From Berberis thunbergii (Eukaryota; Streptophyta; Magnoliopsida; Ranunculales; Berberidaceae), in the NCBI GenBank assembly GCA_003290165.1, contig QNQO01000531.1, forward strand, positions 434,001 to 498,000: DNA of 64,000 nt, written 5' to 3'. Below are positions 1 to 64,000 of the stretch, piece by piece (position 1 is the first letter of the stretch; each line of letters starts with the position of its first letter). The notes beneath the pieces were generated by a model. That model was not told the DNA's origin and did no database searches. It saw nothing but the letters and a program-made list of their open reading frames with translations. A program made the position numbers and the translations under genes.

Positions 1-572
1 GGATCTTGGACAAGCACAATGACAAGACCCAAGAAGCACTAGGGTGACTCACCGACAGTGCCACTGGGCCCACAACTAGCACTGTTGGTGGTGCCAACTA
101 CTCTATAGACCTTGTTTGAAGTCGATCCAACCTCAACCCCAACAGACCTTGAAAAATCGATGCCCAGCTCCGATGGTGGCGATTCGGTCGCAGCCGATCG
201 ATCGCTGTTCACGACCATTACTTCAGGTCGATCGACCTTGTTAGTCCACAACAATTCTGAAATATATCAAGAATTCTCTTACTCAATTGACTTGGACTAG
301 CTTTCTCTTGGCTTGGAGACTAATGAGTAAATTGTTAGGGTGCCGACGGTAAGTTGTGTTTCCATGGACTAGGCAGTCTGAGATTTAATAGTTCGATTTT
401 AATATTTGGTAACTTGTGATACAAAGCAAATATATTTGACATATCCAAGATATTTATTCATACAAACTATTCCAAAAGTGTAAATATCTTAGGCGATATA
501 TCTAATATCTTATCCCTAACAGCAATTCGAGAGCTGCCTGGTTGTATGTGCCTGCTCTCGAATTGTCAAAAA

Positions 573-780
573 CGTTCTCAAATAGTGAAAAGTTGCTACT
601 ATATGGTGTGCCTGCTCTCAAATTGTTGAAAACGCCCTCAAATAGTGAAAGGCTGCTACTATGTAGCGTAACCCAAAAGGCCCTTCCAATTTTATGAAAT
701 TTCAAAAAGACCCTCCAATTCTCTCAAATAGTGAAAGGCTGCTACTATGTGGCGTAACCCAAAAAGCCCTTCAAATTTTT
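573..780. repeat. Degenerate tandem repeat, unit about 60-90 bp
   Basis: The phrase CTCAAATAGTGAAA followed by GCTGCTACTAT and a GGCGT-like tail recurs at about 573, 633 and 723. The second and third copies also share a run that reads as AACCCAAAAGGCCC. This is direct repetition seen in the sequence; no coding or element origin is evident. Confidence 0.6.
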
Positions 781-1067
781 ATGAAAATTCCAAAAAAGGC
801 CTTCCAATTCAAAAGCCAGTTCAAAAAATGTCCTCAAATTCAAAAGCCAATCTGTATGTGCTCGTTTTCCGTTAAAATTCTCAAAAAGCCATCCAAATGT
901 TTATGAAATCTCGCAAAGGCCCTCCAATTCAAAATTCAATCTGTATGTGAGTGGTTTCCACTGAAATTCCAAAAAAGCCCTCCAAGTTTTTATGAAATTC
1001 TAAAAAACACCCTTCAAAGTTATAATATTTACATATTGAAGGGTGGTACAAATTAAGGGCTTGTCTC

Positions 1068-1345
1068 ATTTTTATCCCTATTCACAAAATTATGACAATG
1101 CTCCCCCCCCCCAATTCCTAAATTATGAAAATGCCCCTCCCTTGGCAAATTACAACATTGCCCTTACCCATTCGTAAAATTTCAAAGTTACCTCTCCCCA
1201 TTCACCAAATCCCCAAAAATTCTCTCCTATCCCGTTCGCCAAATTACGAAATTGCCCACCCCTCGCAATATTTCAAAATTGCCCTTCCCATTTACCAAAA
1301 CCCAAAAATGACCCTCCCATCCCTATTCGCAAAATTGTTAAATGT
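1068..1345. repeat. Short-period degenerate repeat (about 30-40 bp)
   Basis: Around eight imperfect copies of a phrase like TGCCCCTCCCATTCGCAAAA, each followed by an AATT- or CAAAAT-type tail, run through this stretch. The open frame across it on the plus strand follows from the repeat and contains no known domain. Confidence 0.55.
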
Positions 1346-1500
1346 CCATCTCAAGACTTGTTTTTCAAGAATGCGCCATTTTTTTTCTCTTATAAGGCCA
1401 GCTCAACCTAATCTTACATATGGGCAAAATTCTAGGGTAATTAGGACAGTCAAATTAACAATGAGCAAAACCTCAGCAATGAGAAGGTGAAAGTAGTATA

Positions 1501-1897
1501 TGATGGGTGAAAGAACAATCACATGCAGTGATTCAAAGCAACAACTGAAACAAAAACACTCTGATTTTATTGAATTCTCTAACACAAACCCAAAAACAGA
1601 GAACTATGGGTTCTCTTGACCTCTCAACAACTTTCTTCCACTCATATCACACAATACAAGCTACAATATATATATATATATATATGAACAAGGCGGTGGA
1701 AAAAACCGTATTCCAGAAATTTCTGGTGGTGAAAAATTGCAGCTCACGTCTAACTGGCAAAACGTGTCGGTCTTCTTCTTCATGAAGCTTCAGGTTCTCT
1801 CCGATGGTCAAAGCTTCTAGATAACTTGATGAAGCTGCTGGATTTTGCTTGAATCTTCTGGATTTTGCTAGCTTGAGATCAAGTTTACTTTCCAGCA
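1501..1897 (-). repeat. Copia 3' LTR
   Basis: This is the downstream LTR in element orientation. It matches 3309-3695 with scattered substitutions and a longer TA microsatellite (about 1665-1685). It ends TG...CA and is preceded on the minus strand by the polypurine tract. Confidence 0.88.
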
Positions 1898-1903
1898 TCC
1901 CCC

Positions 1904-3308
1904 TTAAGCTTGACCGTTGGGTTTTGTCATTCCAAGCATCACTTTCATTCTAATGAACACATCTTGTTTGAGGGGCATGGTAAATATGTCTGCAGCTTGA
2001 TCATATGTCTTGCAAGAAGTTAGCTCGACTTCTTTAACTTTAACATGTTCTCTAATGAAATGATATCGTGTGTCGATATACTTGTTCCTTTCATGAAACA
2101 CTAGATTCTTAGCTAATGCAATTGCTGAGCGATTGTCGATATAGAATTTTGTAGGCATTTCTTGTGGAAATCCCAAATGCTCCAACACCTTTCTTAACCA
2201 TATGGCATGACAAACAGCTGAGTTTGCTGCAATGTACTCAGCTTCACATGATGACAATGCCACAATTGATTGTTTCTTGGATGACCAAGTGAAAGTAATA
2301 TCTCCATTAAAGAAGACAAATCCCATCGTACTTTTCCTTTAATCTAGGTTTCTTCCCCAATCATTGTCTGAATATCCAGTAAGATCTAGGTTACCACATG
2401 ATCTATATAAAAGTCCTTCATTATAAGTACATTTTATATAGCGAAGAATTATTTTGGCTGCCAAAAGATGTGATTGATCAGGAGTCTCCATGTATCGACT
2501 GATCAATCCTACTCCATAGTGTATATCTGGTCTGGTACATGTCAAGTATCGCAAACTTCTAACTAAACTTTTGAACTAAGTTGGATCAACATTACCAATC
2601 TCACTCCTCCTAAGTCTCAATCCGCTATCAACTAGGGTTGTTACTGGATTATTGTGTTCCATGTTGAATTTTTTCAACATTTTTTTTGTATATCTTATTT
2701 GGGAGATAAATATTCCATCTTCCTTTTGCACCACTTCTATTCCAAGGAAATGTGACATTAGCCCGATGTTTGTCATTTCAAACTCGTGTTCCATGTTTTT
2801 CTTGAATTCTTCAAACATGACTGGATTGTTGTCGGTGAATCTTAGATCATCCACTTATAAGCACACATATAATATGCTTCCATCAGCTTCCTTCTTAACA
2901 TATAGTGCATGTTCATATGGACATTTTTCAAATCCGTTATCTTAAAAGTATTTGTCAATTTTGGTATTCCATGCACGAGTAGCTTGCTTGAGCCCCATAC
3001 AGGGCCTTTCTCAACCTGTGCACCTTATCTTCTCGACCTTCCTTTTTGTATCCCAACGGTTGTTTTACATAAATCTCTTCCTCTAGATATCCATTTAGGA
3101 AGGCTGACTTAACATCCAGTTGATATATCTTCCATTGTCTTTGAGCTGCTAATGAGATCATTAGTCTAATAGTCTCTAGCCTGACAACAGGAGCAAAAAC
3201 TTCTCCGTAATCGATACCATATTTTTGTTTGTAACCTTTGGCTACAAGCCTGGCTTTATATCTTTGGACTTTACCTTCTGCATTTCTTTTAGTTTTATAA
3301 ACCCAATA
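1904..3308 (-). pseudogene. Copia reverse transcriptase / RNase H remnant
   Basis: Four minus-strand fragments in order (3308-2955, 2854-2576, 2554-2339, 2326-1904) match copia polyprotein. The first has the RT start ([23 protein letters not shown], then [14 protein letters not shown] and [17 protein letters not shown]). The second has the FLGIEV stretch. The third has RYLTCTRPDI. The last is the RNase H region with VALSSCEAEYIAA, the IDNRSAIALAKN stretch and the conserved RTKHI-like IDTRYHFIRE. The catalytic YVDD-type segment between fragments one and two is disrupted. Frameshifts and stops separate the fragments, so no functional product is possible. Confidence 0.9.
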
Positions 3309-3695
3309 TGATGGGTGAAAGGACAATCACACGCAGTGATTCAAAACAACAATTGAAACAAAAACTCTATGATTTTATTGAATTCTCTAACACAAAAACA
3401 GAGAACTATGGGTTCTCTTGATCTCTCAACAACTTTCTTCCAATCATATCACACAATACAAGCTACAATCTATATATATAGATGAATAAGGCGGTGCAGA
3501 AGACCGTATTTCATAAATTTCTAGTGGTGAAAAATTGCAGCTCACATCTAGCTGGCAAAACGTGACGGTCTTCTTCTTCATGAAACTTCAGGTTCTCTCC
3601 GGTGGTCAGAGCTTCTAGATAACTTGATGAAGCTAGTGGATTTTGCTTGAATCTTTTGGATTTTGCTAGTTTGAGATCAAGGTTAATTTTCAACA
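3309..3695 (-). repeat. Copia 5' LTR
   Basis: This is the upstream LTR in element orientation. Its inner end at 3309 abuts RT coding sequence with no primer binding site or leader between them, which marks a large internal deletion (see findings). Confidence 0.88.
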
Positions 3696-5560
3696 ATATA
3701 TTATAATGATGATGCGTATAAATTAATTATAATAGTAGATCGGTGAGAATGAAAAAATATAATTAATCAATGTTTTAGTAAACAATAATTGTTTTCATAT
3801 TTGGTAACTTAGTGATCTATTTGGGGAGTGCCGAAGGCATGATCCTAGGACTAGGGTGTCATTTCAAAGGCATGACATTGTATCCGTGCCAACGGCACAT
3901 ATACATGCTATGTGAAAAGTGTATGGTCGTGCCAACAACACAAAAGGTACACTAATACATATTAAAAACATTTCAAGGAACAAGGATATATTCATGTTTC
4001 CAAATATTTTAAACAGTGATTGAGAAAAGAAAATATTAATTAAAAGCGATAATATGACCGTGATTGACTAGGGTTAACTAACCTAGACAGTACGAATATT
4101 TTCAAGCATCAAGCTTTTGATTCAGCTTCTTTCTAATTCTACGTGTACATTTTAATTCAGCTTTCCCCTTCTAATGGCGTCTTTGATTCCTCCACTCAAA
4201 ATGATCCTTAATACATAATGCTCATTTTGCTTTATTGATGTTTGTATGCCATCAAAAGCATGTCCAAGCAATAGTTTCAAATGCGTTGTTGGCAGCAGCA
4301 TTGACTGGCCTTTTATGTTTTTCATTTACAGCAAACCTCTCGATCATCCATGCTTTGGTCAAGGTCTACAGAAACCAATGCTTTGGTCTAGGTCTACAGA
4401 AACCAACATAGATGAAAATGGAAAAAAACAGCCAGTTGAGACAACGTGGAGTTCTGAGGACTAATACCCTGGGCAAGAGGCAGACCAGATACAATAATGC
4501 AAAAGTCTTTTACGTGAAGAGGAAACAAGTCAAACAACAGTTAGATAAACAGGCACGAGAGGAGGAAGCACGAAGCCAAAGTTGGATATGAAATAGAATG
4601 TGATTGCTAACAGAAGGATCGAGACAACACTTTCTCTTTCCACCTTTCATGGCTTATAGCCGACCTTCACCTTCCCCTTGCAGAACCTTGAGACAAATCT
4701 CCAATCAGAACCATGCAATGCAATCAAAAGACAAACACACGGTAATACCACACAACCGACTTGTTTTGAAACAACAGAGGTTAGAACCACATGGATCATT
4801 AACGTTGGGAAAACTCTGCCAGAATGACCAGGTCTTAACACAAGCACATCCCCGAGGTCGCAACATTTGGCTCTGTTCCTTTGCAACCATACAAAGCTCT
4901 GGCATAATTATCTTTTCCTAGGGTTTGGTGGGGTGACATCTGCAACAAAACTCACTATTCAAATAAACTACTCATGCTAATGAGCCCTTCTAGGGAGCGA
5001 GGGATGGGCGATAACCACCCATCCGCCTCAAGATGCACAATGTCACTTATCTCAAGGAAGATGGGTGGCTTCCACCCATCCCTCGTCCCTTTCCCTCATT
5101 CCCTCCCTGGACCCCTAGAATTTTCACATACTAACACAGCAAAGAACCATTCTTCATAATAGTGAACAATAGTTGACCGAAGAAATTCATTGTGGGATGG
5201 CCACAAATCCATGGAAATCTAATGCTGTTTGGTTACTACTGCAACCCAAACACTTGCAAGACAATTTTACTGAGCAACAGTCCTGATTACCAAAAAAGAA
5301 AACTTTGCTACGTAACTGTCAAGTTGAAGGGGATAAACAAACACGAAAATAATTCAGTTTTTTTTTTCTAAAACCCTTGTAAAACTGGATTCTAGAGACC
5401 TCAACCTAACAATATATCGACCAAACCACCTTGCAATATTGGTGGCACACCTTTGAAGTTTAAACTTACATGTCGTGCAATAGCCATCCTATCCACATAA
5501 CATTACCAACCTACTAACTCACTAAGACGCAGGCTCAACCAAACACAGACATAATCACTC
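3696..5560. other. Intergenic DNA between copia element and Hsp110 3' end
   Basis: AT-rich sequence with no convincing gene. Small open frames at 4246-4464, 4604-4921 and 4974-5159 have no recognisable domain. The only structured item is the inverted repeat at 4988-5120. The last stretch up to 5606 is probably 3'UTR of the Hsp110-class gene, but no cleavage signal was fixed. Confidence 0.55.
4988..5120. repeat. Imperfect hairpin, about 35-bp arms
   Basis: The left arm (about 4993-5029, core GAGGGATGGG and CCACCCATC) pairs with the right arm (about 5055-5089, core GATGGGTGG and CCCATCCCTCG) with few mismatches and a loop of about 25 bases. An outer 8-bp match, TTCTAGGG at 4988 and CCCTAGAA at 5113, encloses it. 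It could be a MITE remnant or a miRNA-like fold-back. No target-site duplication was found. Confidence 0.6.
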
Positions 5561-5606
5561 AGCTTTGAGCAAATTGAGAAAAACGAGCCAAGATTTCTCC
5601 ATAAAT

Positions 5607-8600
5607 CTATGCAGGACTCGAAGCAGGCTTCTCTGTATCCATTGGCTCTGCAGTGGCCTGTGCTGCCTCCTCGGTATTGTCCTCGACTGGTTTATCATTG
5701 GTATTTTCGGGACCTTGAGGTTGGGTAGCCTCAGTGCCCTGTGGAGGTGTTGGGGGCGTCTCTGTAGTAGTAGTCGGCTTGGGAGCAGCAGGCTTGGGTT
5801 TTGTCATTACTGGCCGGCAGAACCTGTAAAAAGAATGACAGTTTTCAAGACTATGAACTTCAAAAGACGTGGAACAAAAAATAAAGCAGACGAGCAAATA
5901 AATATAAAGATAGCCTGAAGGAATGCCAATGTTTTCTTTGGAGGAAGCAATGCAGTTTCAGAAACTCACATGTTGAGAGAAAATACAACCAAAAATGTAT
6001 TCAATAATTTACTGGAAATCAGAAATCAGCAACAAACAAAATTCTGGAAATGAATGGTGGCAAAGATGGATATGCCAATAATTCATACCTGTCAAGCGCC
6101 TCAGTCTTCCTCTTCACATCTGCTGAAAGCAACACTGGAGTGGCGTGCTTGAGTAGAGCATCCTGCTGTTGCTTTTTATCTTTCAGCCATGCTTCTGCTT
6201 CAGCACACTCATTTATAACCTGCAAAATACAATAGACAGAGATTCAATATTACAATGTCAGTGATAGATTGGCAGTTAAAGAAGAAATCACATGCAGACA
6301 TATGCTATAACTAAAAAATCCAAAATAAAGGAAACTACCCAATAGAATCCAGCATTACCTTCTGCTTCTCAGCCATGTCAATGTGATCAAATTTGGGATC
6401 GTTAGACATTGCTGCCTCTCTGTAACTATTGATACAGTAAGCAAGCTGTTCGATAGCAGGGCCACGTTCAGAATGCTCCTTGAAACGATGCTCAATAGGA
6501 TCACCTTGCTGCAAATTTCAACATACTCATCAAACACATAGTCAGCAAATAACGAGCTATTAATCATGAAGTTAAGCAAAGTACGAGTGCACAAAGCAAC
6601 CATTACCTTCTTCAGCTCATCAAGCTTTGCAATATACACACCCTTTGTTTCATCCTCACCATCTTCATACAACCAATCCTCCACCTCCTGAAGCTTTGTG
6701 GTGAACCCATCTTTTTCTGGTGCAGTGACAAAATCCTGATATTTGTCGCTTAGCTACACCAAAAAAAATAAAAAAAAACAATTAAACATTAATTTGATGA
6801 ACACCAAAGAAGTAAATGAAGTTCCATTGATGAACAGCAAACTACCTTGTTTCGCATGTCATAGACATATGCCTCCACAGCATTCTTCTTGTCCTTTGTT
6901 TCTTCCATAACACGGTCTTGCAAAGCCATCTCAAACTCCTTCTCTACAGCTTTCTGTACATCTGTTGGACCCATCCCACCATAAACAACTTCTGTAACTG
7001 GAACATTTGTCTTCTTAACCTTCTTTTTTGGAGCTTCAACCTATAGATAAAGAGTTAACATGATGGGTTCAGCGGAAGCTAATAAATTTAATCATTGAAA
7101 CTTGACAAAGTTTCAGATCTTCATTAATTCCTCAAAGGCACCAGAGAAAACACCTCTTCAAAGCTCAATGACAATGTATATAAATGTTTTGAATATGCAC
7201 AGCATGCCTCAGATTTAAACCGGTTATAACATATGGCAAACAAGTCAATGTGTTGGGTGTGATGTTTAACTTAGTGAACTAAGGAGATAAAGAAAAGAAC
7301 TAAACAGCCTTTCGGTTATGACAATTTGCTCTATGTACACACAACCACACAATAATGCACTTGCATAAGTTTCCAACTCTGAGCTAATATGCAAGGACAA
7401 TTAAATACTGATGAATGCATCAGATGCAGCAAACAATTGCTAAAAATCATTACTCTAGATTAAGGCAATAAAATACACAAATGAAGCACAAGGTGAAGAA
7501 TATGAAAATCAAAGATCAGAATCTAGTAAACAAAAAACACAAATGAAGAACAAGGTGAAGGAATGTGAAAATCGAAGTAACAAAAAAATTAACTTATCAC
7601 GCTTGGAGAAGCAACCACGACAGGTAAAAGATTTGGATATGTTGTCTACGGCTGAACTATAGTGAAAGGTATTTGAATTAGATGTTTTAGAACAAACCAA
7701 TCAAAATAGTAAGAAATCATGATAAATAATATATCTTGGTTTTATTCAGGATTGGATTGGATCCATTATCTAGATCAACTTGGATGGGTCCAACATCTAA
7801 ATTTAAGGTTGCTAACTCAGAATCCTTTAGAGTCAGATTTCAGATAAAACTTCAACAATTTTTTTTCTTTAAAGAAAGGAAATGGGCATAACATCATACC
7901 TTAGCATCAGTTTCCATTTGGACAGGTTTGTCACCCGTTTCGGGAACACCATTGTCAACACCCTGATCTGTGGGCTTCGTGTCCTGCATATTTACATCAC
8001 CTTCACCATTTCCAACAGGAGCAGCTTCATCTGTGTCCATCTTAGTTGCTTCCTTTGCTGGCTCCTGAACCACAGGAACTTCCACTTCTTCCTCCTCCAA
8101 AAGCTGAAGTAGACAAGTTACAATCAGTCAGAAAAGTAAAGAAACTCATGAATACGCTCATAGCCATAACTTTCAAAACTTACCGTTGCAGACTCAACAG
8201 AGACAATGCCATGTAGATTAAGTCGAACCTTCACTTTCACCTTTGCACGCTCACCTTTTGTAGATTGGAAGGGACCAATCTGTTCAAGATCATGTGGTAA
8301 CACAATCTGGTGAGGATGGTATTAAAAGTACAAGTGTAACATGTATTCATAAAATATGCAAGCATAAAAATAGGGCATTGCAAATAATACCGTGTAAGTG
8401 CTGATTTTTGGAGGTGCATGTAACCCAGAAGAATCAACATATACAACTTCGACTGTGAAAGTTGAAGACCTGTAAAAGGTCAAAGCCTTGACGCTAGGAA
8501 TTGGATTTCCTTTGGGAAATACAATAGTGCTTTGCTGATTATCAGCTGCTCCAGTTTGAGAATCAGGAGCTGATCCTTTCCATGACAAGGCAATTGAGTA

Positions 8601-9926
8601 GGGGAAGCTCTCATTGACCTAGAATAGTAGAAATTAGAACAATTACAAAAAAAAACATTGCATAACCAAAACTACAAAATTAGCCATTATTCATCAACAA
8701 ATACAACTTCTGGAAATTAAGACATTCAACGACAACAGAAAGCAGGATACATTACCTGAAATTCTCGGACTTTGAATGTGGGACTAAGAATTGCACATTG
8801 AAGAGCACAACCCCGTGCCACACACTCGCTGGCATTCATGGTCCTCCTTGGCTCTTTCCCGAAGAACTCAGTCAATATCCTGATGATAGCTGGTACACGA
8901 GATCCGGAACCAACAACCTCAACTGAATGGATATTCTCAACAGAAAGTCCTGCATCTGCCAGAGCCTTCTCTAAAGGACTCTTCACACGCTCTAAGATTG
9001 GAATACTAATCTGCTCAAATTCATCTCTTTTAATGAAACCTCTCACATCCTTCTCTTCCATCAAGCACTCAATGTTCAAAGGTGCCTCAGGGTTTGCACT
9101 CAACATCTTCTTCAACTTCTCACATGCAGCTCGAAGTCTAAGGCAAGCTCGGGCATTTTGGTAAACATCAATCTTATAGTCATCCTTGAATTTAGCAGCA
9201 AAGTGATTAAACAAAGCTTCATCAAAATCCCTACCACCAAGGGATTGATCGAACGAGTGAGACAAAAATTCTCAACTGGCCTTTCTTGTACCCAGCAATG
9301 CAAACTTGCATGCTTGCATGCCCAACGTCAACAAAAGCCACATTCAGCTGATCACTCTCAGGCAAATCAGTCTTGTAAATCCCATAAGCCAAAGCCGTAG
9401 CCGTTGTCTCATGAAACAATCGAAGTGGATGCAAGCCCGCGATTGTTGCGGCATCCATAACTGCTCTTCTTTGAAGATCAGTGAAATACACTGGAATCCC
9501 AATGCAACAGTCCACCACTGCTGCATTCAAATTCTTCTCCGCAATCCCCTTAAGATCCGAAAACACCATCCCTAAAACCTGGGTAGGCGTAAAGGTCCTA
9601 GGTTCACCTAAATACCTTGCATGAATCAATGGGTACCCATCAGGGCCCTCAGTCACAGTATAAGGCAATGACTTGATATCCCTCTGAAGATCAGGATCAG
9701 AAAATTTCTTCCCAATCAACCGCTTAATCTGTGAAATCGAGTTCTTAGGGTTCATCATAGTCGAAGCTGCACCAGCAGTTCCAATGAACCTCTGCTTCTC
9801 ACCGAAGCAAACAATCGCTGGTGTCTCCCGCTTCGATTCATCATTAAGCACTACATCAATCCCTCTCTGACGTGCTACTGCGACAATGCAGCTCTCATTT
9901 CCGAAATCAAAACCGACAACACTCAT
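5607..9926 (-). CDS. HSP70-14/15-like: Hsp110/HSP91-class heat shock protein 70 (broken by one base)
   Basis: This is a cytosolic Hsp110-type Hsp70, known in this family as a nucleotide exchange factor and holdase for Hsp70. Exons inferred from GT-AG sites and family match: 9926-8756, 8618-8391, 8279-8184, 8103-7900, 7040-6846, 6753-6607, 6508-6359, 6219-6089, 5823-5607. Together they give about 845 aa after allowing for one extra base, the usual family length. The N-terminal ATPase domain starts MSVVGFDFGNESC and includes VDVGHASMQV and VEVVGSGSRVPA. A beta-sandwich (KALTFYRS to VKVKVRLNLHG), an acidic linker (LLEEEEVEVP), the helical lid (VVYGGMGPTD onward) and a Pro/Thr-rich tail follow. 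At 9264-9268 a run of five A (plus strand) has one base too many: the frame runs into a stop near 9231, while the correct frame resumes at SHSFDQSLGGRDF. Either a sequencing or assembly error or a recent null allele would explain it; all other exons look intact. Confidence 0.93.
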
Positions 9927-9932
9927 CTTCGC

Positions 9933-10210
9933 CTAAATCAACCCAATCACTAATTAGTTTATCAATCTACTTTTAATCACACCTACAGTATCTCAAACCC
10001 AAGTTTTAAAGCAAATTTTCGATCTAACGTAAATCTACACAGTTGAAAGAGGTGCGAAATCACGGTGCAATAGATCGATTAAGTACTCTAAAAAAAGAGG
10101 GAAATCAACAAGATCGATGCCCTAGAACAGGTAAACCAACACTGATCCAACTTCACAAACAACAATCGAATAACACAATGAAAACTAGGGTTTGAGATAG
10201 AAAAACTCAC
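9933..10210 (-). other. 5'UTR intron of the Hsp110-class gene
   Basis: On the minus strand a donor CTAAAG/GTGAGT sits at 10211/10210 and an acceptor GATTTAG/GCGAAG at 9933/9932, six bases before the ATG at 9926. A leader intron just upstream of the start codon is common in plant genes. The non-coding first exon lies at about 10211-10350. Confidence 0.7.
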
Positions 10211-10337
10211 CTTTAGATGTGCGGAGCCTCTTCAGAATCTCTCCTTCGTTGTTTCGAGATCGAATGAATGGTTTCGTCGAACACCCCGAAAGACTGAACA
10301 AATAAAACCACGTAGTCTCTCGCAAGTGTGTGGGGCG

Positions 10338-10345
10338 TTCTAGAA
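10338..10345. promoter_or_regulatory. Heat shock element core TTCTAGAA
   Basis: A perfect TTCnnGAA palindrome is present 412 bp upstream of the Hsp110 start codon, close to the expected transcription start. The neighbouring third unit is imperfect. Regulation by heat stress factors is inferred from the motif and gene family. Confidence 0.5.
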
Positions 10346-10381
10346 TAGTCGATTGAAAAAAGACTAGGGTTAAATAGGAAA

Positions 10382-10388
10382 ATATATA
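10382..10388 (-). promoter_or_regulatory. Candidate TATA box of the Hsp110-class gene
   Basis: The minus strand reads CCTATATATTTT here. A start about 30 bp downstream would give a leader exon of roughly 140 bp before the intron donor at 10210. AT-rich context makes this tentative. Confidence 0.4.
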
Positions 10389-10517
10389 GGATCGAATACG
10401 TTGAGGGTGTCTCGAGATACGTGAAGGTCGTGTTGGGAAAGAGAAGATGATTTGTATGTATTTTTGGTGGCTCGGTGGTTCTCTGGTCTCCTCTAGAGGA
10501 CAGGAGAGGAATTGTGG

Positions 10518-10525
10518 TTCTAGAA
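10518..10525. promoter_or_regulatory. Second heat shock element core TTCTAGAA
   Basis: A second exact TTCTAGAA, followed by AGATC, lies about 130 bp upstream of the candidate TATA box. This is the normal distance for a functional element in plant heat shock promoters. Confidence 0.5.
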
Positions 10526-10599
10526 AGATCTATTTGGGTAGGTCTATAAATGGTAAAAAAAGACGATGTAAATAATAGGTAATTTGAGGGGTTTTTTAA

Positions 10600-11790
10600 A
10601 AGGGAATTATCCTGATGCCATCAAATACGGACTGGTCATGTTATGACTGATGAGGGGAGCTCATGCGCACGAAGCAAAGGTTTATGTACACAAATGTCGG
10701 TCATTGGATTAAAGTAAAAGTAATTTAATGACATTAAATCACATATCACCCCTCTCTCTCTCGTTAAATCACACATCAACTCATGTCTCTCTCTCCTCTT
10801 TTTCTCTCTCACTTCTAGTCATTTGGAAAGAGAAGCCATGGAAGTAGTCCTCAAGATGAAATTGAATTATCATATGATTGTGAATCTTGGCGGTTGAGAA
10901 TTAGCACTTCAAGCTCAATGGAACCAAACTTTAGAACCCAATTATTCCAGGGAAGAGGGATAAACCAAGAGGCAGCAAATCAAAGAATAACTCAAGAAGA
11001 ACAAAGCAAGGCTAAACGAAAGGATCCCGATCATGATTTGGATTTGAATCTGTCACTCAAGATAGCACCACCAATACACAATCAAGAGCGGAAAAGAGTT
11101 TTGGAAGTCAATGATGTCAAAGTTGATGGCAATTTATGTCGTCTTTCTTTATGCTCACCTTCTTTGAAGATTAATAAGAGGTTGAAGGAAGGAGATGGAT
11201 GTAGTAGAGAGCATGTAAGAATGGCAAGTACTCTGGATCTGACTCTATGAATGCTTACAATTAATTATGAGTGAGATGTTGAGGTACTTGTCAAGAGAGT
11301 ATGTAGATCATTGCCATGTATCAACATGCAAGGTAATAACAATTCCACTTGTTCTTATTTTGTTTTCTTCTTTTATTTATTATCTTGCATGCATTATCTA
11401 GTTTGAACAAATGCCAAAATGGTGTGATCCAAAAAATATGTGACATCTCAATTGTTCTTAAGGCTGCTAAACAAAATTTACATTTAATACACACACTAGT
11501 AACGAAGATCAGAGATAAAGAAAATCAGAAGACTAGAAGTGAGAGAGAGAGAGAGAGGTGAGTGTGATTTAACTTTTCTTATTGTGATTTAATGAATCTC
11601 GGTAATGGGCTTTGATGATGATGATTGTGATTTAATGAGAAAGAGAGGGATGCTGTGTGATTTAACGCCGTTAGATTATTTTTATTTTAATCCAATGGCT
11701 CGAATTTGTGCACATGAGGGGGTCTTGTGCTTTGTGCGCATGAGCCCCCCTCGATCCCTAAAATACTTGGATGCCACTTTGAATGCAAGC
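10600..11790. mobile_element. Pack-MULE-like element carrying an EAR-motif ORF
   Basis: Long imperfect inverted repeats flank a coding insert. The left arm (about 10610-10820) contains GCTCATGCGCAC, CATTGGATTAAA, GTTAAATCACAC and, at its inner edge, TCTCTCACTTCTAGTC. The right arm (about 11530-11785) holds the reverse complements in reverse order: GACTAGAAGTGAGAGA, GTGTGATTTAAC, TTTAATCCAATGG, GTGCGCATGAGC. The insert between the arms is about 709 bp. Arms over 200 bp with a captured coding segment fit a Pack-MULE. The outermost boundaries are fuzzy, and I could not find a clean 9-bp duplication, so the superfamily is inferred. Confidence 0.7.
10918..11250 (+). CDS. EAR-motif protein fragment inside the Pack-MULE-like element
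   Basis: From the first ATG this encodes 110 aa. The same frame is open back to a TAG at 10816-10818, the inner edge of the left arm. That layout suggests the protein is the tail of a longer captured gene. It has a textbook EAR repression motif (DLDLNLSLK, residues 40-48), a basic stretch (KAKRK) before it, and a second LxLxL-like motif as its last residues (TLDLTL). EAR motifs recruit TOPLESS-type corepressors. The arrangement recalls C-termini of GARP/G2-like MYB factors, but no DNA-binding domain is present, so the parent family is uncertain. If expressed it might act as a short repressor or decoy; this is speculation. Confidence 0.5.
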   Translation: MEPNFRTQLFQGRGINQEAANQRITQEEQSKAKRKDPDHDLDLNLSLKIAPPIHNQERKRVLEVNDVKVDGNLCRLSLCSPSLKINKRLKEGDGCSREHVRMASTLDLTL

Positions 11791-12977
11791 ATGTCAGACG
11801 CTTTTTGGTGGCACGACACTGTTCAGAAGTGTGAAATTATGCATTCGGCGTTAGGATTTGGAGGGTGAATAGGGGTGAAGCTTGGGCGGTCCAACCCGAA
11901 TCGAACTTGAAAAGTTTGGCCCTTTGGGTTATGGATTTTCTTAGAGGAGATAAGTATCATTTTCCATCCAAAAAAACTTGAAAATTTTAATTAATCTATA
12001 AATTTATTATCCACATTATTAAATCTATATAACAAATTAAAATGGGGTTTGAGGTTGGAGATAAAAAAACAATTAAGGTGGTTTTTTTAAGTAGTTATAA
12101 GTTAACTTCTAACTAGAGTTAGAAGTTTTGAACGAGCTTTTGAATGAACTGTTTGTTTTGCTTCTGAATGAGCTGATGATTAGAAGCTATAAAATTAAAT
12201 AATGTTTGTTTTTAGGTGGTGACTTGAAGTTCTTTTACATTTTTCTCACCACCACAATCTCACCCCCCACCACAAATCACCAACATTAACCTCCTTTTCA
12301 ACTTGTTTTTTCTTGCCCAAATACCATTGAGATCATTTTTCACCACTACAAGAAACCACCATATATGTCTCTTCATTCCTCATACAATATTCAATAGAGA
12401 GGAAGAAAAAAAATGAGGGGGAGGAGGGAAGGTCAGGGATGGTGGTATTTACGGTGAAGGTATTGATCGCGTGATAAATAGCTGAAAAAATATGGGATGG
12501 TTGGTAGAGGAGAGGGGTAGTAGCAATCATTATGAATTTATTGTGAGGTTGTTATTAGAATTAATTTTCATTAAACAATCAGTGCTAAGTGATTAGCACC
12601 TCCATGGTGCTTACTCCAATCGAAACTTCAACTTCTTATTAGAACTAAAAACAAACACTCTTTTTAAAGTGACCCACTTTTTATTAACTTTTATGCTCCA
12701 ATCAACTCTAAACATCACACACCTAAAGGCTCACATTGAATTTGAGTGCCCCAGGCATGGGGAATACCCTGATCATTTATATTTCAAAACATGGAGAAAT
12801 TCCAAAAATAATATATAGCTTTGTGATTGTGTTCTTACACTACGTTACAGTTTAGAAAAGTAAACGACTATTTGAGAAATTTGGGCAACCTAAGTTCCAG
12901 CCCAAGCCCGAATAAACATACTTGAGTTAGTCTTGGGTTGTTACGATTAGGCTCAAGTTTGGATTGGGCCTAGGCTA
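11791..12977. other. Intergenic DNA, possible MITE relic at 12205-12655
   Basis: No gene seen. A weak inverted match (TTGTTTTTAG...CTTGAAGTT at about 12207 against AACTTCAAC...CTAAAAACAAAC at about 12626) suggests a decayed hAT-like MITE, without a target duplication. The rest is AT-rich or poly-purine/pyrimidine. Confidence 0.4.
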
Positions 12978-13594
12978 AGCTCCTAACTGGGAAAGAGAGC
13001 TGCAAACCATTAGGTAGCTCGCTCCACCCGACGGTTTGGCGATTCTACTGTTCATCTACAGTACCACGCACTGTTGCTGAATCAATGAAGCTCTGCATTG
13101 AACAAGGATGATGACTGCGAAGATTGATCCTATCAGGGCTCCACTCCCCCTTGTGGAGACACTCTTATTGGTAAGAGGGGACTTGATTCGAACCCTAGCT
13201 TGACCCGTGATGATGAACTACCTCACCAAAGTTTGCATAGCCAAGAGCAAACCTTGTCTATTTCAAGCCATGTTTAATGCATCGAACTGTGAACAAGCGA
13301 CTACGCTAGACGCAGGACCTACTACTGGGAATATTCAGGGTATGAACCTAACCGAGGTTAACCATCCAAATAGCAGGAAAATTTGTATGAACTGGGCTGA
13401 AAAGTTACAAAAAAACAAGTTCGCATGATCCACTAAACTAGAATATGTGCAACCTAGTTCCCTAAATGGTAAAACTGTTGTTAAAGTCAGTACCAGTGAC
13501 TTTACAAACAACATTGAGGAGTGTCAATAGCTGCTGATCGGAAGGTTTGTTGGCAAGCGTCTCGCTTACACTTATGTCAAAGATTACCTAGTGC

Positions 13595-14130
13595 ATGTCT
13601 AGGGCACTAAGGAGTTTATTATGCACATTCATGGATAAGAACTTTGTCTTTCGATTCAAGAATGAGGCTGACAGATGCAGAGGGCTTGAGATCGGGCCTC
13701 TACACATTGCTAGTAGGTTATTCATACTGCGTCAATGGTCTCCCCACATGAATGAGGATGAGGATGTCCTCACCACAGTACCTATATGGGTGACCTTAAA
13801 AAAAATTCCTCTTTTCTTATGGAACCCATCAGGTATTCAACAAATTGCTAGTGCGATTGGTATCCCGATAATGCTCGACAAAGCCACAGAAGATAAAACG
13901 AGATTGTCCTATGCTCGAGTATGTGTCGAGGTAGACATTAATAGTTCACTACCAAAAATTGTCTTAGTATTGGCGAATGAAGGCATTCTGCGCTTAATAG
14001 ACGTAGAGTATGCATGGATACCAGTTAAGTGCACTGTTTGTTCAGGCTTTGGCCATTCAACGTCATAGTGTACTAGGAATAAATCCACAGCTAAGCCTGT
14101 CCTAAAGACCTGGAAAGCAGTGAAGAACAA
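13595..14130 (+). pseudogene. LINE ORF1 (DUF4283 / zinc knuckle) remnant
   Basis: The open part encodes a DUF4283-like region (FILRQWSPHMNEDEDV, then VPIWVTLKKIPLFLWNPSGI), which in plant LINEs precedes an RNA-binding zinc knuckle. The knuckle begins CTVCSGFGHSTS, but a TAG (14067-14069) falls just before the last cysteine, so the CCHC motif is cut. A further open stretch upstream (13207-13428) has no recognisable domain. ORF1 proteins bind LINE RNA and nucleic acid in the retrotransposition complex. Confidence 0.8.
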
Positions 14131-14705
14131 ACACCAAAATCACAAAAAGGATGCAGATGAGTGGACACTTGTACATGGAAAGCATACTCAAAAGGCTCGG
14201 GCTCAAGGTAACTACACTAGCAGTCAGACTGCTGCTAATACAGGGACTGATATTAAAATTTAGCATGCTGCTAATACAGGGACTGATACTACTGCTGACA
14301 TTGTTACTTCTGCCACCAATGGTCTGCAGGTTGCACTGCCCGATAGCAATAGGTTTGCAGCTCTTGAGCAGCTAGAAGACACTGAGGTGGATGCAATACA
14401 GGCTCCTCAACTTCCTGTTACTGAAGTTTGTACTAAGTATGGGACTGATGTTGAATCTGGGTTGTTGTCCTCGGGTGACATGGTACCAGTGGGACGCATT
14501 GAGCATGGACTTACTGTCGGTGCAGAACCTAGCTCCTTGCGCAATGTAGTGACTAAATCCTTAAATATTGGCACCAGCGTCGGTGCAGTGGCTCAACCCT
14601 TGAATACTTTCGGTACGGAGACTAGATCCTTGAATACTATCAGTCAGTTGAGAGACAAAGTGCGTAAAATGGGAGCGAGCAGCTCCCTAAACCAAGATTG
14701 TCTTA

Positions 14706-17700
14706 ATGATTAAAGTTGGATGCTGGAATATTCGTGGGTTGAATGAATCAATGAAACAAAAAGAAGTTAGGCAACTCATTACTAAGGGCAAGCTTCATAT
14801 GATAGGTATCCTTGAAACTAAAGTTGTTGGGACCAAAACAAGCTCTATCCAGTCAGCAATTATGCGTGACTGGGAGTGGACTGACAATAGTGACATTACT
14901 GATGGTGGTCATCGAGTCTAGGTGGGGTGGAATCCTGCTCTTGTCACGGTTAACATCAGCTCTAGATCAGCCCAAGCCATATCACTAACAACTAAATGGG
15001 ACAGTGGATTCACTTGCTTTCTTTTTTTTCATATATGGTAGTAGTTCATACATGGTTAGAAAAGAGCTATGGCGAGATATTGATGGCTTCTCTGCAGCTT
15101 ATCCGTGGGCTCTATTAGGTGACTACAATGCTACTCTGCATACTCAAGAACGGGTTGGCAACTCAGATAGATATGTAGGAGGAGCAGATGAGTTTCTTCA
15201 TTGTGTGACCCAGACAGCGCTCTATGACTGCAGATACCGTGGTAATTATTTCACATGGAGTAACAAGCAAGCGGGGTGTGATAGAGTAGTGTCAAAGATT
15301 GACAGAGTCCTTGTCAATGGACTGTGGATGCAGGAGCTCCCCAATGCAGAGACTGAATTCATGAACCCATGTGTGTCTGATCATGCTCCTATGGTTCTTT
15401 CTTTGTATGACAACAATAATAGGGGTCCAATGCCATTCAAATTCGTTAACTACTGGGTTTATGAGAAAGACTTTACCAAGATAGTGGAGGAAGCATGGAG
15501 CACACAAATATATGGTAACCCTATGTTCAAGCTTGTTCAGAAGCTAAAGATTGTGAAGCAAGCACTCATGGCCTGGCGTAAGAACAATTTCAATAAAGCT
15601 TGTTCAAATGTTGAGCAAGCTAGACAACGTATGTACACGGCTCAGCAGGCTGTTCTACGACCTCCGGTATCTGATATAGTAGTCCATGCTGAAAAAATTG
15701 CAGTAAAAGAATATGCGTGTGCTGCTAGGAATGAAGAGTCTGAGGCTAAGCATCAATCTAGATCCATGTCATTTGCATTAGGCGATCAGAACACTGCTTA
15801 TTTTCATAGTCTTATCAGGGAGCGCAGAGCCCAAAACAGAATAATGAGCATTTCAAACAGGATGGTGCCAAGCTGGAGGAGCCTGCGGATATTGAACAAG
15901 AGTGCTTGCAATACTTTGGGGATATTTTCGCAGGTGACCATGAAACCCAGTATGACTCTAATATTATCAACTCCCTGGAGTTCCAGGGCGTTCTCACTAA
16001 GGAGATGGGTCAGAATCTCATCAGACAGGTTACCAAGAAGGAAATTGTGGAGACCTTGGCTGCTATCGACTCTAACAAAGCACCAGAACCTGATGGGTAT
16101 TCTTCTTTCTTCTTCAAAACTACTTGGAGGATTGTTAGGGATGATTTTGTTCGGGCTATTCTTAACTTCTTCCGAAGTTCTAAGCTTCTTGGTCAGGTAA
16201 ATGCCACAGTAGTTGCTTTAGTTCCTAAAGTTACTAACGCTTCCTACTTTAGTGATTACATACCCATAGCTTGCTGCAATGTTCTATATAAATGCATAAC
16301 CAAGTTGTTGACGAATAGACTGCAAGATGTTGTTCAAAGGGCAGTCAGTAACTCCCAATTAGCCTTTATCAAAGGAAGACACATTCAGGACAATATTATT
16401 CTGGAGCATGAGCTCGTCCGTAACTACCACAGGGATCATGGCCCACCTAGATGCGCTGCTAAGATTGATCTAAGGAAGGCTTATGATATGGTGCGATGGG
16501 AAGCTATCACTCATCTGCTAGAGAAACTGAAGTTTCCTCCTCAATTTATTATGTGGGTGAAAGAATGCATCTCTACGTCCAAATTCTCTATTAATCTCAA
16601 TGGGTTTCCTAGAGGTTACATACATGCTTCACGAGGTCTTCGCCAAGGATGCCCCCTATCCACTTACTTGTTTGTGATGGTCATGGAGATCCTCCATGTG
16701 TTACTAAGGAAGAAAGTTCAGGAAGGCCATTACAAGCTCCACTATCGTTTCAAGGACCCCATTATCACACACCTTGGGTTTGCAGATGATCTAATAGCTT
16801 TCTTCCATGGAGATGGTAACTCTGCAAAGGCATTAGCTGAAGTATTGCAAGCCTTCAAGGCCTGCATAGGACTAGAGGTTAATGACAATAAGAGCTCAAT
16901 ATTTCTAGCTGGTGTTACTAGTGATGAGCGAATGAACATAGGTACTTATCTGCAGTTTCATATTGAAGAGCCCCCTGTTAAGTACCTTGGATTGCCTATG
17001 ATATCCTCTACTCTCTCTCACTCCCACTGCTTCCCTCTTCTTGATAGAATTCGGAAGAGAGTTAACTCGTGGAAGAACAAATTCCTATCCTATGCTGGGC
17101 GTTTGGTCTTGATCAAGTCTGTGCTCGCCAATATGCATGTGTATTGGACATCCTGCTATGGACTGCCGAAGAAAACATTAGACTGTATTAATGCTATATT
17201 GCGCAATTTCTTATGGTCAGCTGGTGAGTCTCCGCTGAAAAAAATGAAAGTTAGTTGGGATTCTATCTGTTATCCTACTCGAAAAGGCAGTCTGGGTATT
17301 CGCAACATCAGAGTAGGTAACGAAGTTGCAACCTTAAAACATATTTGGAAGCTTATTTCCAAGCATGACACTCTGTGGGTGCATTGGACTTGGAAACACC
17401 TAGTCAAGCACCGTGATTTCTGGTTGATGAATCCTCCTCGAGAAGCATCACACTGTTGGCGACACATTCTGGAATGTAGGACCAAGGCAGCCACATTACT
17501 TACTCACTCTATAGGTAATGGTGAGGCCACTCTTCTTTGGAAGGATCCCTGGCATCCTTTAGGTATTTTGATGGAGTTCTTCCCACAAGGTTTCCTATAT
17601 GACTCCAGGCTTCATAGAAATGCAAGGGTCTCATCTATTATCAGAAACGACCAATGATGGGCTCCTTCAAGGATTGCACACAGGATTCCTGAGATAGTGA

Positions 17701-19527
17701 ATCAACTGGTGACATTGAATTGAGCAGCAACAATGATGATAAAGTAGTCTGGAAAGCTAGTACTGATGGTTCTTTCCAAACTAAAGCTACTTATGAGGCA
17801 ATTAGGAAGCGAAAAAGTATGGTCCAATGGACTTCTGTGTTCTGGTTCAAGCACAATATACCACGACACAACTTCATAACTGGCTGCTAACAAATAAAGC
17901 TCTAACCACCCTGAGCAAGCTGAAAAAATGGGGAAAAGCTCAGCAGGACATATGTCCCCTATGTGGTTATGAAACTGAGACAGAATCCCACTTATTCTTT
18001 ATATGTAGCTATTCTAGTGCTGTTTGGGGCCAAATCTTAAACTACTCTCTAAGTCGATTCATGAATGGGAGGTGGAATTGCAATGGTGCATTCAACACTT
18101 TCATGGTAACGGTGCTACTGTTACATTGAAGAAAGTTGCTCTTAATGCCACTGTGTACCATATCTGGATGGAGCGAAATAGAAGGTTGTATGAACAAAAA
18201 TCCAGCGCTGCGACAGAGCTTGGGCACCGCATATATATGGAAATCAGACTCAAATTCAGTGTGGGCACCTGGAAAACAGAGGATACGGACCAAAACAGGA
18301 ACTTACTGAACCAATGGCATTTGGAGTTTCAGCCAGTGTTCTAAAAATCGCTAGGTGCTGGGCGGGCAGCAAACAGGTGCCTAGTGCCCAGAGGCCTAGG
18401 CGGCGCCTAGGCAGTCTTAGGTTTTGTATTATAACTTTAATAATTTATAAAAGTTAAGCATAATACCTTATCAGTTACATCCAATTTAATGCCAATATAC
18501 ATATGCAAAATTTAAAAACATGAAAAATTAACAACCGTGAACAAAATTTGTTAAAACTCAAATAACTAAAGTTGGTCATGATGGGTACTTTATATAAATT
18601 TGAATTTGTGTAATCTTTTATTTTTCTTCAAATTGCATGAATAACCTCAGTTATTTTTGATAAAATCTACATTAGTAAAATTGGTACCGGCAGATCCTTT
18701 GAGAATTCCATTAAGTAATCATCCTTTGCTATATTTAGACATATACTGAATAAAAAATAATTAAATAGTTTATTTCTAAAAAATAGGAAAGAAAAATTAA
18801 ATAAGAACACAATCAGCCTTATTAAAAAATAAAAATAAAAATCGCCCAGACCGCCTAGATCCCTCCCAGATCCGCCCAGACAGCCCAGAACCGCCCAGAC
18901 TGCCCGCCCAGCCATTAATCTGGGTGGTTTTCCACCTTCTAGCGCCTAGGCGGCCGCCCAGGCCGATTTTTAGAACACTGGTTTCAGCTGAGTCACTCTC
19001 TTCCTCGACAATGCTCATGGAAGAAACCCCCATTGGGATGGCACAAGATTAATACTGATGGTTCCTTTCGTAGTGCAAGTGTTGTACATGAAGCCAAAGG
19101 AGGTTACAGAGCAATTCTAAGGGATGATCGAGGTGAAGCAATCACTGTCTGTTCTGGGGACTGTCGTGGATAGTCTGTTATTAAGCATGAACTGCAGGGT
19201 ATTCTTGCAGGATTGAAGCTGGCCATATTGCACAATAAAATGTGGCTAGCGATCAGTACAGACTCCTCAACTGTGTTCTCTTATATCACGTCTCATAAAC
19301 TAGTGTCTTGGGAGCTCAAACACTGTTTGCAAAATACGAACTGAGCTTTCTAAATTAGATGAGTATTCGTGTCAACATGACTACAGATAAACAAATAGAG
19401 CAGCGGACTTATTAGCGAGCACCTTCCCTAATGCATAATTTATAGAGTTCACGCCTAGCTCCTTTGTTGAAGACCTGAAAAAGATCATGTATGAAGATAG
19501 TGTAGGGAAAATATATCTTAGATTGTA
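14706..19527 (+). pseudogene. LINE ORF2: endonuclease, reverse transcriptase, RNase H
   Basis: ORF2 starts MIKVGCWNIRGLN (AP-endonuclease motif) at 14706. It hits a TAG near 14919 and shifts frame near a run of T at about 15020. It continues with GDYNATLH and the catalytic SDHAPMVL of the endonuclease. Another shift near 15880-15906 leads into reverse transcriptase (KAPEPDGYSSFFFK, QLAFIKGRHIQDN, GLRQGCPLS, active site FADD in GFADDLIAF). A stop follows near 17655, then a zf-RVT segment (CPLCGYETETESHLFFIC, about 17960-18010). The C-terminal RNase H (INTDGSF at about 19050) lies beyond the inserted MITE and has its own stops. All domains are in canonical order; the protein cannot be made. Confidence 0.92.
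18334..18980. mobile_element. hAT-type MITE nested in the LINE
   Basis: This 647-bp element has inverted termini CAGTGTTCTAAAAATCG and CGATTTTTAGAACACTG and GC-rich subterminal repeats of the GCCTAGGCGG type. It is flanked by a perfect 8-bp duplication, GTTTCAGC (18326-18333 and 18981-18988), which is the hAT size. It codes for nothing. Skipping the element plus one duplicate rejoins the LINE frame between the zf-RVT and RNase H segments, so the insertion is younger than the LINE. Confidence 0.92.
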
Positions 19528-19605
19528 ATCTTTTATTTGTTCAATGGTTTGGGGTCCATTTTTAACCCCGCTCAATTTCCAAAAAAAAAAAAAGCTCCTA
19601 ACTGG

Positions 19606-19883
19606 CCCAACATGCCCTAATTGTGGCGCTAGGTGGGAAGTAGCACTAAATTTTGAAAGTCGGGCTCATGTGGTGCCAACATGGGTGCTTTCCACTAAAA
19701 TTCATAAATTAAGCTCTCTAAGTTTTTATCGAGATTCAAGAGTATTTTGAGGAAGATCGTAATGGCTAAGCCATCTGCATTTGCTTCCCTAGGGGATTTT
19801 TTTCAAGTACCTGGAAATAGGATAAAAGGGTCAATCCCACATGGGATTTGATTCCCAAATCATGGATCCTAGTCATTTTCATA
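19606..19883. other. Intergenic DNA
   Basis: Old insertion site of the LINE and flanking unique-looking sequence. No gene or element recognised. Confidence 0.5.
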
Positions 19884-20062
19884 CAACAATTTTAGGCAGC
19901 CAGGGCTGCTAGCCACTTTTGAGCCAGGGTAAGGTTTTTTACACTTCTACCCCTCCATAGATTATGTCTGTGGTCGTGTATTTAAAGAGAATGGATAAAA
20001 GTGTAAAAAATCCCTACCTTGGCCCAAAAGTGGCTAGGAGCCCTAGCTGCCAAGAATTGTTG
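19884..20062. mobile_element. 179-bp MULE-type MITE
   Basis: Almost the whole element is a pair of inverted repeats of about 70 bp (left CAACAATT and GCTAGCCACTTTTG; right CAAAAGTGGCTAG and AATTGTTG) around a short centre. A perfect 9-bp duplication ATTTTCATA flanks it (19875-19883 and 20063-20071). A 9-bp duplication with long inverted repeats fits Mutator-like non-autonomous elements. It would fold into a hairpin if transcribed. Confidence 0.88.
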
Positions 20063-20071
20063 ATTTTCATA

Positions 20072-20551
20072 TGACTCACAAGATCTTCAAAATGAGTCGC
20101 ACACAATCGACGAATCTAGTTTGTATTACCATGTGATTTGATATATCAATAATATAACAAGGCATAAAATTTTGGCTTTTTGATAACTTATAAAAGAATG
20201 AGAAGCCACAATTGTCAAATGTATTGAATGTAATGTATTACTACATGATAGTCTTTCCCCTTTTACTTAGGAATATGTAAATACAGACTGACATATTGTA
20301 CATACTAATCCTAAGTAGTTTTTTAGCAGGGCAATCATAAAAAATAAAAATTCAAGTAATGAAAATCAAAATCTTACAACTATGGAATGAATATTTTTTC
20401 AAGCAATCTAGCAAGGATTATTTACAACAATTTTTAGCGTCGCATGGGCGTGCTCAGTCACTTTTCTCACATGATAGCACACGTTGTGTCAAGGCACATT
20501 TTAGCTTTTAATCCATGGAATAATAATGGATAAAACTTGTCCTCTAAATCC
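20072..20551. other. Intergenic DNA
   Basis: AT-rich, no gene or element recognised. Confidence 0.5.
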
Positions 20552-21510
20552 AAGTTCATCAATTTAGACGGTCCCAGTAGGGAATGGATGCTTGAAATTA
20601 TGGAACATGATACTCCGCGTAAGACAAAAAAACATGTTTGGAGAAGTCTCGCATGCAACTTTCTCACAAGAACCAGTTAGATGAAATAAAATATTAGTTA
20701 GCTCCGTCTTGTTGATGGCATTGCTTGATGGCGAAGACCTTGGCACAAATTAAAAACCTCAATGCTCGGATAAATCTAATAGTGAGAACATAAAGTGCCT
20801 TTGATCCAACATAAAATCAGCGTGTTGGTACCTTTTCAAAAAACTGTTATAAAAACTATTATTTTTATTTTGGACAACTTATTTTGCCTTGATATGTGTG
20901 CAAGTTATTTTGTGTACATTGTAAAGGAAATTGGTATGCTTACCCTACCAAATCCCTCCTCTCACCCTTGCTAACTTTTTTTTTTCAAAACTTCTTCTCA
21001 CACTCCACTATAAAAGCCCCCGCCTCTCACCATCCAAACATGAAAACACCAACCCTTTTTCTTTCTATCTCTTATTTTATTCTTTTTCTCTTACTAACAA
21101 TATGTTTTTTTTAATCTTCTTATTCGATCTACTGGGGTGGGTGGTGGAGGTGGTTGTATATTAATATAGGGGATGAAGACGAGATGGGTGATTATTGTGG
21201 TTGATTAATCAAAGAGTATAGGAAGACAACATCAATCGGTCATCCACACAAACGAAGAAGGAAATATCGCAAAAGAACAAGCTTATTTGCGAAGATGGTG
21301 GTAGCGGGTGATTGGCAAATAAGAGAAGGAGAGGAGGGAAGGTGGTGGTAATTGTGGTGTTGGTGAAGATGAGATAAGGGAATAACCTAAATCTATTAAT
21401 AAAAAAACAACATAAATTGATAAGGTCTTATCGATTCGAAAATTTGGATGAATAGAATTATCCTAAATCTATTAAAAAATTAGTTATAAGGATGAATAAA
21501 GAACTATGTA
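20552..21510. repeat. Segmental tandem duplication, copy 1
   Basis: About 960 bp starting AAGTTCATCA matches copy 2 (21544-24890) along its length once the LTR in copy 2 is skipped. Shared landmarks include GGAATGGA-GCTTGAAAT, the AACTTTCTCACAAG block, GACAACTTATTTTGCC and the GGTGTTGGT-AAGATGAGATAA block. The copies differ by many substitutions, so the duplication is not recent. No coding frame is conserved between them. A TATA-like CACTATAAAAG at about 21006 and a pyrimidine-rich tract precede a short open frame in copy 1 only. Confidence 0.75.
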
Positions 21511-21543
21511 AGTCAAGGAGTAATGGCTAAAACTTAAAAATAT

Positions 21544-24500
21544 AAGTTCATCACTGCAGATAGCCCCAATAAGGAATGGACGCTTGAAATAATGGAACGT
21601 GATACTCGTCATAAGGCAAAAAAACATGTTGGAGAAGCCTCAATGCAACTTTCTCACAAGGACTAGTTAGATCAAATGAAATAAAATATTAGTTCACTCA
21701 TTGGTCTTGTTGTTGGCATTGCTTGATAGCGAAGACCTTGTGTCACGCCCCGACCCGCCACGGGAATCGCAGTGTGCCGATGCGTGAACTAATTCGTAAT
21801 ACAAGCGGATCGTAACCGGCCACAACATCATAATATAACACATTATTGCCATGAGAATCAAACGGAAATAAAACTTCGATAAAATTTGAACAAAATAAGA
21901 GTATACGATTCGCCCCGCCAGAATCATAGCGACAAAAACAATATACACAAACATCTAGTATTTAACTAGATAATACAAAGGAAGCAAACACATACCCGTA
22001 CAGGGTGGACACGACCAAACAACACAAAATAGTCTACCGCTGGAAACTGGGCCTAAGCGCCACGATCAACAGGAACGCCAACACTGCCTGCACTCCAACA
22101 GAAGCACACCCCTTACGGGGTCAGCAAAGTACAAAGCTAGCTGGTGCGAGCGAACTAAATACAAATAACAGAATAATATACAGGAGAAATTCATGTCACA
22201 CAATAATGAATAAGTGAGTAATCCTAAATGCATGATCCATATAATGGAAAAGGTGTCCCTATACAGGTTCTAAAGTCTAAATCACACCGTGTCTCTAAGG
22301 ATAATATTTCTAAGTTCAAGCAACAACACAAACATTTCAGATTCACAATAACTACAATTTTACGAAATATGTCGGTCATTACAGGTGATTCAAACATGGT
22401 AACGATCAAGTGATGAAGACAAAGACTACCATAATTCTTCATTGCCTCCTAGGTATAGCAATCAAGTCGAAACCAAAAAAATTTTGTATAAGTGTCTCAT
22501 ATTGTAGGTATCCGCGTACCCTACGAATGTGTCTCACCCAAACACATGTCACAACGTGCACCAGTACCACTTCGGGTGGTTTGTATCCCAATGGAGTGTC
22601 ATCTGCCAGGATACAAACTTAAACATTCTGAACGAATGGCCTAACACGGCCAACCTAATACAAATCAAACTCATGAGCGATGGGAGGGAAAGTGAGTAAT
22701 CACCAAAACACGTCCTCTGGGACCCGTCCTACTGCACTTTCTAGTGGCAAGTGCATGCAGGAGCTCACCGCACCTCAGCAAGCTTACCACATGCAATAGC
22801 GTCCTCAATATTTGGTGCAAGTCGTCTCAAGCATCATCAAACTCACGATGCGAGCAAGCTCCTAAGCATCAGCACAACAAGCATTACAGCGGGGTAAAGA
22901 CACTTACACTAATATCAACATGCACATACTACGAGTTTGTACAGAATCAAATGTAACAGACGGGTAACCATAATCAGTTTGGCAATTTTCATAAATCCAC
23001 GACTACGCTAGGGTCCCAACATGACCCAATTCACCACAATAAATTCATTTGAGTCGAACTATCATACATGCTCAAGACTCGGCAATCTACGGTAAAATGC
23101 AACATACAAGTCCAATGCCATTACACCAAAGCCTAATCACACCCAAATTCAACCACTATTTTATTTCATTCGGGTATATCATGTTTTCAGAAAATCCAAT
23201 ACATAAATTCATTTCAAAAGAACCAACACAACAATCGAACTCTCCAAAACCCCAAAATTTCGAACTTGTATTCACTTATACACAATCGATGACATAATGT
23301 AAAATTAAATTCATGATTTAAAATAAATATTTCTCAAGGTAAATATTATAGTTACACTCACCTGAGCGGAATGGGTTTTCGGAACCCAAATCTTACCGGT
23401 CGAAGCTCCCGACTCGCAAAACAACAAATGTGGGACCAAAGAAATTTTTAAAACTGCAAGGCAAACTCAAAAGTGAGCAAACTAGCCAAAACTGAAAAAG
23501 GAAATAAATAACAATCGGCGCGTGACTGAAAGAAAAACTTACCGGCAAATTAAATTCGGCAAACACCCAAAATTCAGCAAAACTCACTGAAACCCACCCT
23601 ATTCCGATTTGATCACCTTCGAATAGCGCAATAGGCTGGAAATATGTCCAAGAACACTGAAATCACGAATTTGCAGCTCACCCACGCTCCCAAAGCCCGA
23701 ATTCACCCCGAAGAACCTTCCTAACGGACATGCATACTGATTTTTTTTTGAAATTCCGTCCAACCCTAAAATCACCCTTGCATGTGGGGTTTACAGGTTC
23801 CAAATGACCGCCACAAATGCCCCTGAAAGGGCTGATCAGAGATACGCAATCTGATCAGTCAAAGCCAGCACCGTTAAGCCCACACAATTTGAAATTTTCG
23901 ATTTTTAAAATGAAAAACTGAAGCAAGAAGGAGAGGGGAGAAAGAGGAAGAAAAATGATGAGGAAGAGATGGGTTTTGGGGGGGGGGGAAGAAATCGGAA
24001 ACCCACGCAAAAACTCACCGGAGAAGAAGAGGATCACTCCTTGTAAGAAAAAAAAAGAGAAAATAAGGAAGAAGGAGATGGGTTTTTTTCTTTTAAGGTT
24101 GGGTGGCTATGTGCCCCGACCAAATTTTTTAGTACACCCCCTCAAAATAGTTTTTTTTAATTACAGATATTACACCTTGTCACAAATTAAAAATCTCAAT
24201 GCTAGGATAAATCTAGTAGTGAGAGCATAAAATGTCTTTGATCCAACAAAAAAATCAGCGTGTGAGTAATTTTTCAAAAAACTATTATAAAAAAAAATAT
24301 TATTTTTAATTTGGACAACTTATTTTGCCTTAGTAGGCGTGGAAGCTATTTTTTGTTCATTTTAAAGAATATTGATATGCTTACCCTAACAAATTTCTTC
24401 TCTCACTCTTATTAACTTTTCTCACACCGCACCATACAACCCCCTTCTCTGACAATCCAAACACCAACTCTCTCTCTCTCTCCCTCACTTTCTCACTCTG

Positions 24501-24890
24501 TATTCTTTTATTCTTCTTCTTCACTTACTAACAATATGTTTTTCTATCTTTTCATATTCTTCTCTGATCTACTAGGGTAGGTGGTGGTAGTGGTTGTCTA
24601 TTGATATGGGAGATAAAGACGACAGAGGTGATATTTGTGATTGATTAATCAAAGGGTAGATGAAGTTGATGGTAGTTGTGGGTAATTGACAAAGAGGGGA
24701 AGGAGATGAGAGGAGGGAAAGTGGTGGCTGTTGTGGTGTTGGTCAAGATGAGATAAGAGAATACCTAAAATCTACTAATAAAAAACAACATACATTGATA
24801 AGGTGTTATCGATTCTAAAATTTGAAATCGATCGTACATTGTTGATTAATGGGTTTACAAAATTAGTTTTAAGGGTGAATAGAAAACTAT
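21544..24890. repeat. Segmental tandem duplication, copy 2 (interrupted by LTR)
   Basis: Copy 2 runs from 21544 to 21740 and resumes at about 24175 after the inserted LTR. The duplicated sequence continues to about 24890. Copy 1 gives the empty-site sequence (GCGAAGACCTTGGCACAAAT), confirming that the LTR is an insertion. Confidence 0.75.
21741..24174. mobile_element. 2.4-kb solo LTR, Ty3/gypsy-like
   Basis: The 2434-bp segment starts TGTCACGCCCCGACCCG, ends GATATTACA (TG...CA), and is flanked by a perfect 5-bp duplication CCTTG (21736-21740 and 24175-24179). There is no internal pair of direct repeats, so it is a single LTR. Termini of this kind and LTRs over 2 kb are typical of plant gypsy lineages such as Tekay/Del; lineage and strand are inferred. 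It has no credible ORF and includes homopolymers (G10 near 23978). It probably arose by LTR-LTR recombination. Confidence 0.8.
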
Positions 24891-25472
24891 GTATACGATT
24901 AGATGTTATCAATTTCTATATGTACAGTCAATATCATGTTTCAAAATCGATATTGGCTTGTCCTTACAATGCATTTATAGAGATCTTGTTCGACCAACAA
25001 TTGTGAAAATCTGTTTTTTCGATTCTATATTCAGAACTCATCATCTTCGAAATACAAATATTATAGCAATTTGACCTCTATTAATACAATCAGTCATGCA
25101 TTAAGTTCAAGCTTTTGAAAAATCACTCAAATAAGTATTTGTTTGTTTATAATCTTCCATCAAAGATGAAGAAAATATGGGTCTAGAGTTTTCTTTTTAT
25201 TCTTTGAGGGGAGAGAGAGAGAAATTGGTATTGGTGTTGGTGACATGAAAGAGAATGGGTATGCCCTGGTGTTTGTGTGGTTAAATTAGTAGGGTAGGAG
25301 AAAAAAAAAACCCATTATAAACACTAGGGTGAGAGTAACAATTCCCACTTAAGGAAAAATATATATATATATTTTTAAATTCTAGACCATTAGTTCTAAA
25401 TGCTAAACTAGTTGTAGTGGGGGGCAAAAGTTAAATAACCCTAAAAATAAAAAAAAATCATTTTTATATTAA
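24891..25472. other. Intergenic DNA
   Basis: AT-rich, with homopolymer A runs and a GAGA tract near 25210. No gene recognised. Confidence 0.5.
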
Positions 25473-26657
25473 GGGGGTGTATTGTATCTGGATTTTGTGG
25501 GCAATTTAATAAATTTCATGACTTCTGAAAATCCAAGTGTATTCAATTTGAATTTTAAAAAGTCCACAAAAGTCTAGGGGTATTCAATCAGGATTTTAAA
25601 AAGTCTTTCTGAAATCAACAAAGTTTAGGGGTATTCAATATGGATTTCAGAAAGTCCACAAAAGTTTTAGGGTAGTCAAAATATCATTCATATTTATGGA
25701 TTTGAAAAATCATGGATTCTCATGGACTTTGTAGTGTTAGGTATAAATAACAAAGTTCAATAGTTTGCCAGCCTCCTATCAAAGATTTCAACGTGAAAAA
25801 AAGTCTCCCAAAGTTCTTCCTTGTGCCAGCCGCGAAGAGGTTGGTTCCCATCCTCTTGTTTTCTCGATTCTTTTTCTATCTTTGCATAGTGTTCATAGTT
25901 GCATCGTTGATGATTTTGGATTAGGGTTTGGATTATTTTAGGGTCTATAAATCTGGAAGTTGTGTTACTTTGGAACTGAAGGATGAGGCTAATAGGTTTC
26001 CATACTTTGTTTCCATAGACATGAACTGAAGATGGTGAACAATTTGGGCGGCAATGATACTCTCGTCATGCTAAGGGGAGTCATTGACAAGGAGAGTGCC
26101 AATGCTATTTATGACCTTTTGTGATGGCTATTATATGGAAGGGTTTAGTTCAAAAATATCCTCATTGTTGCCGCCCCATTGTATATTGGCCTTCTTTTTC
26201 CAGCAAATAAATTCTCGCTTGGTCAAACTTGAGAGCTATATTTTCCCTTGCAGTCTAGCTTCCCATTCACCATCAGTTCGGTCTCTATATTCTTCTAACT
26301 TGGCAAGCTTTTTCAATCTGTTTTGTTGCCTATCAATGCAAACCTAAAGTTTACCATAGCGCTCCATGTTCTTTCTTTTTAGGTGACTCTTAAGCAATTT
26401 AAGCTTATTCCACAACACAAGCCAGGATGACCAGTACAATGAAGAGCTGCCCAACTAGTTTTTCCAAAATCAATGAAATCGCTATCTTACAACTAGCATA
26501 CTCAACAAGAGCTTAATTTTAGGGTTTATAAATCGCTGGATTAAATATATATAGTATATTTGGTTGGATCATTATGGCTTACAATCCCTTGCATATATGT
26601 TTTTGACGCCGGTTATCTTCTCAGGTATGTTTTTGATGGTTAATTGGATCATATATG

Positions 26658-26658
<1 letters not shown>

Positions 26659-26695
<37 letters not shown>
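26659..26695. repeat. (TA)n microsatellite
   Basis: About 18 TA dinucleotides in a row inside the Harbinger element, upstream of its Myb-like ORF. Confidence 0.95.
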
Positions 26696-26698
<3 letters not shown>

Positions 26699-27099
26699 AT
26701 TTTGCTATAGTTGGTTGCATATGACTAGATTTATAGTTGGTTTTGACTTCCATGTGTTTGGATCATGATTGGACCATATAATTAGTTGATCATGGTTGGA
26801 TCATGTATGTTTGTATATAAACTGTAATCTCTTAGAGTAAATATCCTACTACATGTCTTCATTAGAGGTTGAACAATAGTCATATGAATTCATTAGAGGT
26901 TAAACAATAGTCATAAAACTTTCATCAAATTCTAATTAGATATGACATATAGCATATAGGCATAACCATACATGCTTCATGTAGTGATGATAGATTAGCT
27001 TCATGCATGTAGTGATCATATAGAGGAATGAAACTACTTTCGAGTTGTGTCATACAGTAGCATATATTTGCTTCATAAAATACCTGTTGTAATATATAG

Positions 27100-27941
27100 A
27101 TGGGAGATTCACAAGGTAACGGTAAACGAAAAGATTATAAAACTTGGACCGCGGAAGAGAGCAATGCTTTGCCCCAGCTCATGGTTGAAGGCGCCATGCT
27201 TGGGTTCAGGGATATTAATGGTGTTATAAGTAAAACAACTGTAGAGGCAAAGTTACTTCCAAAACTTAAGGAGAAAATTAGTAAGGAGATAACTTATAGC
27301 CAGTATCAAAGCCGAGTGAAATGGTTTAAGAAGCAATACAACAATTACTCTCAGCTTATGAACCACAATTCTGGGTTTGGATGGGACCTGATCACAAAGA
27401 GATTCACTGCGCCTGATGAAGTATGGGCAGACTATTTGAAGGTGGGTTAAATATCTTGAACTTTTATTCTATTTTACAGCATAATTTTTTTGACTCTTTA
27501 ACATATTAACTTTCTTTATATTTTGAATCTTTTTTTCAGTCACATCCAGCGCATGCGCACTTTCAGTCAGAAACTTTTGCAGACTATGAGGATTTGAAGA
27601 TTGCAGTTGGTAATGGAACTGCAACTGGGATGGGGTCAATAGGTCTAGGTGATGATCCAGATGCCACAACATATGATGAAGAAGGAAATGGATCTTGGGA
27701 ATTTGGTGGCATGGATGACTTGGTCTTTGATCAAGACAACAATGCATTTGTGCAAACTGAAAATGCAAATGATGCACCACAAAGCAGAGCTCATGGCAAA
27801 ATAAGTAGAGCTGATTATGAACAAAGTAGCAACTCAAAAAGGGTAGCTACTCAAGCTATAGTTCTGGAAAACTTATCAAGTGGCTTTGGTGAAATTGTCA
27901 CCAATTTTAAAACAATTTGTGGCATAATGGAAAATAGATAA
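27100..27941 (+). CDS. PIF/Harbinger Myb/SANT-like protein (intact)
   Basis: Two exons, 27100-27441 and 27540-27941, join in frame (GT at 27442, AG at 27538-27539) to a 247-aa protein. The N-terminal half is a Myb/SANT-like DNA-binding domain of the type found in plant Harbinger ORF1 and its host relatives (KTWTAEESNALPQLMVEGA at residues 13-31, then KISKEITYSQYQSRVKWFK and FGWD). The C-terminal half is acidic and ends in a short helical region (VLENLSSGFGEIVTNFKTI). In related elements this protein partners the transposase for nuclear import and TIR binding. No stops or frameshifts were found, unlike the neighbouring transposase. The start is the first ATG in frame after AT-rich leader. Confidence 0.82.
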
Positions 27942-28507
27942 TCAACGAATGTTGGATTGCTATTCAAGAGACCCCAGGATTGAATAATGGTGCTCAGTTT
28001 TTTGCGCTTAGTTTTCTTAACACTAAAACAAAACAAGACACCTTCTTGAAGATGAGTCCAGACTAAAGACTTGACTGGATCACTTGGGCACAAAGGGATG
28101 CATAAAGCTAATAAGCTATGGCCATTTGGATTTTAATGCATAAGGCTAAATACTGTGTGTTGATTTCATTTTGCAAATGATGATTTTTAATTTGGTTGTG
28201 TTGAATGATTTGATTTTGTTGAGTGTTGGATTGCAATTTTTCATGTCATTACCTGCCTGGTTATCTTTTTTTTTGTCAGATACATGTCTTGTTCTCTAAT
28301 GTCTAATATATTTGGTTTGTTAGAGGATATGATCATTCTTTGATAACGCCATGTCTCTATCTCTGTATAGCTTAATTTGAGATGTGTTCTAGGTACCTAA
28401 GTATCTAGGGAAGCAAGGGTGCTTCATCTGTTTTAGTCCTTAACAATTCATTGCATTCAAATAGGCGATTATTATGAATATATAATGACCTTGTTCAGGT
28501 ACTTGCT

Positions 28508-29998
28508 TTGATAGCAATATGTGAAATGGATATGTATGGAGTTGATGAACAGGATGAAGAGATTTACAAGGCCATGAGAATTTTATTAACGACAATACAA
28601 GCAGTGATTTATGTGTTATATAATCTTGTGCCCAATATAAGTGATGAACGTATTAGACGTCCATTGACTCGACGATCGGTGACATCAAATGGATACATAT
28701 ACATGAATAAGTTATTGGATGGAGACCCACATATCTTTTGAGATGTCTACAGAATGTATCCTGAAGTGTTTCAAAAATTATGTGTCATCATACAAGAGAA
28801 AACACTTCTACGGAGTACTAGATTTATTTGTGTTGAAGAAATGTTTGCGACCTTTTTATTAGTTGTCGGTCAAAACAATCGATCTAGTGAACCTCGAATG
28901 GTATTCGAGCGATCTCATTTCACTGTTAGCAGAAGTTTCAACAAAATCTTGAAGAGCTTGAATACAATATCTCCAGTGTTCATGGCTAAACCACCGCTAC
29001 CTGATACCACACCACCTAACATAAGAGAAAGTACAAGTTTTATCATTTCTTTAAGGTACGCAATGTAAGTTTTATAGCAAATATTTATATCACTGTATTG
29101 CTTTAATATTGGTTCTTTTCTTCTTTTTGTACATATGTTGTAATTATTTTTCTTTTTTCTCAGGAATGTATTGAAGCTATTGATGGCACACATATTCCTG
29201 CAACAGTTGTTGGACGTGAGGTCAGTAGATTCAGGAACCATCATGGAAAATTATCACAAAATGTTTTAGCAGCTTGCAACTTTAATTTACAATTCATATA
29301 TGTGCTTAGTGGATGGGAGGGTTCTGCTCATGATTCGAAAGTGTTAAATGATGCTATTTCTAGACGAAATGGACTCAAAATACCATAAGGTATAATTTTA
29401 CGTGCATTAAAAATGCAGCAAACTTATTGAATTTTATACCATATAGTATAAAGTACAAACATACTAATTGCACATTTTTTTATGATCATGTAAATATTAC
29501 TTTGGAGACTGTGGATTTCCCAACCGACATCGATTTTTAGCTCCATTTCGTGGCACTCGATATCATCTCAAAGATTTTGGCGGTCCAGGAAACCATCCTG
29601 TCAACGCAATTGAGTTATTTAATCTTCGTCATGCTTCATTGAGGAACGTAATTGAGAGAATATTTTGAATATTCAAGCCGCGGTTTACAATTTTCAAATC
29701 AGCACCACCATTTCCTTACAAGACACAAGCGGAGCTTGTTTTGGCATGTGCAGGATTGCATAATTTTCTTCGACAAGAATGTCGTTCAGATGAATTTCCT
29801 CCTGAGCCAGAAAATGATCTGGTAGAGAATGATGAAGATAATTTTGAATGGGATGATATTCAAACCCAATAGCAGCAAAGAGAAAATGCTAATCAATGGA
29901 GAATGAGTATTGCTAATCAAATGTGGACAGCAGCTCAAGCAAACATCAACGTTGCTAACAATGATAATGAAGAAAGTGACCATGAAGGAGAAGAATGA
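28508..29998 (+). pseudogene. PIF/Harbinger DDE transposase, inactivated
   Basis: Homology runs from an N-terminal leader through a helix-turn-helix-like region (FQKLCVIIQEKTLL) into the DDE_4-type nuclease: AIDGTHIPA (first D, about 29175), LSGWEGSAHDSKV (second D, about 29320), and LRHASLRNVIERIF (E, about 29630-29665). Lesions seen: TGA at 28739-28741; a one-base deletion near 29036, just before the intron (29056-29163, GT-AG); TAA near 29388 at the second intron; a likely lost acceptor near 29493; and TGA within ERIF-IFK near 29667. Several of these are single transitions, as expected after silencing and methylation. No functional transposase can be produced. Confidence 0.9.
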
Positions 29999-30351
29999 TC
30001 ATAATACAATTTTATGGACATTTACTTCTTATTTAAATATGCTAATTAACGACCTTTTCTTTTTCTAGTTTTTTTAGCACATGTATCTCTATTTTATGGA
30101 CTTTTTTTTGTTTCATCACTATTTACCAACTTCTTTTTTATCTTGCAAATAATTAGAAATCTGTAAAAGTCGTTCATACAAAGTCTGTGGATTTTCATAA
30201 ATCTCTAGAAAGTCTGTAACAAAAGTCTATGGATTTAAGAAATCAGCAGAAGTCCGTGGACAATTTAAAGAGTGTGTGGACAATTTAAAGAGTCCGTAGA
30301 CTTTTCAAATTATTTATCAATTCCATAAGAATCCATATACAATACACTCCC

Positions 30352-33199
30352 GTAAAAAGAAGTTAATTTATGATACTACCCAAACAAATAGTTAATTAAA
30401 GGTTACCTCCTATTGATATTGTATTGCAATTTCCCCTTTGAGTAGCGAACAATGTGGCTTGATTGTTACTGCAAAGTTTTGATGACTAAAATACCCCTAT
30501 AATCCAAGGGTGGAGATTAAAATTCTGTATCTTGAGCAACACATATTAAGTATCTCAAGGCAACATTAAGTGTAAAATGTAAATCAAACATAATTCGAAT
30601 CCCAATGAAAATACAATGGCTTAATAATTATATTAAAAAATAAACACCTTCTTCCCCAACCCACCCAACTCCAACAACACCTCCACCACCATCATCTGTA
30701 TTGAACTAACCCACCCACCCAATCTCAACACCAACCTCACCTAATCTCAATACCAACATCACCACCACGAACAATGAAGCAACCCACTTACTAATCTCAA
30801 TACAAACATCACCACCACCTATAATGAAGCAACCCACCATCCACGGAGCTATGGCGATGGTGAGGTGAATTAGGGGTGCGAGGTGGGGTGACTAAGTTCA
30901 AGGCAGATGGTAACGAGGTGAGTTGTGGGTGGAATAGGTAGCAATGGTAAGATGATGGTGGTGAGGATTTTGCTACGTACTCACCGCTTTTGCCTCCCTC
31001 GTTCCTGATATGTCTTTGACAATGAAAAAAAGAGAGATGAAAGTCTAGTCAAAATATATATTCAAAATGAAAAGCCATAATCTTCATTCACTTGGAACAT
31101 CCTTCTCGTTTTGATCTCCGACACAGATTTAGTGATGGATAAGCAAGCGACATCCAATGAAAGTTGCTTGTATCCTTGTGCGGGGGAAAGCCAAGAGTAC
31201 ATACACAGATCAAGTGATTGCATGATGATCCCGTCCCCAATGCCCGAAACATCGGGTTAGATTGAGATGAGCACAATCAGATAAAAATAGCGGTGACTAC
31301 GCGGCTAGCCCAGTGCGATGTCTCGAGGAGTCTAAAAAGAGAAAGTGTTCAGAGAGGCCACGACATAGTCTTATACTCTTGGATCGTAGGACTAAGCAAA
31401 ATCTTTGATTGGAGGAATGGGCATAATAAAACTCCATTGATGGGGGTCTCAAAAATTGTTTGTGGCAAATAGAAGTGAGCTAGAAAGGGTAAGGTAGGTA
31501 AAAAGAGTGGGACCTATCTATGGCTAACTCAAAAAATATTAGATGGGATGTAACTCTGGATGCACTAAAGCATCACATGCTTGGTTTGATAAATTTTCGA
31601 CAATAATCTGTCTACAAATTCAACCATGTCCTGCCAGAGTAACATTATTTCCCTAGCATCAGTACTTCCATAAAAAAAAAGCTAGATTCATCATTGAACC
31701 ATTCGTTACCACCCTTGTCATACGGCTAAACCCTAAGGGCATAATCATGTAGAGCAATAGGGGTTGGATAAGGAGTTTGTTGCTACTCTCGTTCCATTTC
31801 CTTTTGAAAACTCAATGAAAGGTTCGACCAACAAAATAGAAGGACAACAACGAACATGTGAACCCTTTCGACTTTTTATTCTTTTGCTTCACATAGCTTT
31901 TCGTCTCCTTGATAGCTTGAAGTTCTCCACAAGTATGAAAAGTTGGAGGTGTTCTCCCATTGTTCTCTCTTTAAGAACAAAAATATTTTGAGCAATGTTT
32001 ATTGGAGGAGGTGTAAGACAACTCTTATTGTAGCTGAAGGGGCTGGGAGAAAGGGCTAGGCTCATGCATTCAATGGTTTTCGATGTATGATCGATGGCGG
32101 GTGGCATGGAACGACAACAGAGTAAAACTGAGCTGGTCACTCGACAGTAGATGTTTCCGAATCAAATATCTCATTTACGTGCAGGGTAGGTTTATAAACT
32201 AGGGCTGGAGGTGGGGCGACCCAGTTCGAGGGAAGTAATGGCAAGGTTAGTTGTGGGTAGAGGTGGTGGTAGAGGAAAAGATGGTGTCAGATAAGGTGTT
32301 TTTCCTCGCCATATATCTATTTGGAGATACGCAACATTTTAATATTTCAAGCCCCGTTCATTGTTTGCCTCAAGATACAAGTTATCATTTGCTTGAAACC
32401 AACTCTCAATTTTAGTCGGTTGATCGTCTGAGGGTACTTTTGTTTTGAAAATGTGATCCATTTGAAAATGACACGCGTATTAATGGTCAAGCTACATGGA
32501 CCACTAGTCTAGGGAGAAACTGCAATACAAGATGAATTAGGGGGGTGACCTTTATTTAGCTATTTTTTGGGGTATCATAAATTAACCAAAAAACCCATCA
32601 TGAATTTCATCATCTAGTGGTTTTATTTTTCCCATCATCTCTTTAGACTTTTTCCTTTCCATTTTTTTAGTTATTACCAACCAAAACATTCATCAAACTT
32701 GCGGTAAATAAGATTCATCTCTTGTTAGAGGGTTGATTTAGGATCAATTTCCATCATCTTTCGATATGTTTGATTGGTTATTAAAAACTTTATTGTATGA
32801 TTAGACATATTATAATAATGTATCGTTGTTGTTTATGATGTGGGAGATGTAGTTACATCTCATTGAAGATGTAAAGTGAGATTACAAGTGTAGAACACAT
32901 GATTTCTTCCCTACATCAAACCCATGTCGAAACCTATTAAGCCCTTGTGTGTGGGTGCAAGAGGTGCACAAAACTAACTTTTGAATGCAAATATTTTCAT
33001 TTTTGCACTAATCATCCAAGCTACACATTGCATTTTGGAAATGCTCAACAATAGAAAGAAAACAAATGATTTGATTATTTGGTATCCTAGAGAGAATGGT
33101 TGAGAAGGATTGAAAAGATGCCTCTTCACACAAATGACAAAACCCTAACCCTGTAATTTAAAAAGAAAAAAGAAAAAAGAAAAATTCACTACTGATGGT
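30352..33199. other. Intergenic DNA with minor repeats, no gene
   Basis: No open frame resembles a known protein. A G/T-rich phrase of about 60 bp (GAGGTGGGG-GAC...GAGTTGTGGGT) near 30870-30930 recurs diverged near 32208-32260. Pyrimidine- and A-rich tracts occupy the rest. Nothing else recognised. Confidence 0.5.
30741..30838. repeat. 50-bp tandem repeat, two copies
   Basis: CTAATCTCAATACAAACATC-type units start at 30741 and 30791, each ending in AATGAAGCAACCCAC. Confidence 0.75.
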
Positions 33200-34224
33200 G
33201 TGGTTGAAGGGAAATTCTAGCTGGCCTGGGAGGCGCGCCTGGGTCGCTGCCTGGGAGGCTCCCTGGCACGCGCCTGGGTGGCTGCAAGGCACGTGAATGA
33301 AGGAAATTGGGCGGGGTTTCAGCCGCCAAAAAATTTGGGAAAATTTCGATTTCAACTTTGAAAGGTTTATGAGATCTAGGTTTATACTCCCCATCGAAGA
33401 AGAAAACCTTCCCTTCCCTTCCCTGCCCTTCCATTCCTTCCACCGCAAACCGATCTTCTCCTATCTGAAAATCAACCCCCCTGCCACGCCGCCCTCTTCC
33501 CTCCTTTGAACTCTCTGTAAATCGAGAAGAAGAAAGTACAAGAGATTGAAAAAACGAGAGACTCTCTGTAAACACCTCTTCTCTTCGAGATAGGTTTCAG
33601 AGATTGGTTTGGTTTGATTTATCGAGAAAAAAAATCGAGAACAAGAAGAAGTTTTTGGAGGGAGTTTCAGCAACCAATCACATTTTCCCTTATTTCACTT
33701 TTCGTTTTGGTTTTTGGCTCCAAACAACAAACAAGAAACCAGAGAACAAGTTCCCTCGAACAAGAAGTCCCCATTCGATCTTCAAGCCATCTCTCAAAAT
33801 TACAAAGGTAAGTGCCTCATTCATTTACTGTTGATTTCTTCTTATGGGTTTCTAGATCTAGGGTTTATACTCATTTTTCGTGTTGATTTCAAAGGGTGGG
33901 GTTCTAGATCTAGATCTAGGGTTTCTGATTTTGACTCATTTGACAAACAAAATATGTTTTGAAATGTCGAAATAGAAATACAAAAACTGATTTTTACGAA
34001 ATTGGAAGGGATGGGTTTTCTACTCCCATTTTTCTACTGATTTTCTACTCCGAAAGTTCTGAATTATAAACTGAAATTGCTTTTTTAATTTCATTTCATT
34101 GTGTGGATGGGTTTTCGAATTTATGTTCTTCAATTTGTGAATATGCGTTTTACTTAAATTTCTTCAATTCAATGACCCTTTTGTTGTTTTTGATTAATTT
34201 GGGTTTTTTTTTTTTTTTTTTGAG

Positions 34225-34675
34225 ATGGTGGTAAAAATCCTATCTTTCAAGAAAAGTTTGTGTTCCCTCTCATTGAAGGTCTCAGAGAGCTTAATGTTCA
34301 TGTATGGAACATCAATACTTTAACCTGTGATGACTTCATTGGCAGTGGGTGGGAAGTAAGTTTTTGATCTTGTTTAATGAACCACAATAGATTCACTTAG
34401 AGACCCTTTTGAGGTTTTCTTCTTTGGGTTTCAATTTGAAGTTGATAAGTTGGTTCTTGTGTTCCTAGGGTTCAACTTCAAAAGGTAATTTCTCAAGGTT
34501 TTGATGACACCCCATGGTCAATTCAGACTAAAATTGGCAGGTAAGGAAGTCAAGAACAAAAAATTTAGATAAGGTTTGATCAATCAAGATTATTGAATGT
34601 CTGAAATTACTTTGTTCTTTAATTTGCAGATTCTCGGGTGAAGTTCGCCTTATAATGCATTATGCAAATGCTAAA
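34225..34675 (+). pseudogene. Captured C2-domain protein exons (left arm)
   Basis: Three exons with intact splice sites: 34225-34355 (GGKNPIFQEKFVFPLIEG, then HVWNINTLTCDDFIGSG), 34469-34540 (VQLQKVISQGFDD then PWSIQTKIG) and 34630-34675 (FSGEVRLIMHYANAK). They match the second half of a single C2 domain of small plant C2 proteins (elicitor-responsive/SRC2-like), which bind phospholipid in a calcium-dependent way. The first half of the domain, with the first calcium-binding loop, is missing. A proline-rich tail (VAPLAPPYGAPPQV) seems to follow near 34795. No complete protein could result. Confidence 0.8.
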
Positions 34676-35513
34676 GTAAGTACCCTTTGTTTTTTTGAAT
34701 GGTATATGAACAAGTTCAGGAGTTTGTCATTATCAAATTTGTATTTAAGAAATCAAAATGAATTTGGACAAAGTTTAATTGCGGGCTAGTGTAGCACCCT
34801 TGGCACCTCCTTATGGAGCTCCACCTCAAGTACATCTATATGGTGTACCTCCTTATAGATTTGAAAAATGTTTGTACAAACTAATGGACTTGCTCACAGA
34901 TGAAATATAAGAACTAGATATATAATTCTTGTGTTCATTTAAGTGTTGATAGTTGAATGTAGCTCCGTCTAATACTTTAGTGGCATTAAAATGTTTCAAT
35001 CATCAATTTTTTAATCTGCCTGCCGGGGTTTTTTTTTTTTTTTGTGTTCATTTTTGCTTTCTGTTAGCAGGGATTTGGATGTAAAATGTTTTCTGGATGG
35101 ATAACCTCACATGCCATGGTAGATGACATTCAAAGGGATGAAGCAGGCTTGCGTTAAGCAGCTATAATGGCCAAACTAAAAGTAGACCATATTACAAGGA
35201 CCGAAATAGCTGAAGAAAATCTAGCTGTGGGTATGTAAATGTTGAAATTAACATCAGAAGTGCATCTAGATTGGTCTTGCTTGCGTCACTCCTAGAGCAG
35301 GTACATAACCGTACCATGTCGTAGAATAGTGGTTTCAATTACACACACCAATAATGGCCTTACAGTTCAAAGATTGACTAGGCTAATACACACCAAAATG
35401 GATAAGATGACTAATAGTCTTATACATAATTAGACCCTAGGATAATGTTTATTAAATGAATGAGAGTTACACCAGTAGAATAATACAAGGATATAGCTAT
35501 TGGTTGATGGTGA

Positions 35514-35999
35514 ATGACATTTTATTGGTGTGATGACACCCCTCCTATTCTCCATCTCCGACTAAAGAACTACCTCTACTCGTTTCAGTTTCTCGTGGAT
35601 GACAAAAGCTGGAGAGCATCAGTTCATCGATATGAGAGTGGTAAGACGAGGTATGCGCATTATAGGCAAACCGATGATGTCTTGTCCGACGCAGGCTGGC
35701 ATTGCAGTTTTTGCTTCCGTCATATTAGTGAGTTCATATTAAAGATGAAAGCTTATAGTCATAATGATCGGGTGAGGTTCTCCCATTACTTGAATCCCAG
35801 AAGGGTTCAGGATGTGATCTGCAATGGCGCCGACTTGTTTGACATGCTTCCTGAAGAGTACACGTTCAAGGAGATCATTGGAAAGCTAGGACCCATTCCT
35901 CATTCATATTCAGATGTTCAGCTTCCTTCATATCTTTTGAACAGTGCTGACAAGTATAAATTTCTCTTACCGGGGAACTGCGTAAGAGAAGGTGGCTAG
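35514..35999 (+). pseudogene. Captured GT17 glycosyltransferase C-terminal exon (left arm)
   Basis: This 161-aa open frame matches the C-terminal part of plant family-17 glycosyltransferases, annotated as beta-1,4-mannosyl-glycoprotein N-acetylglucosaminyltransferase (GnT-III-like). Clear blocks are ILHLRLKNYLYSF, DDKSWRASVHRYESGKTRYA, AGWHCSFCFRHISEF, MKAYSHNDRVRFSHYLNP, GADLFDMLPEEYTFKEIIGK and KYKFLLPGNCVRE. Full-length family members have a membrane anchor and the N-terminal catalytic half, both absent here. The parent gene is predicted to act in the Golgi. This copy is a fragment of about 40% of the usual length and is open throughout, which suggests recent capture. The ATG is only the first in frame, not a natural start. 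Confidence 0.88.
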
Positions 36000-36037
36000 G
36001 CTTCACGAAGGAATCCTCTTGATGAAGGTACAGGGCG

Positions 36038-38304
36038 AAAGGAATCCTCTTGATGAATAGTAGAGGTAGTTCTTTGCAATGAGATTCTCGATTCTTATAC
36101 TCCTATTGATGATATGGGACTAAAGCATGACAACCCTTTCTTCTTGGACTTTTGTTGCGACAACAGTGATATGCCGAAAGGAGAGAACAACCCAGCCTGT
36201 GGGTTTTGTGAGTCTGACAATTTGGAACTTGGAACACCACCTGATCTCGGGGTAAGTTCTATTACTATTGGAACTATTGAGTTACACATATGTTCTTATA
36301 TAGCCTTGCAATTCCATATCTTTGCACGGTGCGTGTGCAATGAAGTTGGATCCTGCACAAAGAATCTTACCTGGTCAACATTAGTCCTTCAAGTTCATTT
36401 ACTTGCCTTCTGGTTTTTTGCTCTTTAAGATTAAAGAATTATCTTGAATATACATCTTACTCCATACATACGTGCACATTTTCAGGATTTGCAATTTGGT
36501 TCCCAAGAAAGTTTCATGGGTTGGTTAGAACGATTGTAGGGTGATGAATGGAGAAGCTTTGAACGGTGCTTAGGAGTCCCCAGTTTTGTTTATCCTTGTG
36601 CTGCTAGGCTCTCTTCTTGGTGCTGAACTGTGAGAATAGGGATGATTGAGCTTCAAAGATGCTAGGGAACATCCAAGAAGTCTAAGCTCTTCTCCTTGGA
36701 ACTTCTACTGTCAGGTGGCTGGAGTTGGTGGGGAGTCCATGCAGGGCTCTTTCAGCGGAATGGTAATGGATTGGCTATTGTATAAGATTTTGGTGGAAGG
36801 AAACATATCTGGTGCGCAACCTTTAGTGATTTGGCCTAATAGGATTTATCTGTGTTGTAACATTGAGACCTTCCTCATGGCATTTACTTTCGTTTCATGT
36901 ATTTACAGTGTTATCTTCTGCAAATGCTTATTATTAAGACACGGTGGTTGTGTTAACATCGATTGATGAATGTTTGCAGTGAAAGTGACTGTCAGATCTA
37001 CATCTGTTTACACTGTATCTTCTGCCTATGCAGGAAAAAAATTATGCTTTTTTGTGTGTGGTCTGCCTTGAGCATGTGTTACCTGTATGCCTCCAAGAGA
37101 TCAATCGGGTATGGAATTGAAGTCTGATGGACTCTGTTTTTCCCAAATGGGTATGGATATCAAGATAGTGAAGTAGATTGATAAAATTCAACCCTTGTGA
37201 TGGGATGACTGAAGGTTTTTTGAACTTCATTGATTTCACCCCAACCATTTTTTTACTAAGCATGGGAAGGTGATGCAAACATTTCAACATTTAGGTTGAT
37301 TCTCTTTTTGTCAATTTAGATAATTTAATCTTGCCTTCACTTTGTACTCGTTTGTTACATGAACCTACTCTGTAAGTATTTTAAAGCTGTTCTAAACAAT
37401 CAGCTTGCTCCCATAAGCAACAAATTAGTTGACAAACATGAATTTTGATTCAAAACGATACAGTGATCTATCAGAAGCTGCAGTATGTAGCACGTTTCTT
37501 GTGAAATTTTATTGTTCAAATCTTACCACAAAGGGGACTTCTTGACCAAACAGTTTTCTATTTACCACTTTGGATTTTTTTTTTCTTGAAATATTTATTT
37601 TCATAACTTAAATTTTCTAGTGTTTGCTTCTTGGAAACTAATGAAGTTCATGTAGACAAATAAGTTGCCTACATCAAAGCATCCAAAGGTACCTTTGATC
37701 GACTTCTTAGTATTAGTACCATATCTGACATAGACTATGCAAACAGAAAAACCTGACGCTGCTAATGACAGCCAGACATCTTTGACGGCATTGCAAATGA
37801 TTGTAGCATAAAAGCACAATGCAGAAGATTCAGAAAACAATAATTGGACATGCATCCAAAGATCATGGAGATGATTGGAGGATGTTGAGAACATAGAAAT
37901 AATTAACTTTGATAAGAAACAAAATTCCTGTCATTCAAATGCCAACAAAATTTCATTAGTTTCGCTTATTTCCAAGTTTTCCTTGCTCTTTTGCACTTGG
38001 GGATAATGCCATGCTGACTGCATGTGATATGCAGCCTCTTAACAATGATTTAGCTGCACTATCAGCGAGCTCCTCATCTGATGCATACTTCAACTCTGAA
38101 CAAAATTTAGCACCATCAAGATAAAAAGAAAAAAAAAACCAACCAACGGAATATACAATGTTTCACCTAGAAACATCAGAATCTATCCTATTTTGCCGAT
38201 TCTTCATAAAGAATGATCTAAATCTAGTCAGATATATGGTATTGAGTCTGCCACCAAACGAAAACAATCAGTTGTTCAATGAAACCTTTGATCTAGGAAT
38301 TGAA
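36038..38304. other. Core of the giant-TIR element
   Basis: Holds no transposase. The first 40 bp are scrambled copies of nearby arm sequence (see findings). Two exon-like segments in the plus direction occur at about 36114-36252 (donor GGG/GTAAGT, peptide with DFCCDNSDMP) and about 36485-36535 (DLQFGSQESFMGWLERL then stop); together they look like the end of a captured gene I do not recognise. A third exon-like segment is on the minus strand at 37970-38095. The rest (36540-37960) looks like 3'UTR or intergenic sequence without a frame. Confidence 0.5.
37970..38095 (-). pseudogene. Unidentified captured exon in the core
   Basis: On the minus strand an acceptor-like TTTTGTTCAG precedes an open stretch encoding LKYASDEELADSAAKSLL, then RGCISHAVSMALSPSAKEQ, and a TAA shortly after. 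Composition and splice context look like the last exon of a plant gene. I do not recognise the family. It points in the opposite direction to the left-arm exons, suggesting a separate capture event. Confidence 0.4.
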
Positions 38305-38342
38305 CGCCCTGTACCTTCATCAAGAGGATTCCTTCGTGAAGC

Positions 38343-38828
38343 CTAGCCACCTTCTCTTACGCAGTTCCCCGGTAAGAGAAATTTATACTTGTCAGCACTG
38401 TTCAAAAGATATGAAGGAAGCTGAACATCTGAATATGAATGAGGAATGGGTCCTAGCTTTCCAATGATCTCCTTGAACGTGTACTCTTCAGGAAGCATGT
38501 CAAACAAGTCGGCGCCATTGCAGATCACATCCTGAACCCTTCTGGGATTCAAGTAATGGGAGAACCTCACCCGATCATTATGACTATAAGCTTTCATCTT
38601 TAATATGAACTCACTAATATGACGGAAGCAAAAACTGCAATGCCAGCCTGCGTCGGACAAGACATCATCGGTTTGCCTATAATGCGCATAACTCGTCTTA
38701 CCACTCTCATATCGATGAACTGATGCTCTCCAGCTTTTGTCATCCACGAGAAACTGAAACGAGTAGAGGCAGTTCTTTAGTCGGAGATGGAGAATAGGAG
38801 GGGTGTCATCACACCAATAAAATGTCAT
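38343..38828 (-). pseudogene. Captured GT17 C-terminal exon (right arm)
   Basis: Mirror copy of 35514-35999. The 161-aa frame is also fully open. It differs at residue 20 (Tyr to Cys) and residue 46 (Arg to Ser); both positions are inside conserved blocks of the family, and the left arm carries the family-like residue at both. The left arm therefore looks closer to the parent. Same family remarks apply: a fragment without the catalytic N-terminal half. Confidence 0.88.
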
Positions 38829-39664
38829 TCACCATCAACCAATAGCTATATCCTTGTATTATTCTACTGGTGTAACTCTCATTCATTTAATAAACATTAT
38901 CCTAGGGTCTAATTATGTATAAGACTATTAGTCATCTTATCCATTTTGGTGTGTATTAGCCTAGTCAATCTTTGAACTGTAAGGCCATTATTGGTGTGTG
39001 TAATTGAAACCACTATTCTACGACATGGTACGGTTATGTACCTGCTCTAGGAGTGACGCAAGCAAGACCAATCTAGATGCACTTCTGATGTTAATTTCAA
39101 CATTTACATACCCACAGCTAGATTTTCTTCAGCTATTTCGGTCCTTGTAATATGGTCTACTTTTAGTTTGGCCATTATAGCTGCTTAACGCAAGCCTGCT
39201 TCATCCCTTTGAATGTCATCTACCATGGCATGTGGGGTTATCCATCCAGAAAACATTTTACATCCAAATCCCTGCTAACAGAAAGCAAAAATGAACACAA
39301 AAAAAAAAAAAACCCCGGCAGGCAGATTAAAAAATTGATGATTGAAACATTTTAATGCCACTAAAGTATTAGACGGAGCTACATTCAGCTATCAACACTT
39401 AAATGAACACAAGAATTATATATCTAGTTCTTATATTTCATCTGTGAGCAAGTCCATTAGTTTGTACAAACATTTTTCAAATCTATAAGGAGGTACACCA
39501 TATAGATGTACTTGAGGTGGAGCTCCATAAGGAGGTGCCAAGGGTGCTACACTAGCCCGCAATTAAACTTTGTCCAAATTCATTTTGATTTCTTAAATAC
39601 AAATTTGATAATGACAAACTCCTGAACTTGTTCATATACCATTCAAAAAAACAAAGGGTACTTA

Positions 39665-40118
39665 CTTTAGCATTTGCATAATGCATTATAAGGCGAACTT
39701 CACCCGAGAATCTGCAAATTAAAGAACAAAGTAATTTCAGACATTCAATAATCTTGATTGATCAAACCTTATCTAAATTTTTTGTTCTTGACTTCCTTAC
39801 CTGCCAATTTTAGTCTGAATTGACCATGGGGTGTCATCAAAACCTTGAGAAATTACCTTTTGAAGTTGAACCCTAGGAACACAAGAACCAACTTATCAAC
39901 TTCAAATTGAAACCCAAAGAAGAAAACCTCAAAAGGGTCTCTAAGTGAATCTATTGTGGTTCATTAAACAAGATCAAAAACTTACTTCCCACCCACTGCC
40001 AATGAAGTCATCACAGGTTAAAGTATTGATGTTCCATACATGAACATTAAGCTCTCTGAGACCTTCAATGAGGGGGAACACAAACTTTTCTTGAAAGATA
40101 GGATTTTTACCACCATCT
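39665..40118 (-). pseudogene. Captured C2-domain protein exons (right arm)
   Basis: Mirror copy of the three C2 exons of the left arm, with the same splice junctions on the minus strand. No lesion specific to this copy was noticed by eye. Confidence 0.78.
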
Positions 40119-41292
40119 CAAAAAAAAAAAAAAAAAAAAACCAAATTAATCAAAAACAACAAAAGGGTCATTGAATTGAAGAAATTTAAGTAAAACGCAT
40201 ATTCACAAATTGAAGAACATAAATTCGAAAACCCATCCACACAATGAAATGAAATTAAAAAAGCAATTTCAGTTTATAATTCAGAACTTTCGGAGTAGAA
40301 AATCAGTAGAAAAATGGGAGTAGAAAACCCATCCCTTCCAATTTCGTAAAAATCAGTTTTTGTATTTCTATTTCGACATTTCAAAACATATTTTGTTTGT
40401 CAAATGAGTCAAAATCAGAAACCCTAGATCTAGATCTAGAACCCCACCCTTTGAAATCAACACGAAAAATGAGTATAAACCCTAGATCTAGAAACCCATA
40501 AGAAGAAATCAACAGTAAATGAATGAGGCACTTACCTTTGTAATTTTGAGAGATGGCTTGAAGATCGAATGGGGACTTCTTGTTTGAGGGAACTTGTTCT
40601 CTGGTTTCTTGTTTGTTGTTTGGAACCAAAAACCAAAACGAAAAGTGAAATAAGGGAAAATGTGATTGGTTGCTGAAACTCCCTCCAAAAACTTCTTCTT
40701 CTTCTCGATTTTTTTTCTCGATAAATCAAACCAAACCAATCTCTGAAACCTATCTCGAAGAGAAGAGGTGTTTACAGAGAGTCTCTCGTTTTTTCAATAT
40801 CTTGTACTTTCTTCTTCTCGATTTACAGAGAGTTCAAAGGAGGGAAGAGGGCGGCGTGGCAGGGGGGTTGATTTTCAGATAGGAGAAGATCGGTTTGCGG
40901 TGGAAGGAATGGAAGGGCAGGGAAGGGAAGGGAAGGTTTTCTTCTTCGATGGGGAGTATAAACCTAGATCTCATAAACCTTTCAAAGTTGAAATCGAAAT
41001 TTTCCCAAATTTTTTGGCGGCTGAAACCCCGCCCAATTTCCTTCATTCACGTGCCTTGCAGCCACCCAGGCGCGTGCCAGGGAGCCTCCCAGGCAGCGAC
41101 CCAGGCGCGCCTCCCAGGCCAGCTAGAATTTCCCGTGGTTGAAATAACTAGAGAGACCTGAGGATTAACCACGGTTGAAGTGAGGCCCACAAATTTTAAG
41201 CGGGAGTCGTCCTCCATTTTGCCCCCACTTCTCCTTCTCCTCCAAATCGCCAATCTCGAAATCTCTAGACAGCGATTTCCCGCGTGTTCGCC

Positions 41293-44200
41293 ATGGCTGG
41301 AAACCGCATACGACGAAAGCCGGCAGTGAAGAAGATCGTCAAAGAAGAAGAAGGCTTCGTCGAGGACGAAAAACCGTTCGATTTGGAAGTAGTTCGGTCA
41401 AACCTTCGCGATCGCTGGGAATTGGCTTCCGTTCTCAACTTCTTACGTGTAAGTTGTTTCTTCCGTGTTTGTTTTCATTTTGATATGAAATGGTTTTTCT
41501 TAAGGGACCATTTGATGGTGAGGTTTGTACGGATCTCTCTCTCTCTCTCTCTGTTTTTGTAGGTTTTTAAGTCTGTTATTGGGTTCAAAATGGAGTTATC
41601 GGCGGACGAGATTGAGGAGGGTTTGATTAAGCCCAACAACTCTCTCTCGCAACTGCACATTTGTCTTCTCAAGGTTCGCTCGCTCTTTTTTGCCTTTCTG
41701 CACTCTGGGTTTCTTTCTTTTCAGTGCGATAGGTTGATTAGATGTGCAATGTGATGGGTTTTGTTTCTTTAGTTGTCAAAAAATAGATAAATAATACCTA
41801 AAATTCGTGAATATGTTGAGGAGTTTCGCTTGTAAATCTCATATTGAGGCATTCCAAGATTTTGGGAGGAAGTTTGAGATACTGGCATTTGGATATTTTT
41901 CCGCATAAGTTTGACTACAACGGGGTTCAAATCAAATTTTTATGTCTTTGTAATATTGAATTAGCATCATTGATTGTTTGTCTTTCATGGATTGTGCTTT
42001 GGTGCAGATTACCGTCTAGTATGTGTTCTAGGAAAAAAAAAATTCAGTGTAAATTTTGGATTAGATGTTTTATGGGAATGGTTTTGTTTCTTAGTTTTGC
42101 TGATCGATTTTTACACTGGGATTCGGGTCTTCTTGATGTTAAAATAAAAACGAAATTAGATTCTGTGAATGATATTGAAGCTATTTAATACTGAAAGATT
42201 ATAGAAATCCCGCGTAAGATTCGATTCGAAACCGTGAAGGATTTTGAGAAGAAGTTGAGATAGCAGCATTTCTGTGTCTCCACTTAACTTTATTGGTGTT
42301 AGAGTCAAATTTTATGTTTGCTTTAAAAAACGAATCAATATCATTGATTGCTTTGCTTGTCCTTCAAAGTTTAATGGAACATTTTCTGGTGCAGATTACC
42401 ATCTGATATGCTTTTACCTAACTTTTGATGTTATTAAAGCTGTTCCACACACTTGGAAAGTGAATCAATTTGCTATTGTGATTAATTGTTCCCGAGTTGT
42501 TTATATCATCTTGCCCAGGACTGTGATTTTGTTTTTTCGAGTTAATTTCGGTACCTTCATTTTAAGAAACATTTTGAGAAAAATTTCGGTGTGTTAAGAA
42601 AAAACATAAAAATTTCGAGAATATATGAAATATATATAATGAATTTTGAGGGTATATGAAATATGTGGAAAAAAATAAGATGCAAGTACATAAATCTATT
42701 AAACACATTAAATGAAGCCTAAATACCAAGAAATGAAAGAAACATGAGTATATCCAGGTTATTTGAGAAACATTAGTGTTCAACATTTGACCTTGTGGTA
42801 TTAAAGCAGGAAGAAATTGTCAGAAACAAGAATGTACATCAGTGTTTACAGGTGATTTTATGTTAGAATCTTTTAGTCTCTATAAGACTTGAAAAGAAAA
42901 AAGAACATGAAATTGATTTGACTTATGAACCCTGCCGAATGCATTTTATGGTCCAAGGATCCAATAGAATACCCTGTTTGTCTTAACCCTTATGGCTGCA
43001 GAATGTGCATTTGTTGGTTCCTGGTTATTAAAATATTTCATGAAATGCATTGAAGATTCTCTTAGTTATTGTGGTTGTTATTCCTATAATTGACATTATG
43101 TGAACACTCAACAGGGGATACCGCCTGTAAGCAAAAACTTGGGGCCTGATGTGTGGGTGACTACACTTATTAAGAAACTTGTTCCCTGGTGGCCCTGGGT
43201 AGGTCATTTGAAACTTAATACTGCATTCAGGTTAAATATATAACATATTTATCTTTTAACCTTTTGCAAGCACTTAACCACCTTTGATGCAGGTGGCAGA
43301 AGGGGAGATTCCGCTTATTGCAGGCAATAAGTATGTTGAGGCCACTACTAGAGTATCAGTTGAGTTGTACTTTTCTTTTGATTTCACTTGAGTAACATCC
43401 TTCTTTTGCCTCTGCTTGGACAGGAAGGAGATCTTGAAATACAATGAACTTGACCCAATGATGCGTTTACTCATCCTAAAATCGCTTTGTGAAATCCGTG
43501 CCTCTGTAATGACCATATTTTGTCTTTTACTGTCTTGTGTCCTCAAGTACTTTTGTTATCTTTCTTTCCTCCCACCGTGAGATAATGGATTTCTTCTTTT
43601 CACAGCAAGACGATGCGGTGAGTTATATTAATGATTCACTGAAAGGAGGGACTGAAATTTCTACTTTCCGCAAAGATGGGTAGAGATGGAAATGGTACTT
43701 CTTACTGGTAATCTTTGATAACATTTTCTCTTTATTTGTTTATTTTATTGGCACGTACAAGTTGATAACGTCACTCTTCTCTCTTTCAGGTATGATGGCG
43801 ATGAAAGTATTGGTCATAGGTTATACAAGGAAGTAACTAAAGTTCAGTTAGTGCCGAAATCACCAAAATCACCAAAATCAAGAGGGAAAGGCCGCCAAAC
43901 CCAACTAACAACCACTTACCAATGGAAAACAATTGCAACTAATCTAGAGGAATTTCAGCAGATATCAGTATGTTAAAGTGTTTGTATTATTCTTTCATAC
44001 AAAACAACCTTTCTTCAAGTGTTTCATTTCTTTGTTGGACAATGGCAGATTAAATTGTCATCCAGCAAGGCTGTGGGAGAAGCTGCTTTTGCACAGGTCA
44101 TTGAGGATGAAATGGTACCTGTGCTTGAGAAAATTCAGAAGGTGAGTTTTTGAAATTGGAAAAAAGAAGCTCCTGTTGTACAGGTCACAGTAAATTATTT

Positions 44201-46157
44201 TCTATTTGTAGACATTAAAGGTTGATGCATTGTTGCTTTTATGTAATCCTATAATATAATGCTTGGTTATTAGTTATGCAGTTTGGTTGAATTAAGAGAA
44301 CGTTACTTTCTGAATGTAAGATAAAAATGATTACCATATTATGCTATGTGCTGTATTTTGTTATCCTGTTTGGTTGAAATATGAATACTTTTTGCTTGCA
44401 ACAGAAAAAGGAAAGGGCTCTTAAACGTCAACAAAGACAAGAGATGCTTCTAAATGGTGTTGCAAATTCTTATTGAACAGAGGGTATCCGCTCCTGTCGC
44501 AATCGGAAACGTGTCAGTTACACATTCGGTAACCTTTTCAATGCCTTTTAGTGTTTCCATAGGATTGTATGACCTATGATCCATGAAGGACGTCCTTGAG
44601 TGGATATCATGAAAGACAGGCTTTCAGTTGTTTAGCTTTCATCTTCTGTGCAATTAAACTATTGTACATCATCAAGAAAGTCAATTCTACTTGTTCAGTG
44701 CCAAGTCTTGCTATGTACCTGACCCGTAGAAGAATCAGGAACATGATGTAGAATGAGGATTTGGTGAAGCCACCCAATGCTGCGTAAAGGCTCTTAAATT
44801 GAGACTTTAACTGACTCTAAAAAGATATTCCGACTTTAACTTACTCTAAAAAGATTGCTCACAAACATTCAGCTACACAAAATAATTATGAAACCCAATT
44901 CATCAAACACCACGCTTTACATGGCATTAGAAACTAAAAAGAGAATAAATTGTACGAAACTTCAGTCTTTGGAATTGCTTGGCTGCGTTTGGTCTTGTTT
45001 TGACAGAAGAGTATTGTTTATTAATAATATATGAATAATAACAGATGCGATTGCTATTGTTTAAATCAATATATTAAGCTTTAAGTTTCTTCAAAATACA
45101 ATAAATAATAGGAAAATTAAGTTCATGAATAATATATGAGGCTAACCTGTTTGTTCATTTGGGAGAAGAATCGTCATACGGCTCAGATGCCTAATAGCAG
45201 GAAAGAGGAACTTGTTTTTCCTCCATGTTGACATACCTTAACCGTCGGTTTTTTTATTTTTTATTTTTTATTTTTATTTTCTATTTTTTATTTTTTTATT
45301 TTTTTATTTTTTATTATCTTATGTTCCAAAATTAAGGGGTGTTCAGAATGAAGTTTTTGACTGACATTTTATAATTCTGGACCAGGAAAGGGAAAACAAC
45401 TTGAGAGCTTAAGAAGGAAAAGAAAGATGTTTCCAACGGACGTGCTGTCGTCAGAGCTTCTAATGGAAGTTGTGAAAACAATGTCGGTATGGATAATAAT
45501 GCTGATTATGATAAACTTGGAGGGGCTGGTGGTAAAAGTGGTAGTGATGATGAGGATTTTGATGACAAAAATGACGATGATGATGATGGTGACAATGATG
45601 CTAATGGAGAGTCAGCCAGCTCTGAAAATGAAAACAATAATAGTGGCACGGAGATGCGTATAACGCGGCTTTCTGGGAAACAGAAAGGTCGGTTGGCCAG
45701 AGATATGGCTGGCTTACGTCGTAGTACTAGACGTATAGGTATTGCTGGCAATCCAGACAAGGTAGCTAAACAACCCGCTGATACAAAGAAAAAGCTGAGG
45801 CAGAGACTTACTCGCAACACCGATTGCGAGCCTGTTGCTGCTGCTGATTCTGAAGATAGTAATTTATCAGAGAAAACAATCAATGGGGCATCAGATAGGG
45901 TGGAGGAGACTGAGAGTGGGAAGGAGAATATGGATGCTAGTGAGGGTGAGGAGAATATTGAAAATGAGGAGAAAATGGATGCTACTGAGATTGAGGAGGA
46001 GAATCTTGAGAATAAGGAGGAAATGGATAAGAGTGAGGAGGAGAATATTGAGACTGAAGAGCAAATGGAGGCTACTGAGAGTGAGGAGGAGAATAGTGAG
46101 AAAGGGGATAAGAGTGGTGAGAACGAGAAGGTTGATGAGGAGAGCATTGATGCCTGA
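41293..46157 (+). pseudogene. DDR4-like: DDR4-like DDT-domain protein gene, apparently disrupted
   Basis: Exons inferred from GT-AG sites: 41293-41448, 41563-41673, 43115-43198, 43293-43330, 43424-43505, 43606-43707, 43790-43967, 44049-44141, 44405-44528, and a last exon from about 45386. The N-terminus (MAGNRIRRKP) leads into a DDT domain (RWELASVLNFLRVFKSVIG, ADEIEEGL, NSLSQLHICLL), the fold that contacts ISWI-type remodellers. Then come VWVTTLIKKLVPWW, NELDPMMRLLILKSLCEIRA and YWYDGDESIGHRLY blocks typical of plant DDR4 proteins. The last exon encodes a 222-aa acidic Asp/Glu-rich tail (from 45489). Lesions: a frame break near 43678 giving TAG at 43681-43683, TGA at 44474-44476, and a frame jump near 45425. 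Five early exons are intact and in phase. Pseudogene or poor base calls are both possible. Confidence 0.75.
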
Positions 46158-46837
46158 CCGAAAAGTGGAACATTGATCACATTACATTGATTAACTTATA
46201 GAACCTACCCTTTTAAATACGATTCAAATATAGGTTTACTTTGGTTTTTGATTGCACTTGGCATCATCGATTGTGATTTTGTGAAAAAGCCATTTTTTAT
46301 TATTTACAAAATGAAATGATATCTGAGTCTTCCTCTCCGATCGAAACAGTGATCTGCTTCGATTAGAGTACTGGTTCTTCCTGCCAAACCAATCGATTTG
46401 AGCACTGCTCTTCCTCTCTGATCAGAGCACTAGTCCTCCCTGCTGGAAACCCATTGTTACCATTAACATGAGAAGAACACTTCGGAGTTCAAAGGCAAGA
46501 ATTTACAGTGAAGTCTGTACTCTCTAGTAGCACAACTGATCAAAGTTAACCCAATAGCAAATCATGAAATATTTGCAACACTCGACTCTCAGCCAAAGCT
46601 CAGCTTGATTGCTAGATTGTGCTAAAATTTAGTGTGGACTTTAACCTAGGAGGTTTTAAGCTTCATTTATTATGTTTAGATTAGGAGGTTTATGTTTAGA
46701 AACACCGAAATATGTTTACAAGTATAGGTTTATGTTTTAACCTATAAAAATTCAGCTCGCTTTTCAAAAAAAAAAAAAAACACTGAAATGTTTCTTAAAA
46801 AAAGTCCGAAAATTGACCCGACAAATGAAATCACAAT
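46158..46837. other. Intergenic DNA
   Basis: Probably includes 3'UTR of the DDR4-like gene. No other gene or element recognised up to the LTR at 46838. Confidence 0.5.
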
Positions 46838-47521
46838 TGATGATATACCAAAATGGTCACAGCCTTGAGCCATATACGTGTCATGATGATTTCGAGGAAT
46901 TACGGGCCCCAACATTAGCCCAACACGACAACACTGATCCGGCCCAAGTGGTTCTAAGCCCGCCCAATGCAGTCCGCCAAACGGACTCGAACTCTTACAG
47001 CTTGCTAAGTCCACAGGTCTCACAGCTATCCTCAATACTCGTAAGCCTTGTTAAGGCAAATATCTCGAGGATCAGCTTCGAACAGGCAATTACATCAGCT
47101 TTCCGCTTTTAACTAGGAAGCAAATACCAGAGTATATATCACGCACGGAAACTTCTTTTTACAGATTACTATGAGATTTGGAACTATCTCCCGTCTATCT
47201 AGGAGCACCGGGCTAACAGAGAATTCCCCTTCTATAATACAACTCCTAATTAGAGAATGATTTCCACGAATATCTCCTTAAATTACGCCATCGATGGTCT
47301 GGTCGAACCAGAATTCCTGCACTATAAATAAGACATGAGGTTGATAAGCTAAGGTACGTTACAAATTCCTTGTTTACAACATTACACTTTCCTCAGATTC
47401 CTGTCTGACTTTAGCATCAGAGTGTCATCGACCACCACAACGGTGCTCCGTGGCTCAAGTGCATTTCTTATGCAGGTCAGCAGAACTAGGTCAAAGCAGG
47501 GAGCGAAAAACGACTGCATCA
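46838..47521 (+). repeat. Tat-like 5' LTR
   Basis: Direct repeat of 55000-55686. Contains a TATA-like CACTATAAATAAGAC near 47320, the probable promoter of the element. Confidence 0.92.
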
Positions 47522-47595
47522 GTTTTGCGCTGTCCGTGGGGACGAAAAAGTTCCTATCCTTTCACTAGCATCATCTCCCTTCAAAATACAGAGAG

Positions 47596-48833
47596 ATGGT
47601 AACCACTAGATCACACAACAACGAAGAACAAGGGGACACATCAAACGCTCTAACTAGTACTATACCCCTGTTCTCCATAGTGCCAGTATTGCACGAGCAA
47701 TAAACTCACGCCCCCATGCCAGCAAAAACAACGATGGACCCTGGGATAGATATGTTGTCATCTCAAATACAGCAAATCGCTAAAACGGTTGAGGCTCTCG
47801 CTCGGCAAAACCCTTCACCCGCTAATGGAGATCAGGAACAACACATGCCTCTGTCTCCCGAGGACGACAAAGAGCAGGCATAGGAGAGTCAGGCCCTTGC
47901 TAGTTCTCACTAGACCAGAAGAAGTGGCGCAATTAACACGGAACCGACTGCCAGGGTAGACAAGCTTGGCTCTCAGAACCCCTTCGCGGAGGGACATGCG
48001 ACCCATATGTACTATACCGTCTCTCACCCCCACCTTTCGTGAACCATATTATGAACGAGGCCTTTCCAAAGAAGTTCACACCTCTGAAACTCGTCTTCTA
48101 CGACGGGACCACCGACCCATTCGACCACCTGTGTCATTATCAACATGTAATGGCCCTCAAGGAAGGATTCGAATCGGTGATGTGCTGAATTTTTCCCACA
48201 AGCCTGAAGAAGACAACACTAACGTGGTTCCACAACCTCCCGCCGAGGTCGATCAACTCCTTCGAGGAGTTGGCGAAGGAATTCCTGACGTGTTTCATGA
48301 GAAGTCAGTGTTTTTGAAAAGGCCCACAATACATACTCAATCTGAAACATAGGTCCCATGAGATGCTCAGAGAGTATGTCACACGCTTCAACGACGAGTT
48401 GACACTCATTGATTGTTGCAGCGATGACACATCCGTCACAGCTTTCAATGCGAACCTAAAGGAAGAAAAGCACTACGAAGACCTCACCTTGGAACCCCTT
48501 TTAGACATGATGGAGCTCCTCAAGAGCACCCAAAAGTACATTACTTTAGAGAAGTTGAAGACTGTTAAAAGGGAAACCGAATGTGAGAAGAAGCCTTCCG
48601 CTCCTAAAGACAAGAAGGAGGGAAAGAGACGTGAGGATAAAGAAAGGAGCAAGAGGAAGCATAATGACAACAGGTCGGACCCTGGCCGGGCCAGGTCAGA
48701 AAAAACATCAAATAGTTGGATCCAAAGCCATGACACTCTCAATTCTAGCCTGTCGGACGTACTAAACTCCATAAAAAATTGGGAAGATCTGAAGTGGCCC
48801 CCAAAGCAGCGTAGAGACCCCTCTAAGGTATGA
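47596..48833 (+). pseudogene. Gag region of the Tat-like element
   Basis: The frame begins at the ATG at 47596 (MVTTRSHNNEEQ, a usual start for this gag type) and stops near 47701. Gag homology then continues in shifted frames: the capsid-like segment at about 48110-48310 (TDPFDHLCHYQHV, then MALKEGFE and a TWFHNLPPRSI block) and 48363-48833 (REYVTRFNDELTLI, then a lysine-rich tail). Gag packages the RNA and forms the particle. Stops and frameshifts rule out an intact product. Confidence 0.8.
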
Positions 48834-49162
48834 GATTGAGTATTGGATCCACAAGGGCAAGCTAAAAGAATTTCTAAACTCTAAAAAATGATCAGAGCGA
48901 TCCAGGGACGGGGGGAGTCAGTCAAAGAAATAAAAAAGGAGACTCCGGGCATAATCTATGTCCTTCATGGAGTTGAACCGAATAGATACCAGTCGCACAT
49001 GTCTCGCAAGCGAATTCTATAGGAGATGCAGGCACAACTTGCTACTCGAGGGTTAAGAGCCTCATTCCCACCTTGACCTTTACGGACAAGGACCTCGAAG
49101 GAGTCCGAGCGTCACGCAATGATGCCCTAATCATCTCGGTTTCCATTGCCAGGTGAGAAGTT

Positions 49163-49936
49163 ATGAAAGCCCTGGTGGACACAGGGAGCTCGCTCAACGT
49201 CCTATTTTACGACACGTCCCAAAATATGGACCTCAATGAAGATAACCTGTTGTCTTCAAACTACCCGCTGATTGGATTCAACAAAGATAAATGCTTCCCG
49301 ATCAGAAAGATAAGGTTAACAGTAGTGGCAAGGGGACCACAACTGAGAAAAGTCATGTTTCTGTACTTCATGGTAGTAGATGCACCATCTACCTACAACC
49401 TTATCTTGGGAAGACCATGGCTCCATCAGATGGAGACAATAGTCTCCGCCCTTTACCAGCGTGTTAAGTACACCGCTAACCACTCTAAAAGAACAATACG
49501 TGGAGACCAACCTACGACACGAGTCTATCATTATGCTGCATTGAAGAAAATAAAATGTTCCCAGATCCAACCGGGTCCCACAGTGCAATATGAACCAGAA
49601 CCAGACCTAGTGATTTTAGCCGCACCACTCCACTCGCTCGAGATCCCAAAAACAGTGGCTCACTTCAGAGAAACGAGACAATCAAGCTGTACGGGAGCAA
49701 TCCGCTCTTCAACCCAGCAGAATGGAGAGATTAGTGTAAGTAGGAATACAACCCCCCGACATTCCATCGACGCGAAGATTTATCCCCCACAAGGCTTACT
49801 CTTTAGTAGCCTTTGTGACATCACCGAAGTTCAACAATCGACAATCGGGGGCCTCATGACAAGTCACAACCAGATACGGCCAACTCACGCACTCGATTTG
49901 GTGGACCGGGTGAACTTGGGACAAGTATTAGGTTGA
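49163..49936 (+). pseudogene. Aspartic protease region of the Tat-like element
   Basis: An open frame of 257 aa contains the retropepsin active site ALVDTGSSLNVLFYD near its start and the downstream YNLILGRPWLHQM block that closes the fold. The DTG triad is intact. The gag-side connection is broken, and nothing resembling reverse transcriptase follows, so this is the last recognisable sense-strand domain of the element. Confidence 0.85.
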
Positions 49937-52439
49937 CACAGGTAGAGTGCACCTTCTCGCTGTAGGGACGAGAATGTCGTTCAGGAGTCAATGGCCCAAT
50001 CCAATGGACTATGTTCAACTCCTCTCAGTCTCGAAATCCCGAATTCCAACGCAAAACGAGACAACAGGGTTAATCGTGGTGGTGGAGGCAACCACTCAGG
50101 AGTTGGGCGATGTTGTTATCTCTTAGATTAAACGCTCTGGAGCAGCTACAAGGCACCAACGCATAAATGACAGACTCTTCCCTTAGAAGAGAATTTGTAC
50201 TTCTTCTCTGCAATATGAGAAGAAATTACGAGATCTTAGCGAATCAACTACATGCCCACCCATAATAGGAAACCACACATAACAATGATTATCATGGTGC
50301 TCGATTAGTGCAAATGCTAGAACATTCAAAGACCCCAATGATGGAGATCTCCCTTTAGGCTTTGGAAAACCCAAAGCATTTTCTTCAAGCAAGAATATTT
50401 TAGGAGATATGCTCTGCAGAAGATAGTGGTTACAACAATTGAGGAACACCATTATATAGACATAATGGTTCACCAAATGGGCTATTTGGCATTAACTATC
50501 AGCGTTGAATACCATATAGGAAACGAGGAGGCGACAGTTCCCGAGAAAACTGCGCAGACCACGTTCATCCAATTAATGGTGTTGCACACAACCCCATCAA
50601 TTGAGAGGGAGTGACCGATACTCAACCATCTTGCAGTCTACGCCGTACACGTGCTAGCATGCGATCTACGTCGTACGCGAGGCGTAATTTGTGCAAGAAA
50701 CCCTAGCTCTCCCTCTGCAGACCCATGGGGCTCGACCCACTATTCAAACAATATCCTACTAGATGCCTGACATGAGCACTAGAAGTCCTTGTCAATTTTG
50801 ACACTCGGATCATGCATGCGGATCACCAGCTGATTTAAGGTAATTTTGTCTGCACAATGCACTACTCTCGCGGACATAAGTTTGCACACCCTCAAGTAGA
50901 CAAAACCTTTCCCCAACCAGGTAAGCTTAGTTAGCCGAGGCTGATGACGACAACTTATAGTTCATCCCGACACCTTGTCCGCCTAGCGCGAATCTCGATG
51001 GTCTAGGAAGTGGGAGTCTAATCAGTGCTATCACGCCTGGTGACGACAACTCGCCAGGGATCATTGTCCCCTTTGCAGTCAATAGTCGCTGAACCCGATC
51101 AGATAAGGCTAGCTGGTGACGACTTACAACAAAAACTTCTGATCAAATCCCAGATCTGTATCCATCATTGCACGGGTGTAGATGGTTTGGAAGGCTGGAG
51201 CCTAGTCAATCCTAAACTGATTACGACGGCTCACCGTGGGATCACTGTTTTTCATCCTGGCCGCCGAACTACCAACCCTGAACTTGTAGCACCAACTGCG
51301 TGGGTGTAGATGGTTTGGAAGGCGGGAGCCTAGTTAGTCCCACATTGATTACGACAGCTCGCCGCAGGATCACTGCTTTTTAGCCTGGCCGCCGAATTAC
51401 CAACCCTGAATTTGTAGCCCCCCACTACGTGGGTGTAGATGGTTTAAATGGTGGGAGCCTAGTCAGTCTCGAATTGATTCTGAAGGTTTTCCATGGGGCC
51501 CGCTTTTTAGCTTGGTCGCCGAACCTCTTAGTCTCAAACTTGTAGCCCCCATTGCGCGGGTATAGATGGTTCGAAAGGTGGGAGACTAGTCAGTCCTTGA
51601 CTGATGTCGACAACTTGCAATGGGATCGTTGTTCTTCAGCATGGCCACCAAATCCTTATTCCCCGAACCTGTAGTCCACCCTGTTTGGACATAGATGGTT
51701 CGGAAGGTGGCAGCCTTAAGCAGCTCATCACGCGATCACCACTCTATTTCGAAGTAGCGGTCGCAAAGATAAATCACAACTCAGTCAGTATCCTCACGCT
51801 CAAACGAGGTGACATTCTATTATCAGCAAAGGCCACTCACACCAACACACGGACAAGTGCTACATAGAATGCTAATCCAAGCTTACGACGCCTGACTCGG
51901 TACAAACGCTTTGATGCGTACACTCAGCTATCACAACTCGCTTATAGTGGTGGCTACAGCCGACAAATCAGACAAGTGAGATAAGCCCCCAAAAGCTTAT
52001 TTTAAGGACGAGATACAACCCGGGTAACGCAACCCACGACTAAGTTGTCCGCGACATGCCAATTGTTGGACATGGCTATGAAATAGTGATTTTGAGTCAC
52101 TCGCAACATAAACGATCAAGCTCTCGACTGCAAACAGATTGCTTTCCTACCAATCCAATAAGTTTATGCCAAAGTAAGCGACAAGGCAAACGGAAGACAC
52201 AAGATAGGGATAACGAGCACAAAAAGGATACAGAACGTATTTAAGATAAAAAAATTTTCATTAACAATCAAAGCAAAATGGTACTAGTATACAAAGTTTA
52301 CTCCTTATCAGGAGAGGGTACATAAACAAAAGAGCTAAGCTTAACAGAGGAATGAGTTGGAGTCGCGTCCATACGCACCACGACCTGAGCATTAGGATCC
52401 AAATTGCCCTCATTGACCAATGACGCAAAGGCAACGGAC
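49937..52439. other. Non-coding middle of the Tat-like element
   Basis: No coding domain. It contains the tandem array (50997-51720) and replaces the reverse transcriptase/integrase part expected here. Confidence 0.6.
50997..51720 (+). repeat. About 128-bp tandem array inside retrotransposon
   Basis: Units beginning GATGGTTTGGAAGG start at 51181, 51309, 51438, 51565 and 51694 (spacing 127-129 bp), with a longer related unit from 50997. Shared inner phrases are GGGAGCCTAGT, GATCACTG and a CCGAA-CC...TTGTAGC block. Units differ by roughly a fifth of positions by eye. Confidence 0.9.
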
Positions 52440-52443
52440 AAGT

Positions 52444-54733
52444 CTACATACGACATCTTCTTATATCAGCCAAGATCCCATTCCGGATGCCCTCTTTGTT
52501 CATCGGCGCTAACAGCTTCAGTCTGTCGTGTACAACCCAACGAAACGTGTACTTGCCTTGTTCCCGCAGAAGCTCTTCCTCGCGCGACTTCGCATCAGCA
52601 AGTTCACACTGTAATAACTCCAACTTGCCAGTCAACGCATCAATCTGAGACTGCTCTGTACCCAAATTGCTCTTTACAACACTGAGCTCATGCTTCTATT
52701 ATTTGAGGTGGTCCTCGACCTTCCTCGCCTCCTGAGCATTGAATTCCACGTTGACATCTAATTGTTGTTTCTGAGTAGCCCAATCAGCCTCCTTTAAGGC
52801 ATTCTCTTCAGTAAGAAACCACAGTTTAGAATGCGCCTCAGCCGCAGCTTCCTGCGCAACTTCCATGTCTCGGTAGGTCCGATCCAAATTCTGCTTCAAT
52901 CTGTTCCTCGTGGACACCATCTCCGCTAGATCATACTCAAGGGCTTCCAGGCAAACCCTTGAGTCTTAGCAACCATGGCTGATTGTTCCAACCTCTTCTT
53001 CTTAGTCTGCTTATTCAACAGATCAATTTCATAAAACGCGTCAGAATACAACGCTTGCATGTGCGAGAAGACACGCTCCATGGTGTACACTCTCTCACGA
53101 GCCGCCTCGACTTTTGTCACAGCAACAACCACCTAGCTCAAGTGACACATACCCAACATAAGGTACTTTAAACCCTTATCCATACACCTTTCTAGCGTAT
53201 CCTCCTCAGGTTTTGGAGTGAAATCCATCAGCCAACTATGACGCCTGCTTATGCTTCCTCGAAGCATACTCCACGTCAACCTCCTAGTGCCAAAAATGAG
53301 TGCTCATCCTCACTAAGTCCAGGGCAAACATGCTTATCTGCACATCCAGGTGAAGCTCTCCCGAATTAGGAATTACACCAGGTTCTCTTCCGTAACCTTT
53401 CCTTTGTCACGAACAACCAACCCTTTAGTGCCAGACAGCTTAACAGGATTCGAAGGAAAGGGAGGAAGAGGCTTATCCAATGGACCCTCCAACATCTTGA
53501 GATGCGGCCTGGAATGAAACGGTGAATAGTGCGAACTACGAGAAACTTGGCTTGTCACCACGACCACTATCAGACACCACACCAATGGGATGATCACATT
53601 CCAGAAATTCAGGTGGGTCTTCACAGGAACCCTTTATCGGAATGGCTCTGTGTGAATCGACACCGGTAGAAGCCGCTATTGCAACCCGCATCAAGTGCTC
53701 ACTCAAAGCTTTCGCCTATGCAACACTAAGATTCGACATGTCTTCAACCCCTGCAAATTGTAAGTGGTCATTCTCCCAGCCAGATACATTGGCCTCCGCC
53801 CTGACGGGCTGATCAGACTCACGCTCTTCACTTACATGAGCATGTCATTTTGGAGTCGACCCAGTTCTGATGTGGGACCTCTTCAAACTCACAAAGGAGG
53901 CAAACATCTCAGACGACTCTTTCGTGTCTAGAGGAGGTCCCATATTCGGACTTAACTTGCGACGTTTGGTAAAGAGTGGGGCCACGTGCTAGTTGTCCCA
54001 CAACTTGCTCGAATGAAGTTGGGAATGCATATGACATCCGCCACATTCCTCGTTGACAAGCCGCAGAATGTCTCCATAGTGTTTTGTTCCTCTAGTGTAA
54101 GAGGAGTAGTGGGAAACCGTCCTGTGAAGAAACACAAGCAACAATTTGCATCCAATCAAGCACAATGAAATCAGAAGAAAAAGTTGTACTTACGAAGTGG
54201 CTTGAACTCCCGCTCGAGCGGACAACCCTTGAACTGGAAGTACTTTGAATCCGCAAGGGCCAAGAAGCAATACTTCTGTTAGAACTTGAAGTCATCTGGC
54301 AGGTTCGCAAAGCAAGTAGGCAACGTCATTTTATAGACAACGTTACTCCAACCGAGGAGAAGTCAGCAATTGGATCACTCGTGAAGTCACGCGGACGCCA
54401 GCTTCCTTCGCCTTAATCAGAATGAGAAGAATGATCCCGTATCCATTAGGCCCCAATTGGGCCGGAGGAATCCCAAGGAAGTCCAAGAATTCCCAAATCA
54501 CATCCAGAACGGGAAAGCGTATTCCAGTTTGGAACATCCCAGGATGCAAGCAGATGAACCTTTGATAGCGACATTAGCGTCTTGTCGCCCTTCAAAACAG
54601 ACAATGACATGTCCTCGGGGACCCCAAACTTCGTACGAATTTCAGCAAGGCCAGATTAAAAAAGTATTATGTCTTCGAAAAAGTTAAGGCCCCTGACCAA
54701 AGTTGAATCATCAAGAAGGTTTTGTTGAGCCAT
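52444..54733 (-). pseudogene. Antisense accessory ORF, 'putative gypsy type transposon' domain plus coiled coil
   Basis: Reading on the strand opposite to gag, homology starts at ATG 54733 (MAQQNLLDDSTLVRGLNFF), passes a stop near 54656, and includes LAEIRTKFGVPEDM and a segment at 54549-54343 (GMFQTGIRFPVLDVIWEF, then LGIPPAQLGPNGYGIIL). This pattern resembles the plant domain filed as putative gypsy type transposon / Transposase_28 (PF04195). Downstream pieces at 53132-52926, 52920-52699 and 52665-52444 are rich in heptad-like Ala/Glu/Lys/Leu stretches and look like coiled coil. Extra antisense ORFs at this position are known in Tat-lineage elements. Their function is unknown. This copy is interrupted by several stops and shifts. 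Confidence 0.7.
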
Positions 54734-54999
54734 GAAGAAGATGAACAATATTTTCAATTAGAAGATGAACAAGGCAATATCTTTAAAAGCAAATAAAGCA
54801 GAAGAGTTAGTCTCCACACAACATATGACCTAAATAGGGATTAGGTTCCCGCCTCCTTTTCTGCTGAACCGACGCACGTTCAATAAATGTAGCGCGTGGC
54901 TCGAGCAACGATTCAGACTCAATCATCATAAGTGGTGTATCTTTACAAGAAATGACTTAGTGAACCAATGTGATGGCCCACTAACTCGGGGGGAGTAGC

Positions 55000-55686
55000 T
55001 GATGATACACCAAAATGGTCAAAGCTCTGAGCCATACATGTGTCATGATGATCTCGATGAATTACGGGCCCCAGCATCTGCCCAACACTGATCTGGCCCA
55101 AGCGATTCTAAGCTCACCGAATGTAGTTTGCCAAACAGAATCGAACTCTTACAGCTTGTTAAGCTCACATGTCTCATAGCTATCCTCAATACCGGTAAGC
55201 CCTATTAAGGCAAATATCTCGATGATCAGTTTCAGACAGGCAATTACAACAACTCTCTGCTTCCAACTAGAAAGCAAATACCAGAGTACATATCACGCAT
55301 GGAAACTTCCTCTTACGGATTATCCTGAGATTGTGAACTATCTCCCTCGTATCTAAGAGCACAGAGCTAACAGAAAAATTCCCTTTTATAGCACAACTCC
55401 TAATTAGATAAGGATCTCCACGAATATCTCCTTTTTAAATTACCCACGCCATCGATGGCCTGGTCAAACCAGGACTCCTGCACTATAAATAAAACATGAG
55501 GTTGGTGAGCTAAGGTGCGCTACAAATTCCCTGTTTACAACATTACACCTTCCTCAGATCCCTGTCTGACTTTAGCATCGGAGTGCCATCAGCCATCACA
55601 ATGGTGGTCCATGGCTTACGTGCGTTCCTTGTGCAGGTTAGTAAGCACAATTAGGTCAAAGCAGAGAGCGAAAAATGACTGCATCA
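55000..55686 (+). repeat. Tat-like 3' LTR
   Basis: Direct repeat of 46838-47521, preceded by the polypurine tract and followed by the ACAAT target duplication. Confidence 0.92.
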
Positions 55687-55841
55687 ACAATCCTTGCTTG
55701 GCATCAGTTTGGATTAGTTGTTTGCCTTTATTGTTTATGTTTGTATAGGCTTGACAGAGGATTGGGACAGGATTCAACTGAGAGAGTAGTAAATTATTTC
55801 GTTGGAAATTCTTTTGTTTGGTATTGTGTCGTTTTTTGAAC

Positions 55842-57214
55842 TAGGGATGGCAGTGGGGCGGATTTTCACGGATATCTGCCTCACCCGCTCCGTTTGGGGC
55901 GGTTTTGATTATGGCTAAACGAATTTCGGGGCGGACGCGGATATCCAAATAGCATTCGTCAAATATTCGGGGTGGATACGGATTTTACCATATCCGCCCC
56001 ACGGATATCTGTTTAAGTATTGAAATTACATAAATGCTCCTGTCATTAAAAGGAAAAATTCCCTAACCCTAATTACCCATTCCGTCTCTCATCTCTCATA
56101 CTCACTTTGCCTCTTTGATTTTTTCATACTCTCTCAAATTTTCTCTTCTCTATCTCGCATCTCAAACCCTATCAGATCCAAATGGGATCTCTTTCTCATT
56201 TTCAATGGCGTCCATCTCATCCTCAATTTCTCTTCTCCGGTTTCAATCTTTCTCGTTTCAGCTGGATTAGCCAACGGAGGAGGAGGGCTACCACTGTGTT
56301 CGTTGATTGGGAAGGATGGTGGAGGCAGTAGGTCCGGGCTAGGTATGGGCTTCGACGGGTCTTCTTTGGGTGTAGAGGAGGAGGTGGCACTGTTGGTTGA
56401 TTAGTGGTCGGAAGATGAAGGTTTGTTGGTGGATTCCCACCTGGATTTGCGGCGGTGGAAAGCGGATGAGGATGGTTTTCCCTTAGGTTTCCTTCTGCCA
56501 TCTTCAACGAAAAAATAAGATGGGGCTACCCCCTTGGATTCTCAAGTTGAATATCTCCAATTTCACCGTATCCAAATTCAAGAAAGTCATCTTTATCCTA
56601 AATCGAACTAGCCACACTAGGTTTCGGAGGTCCTTCACCATAGTCCTTCTCATCCTTCCACCACCACCAACAACAAATCGTAGCTATTCCTCAACCACAT
56701 CATCAACACCACCAACAACAACAACCGCAACCAATTTCAATCGTTCCTCACAAACGCAAACCTTAACTCTGGATTTCACAAAGCCTAATTTGCTCACTCT
56801 GAATTCAAATCACAGCGAAGTCTCAACCAGTCAGTTCACTCATAGCCGGTCTCTTCAAACACTTCTTCCTTCTTGTCTTCGATCACTGCCGATGGAAGTG
56901 TTTCGAATGGCAATCAGGGTTCATCCATGTTTGTCGAATATCAGTCTGGTTCGCTCTTATGTATTTGGGTTCTTTTGATTGAGTTTTGATTGCTTTGTGA
57001 TTTGGGGCGGATCGGGGCGGGGAACCAACAACCACCACAAAAATTGCAAAACTATAAATTGATTGGCGGGGCAGGGCAGATATCCGCCAATCCGTGTGGG
57101 GCGGAGATGGTTTTTAAATAAAAAATACAAACGGATTGGTGGGACGGATTTGGGGATCCACAATCAATGATGGCGAGGATGGATTTGCTCAAGTCCGTCC
57201 CGTTGCAATCCCTA
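55842..57214. mobile_element. hAT-like non-autonomous element with internal insert
   Basis: Termini are TAGGGATGGCAGTGGGGCGG (left) and the complement, GTTGCAATCCCTA (right). GC-rich subterminal repeats carry GGATATCCG- and GGGGCGGA-type phrases at both ends. Flanking octamers TTTTGAAC (55834-55841) and TTCTGAGC (57215-57222) match at six of eight positions, fitting an aged hAT duplication. The middle (about 56050-56980) has gene-like composition, including a leader-like CT-rich stretch and a Thr/Ser-rich open frame at 56520-56978, but no recognised domain and no transposase. Confidence 0.72.
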
Positions 57215-57222
57215 TTCTGAGC

Positions 57223-58402
57223 TGAACAACCCATAAGTCAATGACTTGGCACTTATCATAATGCGATATTGCAGTATGGGAAGGAAATGGCCTTTGAAAA
57301 TGAGGAGCACTAGGCTATGAATAAGTGCGAGAGTAAATATTTCTTCCTTTATGAAAATTGAAATGTCATTTGCATGAAAAAAAAATCAAATATTAATACA
57401 AGTAAAAGTTTAGCTTTTTTTCTAGAAAATTAAATTTTCATTTGCATAAAAAAAACTACTGACATGTCATTTGCCTGAAAAAAGTGTGAGAGCCTAGCTT
57501 TCATGTATGAAAATTGAAAGGTCGTTTTGCATGGAAAAAAAATGATAATACAAAGTCTAGCTTTTTTATATGAAAATTGAAATGTCATTTGCATAAAAAA
57601 AAAAAACTAAGAATAAAAAAAATGGAGGTGCGGGAAATCATATGAGCTACACCCCCACATATGAAGAGAAAAAATAGCTCTATTATATCACTTATATACC
57701 CCAAATATGAAAATAATAATAAATTTTAATAGCTTATTTATATGAACCTAATATCTGGAAAAAAAAACACATGTACACAAAAAGAGTTTACTCCATTTCC
57801 CTATTTTTTTTCAAATGTTTTGGTGTAATTCATTAGCTTAAAGGGTTGTTTCATGGAGTTACGCATGCTGGAAAAAAAGAACTTCCCAATTACTGTTTTT
57901 ATTTACTTTTAATAATTTATAAAAGCTTTCAAACTGAATTTACTGTTTGGGTAGGAGTATTTATTCCGCCAAATCTCAGCAATGAACGCTCTTGGTAAAT
58001 GAAAATGGTGAAACAATTGGTTGCCAAGCATTTTTGAAATTAAAACCATTCAAAGAAATGATATATACAACATTAACAAGGTGTTACCAACTATGAGAAT
58101 ATATTGAGATTTGGGATGAGGAGAACAAGTGAGGTAAATCCCCAAAAGGTTGTTCCATGAAATTAAATAAAAAAATAAAATAAAAATTTGATTGCGTAAC
58201 GTGTGGATTAATTAGTGTCAAGAACTAAGAGACAAACTTCACAGTTTTTATTAGAGAGAATATAGAACCTGGGGCTGGGGGAGAGAGAAGAGAAAAATAT
58301 TGGAATTTTTACATACAAAATAAAAAAAAGCAATTTGTTTGGAGACATGCATTTTGGCCTAAGCCATAGTACAATTACAAAGTTTGAGCGCCAAGTCTTA
58401 TG
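57223..58402. other. AT-rich intergenic DNA with short direct repeats
   Basis: ATGAAAATTGAAATGTCATT followed by TGCAT and a poly-A run recurs about four times between 57350 and 57605. No gene recognised. The last part may be 3'UTR of the OVATE gene. Confidence 0.55.
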
Positions 58403-59248
58403 TTACATTACAATAACCTTTTTCCTCCTCCTACTCCTCCTCCTCCTCCTCATTCTAAAGCTGGGGCTCTTACGCAAGGTTGTCACCGGAGACTTCTCAT
58501 TCGTTTGCCGTAAACCAATGACCAGATCAACAAACGCACCTAAAATGTACTTATATGATTTCTTTTCATTCAAATTCAAATAACAAAACAACAACTCTTC
58601 CATAAAATCCCAATCAACGCTTTGATCTTGTTGGACTCGGGCACCAATCATCTCCTGCATAGATTGTCGAAAATCATCATAAGGGTCAGTAGATAACGTT
58701 AAGATCGCTATGGCTTCATTGGGGAGAGGTACACCCTTGACTTCAGCTGATGACCTTAAGGTTTCATTAAGGTTGATTGAAGTAGAGCCTTGATCTTCCA
58801 CATCAAATGTAGATAATGAGCCACTAGCCCGGGCATCTTCCACTAGGGAACCCGACGAACCCGAGTGTACAAAGAACCTTTTTGATGCATGGACTTTGGG
58901 TGGTGGACCAATAAACTTAGGCGATTCATACAAAAATGCACATGAATTTTCTCCATGCTCACTTCCACTAGCCTTCTTTTCCTCGTCTTCCTCCTCATTA
59001 TTTTTGCGGTATAATGAGCTAAAATTTTCCATAAGAAATTTGTCAATGTCTGTCAGTGTCGCAGAATCTTTGTTTTGGTCACTAACATCATTTTGATTTT
59101 GGTTGATGGCGAATGACAGGGTCTTCGAACGCCTGCAGCCTGACAAGATCCATGCAGTAGTAGATTTGGAAGCAACTTGGGTATGTGGGGAAGGAAACTT
59201 TAGCCTGTTGAGGTAATCTTGGACAGACTTTTGAACTCTTCTGGGCAT
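58403..59248 (-). CDS. OVATE family protein (transcription repressor, OFP14-like)
   Basis: Single-exon 281-aa protein starting at 59248 (MPRRVQKSVQDYLNRLKF), the N-terminal pattern of OFP14-like members; an upstream in-frame ATG at 59284 would add 12 residues without family support. The OVATE domain is at about residues 184-248 (LTLSTDPYDDFRQSMQEMI, WDFMEELLFCYLNLN, YILGAFVDLVIGL). OVATE proteins act in the nucleus as repressors with TALE homeodomain partners and shape organ growth. The middle is low complexity, with an acidic patch at 85-91. The C-terminus is arginine-rich (about 266-277), encoded by a CCT repeat that could vary between alleles. The frame is intact and no introns are needed, as usual for the family. 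Confidence 0.92.
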   Translation of the reverse strand: MPRRVQKSVQDYLNRLKFPSPHTQVASKSTTAWILSGCRRSKTLSFAINQNQNDVSDQNKDSATLTDIDKFLMENFSSLYRKNNEEEDEEKKASGSEHGENSCAFLYESPKFIGPPPKVHASKRFFVHSGSSGSLVEDARASGSLSTFDVEDQGSTSINLNETLRSSAEVKGVPLPNEAIAILTLSTDPYDDFRQSMQEMIGARVQQDQSVDWDFMEELLFCYLNLNEKKSYKYILGAFVDLVIGLRQTNEKSPVTTLRKSPSFRMRRRRRSRRRKKVIVM

Positions 59249-59302
59249 TTTGTTTGCTTGGCGATAAAAATGGGATTGAATCAAAATGTGTGCAGTGAAT
59301 GG

Positions 59303-59309
59303 TTTTATA
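59303..59309 (-). promoter_or_regulatory. TATA box of the OVATE gene
   Basis: The minus strand reads CTATAAAACC, placing TATAAAA about 55 bp upstream of the chosen ATG. A start about 30 bp downstream would give a very short leader and would fall close to the upstream ATG at 59284, which supports use of the 59248 start. Confidence 0.6.
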
Positions 59310-60026
59310 GAGAAATGGAGGAGAGGAAGTGAAGGGAGGCTTGGAGGGTTCTCACTGTGTCAAAACCTGGATTAATTAGTGGGTTTTAATTGGAGGATGT
59401 TATCAAATAATATTTCAAGATTTGATCCGTTTTTGGAGTTATTATTATGAGATTAATGGGATTTTTTATATTGGTCAAAGGTGTGATTCAGTGAGATATT
59501 TTTTAGAAGATGAGATTTTGGAAATATTTTGTATTACTATTTTGATTATAATAAAAAGGGAGGATAGCATCTGGGATTCCTAGATGATAATAGGATGTTC
59601 AAAGTGAAGGACAACCTACGTACATTGACCTCTGTCCCACAATTAATTAAGATATTTTTCATCAAAAATGTTATCGACCTCAGAAATTCTAGGCAGCGAG
59701 GGATGTAACCACCCAACCCCTCGAGATGTGTATGAAAATATGATATGTTCTTGAACACCTTTCTTTTATCTTCATACTGACCACCATGGATTTTTTTTGT
59801 GATAGTGTTTTAACTAGAAAAGATCAATGATTGATTACCATATTTAGGACCCAAACTCTAACATGGACAAATCGAGAATCTAAAACCTCTACCAATATAT
59901 ACGACGGGACCTAAAAAATACCCCTAAAATGAATGGTGTAAAAAAAAAACAAAAACCTACAGCTATAGATCCAACCCTTTTGAAAAAGAGAGTATATTGT
60001 CACAAACTAATTTATTACATACATCA
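59310..60026. other. Upstream region of the OVATE gene / intergenic
   Basis: No gene or element recognised. A phrase GCGAGGGATGTAACCACCCA near 59697 resembles the left arm of the hairpin at 4993. Confidence 0.5.
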
Positions 60027-60063
<37 letters not shown>

Positions 60064-60064
60064 T
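60027..60064. repeat. (ATT)n microsatellite
   Basis: About twelve ATT units, directly abutting the left end of the TIR element that starts at 60065. Confidence 0.95.
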
Positions 60065-61084
60065 AGGGTTATTTTTCTTTTGGCCCTTATTAGTTTATGA
60101 TTATTCATATTTGGGCTATATTAATTTTTTATCCTAGTCTAACACTCATGATCGTGTGTTCAACTATGTTGAATAACAAACTTCATCCAATTTTTTCAAT
60201 AGACCAAATTACCTTGCACGTATTTTGCACATTTTTTATTTTTTTTTACTAAAATGACATAAACTATGTTGCTTGATTTTTTTAACATTTTGATCTATTT
60301 TTTATTTTAATTTTTTAACAAGAAGGGGTGTCAATTAAAAGTTTTATACAAATAAATCTTATGCATATGTTTTACTAAAATCACATAAATCATGTGTTTG
60401 CTGATCATGTTTAATCCAAGAACTAGGAAAATAACATTTGGATCTATTTTATAGTTTTAACAAAGAAGATGGGTGTCAATTAAAAATTATATAAAAACCT
60501 AATCATATGCACATGTTTTACTAAAATCACATAAATCATGTTGCTTGATGATCATGTTTTATCCAACAGCTAGGAAAATATCATTTAGATCTATTTTTTA
60601 TTTAATTTTCTTAACAAAGAAGATTGGTGCCAATTAAAAGTTATATAGAAACCTAAATCATGTGCACACGTTTTACTAAAATCAAATAAATCATGTTTAA
60701 TCCAACAACTAGGAAAATAACATTTGGATCTACATTTTTATTTTAATTTTTTAATAAAGAAGATGTGTGCCAATTAAATATATATAAACCTAAATCATAT
60801 GCACATGTTTTACTAAAATCACATAAGTTTAAAAAAAAAGATCCAAATACTATTTTCTTAGCCGTTGAATCAAACATGATCATAAAGAAACATGATCTAT
60901 GTGATTTTAGTAAAAACATGTGTAAAACACATACAGGATAAGTTGGTATTTTTGAAAAATTGGATGTAATTTGTTAGTCAACGTAGTTAAATACAATCAT
61001 GAGTGTTGGACTAAGATAAAAACACTAATGAAAGTTAAATAAGAATAATTATAAATTAATGAAGGCCAAATTAAAAATAACCCT
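60065..61084. mobile_element. TIR element made of internal direct and inverted repeats
   Basis: Inverted ends of about 140 bp begin AGGGTTATTTTT and share TTGGCC, ACACTCATGAT, TTGA-TAACAAA and CATCCAATTTTT in order. Inside, a unit with ATGTTTTACTAAAATCACAT recurs at about 60249, 60368, 60513, 60668 and 60806 (spacing about 120-155 bp), and an inverted copy follows near 60900. No ORF. The adjoining microsatellite obscures any target duplication. Superfamily unassigned; Mutator-like is possible. Confidence 0.72.
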
Positions 61085-62487
61085 ATCATTTATCACTGCA
61101 CCCAAAAAGGACAACAAACAAGATTTTCTTTTTCTACACCTTACTGTGACCGCCACTACCACCGCCAATCTCTCCTCACTCCAAATTATTTTTACTCCAC
61201 ACTCTTACTTACAATTTTTATTTATTTATTTTCATAAAGTGCTTAAACTATAAAAAAAAAAAAAAACCCTAGCTACTTCTATTTTTATACACTTGCACAG
61301 TAATACAAAGACTTGTGAAATGGCATGGTAAACTTCGTTAGCGAAATTAGCTTACCTGAAGATCCAATCAACTGCTAGCAAGCCCAAAAAAATAACTACA
61401 ACATCAAAACTCATACATATTCTCATTCACAATGCCTCAAATAGTTTTGACCTAATATACAGTGGTGAAAGGATACCCTTTTTAACTAATATGTGTGTTT
61501 CACAATTATTTGGTGTTTATTATTGTGTCTAAAGTTTGAATTGAAAGTAATGTTTAGTGTCAAATTAACTTTTTAGATAAAGACAAAATTTATTGCTTAT
61601 ATTTGAACATTGAAGTGTATGTGCTCCAAACTGACTTGAGTCCTAAAGCACCCCGTGCAAGGAACGTCTAAGCCATCCACTTCCTGATATCGAGGTTAGC
61701 GAAAATGGTACAGAGCCTCGCTTTCCCACCCTTTTAGAGGCATTTTTTACATGACATTGCAAATTAGGGGCAAAAATAGGATAAATCAAATACATAGGTT
61801 GAAATAAAATACAGATTGGGCCCTATACATAGGATTTATCAATCATCATCCCGAGGCAAGTGAAACGAGCAAGAGCTAACCTTGGGTGCAACACAGAGCA
61901 GCCGCATGTCAACCATCGCCCAATGTCCCAGATCGCCCAAAAGAGGAATCCTTAAACACTCACAAAGACCATTTATCAAGATATTTAGTCATTATTTGTT
62001 TGAATTTTTATTTTATTATATTTAATTATATTAAATTTAGTTTGATTTTATTCCTTTATTTGTTGTAAACTATGATTTGCATCTCCACGTCAACAAGGCT
62101 CCTAAAAGGGCTAAAAAAACAAGGCTCCATAGACTCGTTGCGAGGTTGGAGACTTGTGCAACAATTTGAGCTTTCATATTTACTTTGTGATAAAATTCCG
62201 ATATTTACTCGTTCTAATTTTTGCTTCAAGATCTAATCAAACGACAAGAAAAAAAAATCATTTCCTTTTTCTATCCTCTACTATTTGGATCTCACACATT
62301 TGAGATTGGGTTATTGTTGCCAATGGAGTACCAGTTTTGTGATATGCATGTGGCAGATGGAATCACAGGTATAGGTTTGAACCATGCCGACGGCATGTGG
62401 GGTAGGAGGGGTTAAGGGATAAAACTAAAATATATATATTCAATTCAAAGTTTGTCTTATAATATATTAGGCGTACAAATGCATAAT
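61085..62487. other. Intergenic DNA
   Basis: AT-rich; no gene or element recognised. Confidence 0.5.
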
Positions 62488-62547
62488 GTCAGGATGGTCG
62501 AGTGGTCTAAGGCGCCAGACTCAAGTTCTCAAGTCCCACTTCTGACA
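62488..62547 (+). pseudogene. Truncated tRNA-Leu(CAA)
   Basis: The 5' half matches nuclear tRNA-Leu: acceptor GTCAGGA, D-arm TGGTCGAGTGGTCTAAGGC and anticodon arm CCAGACTCAAGTTCT with anticodon CAA. The sequence then jumps to the 3' side of the T-arm and the acceptor (AAGTCCCACTTCTGACA). About 23 nt are missing, covering the variable arm and the 5' side of the T-stem, and part of the B box is lost. It ends TTTTT. A 60-nt gene cannot fold as a Leu tRNA. Confidence 0.85.
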
Positions 62548-64000
62548 ATTTTTATTCTACATTATTTAGTTTTCAATTTTTTTTTATTCTCTTATGGTTC
62601 AACAATGTTACCTCGTAGGATTGAATTCTCTTATGGTTCAGCGATGTTACCTTGTAGGATTGTGAGATTCTTATTCATTCTTCTGATCTACATTGATCCA
62701 AAGTTAGTGACAAAGGAAGGCTTTTTTTTATGGTGATTGTGTGAAGAGGCTACTATGAAGATAAACACATCATAGAGTGAATAGCAAAAAAGGGAGGAAA
62801 AATAATATCCTTTTTTTAGCTCTTGAAAATTATACAGTTTTTATGAAATGAGCATTCAAATACCATTTTAGACATATTTCAGGGTACCTTCATAATCTCT
62901 GACAATCATCTAGTTGATTATAAATGAGATGTAATCGTGCAAGTATCACTTGATGAATGTAATCAAACTAGCTAAAATTGGATATCAGTTTGGATTTTGT
63001 TACCTTTTTTTAGCCCTTGAAAATATATTGTGGTTATATCGTTCTATGAAAATGAGCATTCAAATACCACTTTACTATTGTAGACTGGCAAAAGAGTTGT
63101 GATTGAGGTGCATATCATGGATTTGCTTGCCAACTTTCCTCTTAACTTGTCTGGTGACTTCCACCCACTCCCCGTCCTTGTTGTTTTAGTAGCATTTAGC
63201 TTACCGCCACATTTATTTCTTTGAGCCATTCTGTTTTCAAACTTCCTTCCGTTCATCATTTTATCTTTTTGTTGTTGAACTTTCTCATGAACATCCTCCA
63301 TACATTTTCCTTTATCATGCAACAATTAGGGTGTAATAACGGTCTCCATGGGTATTCTGTGATCACCTCATCAAGCTTCCCTCCCTTTCTACCAATGTCA
63401 AGCATAATCTTATTGGGGAGATCCTTGGTTGCTTTTACTTCTACATGATAAACATACAAATGAAAAATTTTATGCTCCTAAATATACAATTGCTAAGTCC
63501 AATTATCTAATAAAAATATCTCATTATGTATACTTAAGTTCAACAAGTAGAAAGATCACTAGAAGTTTACATATGCATTATCAAAGATCAATGATTTTCA
63601 AACCCAAGACCCACGAAGTCAAGCCCACCAGACACCACCATCTACGGATCTCGAGAAAATCAACATGAAGATTTGGAAATCCACATGGTCAACTTTATCA
63701 TAGCAAAAAAATCTCTACAAACTCTAAAAGTGTTAAGTTAAACTCCATTATCCATTCTCACATTTTTTACTCCATCACTTTTACACTCTTACACTCTTTC
63801 TTATTCCACTCCAACACTCTACCTTCCACCCCATTATCCCTACACATAAATCTCACGCTTCTTCACCTATAAATACCCCATGCTTGAAGTTCATTGGAGA
63901 CACACTTTTGGAGGAAAGAAATAAGTAGAGTTTGAAATTGAGATATTGTAAGATTTTAGTTTCTCTTAGTTGTTTTAGTAGTTTTGTTTAACACCATGAG
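62548..64000. other. Intergenic DNA to window end
   Basis: A 40-bp tandem duplication (ATTCTCTTATGGTTCA units, 62588-62662) and a diverged direct repeat (TGAGCATTCAAATACCA at about 62850 and 63054) are the only structures. No coding gene recognised. Confidence 0.5.
63868..63875 (+). promoter_or_regulatory. Candidate TATA box near window end
   Basis: CTATAAATACCCC follows a pyrimidine-rich tract and precedes a leader-like sequence up to an ATG at 63996. A gene or LTR promoter may begin here, but the window ends before any frame can be judged. Confidence 0.35.

Follow-up and report, generated by a model that had tools for sequence, protein, structure and literature searches.

A transposon-like insertion bounded by a 9-bp target-site duplication was found at positions 33209–41134 of the window, i.e., of the whole stretch of 64,000 nucleotides of Berberis thunbergii DNA that was analysed. 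In our opinion, it is very probably a recently inserted non-autonomous DNA transposon, and most likely a Mutator-like element (MULE) of the Pack-MULE kind. The class is assigned from the length of the duplication and the anatomy of the repeats, and the duplication length alone is no proof of membership in the Mutator superfamily. Two near-identical inverted arms, which carry pieces of other genes, make up most of the element. A probable scar at the junction of one arm with the core is its most useful feature and suggests which arm is the copy; the element seems young enough to retain such a trace of repair.

Boundaries, Arms and Insertion Site

Self-comparison of the window by BLAST paired 33209–36037 with 41134–38305 on the opposite strand, with 99.541% identity over 2831 columns, 10 mismatches and 2 gap openings. 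Among the repeat pairs listed, this was the longest, the runner-up having 696 columns. Alignment of the arms, a check proposed by an earlier note on this DNA, was made with MAFFT and gave 13 differing columns at 11 places, namely 10 substitutions and 3 gap columns located in two poly-T runs, and the pairing of the arms includes a perfect run of 684 bp. The left terminal inverted repeat of 2829 bp (33209–36037, + strand) is 99.54% identical to the reverse complement of the right one, which has 2830 bp (38305–41134, − strand). The earlier coordinates of the element and of its near-identical arms proved to be exact to the base, and the core, previously given as about 2.27 kb, measures 2267 bp (36038–38304, + strand). 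It was also borne out that most of the length lies in the termini, as the inverted repeats account for 5659 of the 7926 bp of the element (71%). Left arm and core had no match to the flanks within the window in a BLAST search with E values up to 0.01, which some short repeats escape.

The 9-mer GTGGTTGAA abuts both termini exactly, at 33200–33208 and 41135–41143 (both on the + strand), and identity is lost at 10 bp, in agreement with the perfect 9-bp target duplication reported before. The rest of the window has no further copy of it on the + strand and a single one, at 23148, on the − strand. For a given flush match of 9 bp, the chance probability is 4^−9, or about 4e-6.

The element is situated upstream of a gene with a DDT domain, the 5′ exons of which occupy 41293–43505 (+ strand), and the ATG lies 149 bp past the right target duplication. 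The hand-spliced translation of this gene matched PF02791 with an E value of 5.8e-5 and 23.6 bits against a cut-off of 22. MULEs are known to prefer the 5′ ends of genes for insertion.

Short tandem arrays are present at both ends of the element. The left array (33224–33283, + strand) contains four GCCTGGG copies, beginning at 33224, 33237, 33249 and 33272, in units of 12 and 25 bp, and its mirror at the right end (41058–41119, − strand) was recognized by Tandem Repeats Finder and a motif scan. Besides the four copies at each end, just two more GCCTGGG motifs were found in the whole window. Probably, the original ends of the element correspond to the first 100-odd bp containing this array, and it may be guessed that the array serves for transposase binding. 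An exact scan of viral contigs with the 25-bp terminus gave 0 matches, a result of little weight for a plant element.

Gene Fragments in the Arms

The statement that gene exons lie inside the termini was confirmed, pieces of a C2-domain gene and of a glycosyltransferase family 17 (GT17) gene being present in both arms. The C-terminal half of the GT17 gene, as far as a stop codon, is found at 35526–35999 (+ strand) in the left arm and at 38343–38816 (− strand) in the right arm. The left copy matched PF04724 with an E value of 2.4e-85 and 287.1 bits, covering profile positions 194–348 of 348, and the right copy with 1.2e-83 and 281.5 bits. Two amino acids differ between the copies, and, because the right copy has the lower score, the comparison suggests that, at one of these sites or at both, it is the left arm that retains the original state. 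A sequence search of PDB with the GT17 piece as a query (E up to 0.001) found 0 entries.

The C2-domain fragment consists of three exon-like pieces at 34227–34674 (+ strand), and its right copy is placed at 39667–40114 (− strand) by motif positions. The match to PF00168 lies inside the first piece, with an E value of 1.9e-5 and a score of 25.2 bits that barely exceeds the cut-off of 22. This fragment is unlikely to be a functional coding unit, because its three pieces could not be joined in one frame with the splice sites tried. Both genes appear to have been captured, judging from the fact that truncated pieces of unrelated genes stand side by side.

Core Content and Coding Capacity

Two further exon-like regions were read by hand in the core. 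One of them, belonging to an unnamed gene, is located at 36078–36539 (+ strand) and stays open across a GT-AG intron (36252–36485) to a stop codon. The other, from a second unnamed gene, occupies 37956–38095 (− strand) behind an AG acceptor, and its translation begins with ELKYASDEELADSAAKSLL. Neither region had a match when scanned against Pfam.

The left arm and the core (33209–38304) are overlapped by 38 stop-to-stop open reading frames (ORFs) of at least 45 amino acids. They were scanned against Pfam, 30 of them whole and eight as shorter start-to-stop or hand-read pieces; from the right arm, which is 99.5% the same, only the GT17 ORF was scanned. The curated cut-off was reached by the GT17 and C2 pieces only (n = 38 ORFs), and the GT17 piece, with 161 amino acids, is the longest ORF in the element. 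No recognisable transposase was found by Pfam among the 38 ORFs of the left arm and core, which fits the earlier description of the element as non-autonomous and is as expected of such a copy.

A very weak match of the core ORF at 36957–37127 to Transposase_1 (E 0.22), the score of 11.9 bits being far below the cut-off of 24, was taken as chance; the Transposase_1 family differs from the Mutator transposase family. Several other weak Pfam matches of ORFs, also far below their cut-offs, were put down to chance.

Probable Scar at the Left Arm/Core Junction

Two short patches follow each other immediately inside the left boundary of the core. The first, of 19 bp (36039–36057, + strand), is an exact direct repeat of 36008–36026 of the left arm, and the second, of 17 bp (36059–36075, + strand), is an exact inverted copy of 35564–35580 of the same arm. 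The BLAST self-comparison showed the 17-bp patch and missed the 19-bp direct one, which was found by exact matching, so some short repeats escape this program. As a control, 1382 pieces of 40 bp were taken from the flanks of the element within the window and matched to both strands of the left arm; exact matches of at least 17 bp were obtained in 2 of the 1382 pieces, whereas the 40 bp of the left junction hold two. At the right junction, by contrast, neither arm shares a match of at least 12 bp with the terminal 100 bp of the core.

Two micro-copies, one direct and one inverted, lying no more than 40 bp from an arm boundary point to template switching, and we infer that the patches are the scar of such an event. 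Most simply, the right arm would have been the template from which repair synthesis made the left one, slipping and switching strands before reaching the core. The left arm agrees with the 17-bp patch at every base and the right arm at all but one (38770), so that the right arm probably changed at this position later. This patch is evidence of local copying and alone gives no order of the arms.

Age of the Insertion

The little divergence of the arms, with 10 substitutions, agrees with the view of the earlier note that the element is very young. If 7e-9 or 1.3e-8 substitutions per site per year are taken as the rate, which may be different in the host, ten substitutions in about 2828 sites correspond to approximately 0.25 or 0.14 Myr, respectively. 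An age obtained in this way would be too low if the arms underwent gene conversion.

Classification and Alternative Explanations

Mutator-like elements have target-site duplications of 8–11 bp, mostly of 9 bp, and terminal inverted repeats that usually exceed 100 bp. The element considered here has the flush 9-bp duplication GTGGTTGAA and repeats of 2829 and 2830 bp with 99.54% identity, and the fragments of other genes inside it (GT17, E 2.4e-85; C2, E 1.9e-5) point to the Pack-MULE kind. It resembles Pack-MULEs in the 9-bp duplication, long inverted repeats and lack of a transposase, as well as in pieces of several genes with introns and insertion near the 5′ end of a gene. The usual repeats of Pack-MULEs are hundreds of bp long, whereas here each has 2.8 kb and consists largely of gene-like DNA. 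The element is real and well preserved, and it is extreme in its share of inverted repeat and in the gene pieces within its arms, yet it most likely belongs to a known kind.

The earlier note had also named a foldback element, and a reading in which the palindromic arms are the founding feature, the gene pieces are chance cargo and the transposition was perhaps not the work of a Mutator transposase would account for the 71% of inverted repeat (5659 of 7926 bp) and for the short tandem arrays at the ends. In foldback elements such as FARE of Arabidopsis, the inverted repeat likewise makes up most of the length. The arms of classic foldback elements consist of tandem repeats, whereas those described here are mostly gene exons. 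Tandem Repeats Finder, run on 33150–41200 with a score of 40, returned 10 rows, the longest of about 62 bp being sited at the outer ends. Tandem repeats are thus concentrated in the outer ~75 bp of each arm, and besides the end arrays of ~60 bp each arm has two short runs, one of the CCTTC type with 35 bp and one in a poly-T region, the bulk being gene-like. On this result arms of the classic foldback type were rejected, and we regard a foldback origin in general as improbable.

A misassembly that duplicated one arm in inverted orientation is a familiar error which produces just such near-identical inverted arms. It was rejected here as highly improbable, because the arms differ at eleven places, two of which are amino-acid changes in GT17, the two edges of the core are different and the 9-bp duplication is flush. 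Equally improbable is a resident inverted duplication of genes that acts as a long-hairpin source of small RNAs and has transposon-like ends by accident; the snap-back orientation of the gene fragments would suit it, but at either end the limit of the inverted repeat coincides to the base with that of the 9-bp duplication, and this explanation was rejected for that coincidence. In our opinion, the Pack-MULE reading is to be preferred.

Proposed Origin and Hairpin Potential

To our knowledge, there is no settled account of how very long inverted repeats arise in Mutator-like elements or of how these elements acquire parts of genes. For the Pack-MULE-like element of Berberis, the following course may be proposed. 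By repair synthesis on other templates, the element would have acquired fragments of the two genes that can be identified and probably of two others. One terminus with its C2–GT17 cargo may then have been copied, in inverted orientation, into the opposite terminus, as the patches suggest, and this copying would have lengthened a shorter terminal repeat to 2.8 kb. Slips between templates during the copying could have left the two short patches at the junction of the left arm and core. Finally, a transposase supplied from elsewhere presumably placed the unit just upstream of the DDT-domain gene and created the 9-bp duplication.

Read-through RNA of the element could fold into a near-perfect stem of 2.8 kb, as judged from the pairing of the arms. 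The long snap-back layout is shared with maize Mu killer, in which a Mutator element is duplicated in inverted orientation and yields a silencing hairpin RNA. The arms of the present element contain pieces of other genes instead of transposase sequence. It is conceivable, if unlikely, that the element acts as a natural RNA-interference construct, transcription from one end giving a 2.8-kb hairpin whose small RNAs would silence the C2 and GT17 parent genes in trans. If this were true, duplication of the arm would have made a new regulator out of the captured cargo. The element sets gene exons out as a potential hairpin a short distance upstream of a further gene, so that effects on small RNAs and expression are testable.

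Other Features of the Window

Several other repeats and genes were noticed in the window. The region 27100–29700 contains a Myb/SANT-like ORF (PF12776, E 1.1e-16) and, 2 kb past it, a stretch resembling a DDE endonuclease, with a match to PF13359 (E 0.0091) that stays under the cut-off; the region looks like a degenerate transposon of the PIF/Harbinger type. Probable remains of a non-LTR retrotransposon were found at 13595–18344, with an ORF of 583 amino acids and a reverse transcriptase match (PF00078, E 1.5e-35).

Pieces of a Copia-like polyprotein were recognized by eye from translations at 1498–3689 (− strand), where Pfam gave no match for the single ORF scanned; they are enclosed by a pair of direct repeats (1498–1891 and 3306–3689) with 90% identity. 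Direct repeats of ~690 bp at 46838–47521 and 55000–55686, 83% identical, are possibly old LTRs, and between them gypsy-like ORFs were seen by eye, with a weak aspartyl protease match below the cut-off. Overlapping direct and inverted repeats of 90–400 bp are clustered at 60283–61085.

Pieces of an HSP70 gene in two overlapping ORFs (PF00012) lie at 8726–9926 on the − strand, and a gene with an OVATE domain, which is plant-specific and, like the retrotransposon and gene content, a sign of plant DNA, is located at 58403–59284 on the same strand (PF04844, E 4.6e-24).
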